Assembly (NCBI RefSeq): GCF_030845175.1
Contig: NZ_CP132542.1
Span: forward strand, 3,569,501 to 3,633,500
Source of the DNA: Coralliovum pocilloporae
Lineage (GTDB): Bacteria; Pseudomonadota; Alphaproteobacteria; Rhizobiales; Cohaesibacteraceae
Reading direction: 5' to 3'
Length of the DNA stretch: 64,000 bases
How positions within the stretch are numbered: the first letter of the stretch is position 1; each line of letters begins with the position of its first letter. The notes under the pieces were generated by a model. That model was not told the DNA's origin, did no database searches, and was given only the letters and a program-made list of their open reading frames with translations. The translations under genes were made by a program, and so were the position numbers. This document shows positions 1-64,000 of the stretch, one piece after another.

Positions 1-1242
1 ACGCAGAACTTCCGGCACCGTGATAGAACCATCTTCATTCTGGTAATTTTCAAGAACCGCAATGAGTGTACGCCCGACAGCCAGGCCGGAACCATTGAGT
101 GTGTGCGTAAAGCGCAGGGCTTTCTCACCCTCAACCCGATAGCGGGAGTTCATCCGGCGCGCCTGAAAATCACCACAGACAGAACAGCTTGAGATCTCGC
201 GATACATATCCTGCCCAGGCAGCCACACTTCGATGTCATAGGTCTTGCGGGCACCGAAGCCCATATCACCAGAGCAGAGCGTTACCGTACGATAATGGAG
301 ATCGAGCTTCTGCAACACCGTCTCGGCACATCCGCGCATCCGCTCCAGCTCATCCAGAGAATCCTCTTCCCGGGTAATGGACACCATCTCGACCTTGTTG
401 AACTGATGCTGACGCAACATGCCACGGGTATCACGACCCGCTGACCCCGCCTCCGAACGGAAACAATAGGTCAGAGCTGTAAATCTGAGCGGAAGTTCCT
501 GCTCGCTCAGGATCTGTTCCCGGGCCAGATTGGTAAGGGTAACCTCAGCGGTCGGGATCAGATAGCGCCCCTCTTCCGTACGAAACAGATCTTCGGCGAA
601 CTTTGGAAGCTGACCGGTGCCGAAAAGCACGTCATCACGCACGAGAACCGGTGTCGAAACCTCAAGATAGCCATGCTCTTTGGTATGCAGGTCAATCATG
701 AACTGCCCAAGAGCCCGCTCAAGACGCGCCAACTGACTGCGGAGAATAACAAAGCGCGCGCCAGACAATTTCGCAGCAAGCTCGAAATCCATCATGCCCA
801 GCGGCTCACCAAGGTCAAAGTGCTCTTTCGGCTGGAAACCCAGATCCGGCTTCTGACCCCATTTGTGCAGCTCGACATTATCGTCTTCATCCGCACCGAC
901 CGGCACATCATCGAGAGGAATATTGGGCAGGCTGGCCAGCGCTTCTTCCAGGTCTGCTGTCAGTGCGCGCTCGGTCTCTTCAGCCGTATGCAGGAAACTC
1001 TTGATCTGCGCCACTTCATCAATCAGCGCCTTGGCTTTTTCCTCATCGCCACTGCCTTTGGCCTTGCCAATTTCCTTTGATGCAGCATTCCGGCGCTCCT
1101 GGGCATCCTGAAGCGCCTGAACATGGGCACGGCGCCGTTCATCAAGCTCAAGCAGGTGAGCAGACGCGGGCGCAGCACTCCGTTTGGCGAGAGCAGCATC
1201 GAGAAGGTCGGGATTATCGCGAATCCATTTGATATCAAGCAT
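1..1242 (-). CDS. serS: Seryl-tRNA synthetase, 3' end cut by window edge
   Basis: Charges tRNA-Ser (and tRNA-Sec where present) with serine in the cytoplasm. Reading the minus strand from the ATG at 1242 gives 414 residues with no stop before the left edge; the family is usually about 425-430 residues, so only the last dozen or so are missing. The N-terminal 110 residues form the tRNA-binding coiled-coil arm (Arg, Glu, Lys and Ala rich). The class II catalytic core follows, with motif 2 around [20 protein letters not shown] and motif 3 near the visible end ([10 protein letters not shown]). It begins the same-strand run that contains tatC, 52 bases away. Identification is secure; only the C-terminal residues are unseen. 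Confidence 0.97.
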
Positions 1243-1294
1243 AGCCGATTTCGATCAAAGACAGTGAGGAACCGAGCTGCTTGCAAAGCCGATG

Positions 1295-2074
1295 TCAGGC
1301 TGCTTCAGCTTCCGCCTCGGCCCGCTTCTTTTCAACCATGCGTACAGCGATGATGGATATTTCGTAGAGCAGCAATGTGGGAATCGCAAGGCCCAACTGG
1401 CTGATTGGATCAGGCGGTGTCAGGACAGCTGCAACGATAAAGGTAACCACCACTGCATATTTGCGTTTCTCTTTCAGACCTTGCGATCCGAGAAGACCGG
1501 CACGCGCACCGAGCGTCAGAACCACCGGCAACTGAAACACCAGACCAAACGCAAAGATCAGCGTCATGATCAGACCGAGATAATCACTGACCCGAGGCAG
1601 ATGTTCGATGGTAGCCTGCTCGGCTCCATGCTGCTCAAGAGACAGGAAGAACTGCATGGCAAGTGGCATGACCACAAAGAAGACCAGAGCCGCACCGATG
1701 GTAAAGAGGATCGGTGTCGCAATCAGATAGGGCAGAAATGCGCCCCGCTCATTGCGATATAGCCCTGGGGCAACGAACATGTAGATCTGGCTGGCGATCA
1801 CCGGAAAAGCCAGGAACAGAGCCCCGAAGAATGCCAGCTTCATCTGTGTGAAGAAGTATTCCTGCGGCGCGGTATAAATGAAGCGGATTTCACGCTCCAC
1901 CCCGGCAGCCTTCTCATAAGGCAGGATCAGGATATTGAAGATCTGGTCCGCGAAATAGAAGCAGACGACAAACATCACCACAAGCGCAATCACGGAATAG
2001 AACAGCCGTTGCCGCAGCTCTATCAAATGCGTGATCAGCGGCGCACGGCTGTCATCAATATCCTCTTGGCTCAT
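1295..2074 (-). CDS. tatC: Sec-independent protein translocase subunit TatC
   Basis: Polytopic inner-membrane core of the twin-arginine translocase, which recognises RR signal peptides on folded (often cofactor-containing) proteins. The 259 residues show six hydrophobic segments. The conserved N-terminal cytoplasmic stretch includes HLIELRQRL near residue 16. The first cytoplasmic loop has the family signature FVAPGLYRNER, whose Glu is needed for signal-peptide binding. A TPPDPISQ motif precedes the last helices, and the tail is Ala/Glu rich. The start overlaps the tatB stop by four bases (ATGA), which indicates translational coupling. The molybdenum hydroxylase and Rieske enzymes later in this window are cytoplasmic types and are not obvious Tat clients. 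Confidence 0.97.
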   Translation of the reverse strand: MSQEDIDDSRAPLITHLIELRQRLFYSVIALVVMFVVCFYFADQIFNILILPYEKAAGVEREIRFIYTAPQEYFFTQMKLAFFGALFLAFPVIASQIYMFVAPGLYRNERGAFLPYLIATPILFTIGAALVFFVVMPLAMQFFLSLEQHGAEQATIEHLPRVSDYLGLIMTLIFAFGLVFQLPVVLTLGARAGLLGSQGLKEKRKYAVVVTFIVAAVLTPPDPISQLGLAIPTLLLYEISIIAVRMVEKKRAEAEAEAA

Positions 2075-2589
2075 TCTTTGCCGTCCTTGCCAGCCACGTT
2101 TTGTGGCTCGTCCGGTTCATTCTTGACAGAAGCAGGCTCTGGAGCAGCTGCCGCAGACGGGCTTGAGACAGCTTCATCCAGACGCTTTGACCAGTCATCA
2201 GAAGCCTGCTGGTCACCGGCAGGTCCCGGGTTGGACACAGCAGGCGCCGCGGTCTCTGCAGCAGTTTCTGTCTTGTTGTCCGCAGATACATCTGAATTGA
2301 GATTCTTGTTGATGTCCGATTTGGTCTCTTCAATCGGGTCCATCAGGTCCTTTTTCAGATGTGCCAGAGGATCAATCGACTGAGCTTCCTTAAGCTCCTT
2401 CTGAAGCTGATCCAGTTCCGCCTCTTCAAGCGCACTGTTGAACTGCCTCTGAAAGTCACTTGCCATACGCTTGAAATTGCCGAATGTCCGACCGAAAGTG
2501 CGCAACATGCCAGGCAGATCCTTGGGTCCAACCACAAGGATCGCAACAGCCGCTACAACGAGAAGCTCAGTCCATCCGATATCAAACAT
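2071..2589 (-). CDS. tatB: Twin-arginine translocase subunit TatB
   Basis: Partner of TatC in the substrate-receptor complex. The 172-residue product begins MFDIGWTELL, with the TatB-typical Glu at residue 8. It has one membrane helix (about residues 7-21), the hinge Gly-Pro (VVGPKDLP), an amphipathic helix, and then a long charged, Pro/Ala-rich cytoplasmic tail. TatA proteins are shorter and lack this extended tail, which separates the two. It lies between tatA (46 bases upstream) and tatC (overlap of four bases), in the standard tatABC order. The tail (from about residue 100) is low-complexity and probably poorly conserved. Confidence 0.95.
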   Translation of the reverse strand: MFDIGWTELLVVAAVAILVVGPKDLPGMLRTFGRTFGNFKRMASDFQRQFNSALEEAELDQLQKELKEAQSIDPLAHLKKDLMDPIEETKSDINKNLNSDVSADNKTETAAETAAPAVSNPGPAGDQQASDDWSKRLDEAVSSPSAAAAPEPASVKNEPDEPQNVAGKDGKE

Positions 2590-2635
2590 TGCAACAAATC
2601 CAGCACAGGCTGAAAGCTGCGATCAGGTGATCTGA

Positions 2636-2860
2636 TCAGCCAGCTTTCGTGTTATCTTCGGATTTGCTCGTAGACGCATTCTCAGCGGCATCATGATCGA
2701 TGGTTTTCGGATCTTTGCCGGTATCATCCTCAGCCAGCCCCTTTTTGAAGCTGTTGATACCCTTGGCAACATCTCCCATCAGCTCGGAGATTTTACCGCG
2801 ACCAAACAACAATACGACGATCACGGCAATGATCACAATTTGCCAGAATCCGAGCGACAT
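2636..2860 (-). CDS. tatA: Twin-arginine translocase pore subunit TatA
   Basis: Small pore-forming Tat subunit, 74 residues. It has an N-terminal membrane helix ([19 protein letters not shown]), the [17 protein letters not shown] hinge and amphipathic helix, then an acidic/polar tail. The Phe-Gly pair at the end of the helix is characteristic of TatA. A good ribosome-binding site (AGGAG, 8 bases before the ATG) supports the start. It is the first gene of tatA-tatB-tatC. A short inverted repeat (GATCAG at 2621-2626 with CTGATC at 2632-2637) spans its stop codon and the gap before tatB; it may tune expression between TatA and TatB, but this is unproven. Confidence 0.96.
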
Positions 2861-2953
2861 ACACCTAACTCCTTTGCCTTGTTCTATTCGAGGCGCGCCG
2901 CACTATTGCAAAAACAGCAACGCACCGCAACATATCACATTTGACGATCCCGT

Positions 2954-4051
2954 TTATTTTTCCATCGCCGGGAAGACCACGACGTCACGGCTGTCAAATT
3001 CCAGTCTTACATCCGTTCCGGGCTCCACCGAATGCCCGGCCCTCATATGAGCCACCAGTGATTTGTCCAAACCACTGACGGCAATATTCACATGATCAAT
3101 TTCACCGGCAAACCGACGGCTGATGACCCGTCCGTAAGGGCCATTGGCAGCCGCCGAAATTTTCACGGCCTGTGGCCGGATTCCAACCGTCACCACAGCC
3201 CCTTCATCGAGATCATTTGCCGGAAAATATCCAACTGCCGTTCTCACGACACCATTCGAAACCCAGCCCTCAATCTCGTTCATCGGGCTGAAGAACCGCG
3301 CGGCAAACAGGCTCTTCGGATTTTTATACATATCCTCGGGCGTTGAGGACTGAACGATCTGACCGGATCGCATCAAAACAATCCTGTCACTGGCCAGGAG
3401 CGCCTCTTCCGGATCATGGGTCACCAGAATACAGGTCGCGCGCATCTCCCGCAGGACAGCCAGAGTCTCATCCCGCACAGAATCCCTTAATCTCTGATCA
3501 AGGCCAGAGAATGGCTCATCCATGAGCAGAATACTGGGTCTCGGAGCCACGGCGCGTGCCAGAGCAACCCGCTGCTGCTCACCACCCGAGAGCGCATGCG
3601 GATAGTCATCCTTGTGAACGGTGAGACCAACCCGCTCCAGTGCCAGCTCGCCGCGCATCTGCGCGTCATGCCTCGACAGGCCTTTCAGTCCGAAGGTCAC
3701 ATTCTGCAGGACGGTCAAATGGGGAAACAGCGCAAAATCCTGAAACATCAGGCCAATGCCCCGGTTTTCAGGCGGAACAAAGGTCTTGCCTCCTGCGATC
3801 TCAACACCATCCACAAGGACCCGGCCAGAGGAAGGCCGTTCAATCCCGGCGGCAATGCGCAGCAGAGTAGTCTTGCCGCAACCGGAATGACCAAGCAGGG
3901 AAACAATCTCTCCAGGCGCAATATCCAGATCAATGCCCTTCAAGGATGGTTCACCCTCGTAGGCATGCTCGACACCCTCAAATGTCAGTCCGGAGGCAAA
4001 GCTGACACCAGCCGTCCCCTTCTCGCCCCAGCTATGCTCGTGTATCGCCAT
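2954..4051 (-). CDS. Orphan ABC transporter ATP-binding protein, FbpC/PotA-like
   Basis: Cytoplasmic ATPase of an importer-type ABC transporter, 365 residues. Walker A is GHSGCGKT (residues 54-61), the Q-loop Gln is near 104, the signature is LSGGEQQR (154-161), Walker B is SILLMDEP (173-180) and the H-loop His is 212. About 140 residues follow and resemble the TOBE regulatory domain of iron(III), sulfate, spermidine and sugar importer ATPases. The FbpC-like spacing and FALFPHLTV stretch favour an iron(III) or other anion/cation importer. No permease or binding protein lies nearby, so the ATPase must serve a transporter encoded elsewhere or shared. It sits 24 bases after scpB on the same strand, so it may be co-transcribed. 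Substrate is unknown. Confidence 0.85.
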   Translation of the reverse strand: MAIHEHSWGEKGTAGVSFASGLTFEGVEHAYEGEPSLKGIDLDIAPGEIVSLLGHSGCGKTTLLRIAAGIERPSSGRVLVDGVEIAGGKTFVPPENRGIGLMFQDFALFPHLTVLQNVTFGLKGLSRHDAQMRGELALERVGLTVHKDDYPHALSGGEQQRVALARAVAPRPSILLMDEPFSGLDQRLRDSVRDETLAVLREMRATCILVTHDPEEALLASDRIVLMRSGQIVQSSTPEDMYKNPKSLFAARFFSPMNEIEGWVSNGVVRTAVGYFPANDLDEGAVVTVGIRPQAVKISAAANGPYGRVISRRFAGEIDHVNIAVSGLDKSLVAHMRAGHSVEPGTDVRLEFDSRDVVVFPAMEK

Positions 4052-4075
4052 GATCCATTTATGCTGTTGTTCAGA

Positions 4076-4786
4076 TCATGACTGCGGCGAGTCTGACCCA
4101 TCCTTGGCCGACATGTCGTCCTTTTCATCGGAAAGGTCAAGGAGATCGATCAAATCTTCCTCATCAAGAGGGTCTTCATCTTCTGTCAGTTCGGAATCAT
4201 CAGACGGGTTGGGGATGGAAAAACTCGACGGTATTCCGGTCTCCAGCAGCCCGGCTCCCTTCAATTCATCAAGCCCTGGAAGGTCACGGATTGATTCAAG
4301 AACAAAGTGATCAAGAAACGCTTCTGTGGTCCCGTACGTGATCGGACGGCCCGGCGTCCGCCTGCGCCCCCGCATGCGAATCCATCCCGTCTCAAGCAAC
4401 ACGTCCAGTGTGCCCTTGGAAATGGAAACGCCGCGAATATCCTCCAGCTCGGCTCTTGTGACCGGTTGGTGATAAGCGATAATAGCCAGGGTTTCCAACG
4501 CAGCTCGTGAGAGTTTGCGCGGCTCAACCGCCTCGATCTTCATCATATAGGAGAGGTCAGACGCCGTTCGGAACGCCCACTTGTCCGCCACACGAATGAG
4601 GTTTACCCCACGCCCTGAATACGCCGTCTGCAGTTCCTGCAATAACTTCGGCACATTTGCCCCTTCCGGCAGACGGTTGATCAGAAGAATTTCACCCAGC
4701 GGCTCTTTCGAGGCAAACAGCAGCGCTTCCAGCATCCTCAAATGCTGGCGCTCTTCCTCAGGTGCAAAATGGGTTACGTTGCTCAT
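4076..4786 (-). CDS. scpB: Segregation and condensation protein B
   Basis: Winged-helix (kite) subunit that binds the ScpA kleisin in the SMC-ScpAB condensin, which compacts and segregates the chromosome. The 236 residues show the typical opening (LRMLEALLFASKEPL), the conserved LSRAALETLAIIAYHQPVTR segment around residue 95, the helix-turn-helix stretch IRGVSISKGTL and the YGTTEAFLDHF strand near residue 150. The last 45 residues are a strongly acidic Asp/Glu/Ser tail that is probably disordered. It starts 12 bases after scpA, so the two are coupled. SMC itself is not in the window. Confidence 0.95.
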   Translation of the reverse strand: MSNVTHFAPEEERQHLRMLEALLFASKEPLGEILLINRLPEGANVPKLLQELQTAYSGRGVNLIRVADKWAFRTASDLSYMMKIEAVEPRKLSRAALETLAIIAYHQPVTRAELEDIRGVSISKGTLDVLLETGWIRMRGRRRTPGRPITYGTTEAFLDHFVLESIRDLPGLDELKGAGLLETGIPSSFSIPNPSDDSELTEDEDPLDEEDLIDLLDLSDEKDDMSAKDGSDSPQS

Positions 4787-4798
4787 ATCCTTCGGGCC

Positions 4799-5635
4799 TT
4801 ACTGTTTATCTTCACTATCCGTTCGCTTCTTCACATAGAGCGAAGCAAAAGGCTCCGACTGTCGTAATTCCAACTGCCCTTCCCTGACCAGTTCCAGTGA
4901 GGCGGAAAAAGAGCTGGCGAGAACAGTAGCCCGCTGTTCCGGCGTTACCAGATAATCCACAAGGAAGCGGTCAATGGGGGTCCAGTCCTTCAACCCGCCC
5001 ATCAGGCGGGTCAGAATATCCCGCGCATCCTGAAGCGACCAGACTTTCCTCTGCCTCACATGCACCGTGGAAACGGACTGACGCTGACGCTGGGATGCGT
5101 ACGCAATCAGAAGGTCATAGAGAGTAGCGGAAAAAACGCTGCGACTTTCAACAATAACCTGCTCCGGCATCCCTCGTCCGTGCACGTCACGCCCCAGGCG
5201 ATCCCGGTTGACCAATCGCCGCGCCGCATCCCGCATAGCTTCCAGCCGTTGCAGTTTGAAGGCCAGAATAGCGGCAAGCTCCTCACCGCTCGGCTCGTCA
5301 TCTTCTTCAGGTTCGGGCAGAAGCAGGCGGGATTTCAGATAAGCAAGCCATGCAGCCATAACCAGATAGTCAGCCGCCAGCTCAATTCTCATCTGTCGCA
5401 GTTCAGCAATAAATCCGAGATATTGCTCTGCGAGTTCCAGAATGGAAATTTTGCTGAGATCCACTTTCTGGGATCGTGCCAGGCTGAGCAGCAGGTCGAG
5501 CGGGCCTTCAAATCCGTCAACATCGACAACAAGAGAGGGTTCTGACGCAGCCTTGTCGGCTGTCGGCTGGTAACCGAACTCAGATTGCTCTGGCAACCCC
5601 GGTTCCTTGCTGTCTTCCGTCAAACGCCCGCTCAC
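4799..5635 (-). CDS. scpA: Segregation and condensation protein A (kleisin)
   Basis: Kleisin subunit bridging the SMC dimer and recruiting ScpB. The product is 278 residues from a GTG start. The conserved N-terminal helix appears at about residues 36-60 (VDVDGFEGPLDLLLSLARSQ) and the second conserved block is YLVMAAWLAYLKSRLLLP. A basic central linker and a C-terminal winged-helix region (FSASLELVREGQLELRQ) follow. An N-terminal extension of about 35 polar residues precedes the core, so a later start cannot be excluded, although I saw no better ribosome-binding site. Only six bases separate it from the nagZ stop, so nagZ, scpA and scpB form one transcription unit. Confidence 0.94.
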   Translation of the reverse strand: MSGRLTEDSKEPGLPEQSEFGYQPTADKAASEPSLVVDVDGFEGPLDLLLSLARSQKVDLSKISILELAEQYLGFIAELRQMRIELAADYLVMAAWLAYLKSRLLLPEPEEDDEPSGEELAAILAFKLQRLEAMRDAARRLVNRDRLGRDVHGRGMPEQVIVESRSVFSATLYDLLIAYASQRQRQSVSTVHVRQRKVWSLQDARDILTRLMGGLKDWTPIDRFLVDYLVTPEQRATVLASSFSASLELVREGQLELRQSEPFASLYVKKRTDSEDKQ

Positions 5636-5641
5636 TTCTCA

Positions 5642-6652
5642 TCAGACTACACGACCGAGCAGTTCATCAAATTCCGCTTCAGCCGCAGCCCGATCCAGAG
5701 GTTCAGGCCTGACAAGGCGCGCGGTAGCCGAACTGCACCGCTCAAGCGCCACCCCATCCAGATGGGGGGAAGCTTTCGCAACATCCTTCATATCACGAAA
5801 ATCGCCGTTGCAGTGAAGAGCAAGATCACATCCGGCCTGAAAAACAGCTTCAGTCCGCTCAACCATGGTCCCGCTAAGGGCTTTCATGGAGAGGTCATCG
5901 CTCATAATCGCGCCGGAAAACCCGATATCCTGGCGCATCACGTCCTGAACCAGCCGGGACGATGTGGTGGCCGGAGCATCAGGGTCAATGGCTTCAAACA
6001 CCACATGCGCGGTCATGGCAAGCGCTTCATCAGCAAAAGCCCTGAAGGGTGCGAAATCCCTCTCATCCAGCGTCGCGCGATCTGTGGAAACGCGCGGCAG
6101 AGCAAGATGGCTGTCCACATTCGCCCGCCCATGCCCCGGAATATGCTTGATGACCGGGCTGACACCACCGGCCCGCAATCCATCTATAGCAGCACCAGCC
6201 AGCCGGATAATCTGCTCTGGCTCAAGACCATAAGCCCGATCCCCGATAATCGGATCAGCACCTGAAACCGGAACATCCAGGACAGGCAGGCAGTCAACAT
6301 TGATCCCGAGTTCATACAGATCATCCGCAATCAGCCGTGTCCCGAGCCAGGCACAGCGAAGACCCGCCTCAAAATCACGCTCATAAAGCGATGCATAGAC
6401 TGAACCGGAGGGATACAATCGCCAGACAGGCGGTTTCAGACGCTGAACGCGCCCGCCTTCCTGATCGATCAGAACCGGCGCATCCGACCTGCCAACAGCA
6501 GACCGGAACGCCTGCACCAAATCAGAGATCTGCGCCTTGCTCTCACAATTTCGCTGAAAGAGAATCAGTCCCCAGGGGCATTCATCCGCAAAGAACTGCA
6601 GTTCATCGGGCGTCAGAGAATACCCCTGACACCCGGAAATAAAAGCCTTCAT
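5642..6652 (-). CDS. nagZ: Beta-N-acetylhexosaminidase NagZ (GH3)
   Basis: Cytoplasmic peptidoglycan-recycling enzyme that removes N-acetylglucosamine from anhydro-muropeptides; in many bacteria its products influence beta-lactamase induction. The 336-residue protein is the compact single-domain form. It carries the GH3 signature KHIPGHGR (residues 169-176, the His of PGHG being the general acid/base) followed by DSHLALP, and the nucleophile motif MSDDLSM (250-256). There is no signal peptide, consistent with cytosolic action. Its position between the SPOR protein and scpA matches the usual alphaproteobacterial order and places a cell-wall gene beside other envelope genes. Confidence 0.95.
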   Translation of the reverse strand: MKAFISGCQGYSLTPDELQFFADECPWGLILFQRNCESKAQISDLVQAFRSAVGRSDAPVLIDQEGGRVQRLKPPVWRLYPSGSVYASLYERDFEAGLRCAWLGTRLIADDLYELGINVDCLPVLDVPVSGADPIIGDRAYGLEPEQIIRLAGAAIDGLRAGGVSPVIKHIPGHGRANVDSHLALPRVSTDRATLDERDFAPFRAFADEALAMTAHVVFEAIDPDAPATTSSRLVQDVMRQDIGFSGAIMSDDLSMKALSGTMVERTEAVFQAGCDLALHCNGDFRDMKDVAKASPHLDGVALERCSSATARLVRPEPLDRAAAEAEFDELLGRVV

Positions 6653-6670
6653 GCCGATCCGCCCTGCTTG

Positions 6671-8500
6671 TTATTGCACGCGGCGAACAAGGCAGTCAGC
6701 GCCTGCAGCTTTCAGATTTTCGCAGAACTTGATTGCTTCTGCTCTTGTCGACATAGGACCGACACCTGCACGATAGTACACACCGCGGTCACCAAGATCA
6801 GCCGGCTGGATATGAACAGGCTGCACGGCCAGCAGGCCAGGATAACGGCGTTGCAGACTGCTGTAGGCATTCCGAGCCTGATCTTCGCTACGCTGGGAAG
6901 AGACCTGAACCACATAACCGGACCTGAGGCCTGTTCCCGTGGCTGGTCGTGTCAGTTCCGGTGTTGTCGTCTCAGCCACTGGAGCCGTTGGAGCCGCGGG
7001 CGTCGTCACAGTAGACTGCGTTTCTGCCACCGGCTGCGTCTGCACAACAGGCGTGGTATCAGCAACACTTGCCGTTACAACTGGCTGCGGCGGTGTCGGA
7101 CGTGCGAGCGGGATCGGCACATTGGCCGGAGTACCTTCAGCCTGTTCGACGACACCATCATCGTTCAAACGACCAAGCAACTCGTTGGCAGCAGCTGTCG
7201 TGCCATCCACCTGGGACGTCTGGCTGACAGGCGACGGCAATGTTGTTTCCGGAGTTGTCGGAGTAACGGCAGCCACAGTCGTCGTTGAGATCGGTTTTGG
7301 CGCGGAAGGCTCATTGCCGACAATCGTGCCATCCGGCTTGACGATAACTGTACGAACCTTTTTGGGGCCGATACGTTCAGAGGACGAGCCTGTTCGAATA
7401 CCGGCATCACTCGTTGAAGCGACACCCGGCAGGGCTTCGCCAGTGCCAGTGTTCTGATCACCACCAAGGCTGATGACACGCGTCACTGACCGCTCACCAC
7501 CAGATGTATTCAGATCAATGGGCTTTTCCTCGCTGGAGACAAGACGTTCCGCATTCGGATTATCTCCGCCAACGCGATCATAGATAGCTTTGTTCTGATG
7601 CGGGATTTCCTTGCCACCCGGATCGTCCGGAACAGCTTTGACAGGGCTCGTATCAGCTTTGATTATTGGCGGAGGTGTCGTCGCATCAACACTGGAGCTG
7701 CGATACGCAAAGACGCCACCAACACCGATAACCAGAACGGCCAGAACAGCACCAGCAGCAAAGAGCGCCTTACGACCACCATTTTCCGACACCGGGGCAG
7801 ACCTCAGAACATCATCTGAATGCGGTGGCAGCACACCGGAGCGCTCTTCGTAAGCGTCGTAATCCTGATCGTCCGAATAAGCGCCTGAGGCAGAATCAAG
7901 ATCAACCGGAGCATAAGAACCAAAGTTGCCGTCATCCTGGGGCGTTGAGCCACCAGCCTGCTGATCAAAATATCCGTATGTGCTGGCTTGCGGCATAATT
8001 GGTGCTTCATACGCGCCAGGCTGATCAGAGTAATACCCCTGCTCCTGCCCTGAATAAGCGTCGGCCGCATTATCTGCCTGGTAATAGGATGACTGCGCAG
8101 CATCGCCATGACCAGACTGCTGGTAGCCGCCATCATCGACAGCGTAACCCTGGTCATATCCCGCCTGGTCATACCCGCCCGGTCCGGCATCCTCGTGGGA
8201 ATAATCCGCATAACTCTGGGGGGTCTGAGCGGCTGCCTGAGGGGCCGCCTGCCCGGTCGCCCGTGAATCATATGCAGCCCGAACCTCTTCAAACAGCTCA
8301 GCCTCAAGGTCAGACGTGATCTGGTCCGTCACCGAGGTAGTGGATACTGGGGCATTGGATACGGAGGCCTGCTGCAGCGGCTCGGCTGCCTGCTGAGCAT
8401 ACGGATCGCTCTCGCTTACAATTCTTGCCAGCTCAGCAAGAGGGTCTTCAGCGGGTTCAACCGCCTGAGCGGAGCTATCTTGATATTTACGATCTATCAT
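6671..8500 (-). CDS. Large membrane-anchored SPOR-domain protein
   Basis: Probable cell-division protein that binds denuded septal peptidoglycan through its C-terminal SPOR domain. The 609 residues are arranged as follows: a cytoplasmic N-terminal region (about 1-240) unusually rich in Tyr, Gln, Asp, Gly and Ala; one membrane helix (about 245-266, ALFAAGAVLAVLVIGVGGVF); a long Pro/Thr/Val-rich periplasmic linker; and a SPOR domain over roughly the last 80 residues, starting SGYVVQVSSQRSEDQA. Two Cys lie in the SPOR domain (EFCENL-type segment and DCLV). It sits between argS and nagZ, the customary alphaproteobacterial location. The linker is low complexity, so similarity outside the SPOR domain will be weak. 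A strong hairpin lies just upstream (8524-8551). Confidence 0.88.
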   Translation of the reverse strand: MIDRKYQDSSAQAVEPAEDPLAELARIVSESDPYAQQAAEPLQQASVSNAPVSTTSVTDQITSDLEAELFEEVRAAYDSRATGQAAPQAAAQTPQSYADYSHEDAGPGGYDQAGYDQGYAVDDGGYQQSGHGDAAQSSYYQADNAADAYSGQEQGYYSDQPGAYEAPIMPQASTYGYFDQQAGGSTPQDDGNFGSYAPVDLDSASGAYSDDQDYDAYEERSGVLPPHSDDVLRSAPVSENGGRKALFAAGAVLAVLVIGVGGVFAYRSSSVDATTPPPIIKADTSPVKAVPDDPGGKEIPHQNKAIYDRVGGDNPNAERLVSSEEKPIDLNTSGGERSVTRVISLGGDQNTGTGEALPGVASTSDAGIRTGSSSERIGPKKVRTVIVKPDGTIVGNEPSAPKPISTTTVAAVTPTTPETTLPSPVSQTSQVDGTTAAANELLGRLNDDGVVEQAEGTPANVPIPLARPTPPQPVVTASVADTTPVVQTQPVAETQSTVTTPAAPTAPVAETTTPELTRPATGTGLRSGYVVQVSSQRSEDQARNAYSSLQRRYPGLLAVQPVHIQPADLGDRGVYYRAGVGPMSTRAEAIKFCENLKAAGADCLVRRVQ

Positions 8501-8523
8501 TCGTCAGTGCCTGTCTGCTCCAA

Positions 8524-8551
8524 GCGGCCTATTGAACGTTCAACAGGCCGC
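8524..8551 (-). promoter_or_regulatory. 14-base-arm hairpin between argS and the SPOR gene
   Basis: A 28-base near-perfect inverted repeat lies in the 66-base gap between the argS stop and the SPOR protein start. The outer arms are GCGGCCT and AGGCCGC and the centre is TTGAACGTTCAA. The one imperfect pair is a G-U wobble if the RNA is made from the minus strand, the direction of both flanking genes. There is no run of U after it, so it is not a standard intrinsic terminator. It could be an operator, an RNA-processing or stability element, or an attenuator. No function is shown. Confidence 0.6.
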
Positions 8552-8566
8552 GGGATGTTTAGGCGC

Positions 8567-10327
8567 TCAACGCATCTCGTCCGGAGCGCTGACCCCTATT
8601 ATAGCGAGGCCAGATGAAATAACCAAAGCCACAGCCCGAACGAGAACGAGGCGTGCTTGTGTTAACTCTCTGTCTTTAGGGTTAATGAACCGTAATTGCG
8701 GCAACTCTTTGCCACGATTCCATTGCCCATGAAGCGCACTAGCCAGCTCATAAAGGTAAAATGACACCCTATAGGGCTCCTGTGCAAGGGCTGCCGACTC
8801 AATTAGCCGCGGATATTCTGCAAGCTTGCGGATCAAGCCCAGCTCTCCCTCATCAGTCAAACCAGACAGATCAGCTCCGGAAAGAGCTTCCTGGGAGACA
8901 TCCAGATCCGGAATCTCATCGAGGGCCTGACGGAAGATCGAGGCTGTCCGCGCATGGGCATACTGTACATAGAAGACCGGATTATCGCGGGTCTGTTCCG
9001 TTACTTTCTTGAAATCGAAATCAAGCGGCGCATCCGGCTTGCGGTACATCATCATGAACCGTACGGCATCGACACCAACTTCCTCGACCACATCCCGCAG
9101 GGTTACAAAGGTTCCGGCCCGCTTCGACATTTTCAGCGGCTCGCCATCCCGAAAAAGCTTCACCAGCTGGCAGAGCTTCACATCCAGTGATGCCTTCTCT
9201 TCACTCATAGCGGCAACAGCAGCTTTCATCCGCTTGACATAACCGCCATGATCCGCGCCCCAGATATCAATCTGATAGTCAAAGCCACGTTCGAACTTGT
9301 CAAAGTGATACGCCACATCGCTGCCGAAATAGGTGTAGCTGCCGTCAGACTTGACCAGAGGCCGGTCAATGTCATCACCAAACTCTGTTGACCGGAACAG
9401 GGTCTGTTCCCGATCTTCCCAATCATCCGGCAACTGGCCTTTTGGCGGTGGCAGGGTTCCCTCATAAACCAGATCCCGGCCCTTCAGGTAAGCCATGGCA
9501 TCCGCTACACGGTCGCGACTGCCAGTCACCAGAGACCGTTCGGAAAAGAACACATCATGCTTGACGTTCAGGGCGGCCAGGTCATCCTTGATCATCGCCA
9601 TCATTGCATCAATGGCCCGTGGACGCACAAGCGGCAGCCATTCCACTTCCGTATGGTTCATCAGCTTGTCGCCAAACTCGGTTTTCAGCGCTTCACCAAC
9701 GGAAACAAGATAATCGCCCGGATAGAGCCCTTCAGGAATACCGCCGATATCCTCGCCATTGGCCTCCCGGTAACGCAGATAGGCAGACCGCGCCAGAACA
9801 TCCACCTGTGCGCCCGCATCATTGGTGTAATATTCTCTGGTGACCTTATATCCGGCAAAATCCAGAAGGTTGGCAATCGTGTCGCCGACCACGGCACCAC
9901 GCGTATGCCCCACATGCATGGGACCGGTCGGATTAGCGGAAACATATTCCACATTGACCTTCCGCCCCTGCCCCAGCTCGGCCCGACCATAATCAACGCC
10001 TGACTGCAGAATGGCCTGCAGATGCACCCGCCAGAAACCTTCGTCAAGCGTCAGGTTGATAAAGCCCGGTCCCGCTACAGAAGCCGAAGCAATGTCGGCG
10101 TCTTTTTCAAGCTCAGCAACAAGCTGTTCTGCCAGGTCACGCGGCTTCGCGCCACAAAGCTTGGCAAGCACCATGGCCGCATTGGTCGCCATGTCACCAT
10201 GGGCGGCATCTCGCGGCGGCTCAACAACCAGTCTGTCGAACGGCAAAGCCGATCCATCCTGTGCCTTGAGACCGGCAGCGCCAACCGCTGCGCAGACTTT
10301 TTCCTGAAAAAGCGCAAATACGTTCAT
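8567..10327 (-). CDS. argS: Arginyl-tRNA synthetase
   Basis: Class Ia synthetase that charges tRNA-Arg. The chosen ATG gives 586 residues beginning [10 protein letters not shown], which matches family N-termini; another ATG four codons upstream (10339) is possible. The N-terminal Add-1 domain (1-100) is followed by the HIGH-type motif HVGH (138-141, within [12 protein letters not shown]). The KMSK motif appears as [10 protein letters not shown]. The C-terminal all-helical anticodon-binding domain contains YVQYAHART. The C-terminal residues fit a normal-length enzyme. It is followed by the SPOR gene on the same strand and preceded by the dGTPase gene. Confidence 0.97.
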
Positions 10328-10393
10328 GGAACCCAACATTTCGTCGAAAGAAGCAGACTGTTTGTCATCTGCCGATAGAAAGCTTGCGTTGGC

Positions 10394-11641
10394 CTAACCC
10401 AAATCAGGCGAAGCGTCAAACCATTGGCGATGAAGTTGAAGAGCGTAACGGTCCGTCATACCCGCAATGAAATCGCAAACCCGTCGTGCCAGCAGAGTCT
10501 CATCCATCCCTGACGCACCGCTGAACCATTCTTCAGGCATACGGTCCGGATGTTTCATATAGAGGTCAAACAGGTCTCGAACCACCTGGTCCACCTGCCT
10601 GCGCACCACCATCACATCCTCATGCCGATACATGCGGGGGAACAGGAACCCCTTGATAGCCTTGTCATGAGCCGCCATGGCGTCCGAAAACCCGACAAGC
10701 ATAAAACCGCACTGACGGATATCATTGGAGGTCGCTGGCTGCAGGCTCCCAATCCGCCTGATCGCAGTGCCGATCACATCTTCCACAAGCGCAGTGATAA
10801 TCCGCCGAACCAGTTCATGAATGAAGCGATGAGAATCGAGCCCTGGATAGGCACGGTCAATATCTCCAATCATATCCCTGAGAAGATCGACCTCCTTCAG
10901 ATCGTTCAGGGTAAACAGCCCGGCTCTCAGACCATCATCGATATCATGGGCATTATAAGCGATATCATCTGCAATGGCGGCAGCCTGGGCCTCGGCGCTG
11001 GCAAAAGTCGTAAGCTCCAGCGCATCCAGATCCGGATAGTCCCGAAACCCGAAGGCCAGTTGCGGTCCGGCGCGCTTGCCAAGCGGTTTGCCTGAAGCAT
11101 CAACCAGTGGCCCGTTGTGCTTCACCAGACCTTCCAGCGTCTCCCAGCTCAGATTAAGACCGTCAAATTCGGCATAGCGTCGCTCCAGCCTGGTCACCAC
11201 CCGCAGGCTCTGGGCGTTGTGATCAAAGCCCTCATAGGGTTCCATGCATTCATCAAGCGCATCTTCACCGGTATGACCGAATGGTGTGTGACCAAGATCA
11301 TGGGCAAGCGCCAGGGCCTCTGCCAGATCCTCATCAAGTCGCAGGGCGCGCGCCACAGAGCGTGCAATCTGCGCCACCTCAATAGTGTGGGTCAGTCGGG
11401 TGCGGAAGTGATCGCCCTCATGATAGACAAAAACCTGCGTCTTGTGCTTGAGGCGCCGGAAAGCCGTTGAGTGAATAATCCGGTCCCGATCTCTCTGAAA
11501 CGGTGTGCGCGTCCTGCTCTCTGACTCAGGGAAAAGCCGCCCCCGGCTTTCATCCGGGAGAGAGGCATAATCTGCGCGCGGCTGCGCACCATATCCGAGC
11601 GGTTTCACGATGAGATGCGCCCCAGGTTGATTGACTTCCAT
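10394..11641 (-). CDS. Deoxyguanosinetriphosphate triphosphohydrolase-like protein (HD domain)
   Basis: Hydrolyses dNTPs to deoxynucleoside and triphosphate, so it acts in dNTP pool control. The metal-binding HD residues are His85 (RLTHTIEV), His114-Asp115 (ALAHDLGH) and a later Asp in [12 protein letters not shown]. The segment [14 protein letters not shown] is typical of the bacterial type 2 dGTPase-like family, which is 380-415 residues; this one is 415. The reading frame stays open upstream to 11698, but the ATG at 11641 matches family N-termini and leaves room for a divergent promoter with erpA. E. coli Dgt is longer and less similar in layout, so I give no gene symbol. Confidence 0.92.
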
Positions 11642-11649
11642 AATTCTGA

Positions 11650-11661
11650 TCTTAATTAAGA
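11650..11661. promoter_or_regulatory. Small palindrome in the dGTPase/erpA divergent promoter region
   Basis: TCTTAATTAAGA is a perfect 12-base palindrome in the 93-base gap between two divergent genes, 9 bases upstream of the dGTPase start. The gap is AT-rich compared with its surroundings. It could be an operator, but such a short AT palindrome can arise by chance, and I do not recognise it as a known iron-regulator site. Confidence 0.3.
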
Positions 11662-11734
11662 GACATAGATTTTTTATGCCAGCCTTATTAGGCGTCAAAG
11701 AATGCCAAAAGGCTGCATTGGGGAAGATGATCCG

Positions 11735-12067
11735 ATGTCAGAGCACAATGTTCAGCTCAGCGACCGTGCCGCGCGCAGAATTGCAGCGATTCTGTCTGGA
11801 GAGAAAGATGCAACCGTTCTGCGGATCAGCGTATCTGGCGGTGGATGTTCCGGTTTCCAGTACAACTACGACCTGGTAACGGAGCGAAATGATGACGATA
11901 CGGTGCTGGAGCGTGACGGCGCCGTGGTTCTTATCGACCCGGTATCTGCTGTCTACATGGATGGCTCTGAGATAGATTTTGTGGACGATCTCATCGGGCA
12001 GTCTTTCCAGATCAAGAACCCGAATGCTGTTGCATCCTGCGGCTGCGGAACCAGCTTCTCAATTTAG
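11735..12067 (+). CDS. erpA: Iron-sulfur cluster insertion protein ErpA (A-type carrier)
   Basis: A-type Fe-S carrier (HesB/IscA family) that passes clusters to apo-proteins in the cytoplasm. The chosen ATG gives 110 residues beginning [10 protein letters not shown], with GGGGAAG eight bases upstream; an in-frame ATG at 11702 would add 11 residues but has a poorer ribosome-binding site. The three cluster-binding Cys are visible in [10 protein letters not shown] and, near the C-terminus, ASCGCGTSF. ErpA, IscA and SufA are hard to separate from sequence alone; the lone position next to dGTPase and not in an isc or suf operon, together with the GCSGFQY pattern, favours ErpA. Likely clients in this window are the CoxS and Rieske-type proteins. 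Confidence 0.9.
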
Positions 12068-12081
12068 GGTCAAGACACGCC

Positions 12082-13119
12082 TTATTTGACCAGTTTCGAG
12101 AGTTCCTTCAGCCGGTCGTTGACCAGCCAGCCATAATAATTCTCTTCCGGATAAGCCCGACCACGATCCCGGAATGAGCGCGCCCGCGCCCAGGGGTCTC
12201 CGAGATTATAGAGTGTGGCCACCACACCCGGATTTCCCGAGATGTCAACTTTGCCCACCGTCCTGTAGGCGGTAATTGCATCCTTGATGATCGCGGCCAT
12301 GTAATGCAGGGATCGATCCGGGTCCATGGCGGCCCGGTAAACCTCCCGCTCATTTGTTTCTTTCAGCTTCTTGAACTTGCTGATACGGCTGACCTGGTCG
12401 GACATTTTCAGAACCGTCAGCGGATGCAACTGCCCCAGACCGAAACTCTGTCCGGCAAACAGGGGCTGGAAAAATGCCTCACCAAACTTCTGACTGCTAT
12501 ATTTCACCCCATCAACGCGCCTACCCCGATAGACTTTGTCCCAGACCCGTTCCCGACAGGCCCAGACTGATGAACTGCGTTTCAGCTTGTTGCACCGGTG
12601 GAAAGGCGGCTGCTGAACAAAATCCTCCACATTGTGGCCAGCGTGTTTGAATTCGATGGGCAGTTTCAAATAGGACGCAGCCTTGATGTAATACCCCTGC
12701 AGCGTATCAAGATTGTCGTAATTATAGGTGTGTTCTCCGACAATCGCACCGACCATGTGGATCGGCTCAATGCCATAGGTCTTGGAAACCGACTTGATCT
12801 TCCGGACGAGCCGATGCTCGCGGGTCAATGTTCTGACAATACGGTCAAACTTCTGCTCAAAGGTCTTGTTATGAGACCGTGTCCGGTTGGACGAGATAAA
12901 CGGGATCCTGGGCTGAATCTTGTTTCTGTTGCCCGGCGGCACCTTGGACAGACGCCGCCCAGTCTTGCGGGTCTCAGATGTCTTGCTCTTCTTCTGCTCT
13001 GCAGCGCTGACTGACAGTGCACCAGGCTCCCAGACGGTAAAAGCAACTGCACAAGCCAGACTCAAGCCGATGCGAACACCATAGCGGCAAATTCGCTCAG
13101 CACCCAATTTGAAACCCAT
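12082..13119 (-). CDS. DUF1402 family periplasmic protein, putative lytic transglycosylase
   Basis: The protein belongs to a family common in Rhizobiales with no settled role. The chosen ATG gives 345 residues with a signal peptide ending near SVSA-A at residue 39. The frame is open to a TTG at 13197 and has another ATG at 13158, so the start is uncertain. A basic Ser/Thr/Arg linker leads to a domain with the layout of an SLT lysozyme fold: a candidate catalytic Glu in AIVGEHTYNYD, then SFGLGQLHPLT, resembling the S-x-G-L-x-Q-x-x-P motif of family 1 transglycosylases, then VATLYNLGDPWARA. I infer peptidoglycan cleavage; the family could instead be a binding protein. It converges with erpA, 14 bases apart. 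Confidence 0.75.
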   Translation of the reverse strand: MGFKLGAERICRYGVRIGLSLACAVAFTVWEPGALSVSAAEQKKSKTSETRKTGRRLSKVPPGNRNKIQPRIPFISSNRTRSHNKTFEQKFDRIVRTLTREHRLVRKIKSVSKTYGIEPIHMVGAIVGEHTYNYDNLDTLQGYYIKAASYLKLPIEFKHAGHNVEDFVQQPPFHRCNKLKRSSSVWACRERVWDKVYRGRRVDGVKYSSQKFGEAFFQPLFAGQSFGLGQLHPLTVLKMSDQVSRISKFKKLKETNEREVYRAAMDPDRSLHYMAAIIKDAITAYRTVGKVDISGNPGVVATLYNLGDPWARARSFRDRGRAYPEENYYGWLVNDRLKELSKLVK

Positions 13120-13231
13120 CCTAAACAACTCTGAAACCCCAGCAGGCTGTCTGTTCATTATCCATATAAACCGTTTCACCCCTCGTTCACACTTCAAGTT
13201 CTCGGGATAAAACGTTACGTTGAAAAGGCAT

Positions 13232-14140
13232 TCACCGCCGGTAGGCCAGCATCCAGTTCAGCGTCAATCTCCAGTCGGTCATGCGTATCGGTGTCCCGTG
13301 CGATCCCGTTTCAAAAAGCGTAAACCGGATCGGATACCCCGGATAAGACGACCGCACTTTCAGGAAGAACTTTTCCCGTTCTTTCCAGTCAAATACACTA
13401 TCATTCGTTCCGTGGCCGATATAAATCGGCAGCCAGTTTCTCCGGCTTGCAAAGACGCTGGAGCGTAGAATGCTCGCGTCATGTCTACTGCCCATCAGCA
13501 GGATGCCGCTCATAAACGAGCGCGCAATATCATCCTTGGCAAGCTCCCAGCACAAAGCGCCACCGGCCGAACCACACGCAATGAAGATCGGAGCGCCAGA
13601 ACTGCGTGCACCATAGTGGCGCAGCAGGCCACGAATATCCTGAACGCCCCCTGAGGAGAAATCACGCACATCCGGCGAAATATACAGCCCGCCATTACGG
13701 ACCATGAGATTCTTGATCCGATTGAAGTTACCGCCGAATGTCCAGTCATTGACACCCTGATGGCGATTGCCGCCCTGACCATGAATGTAAAAGACAATCA
13801 TCCGGGCACGATCGGTCTCACCAACCGTGTAATGTTTCACCGGGCGCCCGTTGACCTTGACAGTCTGAACACTCTGGGACCAGTTCGGCTTTTTCGAAAC
13901 ATAATAGGATTGTACCCGGCGCTCGGGGACCTCATCCCGCTTGTGAATGTCCCGGCGCTTGTCATATCCGACACGGACGTAATCGCCATTGTAGTAGCTT
14001 TCAACCACATGCGGATAAGCGAACAAATCGTCCTTATAGGGCTTCAGGCTTGCAGCCGATGCAACGCTCGCCCATCCGGCGACCAGTGCGAGGGCAACAG
14101 CACCCACAAAAGCAGTGAACATCTTGCTATGTCTGATCAT
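13232..14140 (-). CDS. Secreted alpha/beta-hydrolase-fold protein
   Basis: The 302 residues begin MIRHSKMFTAF; AGGCAG six bases upstream supports this ATG over the GTG at 14167. The first 30 residues are a signal peptide (cleavage near SVASA-A). The fold is suggested by an oxyanion loop HGQGGN, a nucleophile-elbow-like ACGSAGGAL, an acid candidate in GHGTNDSVFDW and a His in ETGSHGTP. The elbow reads C-G-S-A-G, whereas the usual form is G-x-S-x-G. The region between the signal peptide and the core (residues 31-100) is Tyr/Arg rich. Substrate is unknown; an esterase or peptidase acting in the periplasm is possible. It lies 73 bases upstream of or beside DUF1402 on the same strand. Confidence 0.75.
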   Translation of the reverse strand: MIRHSKMFTAFVGAVALALVAGWASVASAASLKPYKDDLFAYPHVVESYYNGDYVRVGYDKRRDIHKRDEVPERRVQSYYVSKKPNWSQSVQTVKVNGRPVKHYTVGETDRARMIVFYIHGQGGNRHQGVNDWTFGGNFNRIKNLMVRNGGLYISPDVRDFSSGGVQDIRGLLRHYGARSSGAPIFIACGSAGGALCWELAKDDIARSFMSGILLMGSRHDASILRSSVFASRRNWLPIYIGHGTNDSVFDWKEREKFFLKVRSSYPGYPIRFTLFETGSHGTPIRMTDWRLTLNWMLAYRR

Positions 14141-14436
14141 GCGTTCTGCCTGATTTCCCCAAAACACGCGAATCCATCCCTCAAAACAGCCGGCAGAGTG
14201 CCACTAAACCGCAACCCGTTTGTGGTAGCTTGATAAACAATACAAGAAAGAGCAGACCAGCCAAGTCGAATCAGTAAATTCACCGTACTGATGAATTGCA
14301 AAGCGCGATAGCGCGGTCTCATCACATCCGGTTTATTGCCTTAAAGTAAGTCCCTCTCTTGAGGCTGACCGTCGACACCGATACAAATCTGTGGTGACGA
14401 CTCATCATGCCTCTTACCTGCTCAGGATCCCGATCG

Positions 14437-15219
14437 ATGAAAATAGCCACCTGGAATATCAACGGCATCAAGGCTCGGATCCAGAACCTGAAAAGCTGGC
14501 TGGAAGAGGCACAGCCGGACATCGCCTGCCTTCAGGAGATCAAGTCTGTGAGCGAAGGGTTCCCCTCCTCTACATTCGAAGACATGGGATACAACGTCGT
14601 TGTTCATGGCCAGAAGAGCTTCAACGGTGTTGCCATCCTCTCCAAGCTTCCGATTGAAGAGCAGCAGATCGGCCTCCCCGGCGATCCATCCGACGAACAG
14701 GCCCGCTTTATCGAGGTCCTCGTCTCAACACCATCGACGCCACTCCGGATTGGCGGGCTGTATCTGCCAAACGGCAATCCGGTCGATACGGAGAAGTATC
14801 CCTATAAGCTGGCCTGGATGGAACGTCTGTACCAGTTTGCCAAGGGGCGTCTTGAGTTGGAGGAGCCATTCCTGCTGGCCGGTGACTACAACATTATTCC
14901 CGCTGACGCGGATGTTCATGCCCCCGATGCCTGGAGAGGCGATGCCCTGTTCCGCCCGGAAAGCCATGCAGCCTATCGAAAGCTGTTGTCACTTGGCCTC
15001 ACGGATGCTCTCTACGCGGTCAATGACAAGCCGGGTCAGTATACCTTCTGGGATTATCAGGCTGGCGCATGGCCGAAAAACAACGGCATTCGCATCGACC
15101 ATCTCCTGCTGTCACCGGAAGCTGCAGATCGCCTGCAGACATGCCAGATCGACAAACACACCCGCGGATGGGAAAAACCATCCGATCATGTACCAGTCTG
15201 GATTAAGCTGGACGTCTGA
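14437..15219 (+). CDS. xthA: Exodeoxyribonuclease III
   Basis: AP endonuclease and 3'-5' exonuclease of base-excision repair. The ATG at 14437 (AGGA ten bases upstream) gives 260 residues starting MKIATWNINGIKAR, the family signature with the metal-site Asn. Further motifs are CLQEIKS (metal Glu), GLYLPNGNPVDTEKY, AGDYNIIPADADVH (catalytic Asp and Asn), IRIDHLLLS and SDHVPVW (catalytic His). It converges on exoR with only six bases between stop codons. The same pairing of xthA with exoR is what I recall from rhizobia. No unusual feature. Confidence 0.96.
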   Translation: MKIATWNINGIKARIQNLKSWLEEAQPDIACLQEIKSVSEGFPSSTFEDMGYNVVVHGQKSFNGVAILSKLPIEEQQIGLPGDPSDEQARFIEVLVSTPSTPLRIGGLYLPNGNPVDTEKYPYKLAWMERLYQFAKGRLELEEPFLLAGDYNIIPADADVHAPDAWRGDALFRPESHAAYRKLLSLGLTDALYAVNDKPGQYTFWDYQAGAWPKNNGIRIDHLLLSPEAADRLQTCQIDKHTRGWEKPSDHVPVWIKLDV

Positions 15220-15225
15220 ACAGAT

Positions 15226-16089
15226 TTACTCAGATACGCTGAATGTAATTGAGAACGGCCCATCGGATTCATCCGGCCGGTGAGCAATCAACCAGTCATC
15301 AGCAAGCTCCACAGCACGTCTGCGGATCACTTCTTCAGACAGGGAAAAGGCTTCTTCATGACGTTCCCTGATCCAGTCCTGATGACGGGATCCTTTGGCA
15401 CTCTTGCGGGCGATCGTCAGCCATTTGAGGCCACGGATCGGATTGCGACGCCCGTCCACACCATGAAACAGCAGATCACCTAGCTCAGCCTGGGCCCGCA
15501 GATGCCCTTTCTTGGCTGCAAGCTTCAACCAGCGGGCGGCCATACGAAGGTCTTTCGGACGGCCATTGTCAGAATCAGACAGATAGATTCGCGCCAGGCG
15601 ATATTGCGCATCCGCATCGCCGAAATAGGACGCCGCATAGGAATAGAACTTCTGAGCACGGCGTACATTGGGCTCGATAGCACTGTCCTGAATGCCCGTC
15701 ATATAGTAGGAGCCAAGCTGCACAAAGGCATTGGCCACAAAGCGGGATCTGGGAGATGCTGGCGGGTCTTCCGCATAAGCATTGGCAATCCTTGAGAAGT
15801 ACTCAAAGGCCTTGCCATCATCCTCATCAACACCATCGCCTTCGGCATACATTTTGCCGATTTTCCACTGAGCGATGGCATGCCCCTGCTCTGCTGCATA
15901 TTGCAGGGCCTTGAAAGCTTCGTCCTTGCGGCCTGAATAATAGGCACGCGTTCCTGACATGAAAGCGTCCCGCGTTGATTCGGTTCCATCGCTCTGGTCA
16001 ACGGAGCCATCAAACGCAGACGCAGGCGCGCAGAACATCAGCCCGGCCAGACCGGCTGCAAGCATCAATCGGGATCTACGCAGTGCCAT
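15226..16089 (-). CDS. exoR: ExoR-type periplasmic Sel1-repeat regulator
   Basis: In rhizobia, ExoR is a periplasmic inhibitor of the ExoS-ChvI two-component system and so represses exopolysaccharide synthesis and controls motility. This 287-residue protein has a signal peptide (cleavage near ASA-F, residue 25) and several Sel1-like repeats, including YAAEQGHAIAQWKIGKMYAEGDGVDE, the segment around YASYFGDADAQYRLARIYL, and LAAKKGHLRAQAELGDLLFHG. Length, order of repeats and the AYYSG start of the mature region match what I remember of Sinorhizobium ExoR. ExoS and ChvI are not in this window. Another Sel1 protein is possible, but the xthA neighbour supports ExoR. Confidence 0.8.
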   Translation of the reverse strand: MALRRSRLMLAAGLAGLMFCAPASAFDGSVDQSDGTESTRDAFMSGTRAYYSGRKDEAFKALQYAAEQGHAIAQWKIGKMYAEGDGVDEDDGKAFEYFSRIANAYAEDPPASPRSRFVANAFVQLGSYYMTGIQDSAIEPNVRRAQKFYSYAASYFGDADAQYRLARIYLSDSDNGRPKDLRMAARWLKLAAKKGHLRAQAELGDLLFHGVDGRRNPIRGLKWLTIARKSAKGSRHQDWIRERHEEAFSLSEEVIRRRAVELADDWLIAHRPDESDGPFSITFSVSE

Positions 16090-16430
16090 TCAAATCAAGT
16101 CCTTCGGCATCAGGCAGCTGGAGCTGCCCACTCCGAACCATTCTAGAGGCTGTCGGTTAAACAAAGCCAAATCGTACGAAACATCTCACTCATGTACCGA
16201 TCAGGCTTCGATCTGTCGTTGACCTACACTTACCCCACTTTGTGTCCGAATGTCGGCGCTTATGGAGAGGGAATGAGGCATCGTGCGCATTAAATTCGAA
16301 GCGTTGCAAAAATGTAACAAACACCGGTTCAAACGGGAACTTTCGATGGGGTTGATTCAAGTCATGGTCCACACATTCAAGGAAACGCAACTATCCTGAC
16401 ATAGACTGTTGTGATCAGGAGGGATTCACT
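16090..16430. other. Intergenic region between exoR and ppk2
   Basis: This 341-base stretch separates two divergent genes and presumably carries both promoters. It contains a hairpin-forming inverted repeat with arms GGCAGCT (16113-16119) and AGCTGCC (16122-16128) in the likely exoR leader, 24-40 bases before its start. The half nearer ppk2 is AT-richer (around 16280-16320). ppk2 has a strong ribosome-binding site (AGGAGGG, eight bases before its ATG). I see no convincing small gene: the short open frames lack ribosome-binding sites and family motifs. Confidence 0.5.
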
Positions 16431-17444
16431 ATGGACGACAGGATCGAAGACACCCGTCAGCCTCAGACAGAAGAAACGTCTGTTGTAGAGACTGAAACAG
16501 AGGCCCCAACCGAAGCCGCCATGCCTGCGCTGGAAGAAGCCAAAGAGGTCGTGGCAGAGATCTCTGATGAGAATTCAGAGACAGTGCCACAGGATCTGTC
16601 AGTGCCCGCATCGGCTCAGGTTTTTGAGCAGGGTGTCTATCCCTACAAGACCAAGATGAAGCGGTCGCTTTACGAGCGCCGCAAGGCCGCGCTTCAGGTT
16701 GAGCTGCTCAAGGTCCAGCGCTGGGTGGAAGAAACAGGCGAACGGGTGGTTATCCTGTTCGAAGGCCGGGATGCCGCCGGTAAGGGTGGCACAATCAAAC
16801 GCTTTATGGAGCATATGAACCCGCGTGCTGCCCGCGTTGTCGCTCTGACCAAACCAACGGAGCGGGAAAAGACACAATGGTATTATCAGCGCTATATCGA
16901 GCACCTTCCCTCTGCCGGTGAGATTGTGCTGTTTGACCGGTCCTGGTATAATCGCGCTGGCGTGGAGCGGGTGATGGGTTTCTGCTCTCCGAATGAGTAT
17001 CTGGAATTCATGCGCCAGACGCCGGATCTGGAGCGCATGCTGGTCCGCTCAGGAATTCGCCTGTTCAAATACTGGTTCTCGGTCACCCAGGACGAACAGC
17101 TTAACCGTTTCGAATCCCGCGAGACCGACCCGCTCAAACAGTGGAAACTGTCTCCGATCGACAAGGCATCGCTGAACAAGTGGGATGACTACACCGAGGC
17201 CAAGGAAGCCATGTTCTTCTATACGGATACAGCGGATGCGCCTTGGACTATCATCAAGTCGAACGACAAGAAACGCGCGCGTCTCAACTGCATGCAGCAC
17301 TTCCTGTCAAACCTGCCCTACCCGAACAAGAACAATAAAATCGTACACGATCCTGACCCACTGATCGTTGGGCACAGTGCCCATGTAATCGGTCAGAACG
17401 AGCATATTCTGGGCAAATCACTACACCCGGGCACAGCGGATTAG
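16431..17444 (+). CDS. ppk2: Polyphosphate kinase 2
   Basis: Transfers phosphate between polyphosphate and nucleoside diphosphates (ADP or GDP), probably favouring nucleotide synthesis. The 337-residue protein has one PPK2 domain from about residue 70. Walker A is EGRDAAGKGG (111-120), Walker B is FDRSWYNRAG (168-177), and the lid region includes KPTEREKTQWYYQRY. The first 65 residues are a Glu/Ala/Thr-rich acidic extension, probably disordered. A single PPK2 domain beginning YPYKTKMKR is typical of class I enzymes; ADP or GDP preference cannot be read here. It ends in a shared terminator with valS. Confidence 0.93.
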   Translation: MDDRIEDTRQPQTEETSVVETETEAPTEAAMPALEEAKEVVAEISDENSETVPQDLSVPASAQVFEQGVYPYKTKMKRSLYERRKAALQVELLKVQRWVEETGERVVILFEGRDAAGKGGTIKRFMEHMNPRAARVVALTKPTEREKTQWYYQRYIEHLPSAGEIVLFDRSWYNRAGVERVMGFCSPNEYLEFMRQTPDLERMLVRSGIRLFKYWFSVTQDEQLNRFESRETDPLKQWKLSPIDKASLNKWDDYTEAKEAMFFYTDTADAPWTIIKSNDKKRARLNCMQHFLSNLPYPNKNNKIVHDPDPLIVGHSAHVIGQNEHILGKSLHPGTAD

Positions 17445-17484
17445 AGCGTGTTGCGCAAAAGTGCTACGTATCCTTCCAGTCAAG

Positions 17485-17520
17485 AAAAAAGGCGACGCTC
17501 ACACAAGCGTCGCCCTTTTT
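17485..17520. terminator. Bidirectional intrinsic terminator between ppk2 and valS
   Basis: A nine-base-pair perfect stem (GGCGACGCT at 17491-17499 with AGCGTCGCC at 17506-17514) with a six-base loop is flanked by six A on the left and five T on the right. Each strand therefore reads as a GC-rich hairpin followed by a U-run. It sits between the convergent ends of ppk2 (plus) and valS (minus) and should terminate both. Confidence 0.92.
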
Positions 17521-17543
17521 GTTTCTGTATCCGGATCGTGATA

Positions 17544-20219
17544 TCAGGCAGCACTGCCGAGACGCCCGAGCGCCTCTTTGACCTTAGCAAGAAGCTGAGC
17601 AGACTCATCCCGTCTGTCCCGCTGGTCCTGAATAACCTCAGCCGGTGCTTTGGACAGGAACTTCTCATTGGCCAGTTTGCCGTCAAGCTTGACGATCTCT
17701 TTCTCGATCTTGCCAATCTCTTTCTCAAGCCGGGCCTTCTCTGCGTCCAGATCGATGACCCCGGCAAGGCTCAGACAGACCGTTGTGGTTCCGACAACAA
17801 TCTGCGCGGACCCCTCAGGTGCTTCCGAAGACAGGGACACGCTCTCGGTACGCGCCAGCCGGGCCAGTGCATTCTCATGCAGCCCGAGGCGGGTTTTGGT
17901 CAGCTCGTCTGCGCCAACAAAAACCAGCGGCACCTTGGCAGAAGCCGGGACGTTCATTTCCGACCGCACAGAACGAACCGACGTGATCACATCAATCAGC
18001 CAGTTGATTTCTTCGGCTGAGCCGTCATCTGTGGCCTCGACGTCTGGCCATGACTGGAAGCAGACCAGATCGCTATTGCCTGTCCGTGCCCACAATTCTT
18101 CCGTCATGAAGGGCATGAACGGGTGAAGTGCGACAAGAATCTGGTCGAGAACCCAAGCCGATGTTGCTCGCGTTTCCGCCTTTGCAACTTCGTCATCGCC
18201 ATTCAGAATCGGCTTGATCAGTTCCACATACCAGTCGCAATAGATATTCCAGATAAACCGGTAGAGACCATTGGCTGCATCATTGAAGCGATAGGTCTCG
18301 ATGCCCTCAGAAACAGACGCGATCATCTGCGCGGCTTCCGTGACAACCCAGCGGTTCACCGTCAGCTGAACTGAAGACGGGTCAAAATCCGCCTGACGAA
18401 CACACTGGTTCATCTCGGCAAAACGGGCCGCATTCCAGAGCTTCGTACCAAAATTCCGATATCCGGCCACACGTCCTGTTGCCAGCTTGATGTCGCGGCC
18501 CTGGGCCGCCATGGCGGCAAGAGTGAACCGCACGGCATCGGCACCATATTCATCAACAAGTTCCAGAGGGTCGATCACATTCCCCTTCGACTTGGACATC
18601 TTGGCACCCTTCTCGTCACGGACAAGAGCATGCACATAGACCGTATGGAACGGTTCTTCCTTCATAAAATGAAGGCTCATCATCATCATCCGGGCAACCC
18701 AGAAGAAGATGATGTCAAAGCCCGTTACCAGAACATCGGTCTGATAGTAGCGGTCAAGCTCCGGGGTCTTTTCCGGCCAGCCAAGTGTTGAGAATGGCCA
18801 CAGCGCGGACGAGAACCACGTATCCAGAACATCCTCATCCCGAACAAGTTCCACTGTCTCACCGTAATGGGCATCAGCAGCGGCCTGCGCCTCAGCCTCA
18901 TTCAGCTCGACAAACACCTTGCCATCCGGGCCATACCAGGCCGGGATCTGATGCCCCCACCAGAGCTGACGGGAAATACACCAGGGCTGGATATTCTCCA
19001 TCCAGTCGTAGTAGGTCTTTTCCCAGTTTTTCGGAACGAACTCTGTCCGCCCTTCTCTGACCGACGCAATGGCAGGCTTGGCAAGCTCACCGGCATTGAC
19101 ATACCACTGGTCTGTCAGCATCGGCTCAATCACAACGCCGGACCGGTCACCGAACGGCTGAGCAATGACCTTGTCTTCAACACCGCGGAAGAAACCCAGC
19201 TCCTCGATTTCCTGCAGCACCATCTTCCGGGCTTCGAAGCGATCAACCCCGTCATAACGCTCAGGAACATGGTTTTCCGGCGTCGAGATCATCCGCGCTT
19301 CCTTGTCCATCAGAACAATCAGCGGAATGTCATGACGTCGGGCCACCTCGAAGTCGTTGAAATCATGCGCACCAGTAATCTTCACCGCACCGGAGCCGAA
19401 TTCAGGGTCCGGATACTCATCGGCAATGATCGGGATGTGGCGCTCGGCAATCGGCAGGCGGACCATCTTGCCAATCAGATTCTTGTAGCGCTCGTCCGAA
19501 GGATGAACAGCAACCGCGCCATCACCCAGCATGGTTTCAGGGCGCGTGGTCGCAATAACAATTTCCTCAATGCCATCAACCGGCCCATCGACCAGAGGAT
19601 AGGCAAAGTGCCACATATGGCCGTCGACTTCCTTCTGCTCCACTTCAAGATCTGAAATAGCAGTCTGGAAGACAGGATCCCAGTTGACGAGACGCTTGTC
19701 CCGGTAGATCAGGTCATCCTTGTACAGCTCGACAAAGACCTTCAGAACGGCCTGCGACAGCCCCTCATCCATGGTGAACCGTTCACGTGACCAATCGCAT
19801 GACGCTCCGAGACGACGCAGCTGGTTGATGATGGTTCCGCCCGATTCAGCCTTCCATTGCCAGACACGATCAATGAATGCATCCCGACCCATATCACGTC
19901 GACCAGGCAGGTTCTGCTGGGCCAGCTGGCGCTCAACAACCATCTGCGTTGCAATGCCGGCATGGTCCGTACCAGGCTGCCACAAGACATCCTTGCCACG
20001 CATACGCTCAAAGCGGCACATAACATCCTGAAGCGTATTGTTCAGTGCATGACCCATATGCAGAGATCCGGTCACGTTGGGCGGCGGAATCACGATGCAG
20101 AAACTGTCCTGCCCGTCTTTCTTGCCAGCACCAGCCTTGAAGGCTCCAGCCTGTTCCCACGCGTCATAAATGCGCGGCTCAACGGAGGCCGCATCAAAAG
20201 TCTTATCCAACATCATCAT
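17544..20219 (-). CDS. valS: Valyl-tRNA synthetase
   Basis: Class Ia synthetase, 891 residues. The HIGH-type motif is in PPNVTGSLHMGHAL (about residues 48-61), the editing (CP1) domain follows with TTRPETMLGD, and the KMSKS motif is in GAKMSKSKGNVIDP. A C-terminal coiled-coil arm (about residues 820-885; LDAEKARLEKEIGKIEKEI) is typical of ValRS. Three consecutive ATG codons open the frame, so the exact start could be one or two codons later. It follows popZ on the same strand after 148 bases, an order also seen in Caulobacter and other alphaproteobacteria. Confidence 0.97.
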   Translation of the reverse strand: MMMLDKTFDAASVEPRIYDAWEQAGAFKAGAGKKDGQDSFCIVIPPPNVTGSLHMGHALNNTLQDVMCRFERMRGKDVLWQPGTDHAGIATQMVVERQLAQQNLPGRRDMGRDAFIDRVWQWKAESGGTIINQLRRLGASCDWSRERFTMDEGLSQAVLKVFVELYKDDLIYRDKRLVNWDPVFQTAISDLEVEQKEVDGHMWHFAYPLVDGPVDGIEEIVIATTRPETMLGDGAVAVHPSDERYKNLIGKMVRLPIAERHIPIIADEYPDPEFGSGAVKITGAHDFNDFEVARRHDIPLIVLMDKEARMISTPENHVPERYDGVDRFEARKMVLQEIEELGFFRGVEDKVIAQPFGDRSGVVIEPMLTDQWYVNAGELAKPAIASVREGRTEFVPKNWEKTYYDWMENIQPWCISRQLWWGHQIPAWYGPDGKVFVELNEAEAQAAADAHYGETVELVRDEDVLDTWFSSALWPFSTLGWPEKTPELDRYYQTDVLVTGFDIIFFWVARMMMMSLHFMKEEPFHTVYVHALVRDEKGAKMSKSKGNVIDPLELVDEYGADAVRFTLAAMAAQGRDIKLATGRVAGYRNFGTKLWNAARFAEMNQCVRQADFDPSSVQLTVNRWVVTEAAQMIASVSEGIETYRFNDAANGLYRFIWNIYCDWYVELIKPILNGDDEVAKAETRATSAWVLDQILVALHPFMPFMTEELWARTGNSDLVCFQSWPDVEATDDGSAEEINWLIDVITSVRSVRSEMNVPASAKVPLVFVGADELTKTRLGLHENALARLARTESVSLSSEAPEGSAQIVVGTTTVCLSLAGVIDLDAEKARLEKEIGKIEKEIVKLDGKLANEKFLSKAPAEVIQDQRDRRDESAQLLAKVKEALGRLGSAA

Positions 20220-20367
20220 GTACCAGATCTGTAAGGTCCAAGTGCTGTTGTAAATAACAGCGATCGAACGCTGTCAACACGCATCCATAGGGATAACGCA
20301 CAGAAGACCGTCTTTTTGAGAAAAGTCTCCGGGGAACGGATAAAGCAAAGGCCTTATCAAAGCACGA

Positions 20368-21156
20368 TCAGCGCCGCGCCCCTCTGGAAACACGTTCGAT
20401 CTCAGCCCGCACAAGCCGCTCTACGATACCAGGCAGATTATCATCCAGCCAGCCTTTCAGCATCGGACGAAGCATCTCCTGAATGAGGTCTTCAATCGTC
20501 CGTGCATTGCTGGAAATGATTGTATGCGCCAGATTGTCAAAAGCGGTAGACACAGCCGCATTGGCCTGCGGTGACAGAAGTGCTTCGGTCGCAGCGGCCT
20601 CGAGCTTCTCGTCAGACAGGCTCGCTGCAGCAGCAAGTGCAATATCCGTCATATCCGGCGCTTCGTCGACGACTTCCGGCTCGGGCTCCGGCTCTGCTTC
20701 ATCAAAAGAGAAAACAACATCGTCTTCTTCAGGCGACATTTCCTCTACAAGCTCGAGAGGTTCCTCATCGATTTCAGCTTCAAGGGAGAGGTCAAGCGGC
20801 TCGTCTTCCGGCTCCTCCTCAACGGCAGGTGCAGGCTCCGGTTCAGGCGCATCGAACCCGCCATCAGCGGCAAACAGTTTCTCCAGATCATCTTCGGAGA
20901 TATCTTCATCAGCCGCAGACGTCAGACCTTCAGATTCAGGTGTATCACCACCATCAGAAGCAAACAGCTTTTCGAGGTCGTCTTCGGAAATATCTTCATC
21001 AGCTGCAGATTCCAGACCTTCAGCCATATCAGCCTCCGGTTCAGTCTCTACTGCCGCAGTTTCGCCAGCTCCAGTTTCCTCATCGGATATAATACGCCGA
21101 ATGGAAGCCAGAATCTCTTCCATCGACGGTTCCTGGACCGCATCCGCTTTACTCAT
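20368..21156 (-). CDS. popZ: PopZ-like polar organising protein (DUF2497)
   Basis: PopZ assembles a polar matrix that anchors the chromosome-partition complex and recruits cell-cycle proteins. The 262 residues have the expected three parts. The N-terminal helix carries the family motif MEEILASIRRIISDEE (12-27). A long acidic, Pro-rich disordered region (about 30-175) follows. The C-terminal oligomerisation region includes RTIEDLIQEMLRPMLKGWLDDNLP and ends in VERLVRAEIERVSRG. Residues 50-70 and 80-100 are near-identical copies. The tolC-popZ-valS order supports orthology. PopZ was described in Caulobacter; polar behaviour in this organism is inferred. Confidence 0.9.
   Translation of the reverse strand: MSKADAVQEPSMEEILASIRRIISDEETGAGETAAVETEPEADMAEGLESAADEDISEDDLEKLFASDGGDTPESEGLTSAADEDISEDDLEKLFAADGGFDAPEPEPAPAVEEEPEDEPLDLSLEAEIDEEPLELVEEMSPEEDDVVFSFDEAEPEPEPEVVDEAPDMTDIALAAAASLSDEKLEAAATEALLSPQANAAVSTAFDNLAHTIISSNARTIEDLIQEMLRPMLKGWLDDNLPGIVERLVRAEIERVSRGARR
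20857..21009 (-). repeat. 90-base tandem repeat inside popZ
   Basis: Two copies, at 20947-21009 and 20857-20919, encode 21-residue units reading SAADEDISEDDLEKLFA[S/A]DGG with a 30-residue period. The protein copies differ at one position, while the DNA copies differ at several mostly synonymous sites, so the repeat is either not recent or is held at the protein level. The unit is acidic with a short amphipathic segment (LEKLF) that could be a binding motif. Confidence 0.85.
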
Positions 21157-21256
21157 GATCCCCCCGAAGAGGCTTGGCCGCTCTATCAGTTACGCGAATC
21201 TGCGTTGATTCGCCCCCCTCAACTATACGGGCTGGTTAAGAAAGATGAAACGGTCA

Positions 21257-21285
21257 GCAGAAAGAACCCGTGGATATCTTTCTGC
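21257..21285 (-). terminator. Possible hairpin downstream of tolC
   Basis: Perfect nine-base arms GCAGAAAGA (21257-21265) and TCTTTCTGC (21277-21285) with an 11-base loop lie about 100 bases past the tolC stop and 100 bases before popZ. There is no U-run, so it is at best a weak or Rho-assisted terminator or an RNA stability element. The rest of the 226-base gap shows nothing I recognise. Confidence 0.35.
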
Positions 21286-21382
21286 GATCGCTGCTAGAAG
21301 TCGCACCAACCCGCATAAAGAACCACTAGATCTTGTAACTGCTAATGCGTCGCCCAGAGAGTGTTCCAGACGCGGACCATGC

Positions 21383-22735
21383 CTATTCCGGCACCCTCAG
21401 ACCAAACCACTTGTCACGAACCTTGCCGTAATGCACTTCAGGCTCATAAACAGCAACCCGCAGATTGAGGGACCCGGCATCAAGCGTTCCCACAGATGAA
21501 AGCAGGGAAAACGCGGCGACCACACGGTCCCGCTGGGCCTGGCTCAACGCAATTTTCGCATCAATGAGCTCGCTCTGTGCATCCAGCACGTCAAGCGTGG
21601 TGCGCTGTCCGACTTTCCGCTCTTCAATCACACCTTCAAGAGCAAGCTGAGCTGCACGAACCTGAGAACGCGCCGCAATGACACTGGCACGGGCCGCATC
21701 GAAAGCTCCCCAGGAAGACAGAACCGCAGCCCTGATCTGATCACGAGCCACATCCACTTCAAGCTCGCTCTGGCCGAGTTGCTGCTTGGCCTGACGAACC
21801 CGGGAGTAAACAGAACCACCCTGATAAATCGGGACATTCAGACGCCCTACAATGCTAGCAGAGCGGATGTCATCCGGATTGGTATCGGAATCGAGGCCAT
21901 ATCTCTGGGAAACAGAGCCTTCCAGCGTGACTGTGGGATAAAGCTCGCCCTGGATTGTATCCACGTTGAAAGCCGCAACGTCACGATTGTGCAGAGCGGA
22001 CAGAATAGCAGGATGACCACCCAAGGCCTGATCCATCGCCTGATTAAGAGACCGAGGCAGGAAACGGCTGATCGACAAACCAGGTCGCAGAGACCGCGGC
22101 TGGTGACCAACGAACTGTCTGTAGCTGGCGCGGGCTGTAATCAGATCTGACTTTGCCAGGTTATATTGTGATTCAGCAGCGCTCAGACGGGCCTGGGCCT
22201 GGGCAACATCAGTCCGGGTGCCTTCACCGACATTCAGACGCTCGCGCGCAGCTCGCAGCTGTTCTTTCAGAAAGGCAATGTTCTGATCACGCAATCCAAC
22301 GACTGTTGTCGCCTGCACCACATCCATAAAGGCGGTTGCAACATTCAGGAACACGGTCTGTTCCGTATTGCGCAGGCCTTCACGTGCAGCAAGAACGGAA
22401 GATTCAGCAGCCTTTGTTGCGTTTACAGTCCGAAATCCACGGAAAATAGGCTGGATAATATTCAGAGAAACGCCAGCATCCTGACTGCGCCCGACACCAC
22501 CCGGAGCATTCGTATCCGTCGCGGTCACATCACCATTGAGCGTCACAGTAGGACGATAACCTGACAATGCCTGTGGCACACCCTCATCGGTTGCCCGGAC
22601 ACCGGCACGCGCCGCATTCAATGTCGGGTTCTTGCTGTAAGCAGCAGCCAGAGCAGATGGCAGGGTTTCCGCAGATACTGTCCCAGGCCATGCAAGGCTG
22701 GACAGAAGAGCCGCTGTCACGATCCGAATATACAC
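21383..22735 (-). CDS. tolC: TolC-family outer-membrane efflux protein
   Basis: Trimeric outer-membrane channel for type I secretion and tripartite drug efflux. The chosen GTG (GAGG six bases upstream) gives 450 residues; a TTG four codons earlier (22747) is possible. The signal peptide ends near VSAE. Two OEP repeats are visible: the first opens LPSALAAAYSKNPTLNAARAGV and has RGFRTVNATKAAESSV, and the second opens LNQAMDQALGGHPAILSAL and has QGGSVYSRVRQAKQQLGQ. A C-terminal helix with ERKVGQRTTLDVLDAQSEL is diagnostic. No inner-membrane pump genes are adjacent, so it is likely a shared exit duct. Confidence 0.93.
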   Translation of the reverse strand: MYIRIVTAALLSSLAWPGTVSAETLPSALAAAYSKNPTLNAARAGVRATDEGVPQALSGYRPTVTLNGDVTATDTNAPGGVGRSQDAGVSLNIIQPIFRGFRTVNATKAAESSVLAAREGLRNTEQTVFLNVATAFMDVVQATTVVGLRDQNIAFLKEQLRAARERLNVGEGTRTDVAQAQARLSAAESQYNLAKSDLITARASYRQFVGHQPRSLRPGLSISRFLPRSLNQAMDQALGGHPAILSALHNRDVAAFNVDTIQGELYPTVTLEGSVSQRYGLDSDTNPDDIRSASIVGRLNVPIYQGGSVYSRVRQAKQQLGQSELEVDVARDQIRAAVLSSWGAFDAARASVIAARSQVRAAQLALEGVIEERKVGQRTTLDVLDAQSELIDAKIALSQAQRDRVVAAFSLLSSVGTLDAGSLNLRVAVYEPEVHYGKVRDKWFGLRVPE

Positions 22736-22800
22736 TTTGAGCCTCAAATCCTAAGGACCGCGAACGATATCAGGTCCACAGTCACCCTTACTGAACATGG

Positions 22801-22815
22801 TTAACCAATTCTAAA
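22801..22815. promoter_or_regulatory. CtrA-like half-site pair upstream of tolC
   Basis: TTAA, seven bases, then TAAA lies 66-80 bases upstream of the tolC start. The alphaproteobacterial cell-cycle regulator CtrA binds TTAA-N7-TTAA, so this is one mismatch away. AT-rich promoters produce such matches by chance, and I have no conservation data, so this is only a candidate. Confidence 0.2.
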
Positions 22816-22892
22816 TTGACCATTGAAACCTGCCCCTTCTCAACGGATAAATTGGCACCTACTCCCTTATTTCCGATAACACGTCAGTTTCT

Positions 22893-23564
22893 TCAAAATT
22901 CGAACCGATCTTCCGGCTCAAATCCAGTCAATGGCGGAATAGCCGTATTGAAAGCGATTCGGCCGCTTATCTGGTCACCAGAGCGAATATAAAGCATCGC
23001 CTGGGATGCCCGGCCATATCCCACAACGGCGACCAGTCGACCACCATCCTTGAGCTGCGCCTTCAAATCTTCCGGCACCTCAGAGACGGCGCCATTGATG
23101 AAGATAACATCATACGGGCCTTCAGAAGGATAGCCAGCCTTAAGATCCCCCTGCACCACAGCAACATTATCAACATCAGCTTCCGAAAGATGCTGCTCCA
23201 CAGAAGACACCAGATCCTCGGTTTCTTCCAGAGCAACAACAGAATCCGCCAGACTGGCAAGCACAGCAGATGAATAACCGGAACCACAACCGATATCGAG
23301 CACCACATCTTCATTGCCAATATCAGCCAGCTGAACCAGTTTGGCAAAAGGAGACGGCTCCATAAGATATCGGTCACCGACTGGATCATCTCCAGCAGAT
23401 AAACGGATATCCTCATCAATATAGGCCAGAGGATGAAGATTGGACGGAACGAAGACTTCGCGCGGGACCTGCCCCATAACTGACAGAACACGTGCATCCG
23501 TGACATCTGTGGTGCGGAGCTGGTTATCAACCATCTTGGTCCGCGCCGCTGCAAAATCAGTCAT
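22893..23564 (-). CDS. Protein-L-isoaspartate O-methyltransferase-like protein
   Basis: SAM-dependent methyltransferase of the Pcm family, which repairs isoaspartyl residues. The SAM-binding motif is VLDIGCGSGYSSAVLA, with the upstream conserved RTTDVTDARVL and RYLMEPSPFAKLVQL. Its C-terminal part is short compared with E. coli Pcm. This alphaproteobacterial subgroup always sits beside tolC and may not have the same substrate, so I give no symbol. Several ATG codons lie close together; AGGA sits nine bases before the one chosen. About 157 bases separate it from tolC on the same strand. Confidence 0.85.
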   Translation of the reverse strand: MTDFAAARTKMVDNQLRTTDVTDARVLSVMGQVPREVFVPSNLHPLAYIDEDIRLSAGDDPVGDRYLMEPSPFAKLVQLADIGNEDVVLDIGCGSGYSSAVLASLADSVVALEETEDLVSSVEQHLSEADVDNVAVVQGDLKAGYPSEGPYDVIFINGAVSEVPEDLKAQLKDGGRLVAVVGYGRASQAMLYIRSGDQISGRIAFNTAIPPLTGFEPEDRFEF

Positions 23565-23757
23565 CATTGCCATTCCTGCCGAGTATGAGCAATCTACCCG
23601 CCTTGGTTTACCCTCGCTTCACGCCTGAGGCAAGGGCTCACAGTGGTGAATGTGGTATAATAAGGCGCATAACCTGGAAGTCGCATTTTCTGATCATGTC
23701 TGTGGATTAAGGGCTTGCATCCTCTGAAAGTCATGCTAATCATCTGCCCCGTGAAAT

Positions 23758-23831
23758 GGCCTCGTGGCGGAGTGGTGACGCAGCGGATTGCAAATCCGTC
23801 AACCCCGGTTCGATTCCGGGCGAGGCCTCCA
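23758..23831 (+). tRNA. tRNA-Cys (GCA)
   Basis: 74 bases fold into a full cloverleaf. The acceptor arms GGCCTCG and CGAGGCC pair over seven bases, the anticodon GCA is at 23790-23792 in the loop TTGCAAA, and the T arm has GGTTCGATTCC. The discriminator base is T (U73), which is the identity element for cysteine, and the 3' CCA is encoded. It faces the end of the mttB operon. Confidence 0.97.
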
Positions 23832-23897
23832 TTTCCCCTTACAAGTAAAGATGTTGATGAAACGCATGTGACATGACCACGTGCGCAGGACTGTATG

Positions 23898-23928
23898 AAA
23901 AAGCCGCGGGATCGAACCCACGGCTTTA
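23898..23928 (-). terminator. Intrinsic terminator of the mttB operon
   Basis: Arms at 23901-23910 and 23917-23926 form a ten-pair stem when transcribed from the minus strand, with one G-U wobble and a six-base loop. Five U follow (T-run at 23898-23902). It begins about 30 bases after the mttB stop. On the plus strand the wobble becomes a mismatch and the U-run is missing, so it points to mttB, not to tRNA-Cys. Confidence 0.85.
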
Positions 23929-23957
23929 TACTCATAAAGACTGCATCAACCCGGGAG

Positions 23958-25520
23958 CTATCGACCGACAGCTTCCTTTGGCAGCACAATATTGAATTGA
24001 TCCCTGAGAGCATCATCAATATCGTTGGATATATGGCTCGGGAAACGTGTCGACAGAATCTCGTTCTTCATCTTTACCGCTTCCTCAATCAGATCCGGCC
24101 TGCCTTTTTCCACCCACTCCTTCGGACTGCTCCGGTCACCCAGAACCGGGTAGACATACTCCGTCTGCATCAGTGAAATAGTCTGGTCATGTCCCAGATA
24201 ATGCCCGGGCCCTTCCGTGGTCACCTGCCTGATTGCTTCGATAGAGAGACTGTCCTCTGTCACCTCAATCCCGCGCACGCAGCGCAAAGCCTGCCCGAGC
24301 AGGTCGTTGTCGATGATGAGGCTTTCGAGACTGAAGCCCAGCAATGACGCATACATACCGACCGATTCATAGTTGAAGTTCAACCCGGCCAGACCGGTCA
24401 TCACATTGCTGATCCCTCGCTCATAGCCAGCCTGCATGTCAGGAAGCTTGGCATCGCACATGCCGGTTGCCGCACCGCCAATCAGATCGTAATAGCGCGC
24501 CATCTGGGCACAGGCAGAAGACAGAAGTGCCTGCTCACCGGACCCGCCAGACATGGCACCCGTCCGCAGATCAGATACGAACGGCCAGGTGCCAAAGATC
24601 GCAGGCGCACCCTTCTTGATGGCATTTACATAGATAAGGCCAGCCAGCACCTCAGCCACGGCCTGCACCACCGCTCCGGCAATAGACGCAGGCGCTGTCG
24701 CTCCGGCCTGCCCCGCAGACAGCAGCAGAACGGGCATGTCCCCACGCACACAGACCTCCAGCACCGCACTGGCATCTTCGGCAAATTTCATCGGAGGCAC
24801 GACAAAACAGTTGGAGTTACTGACGAATGGACGCGCACGCCATTTGTCTTCACCACCGGCGATGACATGGAGCATCTTGAGAACCTGCTCGGCGTTCTCA
24901 GGCGTCGTAATACTGGTTCCAACATGCTTTGTTGTGCCACGCAACGAGGCGTAAAGCGTGTTGATATCCATATCCAGCGGGTCAACTGTGTCGCGCGTCG
25001 TCAGCGGTCGCTGGAAGAAATGGACATTATCCAGCCCCTCCACAATCCGCGCGGCATCATAGAGGTCCTGAACGGTACTGTCGCGATAGGTGCGGTTCTC
25101 CACATCAACAGTATGAACAGCGGCCCCAGCCGTCCCGTAATAGACCTGATGGCCTTTCGGAGACATGTCATGCTTGGGATCAAAACCATGAAGGGTGAAA
25201 TCACGGTTGGCACTGGCGATGATCTCCTCGACCAGACTCCGGGGGAATCTCAGCCTGCCATCATCACCATAAATGGCACCAATTGCCGTGCAGGCCTCAA
25301 CGCAGCTCGGAATAGCATCGGCCATTCCGATTGTTTCCAGCACATCCATCACCGCTTCGTTGATACGGACCACATCCATTTCAGACAAGGGTTTGAATGT
25401 CCCACCTTCAAGCCCGGCCCTGACCGGACGAAGCTCCTCAGGTAGAGGAGCAGCCCGCTCGGCCCGCCGCGCATTGCGGCCTCCACGACGTGATTTCTTT
25501 TCTTCTGCCACTTCCGACAT
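23958..25520 (-). CDS. Non-pyrrolysine MttB-family trimethylamine/glycine-betaine methyltransferase
   Basis: MttB superfamily proteins move a methyl group from a quaternary or tertiary amine to a corrinoid protein. The 520 residues start at an ATG with AGGAGG ten bases upstream; the open frame extends to a GTG at 25565. A basic N-terminal stretch (RRGGRNARRAERAA) precedes the TIM-barrel domain (FKPLSEMDVVRINEAVMDVL onward; GMCDAKLPDMQAGYERG; EGPGHYLGHDQTI). No in-frame TAG lies inside the gene, so it belongs to the non-pyrrolysine branch, where MtgB demethylates glycine betaine. No corrinoid-binding protein is encoded nearby. It is the last gene of the operon with two FAD/GcvT proteins. The substrate is inferred to be a methylated amine such as glycine betaine. 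Confidence 0.85.
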   Translation of the reverse strand: MSEVAEEKKSRRGGRNARRAERAAPLPEELRPVRAGLEGGTFKPLSEMDVVRINEAVMDVLETIGMADAIPSCVEACTAIGAIYGDDGRLRFPRSLVEEIIASANRDFTLHGFDPKHDMSPKGHQVYYGTAGAAVHTVDVENRTYRDSTVQDLYDAARIVEGLDNVHFFQRPLTTRDTVDPLDMDINTLYASLRGTTKHVGTSITTPENAEQVLKMLHVIAGGEDKWRARPFVSNSNCFVVPPMKFAEDASAVLEVCVRGDMPVLLLSAGQAGATAPASIAGAVVQAVAEVLAGLIYVNAIKKGAPAIFGTWPFVSDLRTGAMSGGSGEQALLSSACAQMARYYDLIGGAATGMCDAKLPDMQAGYERGISNVMTGLAGLNFNYESVGMYASLLGFSLESLIIDNDLLGQALRCVRGIEVTEDSLSIEAIRQVTTEGPGHYLGHDQTISLMQTEYVYPVLGDRSSPKEWVEKGRPDLIEEAVKMKNEILSTRFPSHISNDIDDALRDQFNIVLPKEAVGR

Positions 25521-25591
25521 GGGCTCCCTACCTCCTCGAACCCATTGACATTGAAGCCGGTGCACACGCCCCGGCCACTATCCAGTCTAGA

Positions 25592-28069
25592 TCAGCTTTT
25601 CATCGCACTGCCAGCGGGGTCATAAATCGGTTTTATCGATACATCCGCCGGATAACGGGTGCCAGCCACATCGATTTCATAGCGGGATGCCAGCATGTCA
25701 GTGGCGTTTTCTCCGTCACGGACAGGCACGTAACCAAGCCCGACTGCGCCTCCCAGCCAGTGTCCGTAATTGCCGGAAGCAATATAGCCAACAGCTTCAC
25801 CATCCCGATAGATGATCTCATGGTGGAACAAAAGCGGTTCCGGATCCTGGAGCTTGAACTGCAGAAGGCGAAGCGAAAGCCCCTCCTCCTTCTTCTTCAG
25901 AACACCACCCCGACCGATAAACGGGCCGAAGCGTGTCTCAGCCTTATCCGTCTTCACCGCAAATCCGAGCCCGGCCTCAAGCACGTGATCTTCATCAGTA
26001 ATATCGTGACCGAAGTGGCGGAAAGCCTTTTCGATACGACAGGAATCGAGAACGTGCAGACCGCATAACCTGAGGCCGAACTCATCGCCACGCTCCATAA
26101 GCGTGTCGAACACATGGCAGGCCTGGTCAGCAGAAACATAAAGCTCCCAGCCAAGCTCGCCCACATAAGAGACACGATGGGCGCGAACAACGCCCATGCC
26201 GATTTCAATCTCCTGAACCGATCCGAACGGGAAATCATCATTCGCCAATGATTGCGGCGTCAGTGGCTGGAGGAAGTCACGCGCCTTCGGTCCCATAATA
26301 CAGAAGACGGATTCAAGCGCCGTCACATCCGTGACAACACAATGCGCGCCTTCCGGCATATTCCGCTCAAGCCAGCTCTTGTTACGCGGCAAGGTCGCCG
26401 CCGGAGTAATCACAAGGAACGCTGTCTCGCTCAAACGGCTGACGGTGACGTCAATTTCAATGCCGCCTTTCTGGTTCAGCCAGGTCGTATAGATCAGACG
26501 GCCAACCGGGATATCGATGTCGTTTGAGGAGATATACTGCAGCACCTCGAGAGCATCAGCCCCTTCGACCCGCAGCTTGCCAAAGGACGTCATATCGAAG
26601 AAGCCCACATGCTCACGGACGGCCTTGTGCTCAGCAGCAGAATAGTCAAACCAGTTCTGACGCCTCCAGGAATACTCGTATTCCGCTGTCTTGCCCTCGG
26701 CCTTCTCCTCCGGCGGCAGGAACCAGTTGGCACGTTCCCAACCGGCAACTTCACCCATGCAAGCCCCGCGCTCCACAAGGCGATCGTGAATAGGCGACCG
26801 ACGCACCCCGCGGGCTGTGGCAAACTGGCGATACGGGAAGTGATCCGCATACAAAAGCCCGAGAACTTCCGTCGCCCGATTGTAGAGATAGGTCTTGTTG
26901 TTCTGAATGTTGTGGAACCGGCGGATATCAACGGCAGACAGATCAAACGGCGCCTCTCCGGCATCCATCCATTCAGCAAGGGCGCGCCCTGCACCACCGG
27001 ATGACACGATACCGACCGAGTTAAACCCGCACATATTGTAGAAATTCTTCAGCTCCGGAGCTTCACCCATGATCCATTGATCGTCCGGTGTAAAGCTTTC
27101 CGGCCCATTGAAGAAGGTGTGAATACCGGCAGTTTCAAGGATTGGCAGACGGTTGACCGCAGCTGACAGGATCGGTTCGAAATGATCAAAATCCTCGGGA
27201 AGCTGGTCAAAACAGAAATCTTCGGAAATCCCGTCCATACCCCACGGCTTGGCCACCGGTTCAAACGCACCGAGCAGGATCTTTCCAGCATCTTCCTTGT
27301 AGTATGCGCATTCGTCCGGCACACGCAGAACCGGCAGATTGGACGGCAGATCAGGGATGGGTTCAGTCACAATATAGAAGTGCTCACAGGCGTGGAGCGG
27401 CACTTTCACCCCGGCCATCTTGCCCACATGATGGCCCCACATTCCCGCGCAGTTCACCACGTATTCAGCTTCGATGTCACCCTGATCGGTGGAAACACCG
27501 GTCACCCGGCCATCTTTCTGATGGATCGCTGTTACCTTGATATTCTCAAAGACCTGGGCTCCCATCTGGCGGGCTCCCTTGGCCATGGCAAGGGTCACGT
27601 TCGCCGGGTCGGCCTGACCATCCGCACCAATCCAGAGACCGCAATGGACATCATCCGCATTCAACAGAGGGTATCTTGCCTTGGTTTCTGCCGGTGAGAC
27701 GATTTCACATTCGAGACCATAAAAGGATGCCGCGGCAGCCAGGCGCTTTGCCTCCTCGGCCCGGTGTTCGGACAAGGCCGGCAGAATGGAACCGTTACGT
27801 TTGAAGCCAGTGGAAATATCCGTCTCGGCTTCAATCGTCTCATAGAGATGTGCCGAGTATTGCGTGATCTTCTGGATGCTCGGGCTTGGGCGGGACTGAC
27901 CAATAAGGCCCGCAGCATGCCAGGTGGTCCCCGATGTCAGCTGCTTCCGCTCAAGCAGAACGATATCGGTCCAGCCAAGCTTGGCAAGATGATAAGCCAC
28001 TGATGATCCGGCAACACCACCGCCAATAATCACCGCTTTCGCCTGTTTCGGCAGAGTTTTCTCAGACAT
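25592..28069 (-). CDS. Dimethylglycine-dehydrogenase-like FAD/GcvT protein (copy 1)
   Basis: Oxidative demethylase family that passes the released one-carbon unit to tetrahydrofolate. The 825 residues start at ATG 28069 (GGGGAA five bases upstream). Residues 11-370 form a DAO-type FAD domain with the dinucleotide motif VIIGGGVAGSS. His51 in TWHAAG matches the His that carries covalent FAD in dimethylglycine dehydrogenase. A short FAO_M segment follows (to about 425), then a GcvT aminomethyltransferase domain (about 430-715, FFDMTSFGKL) and a GcvT C-terminal barrel. It lies between copy 2 and mttB in one operon. Dimethylglycine, sarcosine or another N-methyl amine are all possible substrates. 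Confidence 0.88.
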   Translation of the reverse strand: MSEKTLPKQAKAVIIGGGVAGSSVAYHLAKLGWTDIVLLERKQLTSGTTWHAAGLIGQSRPSPSIQKITQYSAHLYETIEAETDISTGFKRNGSILPALSEHRAEEAKRLAAAASFYGLECEIVSPAETKARYPLLNADDVHCGLWIGADGQADPANVTLAMAKGARQMGAQVFENIKVTAIHQKDGRVTGVSTDQGDIEAEYVVNCAGMWGHHVGKMAGVKVPLHACEHFYIVTEPIPDLPSNLPVLRVPDECAYYKEDAGKILLGAFEPVAKPWGMDGISEDFCFDQLPEDFDHFEPILSAAVNRLPILETAGIHTFFNGPESFTPDDQWIMGEAPELKNFYNMCGFNSVGIVSSGGAGRALAEWMDAGEAPFDLSAVDIRRFHNIQNNKTYLYNRATEVLGLLYADHFPYRQFATARGVRRSPIHDRLVERGACMGEVAGWERANWFLPPEEKAEGKTAEYEYSWRRQNWFDYSAAEHKAVREHVGFFDMTSFGKLRVEGADALEVLQYISSNDIDIPVGRLIYTTWLNQKGGIEIDVTVSRLSETAFLVITPAATLPRNKSWLERNMPEGAHCVVTDVTALESVFCIMGPKARDFLQPLTPQSLANDDFPFGSVQEIEIGMGVVRAHRVSYVGELGWELYVSADQACHVFDTLMERGDEFGLRLCGLHVLDSCRIEKAFRHFGHDITDEDHVLEAGLGFAVKTDKAETRFGPFIGRGGVLKKKEEGLSLRLLQFKLQDPEPLLFHHEIIYRDGEAVGYIASGNYGHWLGGAVGLGYVPVRDGENATDMLASRYEIDVAGTRYPADVSIKPIYDPAGSAMKS

Positions 28070-28149
28070 TGTTTTTCCCCGCAATCCAGTTCATGGCATT
28101 CGATTAATCAAACGCGTGAAGGCAGGAGCAGAGCCCCTGCCTTGCTGCA

Positions 28150-30591
28150 TCAGGCTCTCAAACGCTCATTGTTCGGATCGTAAAGATCATTGGCGGAAAC
28201 CGTTGCTTTGCGACGAACCCCGAGAATCTCGATTTCGAGTTCTGTACCCGGTACGGCAAGATCAGCCTCAAGGGCACAGAGTGCAATGGACTGCCCGGTT
28301 CTGTGTCCATAACCACCAGCCAGCACCAGGCCGACACGCTCGTCACCCTTGAAGATGGTAGAGAGATAGACAGAGTCCGCAGGCCCATCCTCAACAACCA
28401 TGGTCGCAAAGCCTGTCCTTGCCCCATTGTCCCGCGAGGCCTCAAGCGCTTCCTTACCGATAAAGTCAGGCTTATCAAACTTGATCCAGCGATCCAGACC
28501 GGATTCAGTCATCAGGTAATCAGAGGTCAGATCGCCTTTCCAGGACCGATAGCCTTTCTCAAGCCGCATGGAATCAAGAGCAAACATACCGAAGTCGCGA
28601 ATGTTGTGCTCTTTGCCGGCTTCAAGAATGCGCTGGTAGGTCTGGATGGCATTTTCCATCGGGACATGGATTTCCCATCCCAGTTCCCCAACATAAGACA
28701 CCCGGATGGCATGCCCCCGAGCCATACCGATTTCCATCGGCTGGTGGGTCAACCAGGGGAAAGCCTCGTTCGAGAAGTCCTGATGGCTGTAATAGGCCAG
28801 ATTGTCCATGACACCACGGGCCCTGGCACCGGTCACCACAAAAGCTGTCCAGCGGCTGGTGATGTCTTCAACCTTCACAGACCCGTCGTCCGGCAGGTTC
28901 TGCATCAGCCAGTCCCTGTCATGCCAATGGGCACCTGCGCCTGTCAGCAGCCAGAAATGGTTGTCAGAGAACCGTGTCAGAGACATCTCGGTCAGAACCT
29001 TGCCCTTCGGCGTGGCGAAATAGACAAGACCAATACGGCCCGACTTGACCAGACCGCCAGTCACCATCTTGCGCAGCCAGTCCGCAGCTCCTTCACCGGT
29101 AACTTCAAAGCGGCTGAAACCCGGCAGTTCCAGAACACCGACATTCTCAGCCACATGGCGACATTCATCACCAACCCGATCAAACCAGTGCTGGCGATCA
29201 TAAGAGGTCGCCGTGCCTCTGGTGTCGCCGTCCATCGGGAACCAGTTCGGCCGCTCCCAGCCGCCATATGGGCCAAACTCTGCCCCTTTTGCTTCCAGGA
29301 GAGGATAAGTCGGAGACGTTTTGGCTGGACGACCAGCGGGCCATGTCATCTGCGGAAAATGCATGGCGTATTCATGGCTGTAGACCTGAATGGCTGTCTT
29401 GACCGCATATTCCTGGGTCACGTGATCCGTGAAACGCCGCGGGTCGACTGCCCAGCTGTCAAATTCAGTTTCACCTTCCACAATCCATTCGGCAACCGTC
29501 TTGCCAGCACCACCTGACTGAACAATCCCGAAGGTAAAGACACAGGCTTCATAAGCATTGGGAACGCCCGGCATCGGACCGATTAGCGGATTGCCATCAG
29601 GCGCGTAAGGAATGGGTCCGTTGACCACGCGGGTGATACCGCCAGTACCGAGCAGTGGCACGCGGGCGCAGGCATCCTCAATATGCCATTCGATGCGCTC
29701 CAGATCATCCGGCCAGAGCTGGAAGGAGAAGTCAGCCGGCATCGGATCATCTTTTGATACCCAGTGCGCCTTACAATTTGGCTCATATGGCCCAAGCAGA
29801 AGGCCGTTCTTCTCCTGACGGAGATAATAGGAACTGTCCGGGTCGCGCAGAAGCGGCAGGAGTTTGCCATACTCTTCCAGCTCAGGCAGTTCTTCGGTGA
29901 TCAGATATTGGTGCGCGAGCGAGACGCACGGCACATTGCGGCCAAAGAAACGGCCAATCTCATGGGCTCGATATCCGGCTGCATTGACGATCTTCTCACA
30001 ACGGATCGTGCCCTTTTCGGTTTTCACCACCCATTCATCATTCTCACGATAGACATTGGTGACAGGGCAGAAGCGAACGATCTTACAGCCAAGATCACGG
30101 GCACCTTTCGCATAGGCCTGGGTCAACTGCGCCGGATCGATATCACCATCAAGCGGATCCCAGCACCCACCTTCCAGATCATGGGTCTCGAGGAACGGAT
30201 AGACCTCTTTCATCTCCGCATTGGTCATCATGTCGAACTCAAGTCCCATGCTACGGGCCATGGAACAGACATGCTTGAACTCATCCATACGTTCTTTGGT
30301 ATGCGCCAGTCGGATCGCACCCGTGACGTGATAGTTCATCGGATAGTCGACTTCCTCGCCAAGCGTTCTGTAGAGCTTGTTCGAATAACTCTGCAGCTTC
30401 ATCATCGACCATGAACCGACAAAGTTAGGGCAGTTCCCCGCCGCATGCCAGCTTGAGCCTGATGTCAGCTCATTCTTTTCAATGAGAACCGCATCCGTGC
30501 ATCCCATTTTGCCCAGATGATACAGAGTTGAACAGCCGACGGCACCGCCGCCAATGATGACAACCTGCGCATGAGATGGAAGATCTGCCAT
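28150..30591 (-). CDS. Dimethylglycine-dehydrogenase-like FAD/GcvT protein (copy 2)
   Basis: Paralogue of the next gene in the operon with the same three-part layout in 813 residues. The FAD motif is VIIGGGAVGCS (11-21), the candidate flavin-bearing His is residue 49 (SSWHAAG), and the GcvT domain begins around residue 440 (VGVLELPGFSRFEV) with the C-terminal barrel ending near residue 805. The two copies differ clearly around the substrate pocket: after the His, this one has NCPNFVGSW where copy 1 has LIGQSRPS. They probably act on different amines or successive methyl groups. A strong ribosome-binding site (GGGAGGGG) precedes the ATG. The regulator gene ends 47 bases upstream, across a perfect palindrome. 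Confidence 0.88.
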   Translation of the reverse strand: MADLPSHAQVVIIGGGAVGCSTLYHLGKMGCTDAVLIEKNELTSGSSWHAAGNCPNFVGSWSMMKLQSYSNKLYRTLGEEVDYPMNYHVTGAIRLAHTKERMDEFKHVCSMARSMGLEFDMMTNAEMKEVYPFLETHDLEGGCWDPLDGDIDPAQLTQAYAKGARDLGCKIVRFCPVTNVYRENDEWVVKTEKGTIRCEKIVNAAGYRAHEIGRFFGRNVPCVSLAHQYLITEELPELEEYGKLLPLLRDPDSSYYLRQEKNGLLLGPYEPNCKAHWVSKDDPMPADFSFQLWPDDLERIEWHIEDACARVPLLGTGGITRVVNGPIPYAPDGNPLIGPMPGVPNAYEACVFTFGIVQSGGAGKTVAEWIVEGETEFDSWAVDPRRFTDHVTQEYAVKTAIQVYSHEYAMHFPQMTWPAGRPAKTSPTYPLLEAKGAEFGPYGGWERPNWFPMDGDTRGTATSYDRQHWFDRVGDECRHVAENVGVLELPGFSRFEVTGEGAADWLRKMVTGGLVKSGRIGLVYFATPKGKVLTEMSLTRFSDNHFWLLTGAGAHWHDRDWLMQNLPDDGSVKVEDITSRWTAFVVTGARARGVMDNLAYYSHQDFSNEAFPWLTHQPMEIGMARGHAIRVSYVGELGWEIHVPMENAIQTYQRILEAGKEHNIRDFGMFALDSMRLEKGYRSWKGDLTSDYLMTESGLDRWIKFDKPDFIGKEALEASRDNGARTGFATMVVEDGPADSVYLSTIFKGDERVGLVLAGGYGHRTGQSIALCALEADLAVPGTELEIEILGVRRKATVSANDLYDPNNERLRA

Positions 30592-30615
30592 ATCACCCCT
30601 CCCGAGGGTTATTAG

Positions 30616-30639
30616 GGTCCTGACCCTAGGGTCAGGACC
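30616..30639. promoter_or_regulatory. Perfect 24-base palindrome at the regulator/operon junction
   Basis: The sequence reads identically on both strands over 24 bases, each half being GGTCCTGACCCT. It covers the last base of the regulator's stop codon and ends 25 bases before the copy 2 start, immediately before its ribosome-binding site. There is no following U-run on either strand. An operator for the XRE-cupin regulator is one reading; a hairpin uncoupling regulator from enzyme expression is another. Confidence 0.65.
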
Positions 30640-31220
30640 TAGTAAACTGGTGGCGCAATGACCCAGATGACAACGGCGGCTTCATCCCCGGAGTTACGCC
30701 ATCTGTGCGGTTCATTGCGAAAACGGAAACTGTCGCCGGGACCAACCTGAAAAAACCGGTCTCCGACCCAAAGATCCAGATTGCCGGACACCACATACCC
30801 GGCTTCCTCTGTCTCTCTCTGATTAAACTCTTCAAGTTCCGCACCCGCCGAGAAAACGGAGCGGAAAATCTCGAATTCTCCGCCAAGGTCAGGCGACAGA
30901 AGCTCTTCGGTCAGCCCTTGCGAGTTCTCCCCTAGAACCCGGCGACTTTCAGCCCGAACAACATAGCCGCGCTCATCATCCGGAGCACCATCATGCACAA
31001 AGAAGAAGCCACGCGGGACCTCAAAGACTTCTGCGAGACGTCCAAGGTCACTCATGGAAATGTCAGACTTCCCACGCTCCACCTGGCTGAGCCACCCAAC
31101 AGAGCGGCCAAGACGCAGAGCCAGCTCGCTCAACGTCAACCCCCTCGACTTCCGAAGCGCCCTGAGATCATCTCCCAGTGATCGACGTCCTGCTTCCGAT
31201 ATCTGCTGTGCGTGTCCCAT
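30639..31220 (-). CDS. XRE-family regulator with C-terminal cupin
   Basis: Transcription factor of 193 residues. A helix-turn-helix covers about residues 15-70 (LRALRKSRGLTLSELALRLG and VGWLSQVERGKSDISMSDL). A cupin sensor domain covers about 105-190 (EEAGYVVSGNLDLWVGDRFFQVGPGDSF, then PHRWRN). This class often responds to small amines or amino acids and controls adjacent catabolic genes. It lies at the head of the FAD/GcvT-mttB operon and is divergent from the Rieske oxygenase gene, so it probably controls both. No clear ribosome-binding site precedes the only usable ATG. Ligand unknown. Confidence 0.88.
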   Translation of the reverse strand: MGHAQQISEAGRRSLGDDLRALRKSRGLTLSELALRLGRSVGWLSQVERGKSDISMSDLGRLAEVFEVPRGFFFVHDGAPDDERGYVVRAESRRVLGENSQGLTEELLSPDLGGEFEIFRSVFSAGAELEEFNQRETEEAGYVVSGNLDLWVGDRFFQVGPGDSFRFRNEPHRWRNSGDEAAVVIWVIAPPVY

Positions 31221-31544
31221 ATGATGATCGACTGCGCCTTTAGTGAAAATTTCTCGTATAATTTCACATAACTATAAAATGTCTAGGGAAATTCAATTCA
31301 AGCCAGGAATCTAGCGATAGGAGAAAGCTTAAAAAAAACAAAAACTTACAAATCAACCAAGCTAATTTCAGCAAATTCTATCGATTGGAAAGGCTTTTTC
31401 GATTGAAAGAACCGCCAGAAACTCTGGCGTCAAAAAACCCAAAACCCGGGATCGCAAAATACGAATTGACCCGTGACAGAAAAGAGCGCGAGATCAGATC
31501 CTTGAGAACAGGATCAGGCACACTGGAAGCCGGGAGGGTTATGG
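31221..31544. promoter_or_regulatory. Divergent control region between the XRE regulator and Rieske genes
   Basis: This 324-base gap is markedly AT-rich (31240-31380) against its GC-rich surroundings. It holds an inverted repeat GTGAAAAT / AATTTCAC (31243-31250 and 31260-31267) 23 bases before the regulator start. A direct repeat of TCGATTG occurs at 31381 and 31399. A perfect seven-base inverted repeat with a three-base loop (CGCCAGA 31413-31419, TCTGGCG 31423-31429) lies about 115 bases before the Rieske gene. A -10-like TATAGT on the minus strand lies near 31272. The first repeat is the best candidate for an autoregulatory operator. No small gene is evident. Confidence 0.5.
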
Positions 31545-32675
31545 ATGAACATGTCAGCCGATTTGTGTCGAGAACTCAAAGTCATCGCATCTGTGCCGGA
31601 AGACGAAGCGCTCTCCCTCAGTGGCCATCATTATTCCAACTCGGCCTATTTCGAGTACGAACGACAGACCGTGCTGCGAAAATCCTGGCATGTGCTTGGG
31701 CGCGTTGATGAACTTCCGGAAGCTGGCGATTACTTCACCACTCAGGTTCTTGATGAGCCACTGCTTATCGTCCGCGGTGACGATGGCAGGATCAGGGTGC
31801 TGTCAAATGTCTGCCGCCACCGGTTCATGCCTGTTGCCGAAGGGGCCGGCAATCGCAAACGCTTTACCTGTCGCTATCATGCCTGGAGCTACAAGCGCGA
31901 CGGGTCACTGTTCGCTGCCCCGCGCATTCCCAAAGAACGCCTCAATCCGGAGAAATGTGGCCTCCCGGAATTCCGCTCGGAAATCTGGCAGGGCTTTATC
32001 TATGTAACTCTCGACCCGGACGCTGAATCCCTCAGTGCACAGCTCGGCGATCTCGACAAGTTCATTGGTCATTTCGAACCAGAGCGCATGCAGCTGATCC
32101 ATATGGCGGAAGAGGTCTGGAACTGTAACTGGAAATGCCTGATTGAGAACTTCATGGAGGCCTATCACCTCTCTGTGGTGCACAAGGCCACACTGCTTCC
32201 CTATACCCCAACCGAGCTGAGCCGAAAGGCCGGACGGGCCCGAGCCTTTACGAGCTATATCGCCCACTATCCAGAAACTGCAGAACGACGCTTTAAAGGC
32301 GCAGATGGCCTCAGTGAAGAAGACAAGCACCAGTCAAGGCTGTTCTGTGTTTTCCCGACCCACCTGGCCAGTCATTCAGCAGGCTTACTCGTTTCCTTGT
32401 CCCTGAAACCTGAAGCCGTTGACAAGGTTCGGGTTCGTTGGACAATGTCCATGCACCCGAACGACATTGCCAACGGCTCTGTCGACCGGCATATTGCTCT
32501 TTGGACCGAGGTAAACCGGGAAGACCGCGAGAAACTGGAAGCCATGCAGAGTGGTCTTGCCTCAAGCACAGCCCATTCAGGGCCCCTCGCCCCGGCAGAC
32601 CTTGAAGGAACGATCTGGGATTTCTACCAGTATCTCTCCGAACATGTGGAAGACGTGGAATCCTCGGGGTCCTAG
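31545..32675 (+). CDS. Rieske non-heme iron oxygenase, alpha subunit
   Basis: Oxygenase of the ring-hydroxylating/betaine-demethylase superfamily, 376 residues. The Rieske [2Fe-2S] ligands are Cys90, His92, Cys109 and His112 (CRH ... CRYH). The mononuclear iron site is in ENFMEAYHLSVVH (His208 and His213), with an acidic ligand expected near the C-terminus (TIWDFYQYL). Family members include stachydrine, glycine-betaine and carnitine demethylases as well as aromatic dioxygenases. The divergent methylamine operon makes an N-demethylase more likely than an aromatic hydroxylase. No reductase subunit is adjacent. GGGAGGG lies six bases before the start; a second ATG is two codons later. Confidence 0.88.
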   Translation: MNMSADLCRELKVIASVPEDEALSLSGHHYSNSAYFEYERQTVLRKSWHVLGRVDELPEAGDYFTTQVLDEPLLIVRGDDGRIRVLSNVCRHRFMPVAEGAGNRKRFTCRYHAWSYKRDGSLFAAPRIPKERLNPEKCGLPEFRSEIWQGFIYVTLDPDAESLSAQLGDLDKFIGHFEPERMQLIHMAEEVWNCNWKCLIENFMEAYHLSVVHKATLLPYTPTELSRKAGRARAFTSYIAHYPETAERRFKGADGLSEEDKHQSRLFCVFPTHLASHSAGLLVSLSLKPEAVDKVRVRWTMSMHPNDIANGSVDRHIALWTEVNREDREKLEAMQSGLASSTAHSGPLAPADLEGTIWDFYQYLSEHVEDVESSGS

Positions 32676-32677
32676 AG

Positions 32678-34099
32678 TCAAGACTCAGCCATTCCCCCAA
32701 CGGGCATGGAACAGGATACGTGCTGCCGATCCTCAGGGATCGGCCAGACCACCAAATCGAGCGGCTCAGGCAATCCTGCAACACTGGCCCGCTCCCTCAC
32801 CTGGTGCGGAAGTGTGGACACATACCCCGTACGCTGAGCTTTCAGAAAACAGGCCTGGCTGGTCACAAACCGTGACCCGAGGGTTTTATTGGCATCTTCA
32901 AGCTTTGCCGTTCTGTTGACCGGATCACCAATCACCGTGAATTCCAACCTTTCCGCAACACCAACGATGCCGACCATCACCTGTCCATGATCAACGGCCA
33001 GGCCGATCGAAAAGGCTCCCGGCCAGCCCAGCTCCATGAACGAGCATTCCTCCTGCTCCATGACCTGGATAATACGCTCTGCGCAGGTGAGCGCGGCAGA
33101 AGCGCAGTGCTCCAGCTCTCCGACAGCGCCAAATGTCGCCAGAATCCCGTCACCAAGAAACTTGTCAACGCTCCCGCCCGCTTCCTCAATGATGGGCACG
33201 ACCAGTCCCTGATAACGGGCCAGAATGCGAATGGCTGTCTCTGGGGGCAAATCTGCTGAAATGCCAGTAAACCCTCGCACATCGACCAGAAGGACCGACA
33301 CGTCACGCGTTTCACCTTCACCAGCACTCAAGCCGTTTTCTGACGTGGTGATTGATCGGGCCACATCAGCTGAGAAAAACCGCTGCAGATCCCGGGCCGC
33401 TGTCTGACTACTGACAGAATTGAACAGAAGCGCCTTACCGCGTTTCAGCATCAGAGCAAGAATGATCGTGACAGCCACAATCACGGTAAGCTTGTCGATC
33501 TCCGCCCCGATCAGAATGGCATCGCTGGTGATATAATCCACATAATTCCGGGTCACCCGCATCCGGTCCATATCCGACAGGACCGCAAAGCCAAGCATGC
33601 CAACCCAGCCAATCACCGCAACCAGTCCGGTGAACAACACATAACGCGCGTCAAAGCGCAAAGACCGCAATGCGATGAACAGGAACAAATAGAGGAATGT
33701 AGGCGCTTTCAGATAGAAGGCCGGATGCTGGCCATACTGGATATGAAAGCTGAAGATAATCCCGAGGAGCAGCGAGACATCGATAAAAATCGACAGAATA
33801 ACCAGCCAATTCGGCATCAGCCGCTGATGCGCCAGAACCACTCGAACCACGGTGAACAGGAAATAGCTTCCAAGTGCGATTGGAACAAAGTTGGCCCCAA
33901 AGTCACCGCCTTCCGCGCGCGGGGCGAACAGATAAAGTGTTCCGAAAAGGGAAATGATAAGGAGTTGAATCCAGCCGATAAGAATCTCGGCAGAATCCTG
34001 CTGGTTCCTGATTTCGTTGACGACGCGCTGCGGAACATCCAGCCTCGATTGCCCCACATCAAATCCGGTCAGCGTTCTAAGTCGCTCAAGAAATGCCAT
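32678..34099 (-). CDS. Membrane-bound class III adenylate/guanylate cyclase
   Basis: Produces a cyclic nucleotide, most likely cAMP. The 473 residues have about six hydrophobic segments between residues 40 and 215 and a cytoplasmic class III catalytic domain (about 255-420). Metal-binding Asp residues are in LLVDVRGFT and KFLGDGILATFG, and the purine and transition-state region is RLEFTVIGDPVNRTAKLE. The Lys of KFLGD fits adenine recognition, though guanylate cyclases cannot be excluded. It converges with the Rieske gene, with two bases between stop codons. It lies 113 bases after the metallo-beta-lactamase-fold gene on the same strand. Confidence 0.88.
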   Translation of the reverse strand: MAFLERLRTLTGFDVGQSRLDVPQRVVNEIRNQQDSAEILIGWIQLLIISLFGTLYLFAPRAEGGDFGANFVPIALGSYFLFTVVRVVLAHQRLMPNWLVILSIFIDVSLLLGIIFSFHIQYGQHPAFYLKAPTFLYLFLFIALRSLRFDARYVLFTGLVAVIGWVGMLGFAVLSDMDRMRVTRNYVDYITSDAILIGAEIDKLTVIVAVTIILALMLKRGKALLFNSVSSQTAARDLQRFFSADVARSITTSENGLSAGEGETRDVSVLLVDVRGFTGISADLPPETAIRILARYQGLVVPIIEEAGGSVDKFLGDGILATFGAVGELEHCASAALTCAERIIQVMEQEECSFMELGWPGAFSIGLAVDHGQVMVGIVGVAERLEFTVIGDPVNRTAKLEDANKTLGSRFVTSQACFLKAQRTGYVSTLPHQVRERASVAGLPEPLDLVVWPIPEDRQHVSCSMPVGGMAES

Positions 34100-34212
34100 A
34101 AATCAGATTACGCCCATGCCTCGCTGCGCACTACATCAACTGTCATGCGGCACCCAATATATTCATGTCATACAATGTGGCTGCTGGTTCGATGCCTGCC
34201 AATCAACAGACC

Positions 34213-35052
34213 TCACGCCTCGGTGATCGACAACACCACTTCAAGACCATCATAACCAACCATGGCCCCGGGGAATCGTGCCGAGACTTCAGTTTCAAGC
34301 TTTTCCAGTGACGCATCAGAACGATACGGCGCATGGTGGAACAGGACAGGAATGCCCACGCCGCTTTCCTCTGCGAGGGACAGACAGAAGTCATCTGTCG
34401 AATGCCCCCATCCCACATGGCTCGGATAATCCGCAGACGTATACATGGCGTCATAGACCATCACATCCGCGCCCCGGACGAAATCCTTCAAGCCCTGATC
34501 AAGGCCGGTAGAGGCATGTTCAAAATCCGTAATGATCGCAACAGAACGCCCATGCCAGTCAATGCGATATCCACATCCACCACCCGGGTGATTAAGTGGA
34601 ATAGAATGCACAACGGCACTATTACTCAATGTCGTGGACGCACCCGCCTCAAAGTCGTTGAAATGCACACCCTTGAGCAGCGCTGATGTAATCGGGAACA
34701 GAGGCGGTTCCATCAGCTTGCTGACAGCGTCTTTCATGGTGACGCCATTATCCAGAACCGGCCCGTAGGCATTGACCGTTGTTTCCGGATTGAAACCGAT
34801 GCAGAAAAAAGGCAGACCGCAGAGATGGTCAAAATGATAGTGAGTGACGAAAAGGTCCATTGTCTTGAGACCCCGTCGTTCGAGGTCATGACCGAGATGC
34901 ATCATTCCCGAACCGCAATCGATGATGATTACATCATCACCGCAACTCACTTCAATACAGGCCGTATCACCACCAAACCTGCTGGTTTTTTCAGTACAGC
35001 ACGGAATCGATCCTCGCACCCCCCAGAAGCGGACCTTTACCTGATCACTCAA
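34213..35052 (-). CDS. Metallo-beta-lactamase-fold hydrolase
   Basis: Cytoplasmic metal-dependent hydrolase, 279 residues from a TTG start supported by GGAGG. The metal motif HYHFDH (71-76) is followed by other ligand candidates: NHPGGG, TDFEH and HHAPY. The opening KVRFWGVRGSIPCC and GGDTACIEV are typical of the PhnP/lactamase_B_2 group, which includes phosphodiesterases and RNase Z relatives. Its place between an adenylate cyclase and a cNMP-binding protein makes a cyclic-nucleotide phosphodiesterase an attractive but unproven role. No signal peptide. Confidence 0.8.
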   Translation of the reverse strand: MSDQVKVRFWGVRGSIPCCTEKTSRFGGDTACIEVSCGDDVIIIDCGSGMMHLGHDLERRGLKTMDLFVTHYHFDHLCGLPFFCIGFNPETTVNAYGPVLDNGVTMKDAVSKLMEPPLFPITSALLKGVHFNDFEAGASTTLSNSAVVHSIPLNHPGGGCGYRIDWHGRSVAIITDFEHASTGLDQGLKDFVRGADVMVYDAMYTSADYPSHVGWGHSTDDFCLSLAEESGVGIPVLFHHAPYRSDASLEKLETEVSARFPGAMVGYDGLEVVLSITEA

Positions 35053-35103
35053 ACCACATCCTCCATGGAACGGGTGCCGTTCCTCTGGGGCCTTAAACCC
35101 ACC

Positions 35104-35559
35104 TTACTCTGCCCGTTGTGATCGCAAGGCCACCAGTTCACGGTTCATACGGTCAAGCCGCTGTCCGAGAACCCGCATGACTTCCAGCGACATATCCGGG
35201 AACTCACGGAGCAATTTAAGGAAATTGTCTTTAGAAATTGCCAATGTTTCCATATCGGACGCAGCCACCACAGTGGCAGTCCTCGGCACATCACACAGGA
35301 TGGCAATCTCACCAACCACATCATTGACCGAGGCTTCGGCCACCTTAGCGGGTCCGTTCGGTGTCTCCACGACGACGTCCGCAGCACCATCCATAATGAT
35401 ATAGGCGGAATCACCATCCTCGCCCTGATCACACAGATGCTCGCCCTCGCTGAAATAAAGACGATCACTTATGAAGGCCAAAAGCTTCAGCTTTGCCGCG
35501 TCGATGCCATTGAACAACGGCACACGCTTGAGGGTTTCCACCTCACTATTCAACGTCAT
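35104..35559 (-). CDS. Single-domain cyclic-nucleotide-binding protein
   Basis: The protein is 151 residues with one cNMP-binding beta-barrel and nothing else; there is no DNA-binding domain. The phosphate-binding cassette reads GEIAILCDVPRTATV, with the Glu that contacts ribose and the Arg that contacts phosphate both kept, so binding is plausible. A C-terminal amphipathic helix (MRVLGQRLDRMNREL) could dimerise or dock to a partner. ATG 35559 has GGAGGG seven bases upstream; the longer TTG frame is less likely. It starts 47 bases after the unusual ABC protein on the same strand, and stand-alone proteins of this kind often regulate an adjacent transporter or enzyme. Confidence 0.85.
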   Translation of the reverse strand: MTLNSEVETLKRVPLFNGIDAAKLKLLAFISDRLYFSEGEHLCDQGEDGDSAYIIMDGAADVVVETPNGPAKVAEASVNDVVGEIAILCDVPRTATVVAASDMETLAISKDNFLKLLREFPDMSLEVMRVLGQRLDRMNRELVALRSQRAE

Positions 35560-35606
35560 GTCTAGACCCTCCAAAGCCTTGGCGTGATATCCCTGTTTTT
35601 GTTACA

Positions 35607-38210
35607 TTATGAAGACAGGACATCAGCGGGCACACCAGACGCCTTGATGCGACCGCCCTCCATTACAAATATGGTATCGACGCCCTGAGTCAACTCCGGA
35701 CGGTTCACCCCGAAGATAATCGTCTTGCCCTTCATCGCACCTGAAACGGTGTTGAGAACGGCTTCATCATCCCGACCGCCCTGCAGAACTTCGTCCGCGA
35801 CAATGATATCAGGCGCCTTCAGCAACGCGCGGACAAGCGCAATCTTGCGTTTCTGTCCAACCGACAATGCTCCACCCATCACACCAACATCAAAATCAAG
35901 ACCAGCCTGCATGACATACGGCTTCAGGTCATCACGCTCAATGGCTTCCGCCACAAGCTTGTTGACCGTTTCCTGACTGCCTCGGCGGTCTGCACGCGGC
36001 ATCCCGAAAATGAGATTTTCGGCAATTGAAAACGATGGGTGCACCCCGTCACGATCGAAGAAGGCAAAATCCGTCTTCTCTTCATCCGACAGGCTGTCTC
36101 GGAAAGCCTGCCTCAGGGCGACAATCCGTTCCGCGCGCTCTTCATTCATCACACCGAGACGATGACGTGCCGGGATAAGGCGGAAAGCGAGTGAAACAAA
36201 CCGACGACTGTCATCCCGCGGCATCTTCTCAACACCATCGGTTTCAGCGCGTGTCAGCAGCTGCTTGTATTCCTGCAGTTCTTCCGCCGTAACCAGATTC
36301 AGCGAATCAAGCAGGGAGCTCTCCGCATCCAGTTCCGCAAACAGTTCTGTTAGAGCTTCGGCCACCGCCATCCCGATTTCCACCAGGAAAGGCCGCGTGC
36401 CACTGGCATTCAGAAACTCACGGATCCGGGTGTTTTCAGACAGCATGCCGATGCTCATGCTGCGATCGGACGATGTGGCAAAAAACAGGTTTTCCGCCAA
36501 CGTTGCCATGGGATTGAAGGCATCCGGAACCCAGAACGCAATCTTCGAAGCAAGAACCTTGTCAGCACTGACATGATCATAGAGTCGCTGCCGGGCGGAT
36601 ACGATCTTTGCCCGAATGTCATCATCCAGATCTTCCGGGAACCGTGAGCGCAGGCCCATCTGGTAGATGTCATCGCCCAGCCCCACCTGATCCAGAAGCT
36701 CGACGGCACGAAGGTCGAGCTCACCTGATGTTTCGACACCAGCTGCGGGATAATCTTCCCAAAGCGCCTCCACCACATACTGGGTGTTCCCGGTAAGCGA
36801 TGCTTCCCTGAGCCGTTCCGCAAGATCATCCAGATCATTTGGGTCAGCAACCGGCCTGTGACGCAGGCCATATCTCAGATTGGAGCGGATGGTGCCGGAG
36901 AAAATCTGTGGCGCAACACCAATATAGGCCAGCCGCTGCCCGATAAGACTTTCCGGCATATCATCCAGCGCCAGCCCGCCAAGTGTTACTTTGCCCGAAT
37001 CCGGTGACAGAAGCCCGGACAGCATGGCCATCAGTTCTGTCCGGCCTGTGCCATCCTCACCGGAAAACGAAACCGTGCTGCCAGGTTCAATCGCAAACGA
37101 GAGCCCGTTCAGCTCCTGTCCGGCCGCATCACCCGTGTAAGAAATACTCTCGGCCTTGATCTCGCCCTTGACCGCATCGCGCATCTCGTCCGTCGGCAGA
37201 TCAGTAATCCGCTTCAGATCATAGAGGTCAGGAACATCAAAGTTCTCGATCACAGCCTGGTATTTAACCCGGACATCGGCCTGCTGCTGATAATAGGTCA
37301 GAAGCTCTTTCCAGGGGCCTGCCAGATCCTTGTAGGCTGCCAGAACGGCAACAAGCGCACCAAAACTCACATCGCCCTTGATCACCAGATAACCACCGAT
37401 GGAATAGAAGAAAAACGGTGTCAGCTGGTTGATGAAATTATTGATGAACTTGATCAGATATTTCCGGCGGAATACCGCGAACCGGATCTTGAAGTTGGCG
37501 TGCAGGCGATCAGCCAGTTCTGCCAGGTGCCACTGGGTCGTGTCATTGGCATGGATCTCGGTGATTCCCTGAACACTTTCGCCCACTCGATCTGCAATCC
37601 GGCGCACATTTTTGACACGCTCCTTGTTGAGCATGTTGACGCGCTTCTGCAGCTTCGGAATAATATAGCCCTGGATCGGATAGAAAGTGATGGCTGCAGC
37701 GCCCAGGAACGGATCCTGGACAAATATGAAGGTCAGATAGACCAGAAGCTGCCCGCCCTGAAAGGCCGGCAGAGCAACCGCATCACCGATAAAACCGCCG
37801 AGAGGTTCCACCTCTGCCGTGATCATCGGAATGATTTCACCAGAACTCAGCTTGCGGAAGCGCGGCAGACGAAACAGCAGAACACGCCGATAAAGTTCAA
37901 ACCGCAAACGGCGGAGCATACGCTCGCCCACCAGCCCCCGATAGACATTCAGGACATATTTGACAGCATTGTTGAGGACAACGAGCCCCAGAAAGGAGAA
38001 ACAGAGCGCAAGCAGATAGTCTATCTGCCCCAGCTCAAGACCAAAGAAATCACGCGGGAAATTCTCACCGGAGATCGCGTCGTTGACAATAAGCTTAGGC
38101 AGCTCAAGCGTCACATAGAGAATCGGGAAAGACAGAAGTGTAATAAGAAAAAGCGTGAGCTGTTGTCGCCTGCTGTAGCGCCAGACAAATCTGAAAAGAC
38201 TCTTTTCCAT
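35607..38210 (-). CDS. ABC exporter-like protein with degenerate, extended ATPase domain
   Basis: The 867 residues start with an ABC transporter membrane domain (about 10-320, several helices, with KLSSGEIIPMITAEVEPLGG as coupling region). The nucleotide-binding domain then departs from the norm. Walker A is GEDGTGRT, with Arg in place of the catalytic Lys. The signature is LSVGQ, where LSGGQ is usual. Walker B IIVADE is kept, but the H-loop His is Asn (FGVNRP). About 400 residues separate Walker A from the signature, against roughly 110 normally. That insertion holds two more stretches like the Q-loop region (MATLAENLFFA and SFSIAENLIFG after SGTIRSNLRYG). ATG 38210 has GGGG four bases upstream; a longer frame opens at 38246. 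Weak ATPase activity or a structural role seem possible. Confidence 0.85.
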   Translation of the reverse strand: MEKSLFRFVWRYSRRQQLTLFLITLLSFPILYVTLELPKLIVNDAISGENFPRDFFGLELGQIDYLLALCFSFLGLVVLNNAVKYVLNVYRGLVGERMLRRLRFELYRRVLLFRLPRFRKLSSGEIIPMITAEVEPLGGFIGDAVALPAFQGGQLLVYLTFIFVQDPFLGAAAITFYPIQGYIIPKLQKRVNMLNKERVKNVRRIADRVGESVQGITEIHANDTTQWHLAELADRLHANFKIRFAVFRRKYLIKFINNFINQLTPFFFYSIGGYLVIKGDVSFGALVAVLAAYKDLAGPWKELLTYYQQQADVRVKYQAVIENFDVPDLYDLKRITDLPTDEMRDAVKGEIKAESISYTGDAAGQELNGLSFAIEPGSTVSFSGEDGTGRTELMAMLSGLLSPDSGKVTLGGLALDDMPESLIGQRLAYIGVAPQIFSGTIRSNLRYGLRHRPVADPNDLDDLAERLREASLTGNTQYVVEALWEDYPAAGVETSGELDLRAVELLDQVGLGDDIYQMGLRSRFPEDLDDDIRAKIVSARQRLYDHVSADKVLASKIAFWVPDAFNPMATLAENLFFATSSDRSMSIGMLSENTRIREFLNASGTRPFLVEIGMAVAEALTELFAELDAESSLLDSLNLVTAEELQEYKQLLTRAETDGVEKMPRDDSRRFVSLAFRLIPARHRLGVMNEERAERIVALRQAFRDSLSDEEKTDFAFFDRDGVHPSFSIAENLIFGMPRADRRGSQETVNKLVAEAIERDDLKPYVMQAGLDFDVGVMGGALSVGQKRKIALVRALLKAPDIIVADEVLQGGRDDEAVLNTVSGAMKGKTIIFGVNRPELTQGVDTIFVMEGGRIKASGVPADVLSS

Positions 38211-38549
38211 AAAACCCCGATCAGTGTACGGGATGCCGTAAAACATCCCCTGCTCCGCAGATCACACTCCATCGGTAACATGGCATCTCTGGTCAAGAAC
38301 TGCAATGTCGAGCTTGCCGGACAGGCCGCCCTGCCAGTAACAGATTTTCACAAGCGTTCCGGTTCTCTAGAGGAACATTTACATTTCGTGTCCAACGTCT
38401 TACCAATAGCCAGACGTCGCGTCATTTAATGCTCTGCCTTTTGGATGAAGCGCTTCTGGTCCAAAGCAGGGCCAACCATAATAAACCTGTGCAAAGGACA
38501 GTTTACCTTACGCCTGAATAACGGTGAGCTGCCTGAGGAACGGATATTA
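38211..38549. other. Divergent intergenic region, ABC-like gene and glycosyltransferase operon
   Basis: This 339-base region should carry promoters for both directions. It contains an imperfect palindrome centred on GTTCTCTAGAGGAAC (38362-38376). The frame of the first glycosyltransferase stays open from 38445, but the ATG there has no ribosome-binding site and the extension lacks family similarity. The frame of the ABC-like gene is likewise open to 38246. I see no separate gene. Confidence 0.45.
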
Positions 38550-39743
38550 ATGTCCACCAAACCGCGCATCCTGATCTACAGTCATGACACGTTCGGGCTC
38601 GGCCATTTGAGACGATGCCGCACCATTGCCCATGCGATGGTTGAGAATGATCCGGATCTTTCTGTCCTGATCCTGTCAGGTTCTCCGATTATCGGCAGTT
38701 TCGAGTTCCGCTCACGTGTGGATTTTGTGCGCATTCCCGGTGTAATCAAGCTCCGCAACGGCGACTATACATCTCTCAATCTCTCCCTTGATATTGAGCA
38801 TACACTGGCGATCCGCAGCTCGATCATTGAACATACAGCCAAGATCTTCAAACCGGATATCTTCCTCGTTGACAAAGAGCCCACCGGGCTGCGTGGAGAG
38901 ATCAAGCCGACGCTGGAGCATCTGAAGACCACAGACACCCGTCTGATTCTCGGGCTGCGTGACGTTCTGGATGATTCAGAACAATTACAGGAAGAATGGA
39001 CGCGGAAAGGTGCCTTTGAGGCACTCAATCTTTATGACGATATCTGGGTCTACGGCCTGTCTTCCATCCATAACCCCCTCGAAGGGACCGAAGTCACACA
39101 GAGCACCTATGACAAGGTTCTTTATACAGGTTATCTGAAACGCGGGCTGATCCGCTCTTCCGTTCCTGATGAACCCGATCCGTTTGGTGGCGATCCCTTC
39201 ATTCTTGTTACACCAGGCGGTGGCGGCGATGGTGTTGAGCTGTGCGATTGGGTCATGCGGGCCTATGAAGCCCGCGAAGCGCCGCTCTATCCTGCCCTTC
39301 TGGTCCTCGGCCCATTCATGGATACCGATCATCAGTCAGAATTTGAACGTCGCGCCCAGGAGCTCCGCAATGTGAAGGTCATCCGCTTCACGCCCAACAT
39401 TGAGCTGCTGATGCAGAAGGCCATGGCGATTGTCGGCATGGGTGGATACAACATTTTCTGTGAAATCCTGTCCTTCAACAAACCGACTGTACTGGTTCCC
39501 CGTGTTGTCCCCCGCAGAGAGCAGTCCATCAGGGCCGCACGGGCCAAGGCAGCAGGTCTTGTCAATGTCCTGCCTATCGATGCCTATCCGGATGTGGAAC
39601 CCATGATCGAGGCTCTGGTTGGTCTTCCTCAACAGGCCCCCCCGCTTTCATCAGGCCTGAATGGACTGATGAACGGTCTGGATGTCATCAACCAGGAAAC
39701 AGCTCGTATTCTGGAAACCCGGCAGCAATGTGCAGCCCAGTAA
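38550..39743 (+). CDS. MurG/GT28-like glycosyltransferase (COG4671 type), first copy
   Basis: Predicted cytoplasmic GT-B glycosyltransferase, 397 residues; GAGGAA lies nine bases before the ATG. The N-terminal domain opens RILIYSHDTFGLGHLRRC, a glycine/His-rich loop typical of this group. The C-terminal donor-binding domain has TPGGGGDG, RFTPNIELLMQKAMAIVGMGGYN and a Pro-Arg-rich VPRVVPRREQSIRA region. There is no membrane segment or signal peptide. Donor and acceptor sugars cannot be read. It opens a plus-strand operon of four glycosyltransferases and a deacetylase-like protein; the fourth gene is a distant relative of this one. Confidence 0.82.
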   Translation: MSTKPRILIYSHDTFGLGHLRRCRTIAHAMVENDPDLSVLILSGSPIIGSFEFRSRVDFVRIPGVIKLRNGDYTSLNLSLDIEHTLAIRSSIIEHTAKIFKPDIFLVDKEPTGLRGEIKPTLEHLKTTDTRLILGLRDVLDDSEQLQEEWTRKGAFEALNLYDDIWVYGLSSIHNPLEGTEVTQSTYDKVLYTGYLKRGLIRSSVPDEPDPFGGDPFILVTPGGGGDGVELCDWVMRAYEAREAPLYPALLVLGPFMDTDHQSEFERRAQELRNVKVIRFTPNIELLMQKAMAIVGMGGYNIFCEILSFNKPTVLVPRVVPRREQSIRAARAKAAGLVNVLPIDAYPDVEPMIEALVGLPQQAPPLSSGLNGLMNGLDVINQETARILETRQQCAAQ

Positions 39744-39798
39744 CATCGTTTGGCAACCTGGTCCGCCTCAGAAGAATTCCAATCGAAAGCAAGACGCT

Positions 39799-41055
39799 AT
39801 GAAACGTATCGCAGTTGTGGTCAAAGGCTACCCCCGCCTGTCGGAAACCTTTATCGCACAGGAATTGCTGGGCCTTGAGCAACGCGGTTTCAAGCTGCTT
39901 ATCGTCTCGCTTCGTCATCCCACGGACCCTGCAATCCATGACCTTCACCGGGAAATCAAGGCGGATGTGCTCTATTTGCCTGAATATCTGAAAGATGATC
40001 CGAAGCGGGTCCGCGCTGCACGCAAATGGGCTGAGGCACAGCCGGGCTACAAGGCACTCGAGAAGGTTTTTCAAGAGGATCTGTCACGGGATAAGACAGC
40101 CAACCGCTGGCGTCGGCTGGGTCAGGCCTGTGTTCTTGCTCATGAATTGCCCGAAGATATCGAATGGATATACACCCATTTCCTTCATACGCCCTGTTCT
40201 GTGGGGCGTTATGCGGCCATGCTACGCGGTATGCAATGGTCCTTCGCCGCTCATGCCAAGGATATCTGGACATCCCCCGAATGGGAACTCAGGGAAAAAA
40301 TACAGGACTGTGCCTGGGGCGTAACCTGCACCCAGGTCAATACGGACTACCTCAACAGCCTTGCTGATCGCCCGGACAAGGTGGAACTTGTCTATCACGG
40401 GCTGGAACTGGATCGCTTTCCCGACCCTAACATCCGCCCACAGAAGAACGCGGCAGACACGAATGAGCCCTTCCGCATCCTGTCTGTTGGTCGTGCCGTG
40501 GAGAAAAAGGGATATGACGACCTGCTCCGGGCGCTTGCAAAGCTGCCGGGAAACCTCAACTGGCATTTCGACCATATCGGCGGTGGTGCACTGAAGGACA
40601 AGCTTAAAGCGCAGGCTGAGAAACTGGGTATCGATCAGAACATCACCTGGCATGGCTCGAAAGACAGAGACTTCGTTATCGATTCCTGCAGACAGGCGGA
40701 CCTGTTTGTTCTGCCAAGCAGGATCATAAAAAACGGCGACAGGGACGGCCTTCCCAATGTTCTGATGGAAGCTCAGGCCGTCGGGCTCTGCTGTCTGTCC
40801 ACATCTGTGTCGGCTATTCCGGAACTCATCATTGATGGAGAGACAGGCAGGCTCTGCCCGGAGCGGGATTCGAAAGCTCTGGCCGAGACGATGGAAGAGC
40901 TGATGACCGACCCCAAGATCCGCATCCGTCTTGGCCTAGCCGGGTCCGCGCGCCTGAGACAATCCTTTGCCTCAACACCCAACCTGGATCGTCTGACACA
41001 GAAGTTCGAAGCAAGTCTGGCGGAGGTCCGAAATGGCAGGCTGAAATCGGCCTGA
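39799..41055 (+). CDS. GT4-family glycosyltransferase
   Basis: GT-B fold enzyme, 418 residues from ATG 39799. The N-terminal domain starts MKRIAVVVKGYPRLSETFI, a form common in exopolysaccharide and lipopolysaccharide glycosyltransferases. The C-terminal domain has the GT4 pattern: ILSVGRAVEKKGYDDLLRAL, ITWHGS, and an E-x7-E-like region LPSRIIKNGDRDGLPNVLMEAQAVGL, followed by IPELIIDGETGRL. The open frame begins earlier (39682) inside the preceding gene, but the chosen Met starts the conserved fold. It begins 55 bases after the first gene. Probably cytoplasmic, working on a lipid-linked or nucleotide-sugar-fed acceptor. Confidence 0.85.
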   Translation: MKRIAVVVKGYPRLSETFIAQELLGLEQRGFKLLIVSLRHPTDPAIHDLHREIKADVLYLPEYLKDDPKRVRAARKWAEAQPGYKALEKVFQEDLSRDKTANRWRRLGQACVLAHELPEDIEWIYTHFLHTPCSVGRYAAMLRGMQWSFAAHAKDIWTSPEWELREKIQDCAWGVTCTQVNTDYLNSLADRPDKVELVYHGLELDRFPDPNIRPQKNAADTNEPFRILSVGRAVEKKGYDDLLRALAKLPGNLNWHFDHIGGGALKDKLKAQAEKLGIDQNITWHGSKDRDFVIDSCRQADLFVLPSRIIKNGDRDGLPNVLMEAQAVGLCCLSTSVSAIPELIIDGETGRLCPERDSKALAETMEELMTDPKIRIRLGLAGSARLRQSFASTPNLDRLTQKFEASLAEVRNGRLKSA

Positions 41056-41109
41056 GTTCGGTCTGAGTTCGGCCCGACCCCAGCATGACGCAAACCCGGA
41101 AGACAGGCC

Positions 41110-42195
41110 ATGCGCGCCGCATTCTATGCTCCACTCAAACCGCTTGATCACCCGCAGCCATCCGGCGACAGGGAAATCGGACGGCTAATCAAAAGAGCCC
41201 TGACAGATAACGGTGTTGATGTGGAGATTGCCTCCCGCCTGCGAAGCTGGATGCGCTCCCCCGACACAGAACAATATCGGCCCCTGAAAAATGAAGCCAC
41301 GCGGGAGGCATCAGGCCTTATAGAGCGCTGGCGACCCTCACCGCCGGATGTCTGGGTAACCTACCATCTCTATCACAAGGCACCGGACTGGATTGGCCCA
41401 GCAGTATCAAAGGCGCTCGGCATTCCCTATGTTGCGATAGAAGCCAGCCGATCATTGAAACGTCAGAACGATGGCTGGGCTCAATGGTTCGAAGATGCTG
41501 ATATCGGCATCCATCATGCAGATACCCTAATCTGTTTTCACGACAAGGATCTGAATGGCCTGAAAACAGCTGTGCCAGCATCTCGCCTGCACAAAATTGC
41601 TCCGTTCATCGATACAGAACTGTATAGGCCGCGGACGCGGAAACCAGGGACATCCCGATCAATTCACCTCATCACCGTGGCCATGATGCGCGAGGGAGAC
41701 AAGGCGGCCTCCTATCGCTGTCTGGCAGAAGCTCTTGCGTCCCTCCAGGATCTGGACTGGTCTCTGACCATTATCGGCGACGGCCCGGCTCGTGCCAATC
41801 TGGAGCCCCTTTTTCCGAAAGGTCGTTGCCAGTTTCTGGGCGCCCGCTCGCCCGAAGACATCCCCGATCTCTTGCGTCAGGCAGATCTGTTCATCTGGCC
41901 TGCAATCAATGAGGCATTTGGCATGGTCTTTCTGGAAGCTCAGGCCGCAGGGCTCCCTGTTCTTGCAGGCCGGACGGGAGGCGTGCCGGATATTGTCCGA
42001 GACGGAGAGACCGGTTTTCTATCCGCTGTCGGTGATGCAGATGCACTTGCAGCCAATCTGCGAAAACTGATCAGTGAGCCTGACACCCGCAACAGGCTGT
42101 CACACAATGCCATAGATCATATCGAGGATAATCACAGTCTGGCGACCACCGGCCGCACCCTCGCCGACTGCATCAAAGGGAGTGCCTCTGTCTGA
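41110..42195 (+). CDS. GT4-family glycosyltransferase, second
   Basis: 361-residue GT-B enzyme. The N-terminal half is divergent (MRAAFYAPLKPLDHPQPSGDREIGR). The C-terminal half has clear GT4 features: ITVAMMREGDKAASY, LTIIGDGPARANLEPLF, CQFLGARSPEDIPDLL, and the catalytic-region Glu pair in WPAINEAFGMVFLEAQAAGLPV, then GGVPDIVRDGETGFL. Its stop overlaps the next start by one base (TGATG), so the two are translated together. It follows the preceding glycosyltransferase after 54 bases. Sugar specificity unknown. Confidence 0.85.
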   Translation: MRAAFYAPLKPLDHPQPSGDREIGRLIKRALTDNGVDVEIASRLRSWMRSPDTEQYRPLKNEATREASGLIERWRPSPPDVWVTYHLYHKAPDWIGPAVSKALGIPYVAIEASRSLKRQNDGWAQWFEDADIGIHHADTLICFHDKDLNGLKTAVPASRLHKIAPFIDTELYRPRTRKPGTSRSIHLITVAMMREGDKAASYRCLAEALASLQDLDWSLTIIGDGPARANLEPLFPKGRCQFLGARSPEDIPDLLRQADLFIWPAINEAFGMVFLEAQAAGLPVLAGRTGGVPDIVRDGETGFLSAVGDADALAANLRKLISEPDTRNRLSHNAIDHIEDNHSLATTGRTLADCIKGSASV

Positions 42196-43355
42196 TGCGC
42201 GTCTATATCCATGTTCAGCATCTGCTCGGCACCGGCCATGTGGTCCGGGCTGCCGCTCTCGGTCGCGCTCTTGTGGAGGCAGGGTGCCAAGTCCGCCTTG
42301 CGTCGGGAAATACAATTCCGCCAACAGTGGATCTGACTGGTCTGGATGTTTATCTACTGCCTAAAGCCCGCAGCGCCGATGCCCATTTTTCGGCCATTCT
42401 GGACGAAAATGATGACCCGATTTCCGAGGATTGGAAAGCCGCACGGAAGGACAATCTCCGGTCTGATGTCCTTGCCTTTCAGCCTGACATTCTCCTGACT
42501 GAGACTTTTCCATTCGGACGTAGGGCTTTCCGTTTCGAGCTTCTCCCCCTGCTTGAAGAACTCAATGCGCAAGCAAATCCTCCGCTGATCGCCGCCTCAA
42601 TCCGCGATATCCTCGTGCGCAAGGATGATCCCAAAAAAGAACGCGGTATGGCAGAGCTGTTTCTCAAGCACTATGATCTGCTGCTTGTGCATAGCGATCC
42701 AGCCTTTACACGGCTCGAAGACAGCTTTGCAGCAACAGATCTGATCTCCGACAAACTCGCCTATACAGGCTATATTCACGGAGCTTCCTCCATACCAGCC
42801 CGAAACGAAGACGGCTCGGATGAAATCCTCATTTCCTGTGGTGGTGGTGCCGTCGGTCTCAATCTCCTGAAGACAGCACTGGTTGCCAGACAGCATTCAA
42901 AGGCAGCCTGCGACAAGACATGGCGCCTGCTGGTCGGCAAGGATATCCTGGACGCTGATCTTGCGGCCCTGCGAACCGATGCTCATGAAGGACTGATCGT
43001 TGAACGCGCGCGCCCTGACTTCCCCGCCTTGCTACACCGGGTTGCCCTGTCGGTCAGCCAGACCGGTTACAACACAGCCCTCGATATTCTGGCGGCGGGA
43101 TGCCGCGCGCTTTTCATTCCGTTTGCAACAGGTGATGAAACCGAGCAGACACAGCGGGCGGAAGCGCTTTGTGCCCGGGGCTTCAGCCATCTGTTGCCTG
43201 AGACCTCGCTGACGCCGGTCACCCTGGCATCGGCCATCGACAAGGCTCTTGCCGCACCGGTGAAAAAGGCCCATCTGGATACCAATGGCTCTGAGAAGAG
43301 TGCCGAGATCCTGATCCGTGCCAGAGAAAACCAGCGCATCCAAGCAAAAGGCTGA
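42195..43355 (+). CDS. MurG/GT28-like glycosyltransferase (COG4671 type), second copy
   Basis: 386 residues with the same kind of opening as the first gene of the operon (MRVYIHVQHLLGTGHVVRAAAL), a donor-binding stretch EILISCGGGAVG, and a late region PALLHRVALSVSQTGYNTALDILAAGC followed by FIPFATGDETEQTQRAEAL. The pattern fits predicted GT-B enzymes related to MurG. Identity to the first copy looks low, so the operon has two distinct members of this group. The start overlaps the preceding stop; the deacetylase-like gene follows eight bases after its stop. Confidence 0.82.
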   Translation: MRVYIHVQHLLGTGHVVRAAALGRALVEAGCQVRLASGNTIPPTVDLTGLDVYLLPKARSADAHFSAILDENDDPISEDWKAARKDNLRSDVLAFQPDILLTETFPFGRRAFRFELLPLLEELNAQANPPLIAASIRDILVRKDDPKKERGMAELFLKHYDLLLVHSDPAFTRLEDSFAATDLISDKLAYTGYIHGASSIPARNEDGSDEILISCGGGAVGLNLLKTALVARQHSKAACDKTWRLLVGKDILDADLAALRTDAHEGLIVERARPDFPALLHRVALSVSQTGYNTALDILAAGCRALFIPFATGDETEQTQRAEALCARGFSHLLPETSLTPVTLASAIDKALAAPVKKAHLDTNGSEKSAEILIRARENQRIQAKG

Positions 43356-43363
43356 CCAACCGA

Positions 43364-44125
43364 ATGACTGACCAAGTGACCAGCCGCCAAGCCTTTGAAT
43401 CATTATTGTCAGACCTGCTCAACAGAGCAAATCATCCCATAATTCTTTGGTGGCGGGATGATGATGCCATCGAAGATACGGATACTCTTCAAACCATGTT
43501 GGCCCTGCAGGAACGGCACGCGGTTCCTCTGGGTCTCGCAGTTATTCCAAAGACAGCGACCCAATCACTGGTCGACAGTATAAGAGACAGAAATCAGGTC
43601 ACGGTTCTCCAGCATGGCTGGCAGCATGTGAACCACGCGCCCATTACCGAGAAGAAACGGGAACTGGGCCTGCACCGCGGGCTGGACGCAGCCATCAGCG
43701 ATCTGCACGAGGGCAAGAGCCGGCTCAGCAGGATGTTCGGTGATCAGTTCGCCCCTATCCTGACACCGCCATGGAACAGAATTTCAGAAGAGGTCGTGCA
43801 AGCCGCAGAAAGTACTGTCGGTCTTCCAGGCCTCACCACGTTCAACAAGGCACCCCCTCACAAGCCCCATCAATGCAACACCCATGTGGACATCATTGAC
43901 TGGCGGGGATCCCGTGGCTTTGTCGGCTGGCAGGCACTAGCAGATATCATGACGCGTGAGATTGAGGATCGGATGGTTTCAGGTTCTGACGAGCCGATCG
44001 GCATCCTGTCCCACCATCTGGTGCATGATGACGGATGCTGGCAGGCGCTGGATGCAATTTTCTCTGTCGCCCGGAGGCACGGTACTGTCAGCTTCCCCGA
44101 TATCCCAACACTCTTCCAGCTCTGA
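43364..44125 (+). CDS. Polysaccharide deacetylase-like protein (NodB-fold)
   Basis: 253 residues, predicted cytoplasmic: there is no signal peptide or membrane helix. The metal-binding and catalytic start appears as LWWRDDDA (Asp pair), with a His motif HGWQHVNHAP and a later ILTPPWNRIS. The terminal region carries HHLVHDDGCW. This layout suits the COG3233-like branch of the carbohydrate esterase 4 / NodB fold, which may remove N-acetyl groups from glycans. It ends the glycosyltransferase operon. Its stop is three bases from the converging permease gene. Cytoplasmic location suggests action on an intermediate before export. Confidence 0.8.
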   Translation: MTDQVTSRQAFESLLSDLLNRANHPIILWWRDDDAIEDTDTLQTMLALQERHAVPLGLAVIPKTATQSLVDSIRDRNQVTVLQHGWQHVNHAPITEKKRELGLHRGLDAAISDLHEGKSRLSRMFGDQFAPILTPPWNRISEEVVQAAESTVGLPGLTTFNKAPPHKPHQCNTHVDIIDWRGSRGFVGWQALADIMTREIEDRMVSGSDEPIGILSHHLVHDDGCWQALDAIFSVARRHGTVSFPDIPTLFQL

Positions 44126-44128
44126 AGC

Positions 44129-45295
44129 CTACTTGTATGGGTCTGCTGCGTCCCGCAATCCGTCACCGAGGAAGTTGAAGGCAAGCACCACAATGATGAC
44201 CGGGATAACCGGTGCCATCAGCCACGGATAGATGGTCACAACCGTCAGATTCTGGGCTTCATTCAACAGAACGCCCCAGCTCACAGCCGGACGCCGCAGG
44301 CCGAGATCAAGGAAAGACAGGGCCGTTTCCCCAAGGATCATGCTTGGAATGGACAGCGTCACACTGGCAATCACATGGCTGGCAAAACCAGGCAGCAAAT
44401 GCTTGCGGATAACGCGACCGGGCTTGGCACCCATCAGCACCGCAGCTTTCGCATATTCCTCTTCCCGCAAGGCCAGCAGCTTTGACCGGACCGCCCGGGC
44501 AAGGCCCGGCCAGTCGAGCAGCCCCAGAATAACGGTGATGCCGAAATAGATCTTGATCGGGCTCCAAGTCACAGGAAGCGCTGCAGACAAAGCCATCCAC
44601 AAGGGCAGCTCGGGCAAGGATCTCAGAATTTCGATCATCCGCTGAACGGCAGAATCAATCAGGCCACCGAAGTAACCTGCAATCCCGCCAAAGAACAGAC
44701 CCAGCACCAGGCCAATGGTCACCCCGACAAGGCCGATGGTCAAAGACAGACGCGCACCATAGACGATGCCGGACAGGAGATCCCGTCCAAGGCGATCTGT
44801 TCCGAGCAGATAGAGCGTTCCCCCTTCCGCCGGGCACATCAGGTGGAAGCTGGCATCAAACAATCCCCAGAAGGAATAGGTATCCCCCTGGCAGAAAAAA
44901 CGGATCGGATAGACCTTGGTCCGGTCTTCCACATAGTTCCATTTCAGAATCTCAAGGTCCACCGTACCGCGGGTGCCATAGACAAAGGGACCGACAAAAT
45001 CCCCGTCATGGAACAGGTGAATAGCCTGTGGCGGCGCATAGAGGTTTTCGTTGTCCCGCGTATTGGCTTCATAAGGTGCAATCACCTCGGCAAACGGAAC
45101 TGTCAGGTAGAGAAAGAACAAGACAACAGCAGACCAGACAGCCAGTTTGTGGCGCTTGAGCTTCCACCACATAATCTGCCATTGCGACGCGCTGTAATAC
45201 CGCTCCTGCTCCTCTGTCAGCGCTTCAATGGAATGCGCGTCAAATGGAGCCGGATTGACGTAATGTGCCGAACGTTCGCGATTGTCTTCTGTCAT
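44129..45295 (-). CDS. Oligopeptide/oligosaccharide ABC transporter permease (OppC type)
   Basis: Inner-membrane permease, 388 residues. ATG 45295 has AAGG eight bases upstream and avoids a 40-base overlap with the upstream gene; the frame is open to 45346. One membrane helix (LAVWSAVVLFFLYLTVPF) is followed by a periplasmic loop of about 110 residues, longer than in E. coli OppC, then five helices. The EAA loop is in EEEYAKAAVLMGAKPGRVIRKHLLPG. LGTDRLGRDLLSGIVYGARLSL is the standard dipeptide-permease motif. It is the last gene of the ATPase-SBP-permease-permease operon. Confidence 0.92.
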   Translation of the reverse strand: MTEDNRERSAHYVNPAPFDAHSIEALTEEQERYYSASQWQIMWWKLKRHKLAVWSAVVLFFLYLTVPFAEVIAPYEANTRDNENLYAPPQAIHLFHDGDFVGPFVYGTRGTVDLEILKWNYVEDRTKVYPIRFFCQGDTYSFWGLFDASFHLMCPAEGGTLYLLGTDRLGRDLLSGIVYGARLSLTIGLVGVTIGLVLGLFFGGIAGYFGGLIDSAVQRMIEILRSLPELPLWMALSAALPVTWSPIKIYFGITVILGLLDWPGLARAVRSKLLALREEEYAKAAVLMGAKPGRVIRKHLLPGFASHVIASVTLSIPSMILGETALSFLDLGLRRPAVSWGVLLNEAQNLTVVTIYPWLMAPVIPVIIVVLAFNFLGDGLRDAADPYK

Positions 45296-45305
45296 ACGTA
45301 TTACC

Positions 45306-46331
45306 TTATCGCGCAGCCTCGGCACCCAGACGGATGCGTGGATCAAGAACAGCCAGCAGAAGATCGGAAATCAGCATCCCGATCAGGGTCAGAACAGCCA
45401 CAAACAAGAGAATGAACCCGGCAAGGAACTGATCCTGAGATTGCAAGGCTGTCAACAGGATGGGCCCGACCGTGGGCAGGTTCAGCACCACAGATACAAT
45501 CACAGAACCGGACACCAGGGACGGGATCAGGTTGCCGATATCAGCAACAAATGGATTGAGCGCCATCCGCAAAGGATATTTGAACAGAAGCTTGCCATTC
45601 GACAACCCCTTGGCCTTGCCTGTTTCCACATATTGCTTGTGAAGTTCATCCAGCAGGTTCGCCCGCAGACGACGGATCATACCTGCGGTCCCTGATGTGC
45701 CGATAACGATCGTTGGAATAATCAGATGCAGCAGAATGGACTTGAACTTGTCGAACGACATGGGCTGGTCGATATATTTCGGATCCATCAGGCCACCGAC
45801 AGACAGACCAAAATATCGGTTGGATATGTAAAGCAACACCAGTCCAAGCAGGAAGTTCGGTGTCGCCAGCCCCAGATAGCCAATCAGCGTGAACCCGTGA
45901 TCCCCCCAGCTGTACTGGCGGGTTGCGGAGTAAATGCCGATTGGAAAGGACATGATGTAAACAAACAGGATGGTCGCGAAATTAAGCACCACCGTCAGGA
46001 TCAATGTGGACCCGACAACATCGAGAACCGGCTGGTCAAACTCAAACGACCAGCCGAAATTACCCTGCAGGAGCCCGGAGAATCCGTTGGGTCCTGGCCA
46101 GGCTCCAATCCAGATCAGGTAACGTTCAAAAAACGGCCGATCGAGCGCAAATTCCTTTTTCAGAAACTCGATCTTCGCAATACTGGCTTCCTCACCCTGA
46201 GCCCGGAGCTGCGCAATCTGGTTGCTCAGATAATCACCAGGCGGCAGTTCGATAATCAGAAATGTCAGAAAGCTGATCACCAGCAAAGTGGGGACCATGG
46301 TCAGTATGCGACGGCCGATATAGATCCACAT
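45306..46331 (-). CDS. Oligopeptide/oligosaccharide ABC transporter permease (OppB type)
   Basis: 341-residue inner-membrane permease. The opening MWIYIGRRILTMVPTLLVISFLTFLIIELPPGDYL is typical of OppB/DppB. An extended periplasmic segment holds a charged stretch (RAQGEEASIAKIEFLKKEFA) before helices 2-6. The EAA loop is in ELHKQYVETGKAKGLSNGKLLFKYPLRMALNPF. Gap of nine bases from the binding-protein gene and ten to the second permease, so all are co-translated. Forms the heteromeric channel with the OppC-type partner. Confidence 0.93.
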   Translation of the reverse strand: MWIYIGRRILTMVPTLLVISFLTFLIIELPPGDYLSNQIAQLRAQGEEASIAKIEFLKKEFALDRPFFERYLIWIGAWPGPNGFSGLLQGNFGWSFEFDQPVLDVVGSTLILTVVLNFATILFVYIMSFPIGIYSATRQYSWGDHGFTLIGYLGLATPNFLLGLVLLYISNRYFGLSVGGLMDPKYIDQPMSFDKFKSILLHLIIPTIVIGTSGTAGMIRRLRANLLDELHKQYVETGKAKGLSNGKLLFKYPLRMALNPFVADIGNLIPSLVSGSVIVSVVLNLPTVGPILLTALQSQDQFLAGFILLFVAVLTLIGMLISDLLLAVLDPRIRLGAEAAR

Positions 46332-46340
46332 AGAGTTACC

Positions 46341-48299
46341 TTATTGCCGGACGTCGTCGGCCAACACTTCAAGTGCGCCTTCAAGCCAGAATTCATCCAT
46401 TCGATGCAATCCGAAATGTGCCCCCGGATCCCAACCATAAATCCCTTCCACAGGGACGTTCTTTAGCCGGTTGGACGCAACGACAGGCTGTCTGACAAGA
46501 CTGACCAGACCAATCGAAAACGTATTCTCGGCATGTATTTCAAGAATGTCATGCCAGATCCGCATGCGCATTTCATCACCGGTCGCCAGTTTCCACTCTT
46601 TATAGAGCTCGACCAGCTTCACAGCTTCTTCCAGATCCGGCTTTTCACCACGTGTTCCGTGGCTTTCAAAATACTCGCCCCAACGCGGCCAGTAGAGCGC
46701 TTCACTGGAGATCGGAACCAGTTCGCCCGGATCAGACGCCGGCGTCGGAATACCATTGTCATAGCCGGACCAGACCGACATCACCAACTGACCAGAGAAC
46801 GCCCTGTCCCGCATGACATCTCTCTGGGATGGCTTGGCAAAAAGCTTGACACCGATATCCCGCCAGGTCTCGCCGATCAGAGCCAGAATATCGATCTGCT
46901 CCTTGCTCTCGCCTGCTGTCTCCACAATGATTTCAAGCGGTTCGCCATTTGGCAAAAGACGGATTCCATCGCCGCGCCGTTTGTCCAGACCCATTTCATC
47001 CAGAAGCCTGTTGGCGGTTTCTTTGTCATAACGGGCCCAGCGGTCGCGATAGTCATCCTTGTAGAGCGGGCTCTGCGGCAGAACCGTATTGTTTGATTCC
47101 GTGGCAAGGCCGAAGAAAAGCAGCTGATTGATCATTCTCCGGTCGATACCCAGAGACAATGCATGCCGGAAGCGTTTGTCACGTACCAGCTCGCGCCACA
47201 CAGGATTAGACGTGGTCAGATTGGGATAGAGGGCAATATGAGCGCCCTTTGCGATCGGCCACAGTCGGGTCTTGTATTTGTGCTGCGCCTCACCGGACTT
47301 GAGCACAGTGACATCAGAAAACGCCAGGCTCCTTGCCTGCAAGTCCACCTCACCAGCCTGGGACTTTGTCGCAATCAACCGACCATCAGCAACCGTCATG
47401 ATGACTTTGTCGACATAGGGAAGCTGCCGACCCTTGGTATCAACACGGTGATAATAGGGGTTCCGGATCATCACGAACCGACGGCTTTTCTTGCCGCTTG
47501 TGGTGATCCAGGGCTGCAGGCTCGGCAGGTCAGGATTGATAGCGCGATACATCCGGTCCAGATTGTGATGGACAGCTGTCCACTTGCTGGATTTTTTCTC
47601 TTTCACCAGCTTGGCAATATAGTCCGGATCTCCATAGTTGATATGGAACTGCTTTAGATAGTGCGCAGGTCTGTAGATAAATGGCGGGCGTGCCTGCGCC
47701 AGAGTCTGCAGGAAGACCGGATTTGGCTTTGACCAGGAATACCGCACACTTTTCGGCGACAGCACTTCAAACGTTGCCACTTCACCATCAACCCGCAGGA
47801 AGGATTCAGGTCCCGGAGGCGTCAACTCTTTGTTGTTGACGATGTCTTCCCAATAATACCGGAAATCCTCAGCCGTGAACGGATGTCCATCAGACCATTT
47901 ATGGCCCTCGCGCAAATGAAGCGTAAAGATACGCCCCTCTTCCACCTCGACGTCCTTGAGAATATCCGGCTTGAGATTGAGTGCCTCGTCATAACCGACC
48001 AGTCTGGCATAACCCCAGACATTGATCAGGCGTGCATCCTTCGATTTGGGGATCAGCGTACGGATATCACCGCCATGCTTTCCGGCTGACCGGCCACGTC
48101 GGGACAGATCAACCACCATGGGCTCGGACGGCACCCGTTCTTCAACACCGGGCAGTTTCGCAGTGTCATGCGTCCTGGATAATGTGGGTGTTTCCTGCAG
48201 CTCCACCGCATAGGCAGCAGCAGAAAGCCCCGCCAATAATCCAACAGCCCCCAAAAGTCTTGAGGGCAGAGCAAAAAGCGAACGTATAGGGACCATCAT
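46341..48299 (-). CDS. Family 5 extracellular solute-binding protein
   Basis: Periplasmic binding protein, 652 residues, longer than the usual 500-550 of OppA/DppA. A signal peptide ends near AAAYA. The SBP_bac_5 fold is indicated by LREGHKWSDGHPFTAEDFRYYWE, SYSWSKPNPVF-type strands and RHALSLGIDRRMINQLLF. The large size resembles alphaproteobacterial importers for peptides or oligosaccharides (YejA- or AgpA-like); the ligand cannot be told. Its first codons overlap the stop of the ATPase gene (ATGA), an unusual order in which the ATPase gene comes first. Confidence 0.9.
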   Translation of the reverse strand: MMVPIRSLFALPSRLLGAVGLLAGLSAAAYAVELQETPTLSRTHDTAKLPGVEERVPSEPMVVDLSRRGRSAGKHGGDIRTLIPKSKDARLINVWGYARLVGYDEALNLKPDILKDVEVEEGRIFTLHLREGHKWSDGHPFTAEDFRYYWEDIVNNKELTPPGPESFLRVDGEVATFEVLSPKSVRYSWSKPNPVFLQTLAQARPPFIYRPAHYLKQFHINYGDPDYIAKLVKEKKSSKWTAVHHNLDRMYRAINPDLPSLQPWITTSGKKSRRFVMIRNPYYHRVDTKGRQLPYVDKVIMTVADGRLIATKSQAGEVDLQARSLAFSDVTVLKSGEAQHKYKTRLWPIAKGAHIALYPNLTTSNPVWRELVRDKRFRHALSLGIDRRMINQLLFFGLATESNNTVLPQSPLYKDDYRDRWARYDKETANRLLDEMGLDKRRGDGIRLLPNGEPLEIIVETAGESKEQIDILALIGETWRDIGVKLFAKPSQRDVMRDRAFSGQLVMSVWSGYDNGIPTPASDPGELVPISSEALYWPRWGEYFESHGTRGEKPDLEEAVKLVELYKEWKLATGDEMRMRIWHDILEIHAENTFSIGLVSLVRQPVVASNRLKNVPVEGIYGWDPGAHFGLHRMDEFWLEGALEVLADDVRQ

Positions 48300-50188
48300 G
48301 CGGCCTTTCCGTTGTAGCTGTCAGCGCTCGCCCCCGGCGCGCAAACAAAGTGATCATCACCAACCTGAACCAGATTGGGCACCGTATCGTTATCAAGCCT
48401 GTAAGGATCCGGCCACTCATCGGGCTCAGACCCACCACCGGCTTTCAAGGCATCAAAATCAAGCGGATTATCCAGATCCGCCTCAGGAACCGCAGACAGA
48501 AGAGCCTTTGTGTAAGGATGCTGCGGATTGTTCACGATTGCTGCAGACGGCCCAACTTCCACCAGCCGACCGCGGCACATCACAGCGATCCGGTCTGCGA
48601 TGTAGTCAACCACGGCAAGGTTGTGACTGACGAAAACATAGGTCAGGCCGAGCTTGCTCTGGAGATCCTTCAGCAGGTTCAGGATCTGTGCCTGAACCGA
48701 TACATCAAGCGCCGAAACAGGCTCGTCACAGAGGATCAGTTCCGGCAGCAGCGCCAGGGCCCGCGCGATGCCGATCCGCTGCCTCTGACCACCGGAAAAA
48801 GAATGCGGGTAGCGACGGAGGAATCTCGGGTCAAGACCAACCAGAGACATCAGCTCCTTGATCCGCTCATTCCGCTCCTTTTCCGTGCCGATATTATGCA
48901 CAACAAACGGCTCGGACAGGATTTCATAGATTGTCATGCGTGGATTGAGCGATGAAAACGGATCCTGAAAAATCAGCTGCACCTGCTTTCGATAGTCCAG
49001 AAGGGCCTCTCCCTCCAGATCCAGAATATTCCGCTCGGTCTCTCCTCCGTGATAGTGGATGGTCCCGGAATCAAGCTCAATAGCCCTCAGCATGGCCTTG
49101 GCGGCTGTCGTTTTGCCAGAACCTGATTCCCCGACAACACCCAGACATTCCCCGCGGCGCACAGTCAGGTTGATCATATCAAGCGCTTTGGTGACATTAT
49201 CCTCACCGCCGCCAAACCAACCCGAATTCCGTTGCCGGAAAGTCTTGCAGACATTCTCGAGCTTCAGCAACGGTGTGCCAGCTGCACTGAGCACCCTCTT
49301 CTCAGCCTCAACAAAAAGGCTACCGTCTGTATTCGGCTTAACCGGGCGAATGGGAATAAGTCTTTCGCTGTCTCCCATGTCAAACCGGGGAACAGCATTC
49401 AGAAGCGCCTTCAGATAATCATGCTGCGGATCACGGAAAATAGTATCAACCGGACCGGATTCCATGATCTCGCCGTGATAGATCACCACCACATCATCAG
49501 CCACATTGGCGACAACGCCAAAATCATGGGTGATCATCAGGACAGACATATCCAGCTCATCCTGAAGTTCCCGTATGAGCTTCAGAATTTCAGCCTGAAT
49601 AGTGACATCCAGCGCGGTTGTCGGCTCATCTGCAATCAACAGGGCCGGACGACAGATCAGGGCCATGGCTATCATGGCTCTCTGCCGCAGCCCGCCCGAC
49701 AATTCGAACGGATACATGCTCAGCGCACGATCAGGATTCGGGAATCGCACCAGGCGCAGAATCTCGGCCGTCAGTGCAAGGGCCTCCTTGCGCCCCATGC
49801 CACGATGCAGTCTGGCGGCTTCTGAAACCTGATCGCCGATTGTGTGAAGCGGAGAAAGGGACGTCATCGGTTCCTGAAAAATAATACCGATGCGGTTTCC
49901 CCTGAGCGCCCGATAATGATCACTGTCCTGGGGTAATTTTGTCAGATCAGTCACATCGCCCGGCGTTGCCGGGTCGGCAAAGAGCATCTGTCCCCGGGTA
50001 ATCTGCGCCTTGTCCGGCAAAAGCCCCATAATGGCCTTTGATACCACAGTCTTGCCGGACCCTGATTCCCCCACCAGGGCCACAGTCCGCTTGCGATGGA
50101 CGTCAAACGATATTCCGTTGACAGCACAGACACGCCCTTCATCAGACAGAAAGTCTATGGCCAGGTCTCTGACTGATAGAAGTGTCAA
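48296..50188 (-). CDS. Dual-domain ABC transporter ATPase (OppD-OppF fusion)
   Basis: 630 residues carrying two complete nucleotide-binding domains, equal to OppD and OppF joined. Domain 1 (about 1-260) has Walker A GESGSGKT, signature LSGGLRQRAMIAMAL and Walker B LLIADEPTTALD. Domain 2 (about 300-560) has GESGSGKTTAAK, FSGGQRQRIGIARAL and LILCDEPVSALD. Both have the oligopeptide-type C-terminal HPYTKALLSAVP region. One polypeptide therefore supplies both ATPases, as in YejF-type systems. It is the first gene of the importer operon; 141 bases upstream separate it from the sensor cyclase gene. Confidence 0.93.
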   Translation of the reverse strand: MTLLSVRDLAIDFLSDEGRVCAVNGISFDVHRKRTVALVGESGSGKTVVSKAIMGLLPDKAQITRGQMLFADPATPGDVTDLTKLPQDSDHYRALRGNRIGIIFQEPMTSLSPLHTIGDQVSEAARLHRGMGRKEALALTAEILRLVRFPNPDRALSMYPFELSGGLRQRAMIAMALICRPALLIADEPTTALDVTIQAEILKLIRELQDELDMSVLMITHDFGVVANVADDVVVIYHGEIMESGPVDTIFRDPQHDYLKALLNAVPRFDMGDSERLIPIRPVKPNTDGSLFVEAEKRVLSAAGTPLLKLENVCKTFRQRNSGWFGGGEDNVTKALDMINLTVRRGECLGVVGESGSGKTTAAKAMLRAIELDSGTIHYHGGETERNILDLEGEALLDYRKQVQLIFQDPFSSLNPRMTIYEILSEPFVVHNIGTEKERNERIKELMSLVGLDPRFLRRYPHSFSGGQRQRIGIARALALLPELILCDEPVSALDVSVQAQILNLLKDLQSKLGLTYVFVSHNLAVVDYIADRIAVMCRGRLVEVGPSAAIVNNPQHPYTKALLSAVPEADLDNPLDFDALKAGGGSEPDEWPDPYRLDNDTVPNLVQVGDDHFVCAPGASADSYNGKAA

Positions 50189-50329
50189 GCCTTCCTCCAG
50201 AAGCGATGCGAATATCAGGGCTTATCTTATCTGCGTAGCAGGTGAATGATACACTGCCGACGACACATATGATAAAAAAAATGTGTCTGAGGCAACACCA
50301 CAGGGAACGTTTTCGAGAGCATAAATAAG

Positions 50330-52201
50330 CTATTCAGTCTCCAGGCCGTTTTCCTGAAGCGAATAGAGGCGGATCGGGGCCGATCGCCCTCGTAAAGACT
50401 GGGTGCCGAGGCACTGGACATCAGAAGCTGTAATGCCTGATTTTTCAAGCGTGTCTTCGCTGATCATGACAGCTATTTCCTGCCCGTCCAGAAGCGAGCG
50501 ACCCGCATCCTGGATACGCTGGCAGACATTCACAGCATCGCCAACGATCGTGTAGTTCACACGGCCTGGCGCACCGATATTGCCAACCGTTACCGCACCG
50601 GAGTGAAGTCCGATACGCATCCTCAAGGCTGGCAAACCTGCAGCGACGCGACGCTTGTTTCGCTCTTTGACAGACTTAATGATCTGACGTGCGGCAGCGA
50701 TAGCCTGCACAGCATCATTATCCACACGGTCAGGCGCTCCCCAAAAGGCCATCAGACCATCACCCATGAACTTGTCGACCGTGCCCTGATGCTGTTCAAT
50801 CGCCTGACAGAGATCACTGAAATGCTGATTGAGAATATCCGCTGTTTCCAGCGCGCTCAGATTTTCTGACAGGGTTGTAAACCCGACAATATCGGTGAAC
50901 ATGATTGTCAGGTCTCGTTGCTGGAACTGTACCCCTTCATGGCGTCCCTGGCCGACAAGCTGATGAACGAGACGGCGTGGCACATAGGTCGAGAAAGCCC
51001 TGAGACCATCGACCATGCGGTTAAATGCAATAGCCTGGTCATCAAATTCCCGAACACGGCTGCGCGGCAGCATATCCACCTTTTCAAGCTCAAGGCTGGA
51101 TACCTGCTGGGCATTCTCAGCCAGCGTTCTGATTGGTCGTGAGATCCGCTTCCCGAGAACCCAGGCGACAACGATGGCTGCCAACAAGGCCGCCAACCCG
51201 GCCACGAACGACAGCATCAGCCGTCGGACCTCTTCTCCGGCCTGCCCCCGATTAAGATAGCCTGCCACGGTCCAGGGCTGGGTATCAAACCCCCGGATAT
51301 CCGTACTGATGACAATGAGAAAACCATCTTTCTCCCGCTCGATCCGCCGAACATTGACGCCGAATTTGGCTGCGAATTCAAAGCCATCCACGTCTCCCTG
51401 ACGATCAAAGTCACGAAGCACGGGATCCTTGTAGAGCCGTCGGTCCACCAGGCCAAAATAAGTTTCCCCTGGCTCCTGGAGCAATTCATTGACGCCAGAT
51501 GTGGCAATAACCGCACCATTATCCCGAAGCAGCAACATGGTTGCTTCAGTGGTCTCTGACACAGCCTTCAGCTCTTCAGCGAGAATTGACACGGGGATCG
51601 CTGCTACAACAAATCCGCCTAACTGGCCGTCGCGCTCCAGGCGTGCTGCCACCGTGACAAATGTCGCAGGCCCGGCCTGCAAGAAGCCGCCCCATTGAAT
51701 AGGCTTGTCTGCAACTGCCAAAGTCTTCAAGAGCACTTTGGCGCGTTCCGGAACAGCGAGATCAGGGGCCAACGGGACAACCGTGTTTGCCTCGCCAAGA
51801 TAAAGCCCCTGATGCCTGAACTGCGTATCAAAAACCATCAGCACAGCCGTCGACGTGTCAGCTCCGATTGCACCACGCAGGATGTGATCAAGCGCTGCAT
51901 TCTTTTGGTTGATACCAAACGTGTCGCGCTCATAAAGCTCAGACAGATATTCAACGGTTCGCTGTGCCTGCATAAGCCGGGAGGTCAAGCGAGTGTTCAC
52001 ATTGTCAATTAGCAACAATGATGTCTGGTTGAGCAGAGAGAATGTGTTGGAGACATTGGCAGACAACGAAACAGCCAGAACAAGCCCCACAGCCACGGTT
52101 ACGAGCGCGCTGATACTCCCGATAAGCACTGTCTTGATTGATGGCCGGAAAAGCCAACCAAGACTCAGAAATGACCTGATAAATTTGGATGGCATTTGCA
52201 A
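50330..52201 (-). CDS. Sensor adenylate cyclase with extracytoplasmic domain and HAMP
   Basis: 623 residues. A membrane helix at about 24-47 leads to a large periplasmic sensor domain (about 50-320) of a Cache-like kind, then a second helix (about 330-352), a HAMP linker (GKRISRPIRTLAENAQQVSS) and a class III cyclase domain (about 415-600). Metal Asp residues are in IMFTDIVGFT and KFMGDGLMAFWG; the transition-state Asn and Arg region is PGRVNYTIVGDAVNVCQRI. Like the first cyclase, the KFMGD Lys fits adenylate cyclase. It follows the polysaccharide lyase gene on the same strand after 53 bases, so a glycan-derived ligand is possible. Confidence 0.9.
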   Translation of the reverse strand: MQMPSKFIRSFLSLGWLFRPSIKTVLIGSISALVTVAVGLVLAVSLSANVSNTFSLLNQTSLLLIDNVNTRLTSRLMQAQRTVEYLSELYERDTFGINQKNAALDHILRGAIGADTSTAVLMVFDTQFRHQGLYLGEANTVVPLAPDLAVPERAKVLLKTLAVADKPIQWGGFLQAGPATFVTVAARLERDGQLGGFVVAAIPVSILAEELKAVSETTEATMLLLRDNGAVIATSGVNELLQEPGETYFGLVDRRLYKDPVLRDFDRQGDVDGFEFAAKFGVNVRRIEREKDGFLIVISTDIRGFDTQPWTVAGYLNRGQAGEEVRRLMLSFVAGLAALLAAIVVAWVLGKRISRPIRTLAENAQQVSSLELEKVDMLPRSRVREFDDQAIAFNRMVDGLRAFSTYVPRRLVHQLVGQGRHEGVQFQQRDLTIMFTDIVGFTTLSENLSALETADILNQHFSDLCQAIEQHQGTVDKFMGDGLMAFWGAPDRVDNDAVQAIAAARQIIKSVKERNKRRVAAGLPALRMRIGLHSGAVTVGNIGAPGRVNYTIVGDAVNVCQRIQDAGRSLLDGQEIAVMISEDTLEKSGITASDVQCLGTQSLRGRSAPIRLYSLQENGLETE

Positions 52202-52254
52202 GTCCGGCTTCCAGTCTCATAAACAATCACGTCTTGTGATTGCGAGATCGGACA

Positions 52255-53220
52255 CTAGAACGGACAGGCCTCCGCAGGCAAGACATCCTTGCAGCTGGAA
52301 CTGCGTCGGAAATCATCTACATGCAGGGTCCAGGGTATCTCATTACCCTCCCGATATGGCCCAACCTTGAAATACTGGTTTGGTCCAAGATTACGATGTC
52401 CGATAGCCCCGGTTACGGTGGCAATATGCTTGCCGTTGGTAAAAAACTCAATGCGTCCATTCCCCTCAGGATCCGGTTCAACGTAGACAGAGTAATCAAC
52501 CCAACCGGATTCTGCGTCAGGAATCTCGAAACCGTTCCTGCTCACCGTAACCTGATCGGTGCAGGCAGAATATTCATCAAGGCGCATCAGATACATGGCA
52601 GGATTAGCTGCAACAAAAATCCTGGACTGTCCGTCTTCCGGGCGATTCCAGATTCGCGCTTCTCCGGGGTCGCAAACACGTTTGATGGACCCATCGGGAT
52701 TTTTCAAAGGCTCCAGCAGATGTGTCTCTGCTGTTGCGTAGATAATACCTTCACGCATCCGTATGGCAAAGAAGGGACTGCTGTTGCGTCCTGATGGCCT
52801 GTCAATCGCCCTCTTCCACTGCGCAAGAACATGACGAATGTTATCCTTCGGCACAGGCTTTGCCACATTGATGCTGAAGCCGTACCAGGTGCCGGTTCCA
52901 TAAGGCAGACGCAGGTCATTGCGCTCCCATAGTTCTGCCCGTTCACTGCACCCCTTGTCATGGTCAGCGCATCGTTGTTCGACCATCAGGCTGATCGACT
53001 GCTTTCCAGATCGAACAACCTTGCTCTGGAATTCATATCGCCCGGCACGCTGCTCTTCGTTATCCTTGTAGAAAAGTACACCGTCCGGAGTAAAGCCTGT
53101 GCCCTCAAATGTTTCATGCAGCACGTCAGAGTGACCCGTGCCCGGAAAAATGCTCAAAAGCGATAATCCGAAAGTCAGACCAAGACACAATTTTCCGAGG
53201 CGTGAAACATGCTTTTTCAT
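52255..53220 (-). CDS. Secreted polysaccharide lyase-like protein (Polysacc_lyase / PL20 kind)
   Basis: 321 residues with a signal peptide (cleavage near GHSD, residue 31) and a beta-jelly-roll protein layout. Motifs SERAELWERND, VLAQWKRAID and YKVGPYREGNEIPW-like strands resemble the glucuronan/heparin-lyase fold (PF14099). Six Cys are present in the mature part, so disulfides are likely. It probably cleaves an acidic polysaccharide outside the cell, such as the organism's own exopolysaccharide or algal material. The link with the downstream sensor cyclase is by position only. Confidence 0.75.
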   Translation of the reverse strand: MKKHVSRLGKLCLGLTFGLSLLSIFPGTGHSDVLHETFEGTGFTPDGVLFYKDNEEQRAGRYEFQSKVVRSGKQSISLMVEQRCADHDKGCSERAELWERNDLRLPYGTGTWYGFSINVAKPVPKDNIRHVLAQWKRAIDRPSGRNSSPFFAIRMREGIIYATAETHLLEPLKNPDGSIKRVCDPGEARIWNRPEDGQSRIFVAANPAMYLMRLDEYSACTDQVTVSRNGFEIPDAESGWVDYSVYVEPDPEGNGRIEFFTNGKHIATVTGAIGHRNLGPNQYFKVGPYREGNEIPWTLHVDDFRRSSSCKDVLPAEACPF

Positions 53221-53322
53221 TGAGACCTTCCGTCAAATATGAACGATGGAGAAAAGCAAACCTGTTATCCGATGAATTTAGTTAGCACGCACATAGACAT
53301 AAACGAAGAGTTGGGAAGATTG

Positions 53323-53772
53323 ATGACAATCTTTTTACAAGACGAAACCGACAGGAAACTCCTCGCCCTGCTGCGGCTCAATGCGCGTGAATCCACGGCA
53401 TCCCTCGGTCGAAAACTGGGTATCGCCCGATCAACGGTTCAGGATCGGATCAACCGGCTGATCGACCGCAACGTCATTGAAGGCTTCACAATCCGCGAAG
53501 CCCCCCGAACCGACGAAACAGTTCGTGCCCATGTTGGCCTCAGTGTCGACCAGAAACAATCCGGCCAGGTCGTTGCAGAACTGAAGACTTATCCCGAGAT
53601 CACCGTGTGTCATGCGGTCAGCGGGCGCTACGATCTTTTTCTCTCTGTTGAAGCCGAGACCCTGGAGCGGCTGGACGATGTGCTGGATCGAATCTCAGCA
53701 ACCCCGGGGATAGAACGCTCGCATTCGTGGATCGTCCTAGCTTCCAAGTTTTCTCGTCAAAACAACGGCTAA
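53323..53772 (+). CDS. Lrp/AsnC-family transcriptional regulator
   Basis: 149 residues from ATG 53323, supported by GGGAAG about five bases upstream; the open frame continues to 53239 without family similarity. The winged helix-turn-helix is ASLGRKLGIARSTVQDRINRLI. The C-terminal RAM domain has HAVSGRYDLFLSVEAETLERLDDVLDRI, the effector-binding and oligomerisation fold. It is followed after about 105 bases by the saccharopine-dehydrogenase-like gene, so it most likely controls that gene in response to an amino acid. Confidence 0.9.
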   Translation: MTIFLQDETDRKLLALLRLNARESTASLGRKLGIARSTVQDRINRLIDRNVIEGFTIREAPRTDETVRAHVGLSVDQKQSGQVVAELKTYPEITVCHAVSGRYDLFLSVEAETLERLDDVLDRISATPGIERSHSWIVLASKFSRQNNG

Positions 53773-53877
53773 TCCGTTATTATTACGAATTATCCTATTT
53801 AAACCGTCAATCAGGTTACAGAATCCGCGTTCCTCCGACCCTATCCTTACAGAAGCACCTGTTTTGGAGAGGGGAAT
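53773..53877. promoter_or_regulatory. AT-rich promoter region of the saccharopine-dehydrogenase-like gene
   Basis: About 105 bases with an AT-rich block (around 53775-53815) containing an imperfect repeat (CGTTATTATTACG). Lrp-family proteins favour such AT-rich, weakly palindromic sites. GGAGAGGGG directly before the gene is a strong ribosome-binding site. The site is inferred from context alone. Confidence 0.35.
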
Positions 53878-54993
53878 ATGATCAAAACCAATGTTCTGTT
53901 GATTGGAGCCGGCAAAATCGGCCAGATGATTGCCAGCCTGCTCGTCAACACTGGCGATTACAGTGTCACTGTCATTGATGCGAACAAAGCCGCGCTCGAT
54001 AGTTTCAAACGGATTGGCTGCAATACAGTCCAGTGTGATGTAGCAGACGATCAGTCGCTTACCGCGCTCATGGCCGATTATCAGGTGGTTCTGAATGCCA
54101 CCCCCTTCCATCTGACGGCCACAATCGCCAAAGCGGCCGCAGCCTCTGACGTACATTATTTTGACCTGACAGAAGATGTGGCCAGCACCAGGCAGGTCAA
54201 AGCCTATGCCGCCGAGAGCAAGCGGGTCTTCATGCCGCAATGCGGATTGGCTCCGGGCTTCATTTCCATTGCCGCCGCTGATCTGGCTCACCGGTTTGAA
54301 ACACTGGATTCACTTCACCTGCGTGTTGGCGCGTTGCCTCTCTATCCGACCAATGCTCTCAAATATAACCTGACCTGGAGCACGGACGGCCTCATCAACG
54401 AGTACTGCAATCCGTGTGAAGCCATTGTCGACGGACATCAGGTCTCGGTTGCCCCTCTTGAAGGCGAAGAGCATTTCTCTCTGGACGGCGTGGAATATGA
54501 AGCGTTCAACACGTCAGGCGGCCTTGGTTCCCTCTGCGAAACTCTAGACAGCAAGGTGCGAGCCCTTGATTACAAGACAGTTCGCTATCCCGGACATCTC
54601 GAGATATGTCGCCTGCTGGTCAATGAACTGCGCCTGAAAGATCGGCGTGATATCCTGAAGGATGTTCTTGAAACAGCGGTCCCCATGACCCGTCAGGATG
54701 TTGTTCTGGTCTTTGTGACCGCCTCAGGCCACAGAGACGGACGTTTCGAGCAGGAGAGCTTCACAGTCAAGGTCTATGCCGACGAGCTATACGGCGAAGT
54801 CTGGAGCGCTATTCAGATCACAACAGCGGCAGGCATCTGCGCGGTTATGGATATGGTCGTCACAGGTATCCTGCCCGGCCAGGGCTATCTGAAACAGGAA
54901 GATGTTCCGCTCGATCTGTTCCTGCAAAACCGGTTTGGCCGTCTCTATCAGACCGAAATCTCATCTGAAGAGTTGCCCATCGCTGCAGAATAG
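53878..54993 (+). CDS. Saccharopine dehydrogenase-like oxidoreductase
   Basis: 371 residues. An N-terminal Rossmann domain has NVLLIGAGKIGQMIASLL, CDVADDQSL and VVLNATPFH, typical of saccharopine-dehydrogenase/LYS9-like proteins. The central catalytic region holds FDLTEDVAS and QCGLAPGFISIAAADL. Such enzymes act in lysine metabolism or as carboxynorspermidine-type synthases, but this lone bacterial copy with an Lrp regulator could act on another amino acid. An in-frame Lys or Arg pocket cannot be assigned. It ends in a strong hairpin (55024-55050). Confidence 0.82.
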   Translation: MIKTNVLLIGAGKIGQMIASLLVNTGDYSVTVIDANKAALDSFKRIGCNTVQCDVADDQSLTALMADYQVVLNATPFHLTATIAKAAAASDVHYFDLTEDVASTRQVKAYAAESKRVFMPQCGLAPGFISIAAADLAHRFETLDSLHLRVGALPLYPTNALKYNLTWSTDGLINEYCNPCEAIVDGHQVSVAPLEGEEHFSLDGVEYEAFNTSGGLGSLCETLDSKVRALDYKTVRYPGHLEICRLLVNELRLKDRRDILKDVLETAVPMTRQDVVLVFVTASGHRDGRFEQESFTVKVYADELYGEVWSAIQITTAAGICAVMDMVVTGILPGQGYLKQEDVPLDLFLQNRFGRLYQTEISSEELPIAAE

Positions 54994-55020
54994 ATCTCAT
55001 ATACCAGTCAAACGGCCACC

Positions 55021-55050
55021 AAAAAGCCGGGGTTCTGAGAACCCCGGCTT
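55021..55050. terminator. Strong intrinsic terminator for the cox operon (minus), possibly bidirectional
   Basis: Twelve-pair perfect arms (55024-55035 and 55039-55050) with a three-base loop separate the convergent saccharopine-dehydrogenase-like gene and the cox operon. On the minus strand the stem is followed by five U (55021-55025), the classical pattern. On the plus strand the run is broken by C, so termination there would be weaker. The rest of the 129-base gap has no gene. Confidence 0.85.
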
Positions 55051-55122
55051 CTTCATTTCAACAATCCGGCTAAAGCATGTTGGATGAAATCCATTGAGCT
55101 CAACTTGCTTTAATGCCCGATG

Positions 55123-55923
55123 TCAGACAGCAGCATCCACTGCCCTCTTAGCCATAACAGTGACCAGATTGGCACGATATTCCTGGGTTCCATGGATATC
55201 CCCAAGCATGTCATCTGCTGAAACAGAGAAAGATGCAATCGCATCCGCTGACCAGTTGGCGGCAAGTGCTGCTTCCATTTCAGCAACGCGGAACACCCCG
55301 TCATTGCCGGCACCGGTAACAGCCACGCGAACCGAACCATCTGCAAGCTGTGCGACGAAGACGCCGGTCATCGCGTAACGGGAGGCCGGGTTTGGAAACT
55401 TCGCGTATCCGGCCCTTTGCGGTTTGGCAAAGGTGATGGATTCGATGATTTCATCCTCATCCAGAGCCGTTTCGAACAGACCTGAGAAGAACTCATCAGC
55501 AGCAATGGTCCGCTTGTTGGTGTTCACAGACGCATTCAGCCCGAGAACAGCCGCTGGATAGTCTGCAGCCGGATCGTTATTGGCCACAGATCCGCCAATC
55601 GTACCGCGATTGCGCACATGTGGGTCACCAATCCCCGCAGCCAGACACGCCAGAGACGGAATGGTGGACTGAACACCATCATCGGACGAGACCGACGCAT
55701 GAGTCGCCATGGCGCCGATGGTCACGCTCGTCCCATCAGACGAGATGTTATCCAGGCCATCAATCCTGCCGAGATCAACCAGGTCTGACGGAGCCGCCAG
55801 ACGCTGTTTCATTGTGGGGATCAGGGTCTGGCCACCTGCAAGCAGCTTGCCGTCATCTGAGCTTGTGAGCTTCGAGGCCGCATCCGCAACCGAAGAAGCC
55901 TTGTGATATGTGGTTTCATACAT
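55123..55923 (-). CDS. coxM: FAD-binding medium subunit of a CO-dehydrogenase-type molybdenum hydroxylase
   Basis: Electron-transfer subunit, 266 residues. The first FAD motif is AGGQTLIPTMKQRL (about residue 31) and the second TIGGSVANNDPAADYPAAVLG (about residue 109). The C-terminal CO_deh_flav_C domain follows from about 165. It accepts electrons from the [2Fe-2S] subunit and passes them to a quinone or other acceptor. It is the last gene of coxG-S-L-M, 15 bases after coxL. The S-L-M order is that of form II CODH-like enzymes, whose substrate is often not CO. Confidence 0.9.
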   Translation of the reverse strand: MYETTYHKASSVADAASKLTSSDDGKLLAGGQTLIPTMKQRLAAPSDLVDLGRIDGLDNISSDGTSVTIGAMATHASVSSDDGVQSTIPSLACLAAGIGDPHVRNRGTIGGSVANNDPAADYPAAVLGLNASVNTNKRTIAADEFFSGLFETALDEDEIIESITFAKPQRAGYAKFPNPASRYAMTGVFVAQLADGSVRVAVTGAGNDGVFRVAEMEAALAANWSADAIASFSVSADDMLGDIHGTQEYRANLVTVMAKRAVDAAV

Positions 55924-55938
55924 AAGTCAGCCTCCCGA

Positions 55939-58302
55939 TTATTCCGCAGCGGCCTTGGCCGCACCGACAGCCTGCCAGACCCGCATGGGCGTAGCCGGCA
56001 TGTTCAGATCATTAATGCCGATGGCATCCGTGATAGCATTGATCACAGCAGGCGGCGAGCCGATGGCTCCCGCTTCACCGCAGCCTTTCATCCCAAGCGG
56101 GTTACCCGGACAGACCGTTTCCGTGGTGGAGACCTGGAAGGATGGCAGATCATCTGCACGCGGCATGCAGTAATCCATGAAAGAGCCGGTCAGGAGCTGA
56201 CCGCTTTCCGGATCATAGGAGCAGCCCTCCAGCAGCGCCTGGCCGATACCCTGTGCCAGACCACCATGAACCTGACCTTCCACAATCATCGGATTGATGA
56301 TCGTGCCAAAGTCATCGGCTGCCACAAACTGGATGATTTCGGTTTTACCGGTCTCCGGGTCCACCTCCACTTCACAGACATACGACCCTGCCGGGAAGGT
56401 GAAGTTAGTCGGATCATAGAACGCGCCTTCCTTGAGGCCTGGCTCCATGCCTTCCGGCAGATTGTGGCCGGTATAAGCAGCCAGAGCCACCTCATGGAAA
56501 CCAAGAACCTTATCCGTTCCGGCAACCTTTACCTCACCGCCTTCAATGACGATATCGGCTTCTGAGGCTTCCAGCAGATGGGCGGCAATCTTCTTGGCCT
56601 TGGCTTCCACCTTGTCGAGTGCCTTGGAGATGGCAGACATACCCACGGCACCGGAACGGGAGCCATAAGTTCCCATACCGAACTGAACCTTGTCCGTATC
56701 CCCATGCACGATCTGTACATTGCCTGTCGGTACGCCAAGACGCTGAGACACCAGCTGGGCGAAGGTCGTTTCGTGTCCCTGCCCGTGGCTGTGAGAACCG
56801 GTCAGAACCTCAATCGTGCCAACCGGGTTCACCCGCACCTCAGCCGATTCCCAGAGACCGACACCAGCCCCCAGAGATCCGACCGCCTGAGACGGAGCAA
56901 TACCGCAGGCCTCGATATAACAGGAAAGGCCGATACCGCGCAGTTTGCCACGCCCTGCCGCTTCTGCCCGACGGGCCGGGAAACCGGCATAATCAGCAGC
57001 AGCAAGTGCAGAATCGAGCGAAGCATCATAATCGCCAGCGTCATAGCACATGATCACCGGTGTCTGATGCGGGAAGGATCGGACGAAGTTCTTCCGTCGC
57101 AGGTCCGCAGGATCAACACCAAGCTGACGGGCCGAGGTCTCCATCATCCGTTCAACCACATAAGTGGCTTCCGGACGTCCTGCACCACGATAAGCATCAA
57201 CCGGTGCCGTATTGGTGTAGACCGCCTGCACTTCTGCATGGATATTCGGGATATTGTACTGTCCCGACAGAAGCGTCGCATAGAGATAGGTCGGCACGGA
57301 TGACGAGAATGTCGACATGTAAGCGCCGATATTCGCTATCGTGCTGACCCGCAGACCGGTGACGATATTATTGGCGTCAAAGGCCATCTCTGCCTTTGTG
57401 ACATGATCACGGCCATGGGCATCAACCAGGAAGGCTTCCGTGCGGTCTGCCGTCCATTTGACCGGACGACCGCCGATGCGTTTGGACGCCCAGAGACAGG
57501 CTGTCTCTTCGGGGTAGATAAAGATCTTGGAGCCGAAACCACCGCCAACATCCGGAGCCACAACGCGCAGCTTGTGTTCAGGTGCAATGCCGACAAAAGC
57601 AGAGAGCACCAGACGGGCCACATGAGGGTTCTGGGATGTATTGTAAAGCGAATAGGCCTCTTCAGCCGGGTCATAAGACCCGATGGCCGCCCGTGGCTCC
57701 AGAGCATTCGGAACAAGACGGTTGTTCAGAATATCCATGGAAACGATATTAGCAGCAGACGCAAACGCTGCATCTGTTTCAGCCTTGTTGCCGATTTCCC
57801 AGTCATAGATCAGATTGTTGACAGCTTCTGGATGAATCTGCGGTGCACCAGCTGCCTGAGCCTGGGCCGGATCAACCACAGCATCCAGCTCTTCATAGTC
57901 GACCTCAACCAGCTCTACGGCATCCCGTGCCTGCGCTCTGGTTTCGGCAATCACCATGGCAACCTGATCACCCACATGTTTGGCAACATCAGCGGCAATC
58001 GCCGGATGCGCTCCCGCATGCATGGGGGTGCCATCCTTTGAGTGGATCATCCACCCGCAGATCAGTCCGCCAATCTGGTCATTGGCCAGATCACGTCCGG
58101 TCAGAACAGCAATAACGCCCGGTGCCTCCAGTGCGGCACTGGCGTCAATCGACCTGATCTTCGCATGCGCATGGGGTGAACGGACAAAGGCCGCATGGGT
58201 CGTATCTTTCAGTTCGATATCATCCGTATACCGACCACGGCCTGTAATGAATCTCTTGTCTTCCTTTCGGAGCACGCGCGCTCCGATGCCTTCAGCACTC
58301 AT
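55939..58302 (-). CDS. coxL: Form II CoxL-like molybdenum hydroxylase large subunit
   Basis: 787-residue catalytic subunit carrying the Mo-molybdopterin cytosine dinucleotide. The active-site loop is AYRGAGR (370-376), the form II signature; form I CO dehydrogenases have AYXCSFR with the copper-binding Cys, so efficient CO oxidation is not expected. GGGFGSKIF (253-261) and the C-terminal [13 protein letters not shown], with the catalytic Glu of the xanthine oxidase family, are present. No signal peptide. Substrate could be an aldehyde, heterocycle, nicotinate-like compound or CO. It is flanked by coxS and coxM; maturation genes (coxD/E/F) are not in the window. Confidence 0.9.
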
Positions 58303-58335
58303 GGTATCCTCCCGATGAATGGCTTCGGTTCGCGA

Positions 58336-58824
58336 TTATTCAGCAGCAGCTGCAGGAGCCATTTCGGCAGCAGCGGCTTGAATGGCTTTGACAATATTGT
58401 GGTAGCCGGTACAGCGGCAGATATTGCCTTCAAGATTGTCGCGAATGGTTTCCTCGGTCAGCGATGATCCGTGTTTGGCAATCATCTCTGTGGCCGCCAT
58501 GATCATGCCCGGTGTGCAGAAACCGCACTGCAAGCCATGATGCTCGCGGAAAGCCGCCTGCACCGGATGCAGGTTATCACCATCAGCCAGACCTTCAATC
58601 GTCGTGACAGACGTGCCATCAGCCTGAGCAGCCAGAGCTGTACACGACTTCACCGCTTGCCCGTCAATGTGGACCACACAGGCCCCGCACTGGGATGTAT
58701 CACATCCCACATGGGTTCCGGTCAGTCCAAGGTTTTCACGAAGAAACTGAGACAGAAGCGTGCGGTCCTCAACGTCCGCCGACACCTCTTTCCCGTTCAC
58801 GGTCATAGACACGTGAGCCATCAT
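58336..58824 (-). CDS. coxS: [2Fe-2S] small subunit of the form II molybdenum hydroxylase
   Basis: 162 residues with both expected clusters. The plant-type cluster uses Cys41, 46, 49 and 61 ([13 protein letters not shown] ... KSC), and the second cluster uses Cys100, 103, 136 and 138 ([11 protein letters not shown] ... CRCTGYHNI). It links the molybdenum site to FAD. Two Met codons open the frame. An Ala-rich tail ends the protein. coxG lies 77 bases upstream and coxL 33 bases downstream on the same strand. Confidence 0.93.
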
Positions 58825-58901
58825 TGTCCTCCCATTTCCACTCTCTTAAATGCGGCGCTGGCTTCCAGGACAAGCGCCACACTCTCACAATCATTAAACT
58901 C

Positions 58902-59546
58902 CTAAATGAAGATGGCCAGAAGCACGACCAAAGCAGCAATTGCAATCCAGCCCCACATCATGCTTCCGCCCAGAAAACCTTTTGCAGCAGCCACTTCGGC
59001 CTTCTCCTCAAGATCTTGTGCCGCATGCACGACTGTTTCCACTACGCCTTCTTCATGCGCCGTTTCTGACGTGTCGCTCTCATCCGCACCGCCCCCGGCT
59101 GCCGCTTTCTTGGCAACGATACGGCTGAATTCGCTGAAAAACTGATCCGCCATCTTCTTGGCTGTTGAGTCGATCAAACGTGACCCGAGCTGGGCGAGCT
59201 TGCCCCCGACCTTGGCATGCGCCTCATAGGTCAGAATGGTCTCATGGCCATCTTCCGCAAGACGCACCGTTGCTCCACCATTGGCAAATCCGGCTACGCC
59301 GCCTTTTCCCTCACCTGAGATAACATAACTTTCCGGCGGATTAAGCTCTGACAGGGTAACCGAGCCTTTGAACTTGGCTTTTACCGGGCCGATTTTCGAT
59401 GTGACATCCGCCTCAAGCTCGGTATCAGAAACCTTGTCCAGTCTCTCGCATCCCGGAATGGATGCGCGCAAAACATCCGGATCATTCAGAGCATCCCAGA
59501 CCGCCTCACGGCTTGCCGGAATTCTGTATTCCCCCTTCATGTCCAT
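58902..59546 (-). CDS. coxG: CoxG-like SRPBCC protein with C-terminal membrane anchor
   Basis: 214 residues. The SRPBCC (START-like) domain, about 1-150, has REAVWDALNDPDVLRASIPGCE and SKIGPVKAKFKGSVTLSEL, followed by ESYVISGEGKGG. An Asp/Glu/Ala-rich linker leads to a terminal membrane helix (MMWGWIAIAALVVLLAIFI). CoxG is thought to recruit the hydroxylase to the membrane and deliver electrons to quinones, and may bind lipids or quinones. First gene of the operon. Confidence 0.88.
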   Translation of the reverse strand: MDMKGEYRIPASREAVWDALNDPDVLRASIPGCERLDKVSDTELEADVTSKIGPVKAKFKGSVTLSELNPPESYVISGEGKGGVAGFANGGATVRLAEDGHETILTYEAHAKVGGKLAQLGSRLIDSTAKKMADQFFSEFSRIVAKKAAAGGGADESDTSETAHEEGVVETVVHAAQDLEEKAEVAAAKGFLGGSMMWGWIAIAALVVLLAIFI

Positions 59547-59735
59547 GTCTCAAAGTCTCCCCGACACTCATGGAGCGCTTCTTGCGAGCGCGTAATTTCA
59601 ATCAACACGTCAACATATTAGACTGTCGGACAAATTTAATGACCCCCGACCTTTTGGCATAGAGTGGAACATGATTGCCAAAGCCCGACAAGGGTTGATA
59701 GACAGCATGCAGAATTATTGCAGGAACCGGGAGCA

Positions 59736-60749
59736 ATGATGCAGCACGGTGGAGATTTGGCAGCGGCCAGTTTGACATATGGTACGCCGGAGCAGGGCTG
59801 GCTTGACCTCTCGACCGGGATCAGCCCACACAGCTATCCCTTTTCAAGCGACTGTCTTTCAGAGGCCCTTATCCGGGAGCTGCCGGATTCCGGTCCTTAT
59901 CAACGGCTCGCAGAAACCGCCGCCCGGACTTATCAGGCCAAAACCTCGTCACAGCTTGCCCTGGCATCCGGATCTCAGGGCGTCATTCAGACGCTTCCGT
60001 CCATACTGCCCGGCAAGAACATCATCATCCTCTCCCCAACCTATAACGAGCATGCAAAAGCCTGGGGAAAAGCAGGGTGGACTGTCAAACCGGAGCCTGA
60101 TCTGGAACCGGAACCCGACAGCGATGTGATTCTGATCGTCAATCCGAACAATCCCACCGGCAGACTGTTCAACCAGACAGACCTCCTCTCTCTGGCGGAT
60201 AAGCTCACCGAAAAAGGCCGCTGGCTGATCATTGATGAGGCCTTTGGTGATCTGGTCCCCGACCAAAGTCTCGTGCCACATGTAGCTGGACGAAACCTGA
60301 TTGTGTTGAAATCCATCGGCAAGTTCTATGGCCTTGCAGGCCTGAGGGTTGGCTTTGCTGTTGCGGACGAATCCATCGTGGAGCAGCTGAAAGACAGGAT
60401 TGGCCCATGGCCCATAACAGGGCCATCACTTGTTCTGGCCGAACAAGCCCTGTCCGATCATGGTTGGCAGGCAGAACAGTCTACCCGCCTGCGGATATTG
60501 AGAGAGCGCCTTGATACCATTCTGGATCGGCACGGCCTCTCTCCCATCGGTGGAACCGACCTGTTTCAACTGATTGAGACAGACGGGGCAAAAACACTGC
60601 ATGACCATCTGGCCAGACGCGGCATCTGGACCCGCATTTTCGACTATGCACCCACATGGATGCGGATTGGTTTGCCGGATGAACGTCAAAACGGCTTTGA
60701 TCGGTTTGAGCAAGCCTTGAGCGAATGGAGCAGCACCCATGCTTCTTGA
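59736..60749 (+). CDS. cobC: Threonine-phosphate decarboxylase (L-threonine-O-3-phosphate, cobalamin side chain)
   Basis: PLP enzyme making (R)-1-amino-2-propanol phosphate for the cobalamin nucleotide loop. The ATG at 59736 (GGGAG three bases upstream) gives 337 residues opening MMQHGGDLAAAS; the GTG frame at 59664 is less likely. WLDLSTGISPHSYPF, VNPNNPTGRLF, DEAFGDLV and the PLP Lys in VLKSIGKFYGLAGLRVGF are the class I/II aminotransferase landmarks of CobC. The 3' end overlaps cobD by 11 bases, so they are coupled. No cobalamin riboswitch fold is seen upstream. Confidence 0.92.
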   Translation: MMQHGGDLAAASLTYGTPEQGWLDLSTGISPHSYPFSSDCLSEALIRELPDSGPYQRLAETAARTYQAKTSSQLALASGSQGVIQTLPSILPGKNIIILSPTYNEHAKAWGKAGWTVKPEPDLEPEPDSDVILIVNPNNPTGRLFNQTDLLSLADKLTEKGRWLIIDEAFGDLVPDQSLVPHVAGRNLIVLKSIGKFYGLAGLRVGFAVADESIVEQLKDRIGPWPITGPSLVLAEQALSDHGWQAEQSTRLRILRERLDTILDRHGLSPIGGTDLFQLIETDGAKTLHDHLARRGIWTRIFDYAPTWMRIGLPDERQNGFDRFEQALSEWSSTHAS

Positions 60750-61710
60750 CCCGACAATCCTCTGGATGGTTCTGGGGGCCATCGCACTGGATGCCTGGCT
60801 CGGCGAACCACCCTGGCTCTGGTCGCGACTATCCCATCCTGTTGTTATCATCGGTAATCTGATCGACAGACTGGATAAACGGTTCAACACAGCGCGGTTT
60901 TCTCAAACAAGGCGCAAGCTGAATGGCATCCTGACCCTATTGACGCTGATTACGATCTCTCTTGTTATCGGCGGCGGGCTCCATGCCCTGTTTGACGACG
61001 GGCTGATCGGCATCATTCTGGGCAGCATGGCTGGTGCAACACTGATTGCCCAGAGAAGTCTCTATGACCATGTAAAAGCCGTTGCCGATGGTCTCGATCG
61101 AGGCCTCAGCGAAGGACGCCACGCTGTTTCCATGATCGTCGGTCGCAATCCGGATAAGCTGGACAAGGCCGGTGTCTCTCGTGCAGCGATTGAATCCTGC
61201 GCCGAGAATTTTTCTGATGGCGTCACCGCCCCGCTGTTCTGGTTCGCGCTTCTGGGATTGCCCGGCCTTATTCTCTACAAGGCCGTCAACACCGCCGACA
61301 GCATGATCGGTCATCGCTCAGACAGGTATCGCAAATTCGGCTGGGCGTCCGCACGGTTTGATGATCTGCTGAATTACGTGCCATCCCGGCTGACCGGCCT
61401 GCTGTTTACGCTGCTTGCGCCATTGCATGGAAAATCTCCGCTGACGGTTCTGTCCGTTATGCTGCGAGATGCGCCACGGCACAAATCCCCCAGTGCCGGA
61501 TGGCCGGAATCCTCCATGGCCGCCCTGCTCGGTCTGGCGTTGGCCGGCCCCCGCCAATATGGCTCCGAGCTGGTCGACGATCCCTATATGAACGATGGTG
61601 GAAAACGCGACGCCACAGCCCTGGATATCCGGCGGTCGCTCAAAATCCTCGTCCAGACTGCCTGCCTGATCACTGGTCTTGTTGGAAGTCTTCTGTTGCT
61701 AACGGCTTGA
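60739..61710 (+). CDS. cobD: Adenosylcobinamide-phosphate synthase (CobD/CbiB)
   Basis: Inner-membrane enzyme that joins the aminopropanol phosphate to adenosylcobyric acid. 323 residues with several hydrophobic segments. Family motifs are [57 protein letters not shown] and [19 protein letters not shown], with the Asp/Glu-rich loop of CbiB. The 3' end overlaps the convergent cobQ by 12 bases. In Pseudomonas nomenclature it is CobD; in Salmonella CbiB. Confidence 0.94.
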
Positions 61711-63168
61711 GGCAATCCGGATTAGCGCGTCCACATCCAGATGCGCTTCCACATGCTCTGCCAGACGGTCCAGTGTGTCATCAACAGTCTGCTCATAGGC
61801 GAGATCAGAGGCGACACCCGGTTTCAATCCGTTCAACACATGGCGCCGCAGAGCATCGTCCCCGAAAAAGCCGTGCAGATAGGTACCGACAATCCGTCCA
61901 TCTGCAGATATGGCCCCGTCGGATATCCCTGCAATCTCGGCAACAGGGCGCGCGCAGTCCGGCCCTGTTGTCTCACCAAGGTGGATTTCATAACCCTGAA
62001 CGGCCAGACCACTCGGACAATGAACACCTGAGACCAGCCGGGTCTGCTTTGTCTCAGTCAGTTCGGTCTCAACATCCAGAAGTCCCAGTCCTTCAGTGCT
62101 GCCAGCAGGGCCTTCAATCCCGTTCGGATCGTGGATCATGCGACCAAGCATCTGATAACCGCCACAAAGTCCCAGCACTGCGCCACCACGGCGGGCATGG
62201 GCTTTGATATCAATATCCCATCCTGCTTCTTTCACGGCGTTGAAATCAGCAATTGTCGACTTCGAACCTGGCAGAATGATCAGGTCGGTATCGGCAGGAA
62301 TGGGGTCACCAGCCTCAACCAGTGTCACGCTCACATTATCTTCCAGATGAAGCGGGTCCAGATCATCGAAATTGGCAATACGGGGCAAGCGCGGCACGGC
62401 AATACGGAACGTCGCATGCGCCTTTTCCCGACTTGTATCCAGATCCACCGAATCCTCAGCAGGCAATTTTCCCGCAGCCGAAAACCAGGGCAGAACACCA
62501 AGGTTATCCCACCCGGTCCGCTCACTGATAAAAAGCGCGCCCTCATCAAACAACGTCGGGTCACCACGAAATTTATTGATGAGAAAGCCCTTGATCAGCG
62601 CCCTGTCACTGTCCGAGACAATACCATGGGTGCCCACAAGACTGGCAATCACGCCCCCCCGGTCAATATCGCCGATCAGAACAACCGGCACCCGGGCGGC
62701 TTCCGCAAAACCCATATTGGCAATGTCACCGGCTCGGAGATTGACCTCGGCAGCGCTGCCTGCACCCTCAACCACGACGATGTCAGCCCCGTCTGACAGC
62801 GTTTCAAAGGATTCGAGGACAGAAGACAGCAACTGTCCTTTGTTGCGGAAATAATCCCGCGCCTTCATAGTGCCGAAGCGTTTGCCCTGAACAATAACCT
62901 GCGAACCCTGGTCACTCTCAGGTTTCAGCAGAACCGGGTTCATATGCACATTGGTGGGAATGTTGCAGGCGCGAGCCTGAAGAGCCTGCGCCCGGCCGAT
63001 CTCACCACCATCATCAGTGGCAGCCGCATTGTTCGACATGTTCTGCGGCTTGAACGGACGCACGTTGTAGCCGCGCTTCAGCAAGGCCCGACAAAGCCCG
63101 GCAACCAGCATGGACTTGCCCACATTGGAGCCCGTCCCCTGCAACATGATCGCCGGAACCTGTTTCAT
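61699..63168 (-). CDS. cobQ: Cobyric acid synthase
   Basis: Amidates four side chains of adenosylcobyrinic acid a,c-diamide with glutamine-derived ammonia and ATP. 489 residues. The N-terminal ATP-binding domain starts [20 protein letters not shown], with [12 protein letters not shown]. The C-terminal type 1 glutamine amidotransferase domain has the Cys in [12 protein letters not shown] and His in GTYLHGFF. It is 19 bases after cobO on the same strand and converges with cobD, sharing 12 bases. No unusual residue. Confidence 0.95.
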
Positions 63169-63187
63169 AGTTCTGAGCCTTCAAAAC

Positions 63188-63814
63188 CTAGAATTCAATC
63201 CCGGCCTGGGCTTTCACACCAGCACGGAACGGATGCTTGACCAGGGTCATTTCGGTGGCCAGATCAGCGATCTCGAGCAGCTCATCCTTGGCGTTACGGC
63301 CCGTGATCACCACGTGGGTGTTTTCCGGCTTCTGATTCTGCATGAAATCAATCACCTCGTTGATATCCACATAGTCATAACGCAGGGCAATATTCAGCTC
63401 ATCCAGGAGCACCATCTTGATGCCCGGATCGAGGATAAGTTCCTTGGCCTTTTCCCACGCGGCCTGAGCCAGTTCAATATCCCGTTCCCGGTCCTGGGTC
63501 TCCCAGGTAAACCCTTCGCCCATGGCGTGGAACTCGCAGAGATGGGAGAAATGCTCCTTGATCAGGGCCTTCTCGCCCGTATCCATGCCGCCCTTGATAA
63601 ACTGCACCACGGCAGACGGGAACTCATGAGCAATACAGCGGAAGACCATTCCGAAAGCAGCCGTCGACTTGCCCTTGCCCTTACCGGTGTGAACGACCAG
63701 AAGGCCTTTCTCATCGATCTTGGTGGACATGATCTTGTCGCGGGCTTCTTTCTTCTTCTTCATCTTCTCCGCATGGCGGGCATTGGCCTCTTCTTCCGTC
63801 ATTTCACGCGCCAT
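63188..63814 (-). CDS. cobO: Cob(I)yrinic acid a,c-diamide adenosyltransferase
   Basis: Transfers the 5'-deoxyadenosyl group of ATP to the corrin cobalt, 208 residues. The nucleotide-binding loop is HTGKGKGKSTAAFG (P-loop variant), with EFHAMGEGFTWETQDRERD and VLLDELNIALRYDYV. A basic/Glu-rich N-terminal segment (EEANARHAEKMKKKKEARDK) is common in the CobA/BtuR/CobO family. The start overlaps the cobN stop by 11 bases, so the genes are coupled. The next gene, cobQ, is 19 bases on. Confidence 0.95.
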   Translation of the reverse strand: MAREMTEEEANARHAEKMKKKKEARDKIMSTKIDEKGLLVVHTGKGKGKSTAAFGMVFRCIAHEFPSAVVQFIKGGMDTGEKALIKEHFSHLCEFHAMGEGFTWETQDRERDIELAQAAWEKAKELILDPGIKMVLLDELNIALRYDYVDINEVIDFMQNQKPENTHVVITGRNAKDELLEIADLATEMTLVKHPFRAGVKAQAGIEF

Positions 63815-64000
63815 TCGGTATTCCTCCCTGTTTCAGTTCCATCAAAAGACCATAGGCCGAATTCCGTCTCGGTGCCCAGAGGTCCCTGTCAATTGCTTCA
63901 AGAAAACGATCAGTCATTTCGACCAATGCCGGTGGATTCTCACGGGCAATAAAGTCCCGCACCTCCTCATCATCCAGATAGGCCTCAAAGAGCTGATCGT
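63804..64000 (-). CDS. cobN: Cobaltochelatase subunit CobN, C-terminal end only
   Basis: Only the last 64 codons are inside the window. The visible product reads LFEAYLDDEEVRDFIARENP and ends RRNSAYGLLMELKQGG. This region, including DLWAPRRNSA, is the usual C-terminus of the large subunit of aerobic cobaltochelatase, which inserts cobalt into hydrogenobyrinic a,c-diamide. The stop lies 11 bases inside cobO. CobN proteins are about 1,250 residues, so the rest lies to the right of the window. It identifies the aerobic pathway. Confidence 0.88.
   Translation of the reverse strand, partial: DQLFEAYLDDEEVRDFIARENPPALVEMTDRFLEAIDRDLWAPRRNSAYGLLMELKQGGIPNGA

Follow-up and report, generated by a model that had tools for sequence, protein, structure and literature searches.

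Can an ABC exporter whose ATPase landmarks are altered at several sites still be a pump, or has it become something else? The question is raised by one reading frame on the reverse strand of the window, the stretch of 64,000 nucleotides that we analysed. The answer we favour, with a probability of roughly one half, is that this frame belongs to a branch derived from the ABC exporters and conserved in alphaproteobacteria, whose ATPase domain would serve as a non-hydrolysing, cyclic-nucleotide-controlled coupling module of a transporter or gate.

A transporter with an ordinary membrane domain

The frame, at 35607..38246 (−), encodes an ABC-exporter-like protein of 879 aa when read from the first ATG. 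The probable start is Met13 at 38210, which gives 867 aa, and homologue alignments mostly begin near this residue. The gene placed at 35607–38210 by a first-pass annotation is this same frame read from Met13, and the residue numbers used here follow the 879-aa form (those of that annotation plus 12). The frame is open, and the frameshift that the annotation had named as a possible objection was not found in the gene.

For comparison, 177 loci were analysed, of which 167 have full-length frames. Removal of 21 duplicates, defined by an identical 200-residue stretch, left 146 relatives, which together with the window protein make 147 members. The remaining ten loci, which are partial or encode only the membrane domain (nine membrane-only homologues and L102), were excluded, and the partial L043 was left out. 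This sample leans to the best-scoring matches and includes only part of the matches from a survey of 385 genomes.

The membrane domain of the window protein comprises residues 13–337 (37236..38210, −). It matches PF00664 (E=1.2e-17) and is of the ordinary ABC exporter type, as had been noted before. Much of the conservation in the family lies here: 84 columns are conserved in 93% or more of the 147 members, 58 of them in the membrane domain, 22 at residues 437–799 (three of which, Gly788, Gly791 and Leu794, lie at the signature) and four elsewhere in the ATPase domain. The two intracellular loop regions are exactly 48 and 70 residues long in 147/147 members. The conserved Glu145 and Glu147 were considered as a proton ladder like the glutamate ladder of the SLiPT family, and this idea was dropped because ordinary exporters also carry acidic residues at these positions.

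An eroded ATPase domain, enlarged by repeats

The ATPase domain is homologous to ABC_tran (PF00005, E=3.6e-18, in two stretches), and a profile search of solved structures gave the same assignment. Its motifs were located from the sequence and the 147-member alignment. The three altered landmarks described in the first-pass annotation are present: a Walker A-like GEDGTGRT at residues 396–403 with Arg402 for Lys (37038..37061, −), the signature LSVGQ at residues 794–798 (35853..35867, −), and a switch region GVNRP at residues 846–850 with Asn848 for His (35697..35711, −). Walker B, IIVADE at residues 814–819 (35790..35807, −), has its Asp-Glu pair intact and is the only canonical motif among the five; the annotation had passed over it. 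We take the true position of the Q-loop glutamine to be V444, from alignment to the canonical LFxGTIRENL pattern, and Gln447 was rejected for this role on the same alignment.

The distance between Walker A and the signature, previously put at about 400 residues, is 398 in the window protein. Among seven exporter loci in the genome of the window, five that were picked by motif pattern have a spacing of 104–109, and they are a control for this spacing alone. As to the two remaining loci, L007 keeps GASGSGKT, and the L002 frame fits neither motif pattern.

None of the 147 members has all five canonical motifs (GK[ST], Q, LSGGQ, DE and H), and the best has three. The Walker A Lys is found in 77/147, Lys or Arg in 127/147, the first Gly of Walker A in 129/147 and Gly401 in 134/147. 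The Q-loop Gln at position 444 is present in 24/147, with Gln at 446/447 in a further count of 7/147. The signature Gln is kept in 127/147, the Walker B Glu in 73/147, the Asp-Glu pair in 9/147 and the switch His in 41/147. Judged from these aligned residues, the canonical catalytic set of the ATPase domain has been lost throughout the family. The first-pass annotation had asked whether Arg, Val and Asn are conserved in homologues; the complete set occurs in only 3/147, the window protein and two same-family relatives. It had also counted homologues with normal Lys, Gly and His as evidence against its proposal. These exist site by site for Lys and His, as the counts show, and LSGGQ is found in 0/147. 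Its broader proposal, that the protein is inactive, slow or uses ATP in a different way, perhaps as a gated scaffold, fits the loss across the family.

Because Lys/Arg, Gly, the signature Gln and the Walker B Glu are retained in many members, the family may still bind ATP, and some of its proteins might hydrolyse it slowly. The strongest competing explanation, which we consider rather unlikely, builds on this. The protein would be an unusual but true ATPase that binds ATP and hydrolyses it slowly, still a primary exporter, with the repeats described below as a regulatory add-on. Five members combine the Walker A Lys, Q-loop Gln, Walker B Glu and switch His. An intact Walker B Asp-Glu is found in the window protein, and the intracellular loops have one length in every member. 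Published exporters also tolerate one degenerate site (PMC7756269); TM287/288 and ABCC1, cases described there, retain one consensus site, whereas in the present family both sites of a homodimer would be encoded by one gene. The low counts for LSGGQ, Q-loop Gln, Asp-Glu and switch His also speak against a working ATPase, as does the interchange of Lys and non-Lys at Walker A, which occurs at least 21 times on a tree of the membrane domain.

The extra distance between the motifs comes with an insertion of about 250 residues (470–720; 36087..36839, −), in and around which a Q-loop-like unit recurs. Unit 1, a Q-loop-like strand and helix start identified by profile comparisons, has the sequence QRLAYIGVAPQIFSGTIRSNLRYGLR (residues 437–462; 36861..36938, −). 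Unit 2 is NPMATLAENLFF (residues 566–592; 36471..36551, −), with a near-invariant Asn586. The helix before it (IVSARQRL; residues 541–566; 36549..36626, −) carries a near-invariant Arg552 and is repeated before unit 3, as IVALRQAF at residues 701–726 (36069..36146, −), with a near-invariant Arg712. Unit 3 itself, HPSFSIAENLIFG (residues 724–750; 35997..36077, −), has near-invariant Asn744 and Gly748 and runs on into the signature.

In a profile–profile scan, windows of 60 columns that did not overlap were compared in 1225 pairs. Every one of the top 45 pairs (scores 28–86) connects these three units or the helices beside them. For comparison, scores reached at most 15.4 between the membrane and ATPase domains and 18.5 within the membrane domain. 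Units 2 and 3 matched each other with E-values of 3e-13 and 3e-14, units 1 and 2 with 3.5e-8, and units 1 and 3 with 1.2e-4. The repetition of the units exceeds chance. The earlier suggestion that the helical subdomain is repeated therefore holds at the profile level. It found no counterpart in a confident predicted structure, as the models of the full-length protein and of the ATPase part reached pLDDT values of only 41 and 52. A Foldseek search with the low-confidence model of the ATPase part found ABC ATPase domains, at best with E 3.2e-5 across 94 columns, which is consistent with the identity of the domain.

No known domain was found as the source of the insertion: the window's own insertion matched no Pfam family at E≤0.1 and had no credible match among solved structures (two at E≤1, best 0.086). 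The insertions of 36 members gave scattered weak Pfam matches, each in 1–3/36, the best at E 7e-4 in one member (DUF6854). Stand-alone copies of the insertion were looked for with its profile, which found matches in 131/385 genomes; those listed lie mostly in frames of at least 860 aa, with about ten in shorter frames.

Cyclic nucleotides and neighbouring genes

A cyclic-nucleotide-binding protein is encoded at 35104..35574 (−) (PF00027, E=1.4e-18), with the phosphate-binding cassette GEIAILCDVPRTATV. The same domain is fused to the transporter in 13/146 relatives and is a separate same-strand gene in 124/146; in 9/146 it was not found within the stretch covered. In 123 of the 124, the separate gene lies directly downstream of the transporter, and its matched part begins at −14 to +606 bases, measured from where the transporter frame ends; in L190 this value is −413. 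The cassette keeps its Glu in 127/138 and its Arg in 133/138 modules. On this evidence, a predicted cyclic-nucleotide-binding domain nearly always co-occurs with the family and keeps the residues that would contact the ligand. The cyclic-nucleotide-binding protein of the window scores 33 bits against the NCBIfam model TIGR03896 (cyc_nuc_ocin), far under the cut-off of 161 bits. By name alone ('bacteriocin-type transport-associated protein'), that model resembles our case in tying a cyclic-nucleotide module to transport genes.

Two class III nucleotidyl cyclases are encoded in the window. The first has a hydrophobic N-terminal part (32678..34099, −; PF00211, E=1.7e-8), and the second has HAMP and weak dCache matches (50330..52201, −). 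Cyclases are near only 9/38 loci. A metallo-beta-lactamase-fold hydrolase (34213..35052, −; PF12706) is a weak candidate for a cyclic-nucleotide phosphodiesterase: it scores far below the cut-off of NF041851, RNase Z models score higher, and such a hydrolase is found in 5/38 neighbourhoods.

The divergent cluster at 38445..44125 (+) contains four glycosyltransferases and one further protein, whose relative at L106 weakly matches a deacetylase. The four glycosyltransferases have relatives in 25–28/38 neighbourhoods, compared with 0/38 for three control genes, and glycosyltransferases are missing from 10/38. An oligopeptide-type ABC importer follows at 44129..50188 (−), with two permeases, an SBP_bac_5 binding protein and a double ATPase.

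These neighbours and the cyclic-nucleotide coupling could also be read as a signalling or scaffolding membrane protein that transports nothing and passes cyclic-nucleotide signals to the glycosyltransferases or the peptide importer. We regard this as improbable and argue that transport fits better both with the concentration of conserved columns in the membrane domain and with the persistence of membrane-only homologues that have no ATPase-derived part. A little less probable still is a heterodimer, whose one consensus ATP site would come from a canonical half-exporter paired with the degenerate protein. Exporter pairs of this kind are known (PMC7756269), but no conserved partner gene is found nearby: a pattern scan of 42 neighbourhoods gave one canonical exporter-like candidate (L120), and the membrane-only homologues lack any ATPase domain.

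Distribution and selection

Matches to the family were found in 130 of 385 sampled alphaproteobacterial genomes, about one third, a count that takes in the window's own genome and some fragmentary or membrane-only matches. Further relatives are on rhizobial and Azospirillum replicons, and none was confirmed on viral contigs. A Bacillota match (L072) was rejected as an ordinary exporter, and matches in Chryseobacterium, Kaistella and the like (20–33% identity) were taken as ordinary exporters and left out of the membership.

Two relatives are 71% identical to the window protein, with an identical layout. Values of dN/dS were 0.01–0.38 in 48/48 comparisons, made over four domains in 12 non-overlapping pairs from 30 in a chosen identity range, with the window protein in none of them. 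Purifying selection acts on every domain tested in these 12 pairs of relatives. Although three altered landmarks in a single gene might suggest a decaying pseudogene or a sequencing artefact, the open frame, the relatives of the same layout, the low dN/dS and the matches in 130 genomes leave that explanation a negligible probability.

Proposed function and known systems

The combination of an eroded, repeat-enlarged motor with a near-constant cyclic-nucleotide sensor points to a pump or gate that would answer to a cell signal in place of ATP. In such a non-hydrolysing coupling system, the dimeric membrane domain would still switch conformations, and the enlarged ATPase-derived domain would be the coupling module, either rigid or able to sense nucleotides. 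The cyclic-nucleotide-binding subunit would dock on this domain, and its binding of cAMP or cGMP would be passed on by the retained coupling loops, so that the membrane part opens or closes. The substrate might then move passively, be driven by ions or be flipped in a gated manner. A glycan or glycolipid from the nearby glycosyltransferases is our best guess for the substrate, and only a guess. Cyclases, the metallo-beta-lactamase-fold hydrolase and glycosyltransferases are each absent from part of the 38 neighbourhoods, and nine relatives have no cyclic-nucleotide partner in the stretch covered, which speaks against this reading.

Type IV ABC exporters such as MsbA and P-glycoprotein share with the family PF00664, the order of the ATPase motifs and intracellular loop regions of constant length. 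They differ from it in the canonical motif set, in the spacing of the motifs, when the window protein is compared with the five exporters of its own genome, and in the repeated Q-loop/helical units and cyclic-nucleotide partner of the family. TM287/288, TAP, MRP1 and CFTR are similar in that catalytic residues have been lost from an ATPase domain that is structurally needed. Exporters of this type keep one consensus nucleotide site, whereas a homodimer of the present family would have both sites degenerate.

In the nine membrane-only homologues there is no ATPase domain, and the loop regions measure 41–46 and 57–68 residues. They form two groups in the tree, in which the outgroup branches are very long and one origin is possible. 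In both the missing ATPase domain and the shorter loops they resemble the SLiPT family (SbmA/BacA), which also has an ABC-exporter-type membrane domain and for which PMC13316013 proposes loss of the ATPase domain and coupling helices. The window protein differs in having an ATPase-like domain and full-length loop regions, and family members keep the eroded domain. For SbmA the loss of ATP drive has been published, whereas for family members it is something we infer. The window protein did not match PF05992 (SbmA_BacA) at E≤0.001, and one of the nine membrane-only homologues matched below the cut-off, at E=0.023. On these comparisons, the family is a different one from SLiPT.

Tentatively, there may be a large class of cyclic-nucleotide-gated transporters or flippases derived from ABC exporters, with a repeat-built, non-hydrolysing module, in which the membrane-only relatives would have gone one step further, independently of SbmA/BacA. 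Motion driven by ATP is what defines ABC transporters, and the family would then show a primary pump rewired to a signal. It might also offer a second route, with living intermediates, to a pump-without-motor state like that of SbmA/BacA.

No description of the family was found among the titles and abstract openings of the papers that our literature searches listed. The annotated records examined name its members ABC transporter or ATP-binding proteins, and transporter predictions that rest on such annotations may be wrong.

Motif erosion and constraint

The gene lies on the minus strand in a frame (35607–38246) that is open over 879 codons and is used for residue numbering here. Alignments of homologues start close to Met13; the first-pass annotation (35607–38210) had taken the same frame from this methionine. 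Pfam places ABC_membrane at residues 77–302 and matches ABC_tran in two stretches of the protein. The unusual landmarks read earlier from the sequence are all present: a Walker A-like GEDGTGRT at residues 396–403, the signature LSVGQ at 794–798, and GVNRP in the switch region at 846–850. The Walker B motif (IIVADE) is intact. The separation of Walker A and signature, previously put at about 400 residues, is 398 versus 104–109 in five exporters of the same genome, which were chosen from seven exporter loci with a motif pattern. Of the other two loci, L007 retains GASGSGKT, and the frame of L002 (G000:C1:2234332-2235129; exporter-like, 607 aa) fits neither the Walker A-like nor the signature pattern.

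Erosion of the ATPase motifs is family-wide. Among 147 distinct full-length sequences (the window protein and 146 homologues), the Walker A lysine position holds K in 77, R in 50, A in 14, and other residues in 6. GK[ST] is present in 8, the Q-loop Gln (column 444) in 24, the Walker B DE in 9, the switch His in 41, and LSGGQ in none. Out of these five canonical motifs, 83 members have none, 47 have one, 16 have two, and one (L013) has three; no member of the 147 exceeds three. On a tree of the membrane domain, at least 21 changes are required between Lys and non-Lys, at least 20 between His and non-His, and at least 22 between the Walker B Glu and other residues. The exact Arg/Val/Asn set occurs in three members, namely the window protein and two relatives (L009 and L010), both 71 % identical to it. 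Complete loss of the motifs is contradicted in part: Lys or Arg persists at Walker A in 127/147, the signature Gln in 127/147, and the Walker B Glu in 73/147, and five members combine K, Q, E, and H. The main rival to the account proposed below is that the ATPase domain uses ATP slowly or only binds it.

Beyond these motifs, sequences in the family are constrained. For 12 pairs of relatives and four domains, the insertion (residues 470–720) and the two ATPase-domain halves among them, dN/dS was 0.01–0.38. Conservation of at least 93 % across the 147 members is seen in 84 columns: the membrane domain holds 58, residues 437–799 hold 22 (three of these at the signature), and the remaining 4 fall in other parts of the ATPase domain. 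Trp496, Arg552, Asn586, and Arg712 of the insertion, as well as Asn744 and Gly748 of repeat unit 3 (see below), are conserved at ≥0.99, with His695 at 0.93 and Arg696 at 0.95.

Repeats and proposed coupling to the membrane domain

The spacing between Walker A and signature is enlarged in all 147 members (374–473), and the insertion contains repeats. Profile–profile comparison aligned residues ~542–600 (unit 2) with 706–760 (unit 3), and each of them with the Q-loop region (unit 1, ~429–475), the link to unit 1 being the weaker; this bears out the repeated segments described in the first-pass annotation. An AR-containing helix precedes each of units 2 and 3, in which a strand-like stretch leads into an E/D-N-L/I-x-F-G motif; unit 1 has a similar dNLxyG motif. 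Unit 1 lies at about the normal distance after Walker A, and unit 3 continues into the signature as in an ordinary Q-loop/helical region; thus, the domain seems to have gained two extra units by insertion. Two structure models were of too low quality to display the repeat arrangement or the presumed docking of the cyclic-nucleotide-binding (cNMP) protein. In a divergent member (L102, 49–2637), the membrane domain scores just under the Pfam cut-off and lies outside the query match, and the units are still recognizable. Therefore, the two parts can diverge separately.

Nine homologues (frames of 336–425 residues) stop after the membrane domain and keep 30–49 of its 58 most conserved residues. 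Their intracellular loop regions measure 41–46 and 57–68 residues, versus exactly 48 and 70 in all 147 full-length members. The loops are of one length wherever the eroded domain occurs, which suggests to us that a mechanical link between this domain and the membrane part persists. A report on SbmA-type transporters proposes loss of the ATPase domain and coupling helices (PMC13316013); the membrane-only relatives resemble these in having no ATPase domain and shorter loops.

The cyclic-nucleotide-binding partner

Directly downstream of the transporter gene is a gene for a cNMP-binding protein (35104–35574), and this association holds in nearly all relatives. Among the 146 relatives, the cNMP domain is a C-terminal fusion in 13 and a separate same-strand frame within the fetched stretch in 124; the remaining 9 have no match, some possibly since the contig or stretch ends. 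For 123 of these, the distance from the transporter frame's end to the start of the match is −14 to +606 bases; the exception, L190, is on a short contig. Three changes on the tree are enough for the fusion; the 14 labels used there count one gene twice, as the fused L119 and as the shorter locus L091. In the phosphate-binding cassette, Glu is retained in 127/138 and Arg in 133/138; these are the residues that contact the ligand. The partner thus retains its contacts to the ligand, while the ATPase domain has lost its own.

The simplest account, to which we give a probability of about one half, is a transporter or gate in which a sensor of cyclic nucleotides has taken over the control once exerted by ATP hydrolysis. 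The sensor would act on the membrane part through a repeat-extended coupling domain derived from the ATPase. Erosion of the motifs, selection, the repeats, and the association with the cNMP protein are results of the comparisons; non-hydrolysis, gating, and the substrate of the transporter are points that we infer. The window also carries two class III cyclases and one metallo-β-lactamase (MBL)-fold hydrolase, which with the cNMP protein may form a make–sense–degrade circuit. Of 38 neighbourhoods, however, only 9 contain cyclases and only 5 the hydrolase.

Gene neighbourhood

Of these neighbourhoods, 37 span 20 kb and one spans 15 kb. Proteins of the window or of the cluster served as tblastn queries, and related genes can cross-match in such counts. 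A cNMP gene was near in 36/38, two GT4 glycosyltransferases in 28/38 each, two GT28-like ones in 27/38 and 25/38, and a deacetylase-like protein and a histidine phosphatase in 23/38 each; three control genes from the window matched in 0/38. Glycosyltransferases are missing in ten neighbourhoods, including those of the closest relatives L104 and L105, in which the transporter gene is still accompanied by cyclase, hydrolase, and cNMP genes. The cNMP link is therefore tighter than the glycan link.

An oligopeptide-type double ATPase is encoded at 48296–50188 of the window; its relatives adjoin the transporter gene in 29/38 neighbourhoods, alongside glycosyltransferases, with each importer permease in 3 and the binding protein in 5 within the stretch. 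A polysaccharide lyase-like protein (PF14099; window 52255–53220) adjoins the second cyclase and was found in 1/38. A conserved cluster protein of ~176 residues (L109, 1782–2312) occurs in 18/38; no Pfam family matched its L111 relative at E≤0.01.

Distribution

At E≤1e-40, 130 of 385 class-sampled genomes have a match (the window's own counted, some being fragments or membrane-only proteins), as do 3 of 20 from the taxonomic family (here, too, the window's own is counted); at E≤1e-30, the phylum sample has matches in 29 of 398 genomes. The sampling of sequences is biased toward good matches. The relative L044 was found in a MAG classified within the gammaproteobacterial family Granulosicoccaceae. 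None of the open-access papers listed in the literature searches treats the family, judged by title and abstract opening. The same-family genomes G004 and G016 have two copies each, a 71 % orthologue and a 33–34 % paralogue (L104, L105, L106, L011, L012). Cyclase, MBL, and cNMP genes accompany the orthologue, with no glycosyltransferases within the stretch; the G016 paralogue lies within a glycosyltransferase/peptide-importer cluster.

Matches were present in 344 plasmid or chromid records, one place covering at least 80 % of the query in 261, and the relatives are annotated as ABC transporter transmembrane domain-containing or ATP-binding proteins. Among the matches listed, full-length ones are mostly on Rhizobium, Sinorhizobium, and Azospirillum replicons, and those on roseobacter plasmids are mostly membrane-domain-only. 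Membrane-only homologues can lie in copper clusters (L131, 8078–13128; L220, 4017–9079), with CopB, a multicopper oxidase, PCuAC, and a cupredoxin at L131, and a copper oxidase, plastocyanin, and c-type cytochromes on a Phaeobacter plasmid. The homologues at L130 and L131 have an additional N-terminal hydrophobic stretch with His residues.
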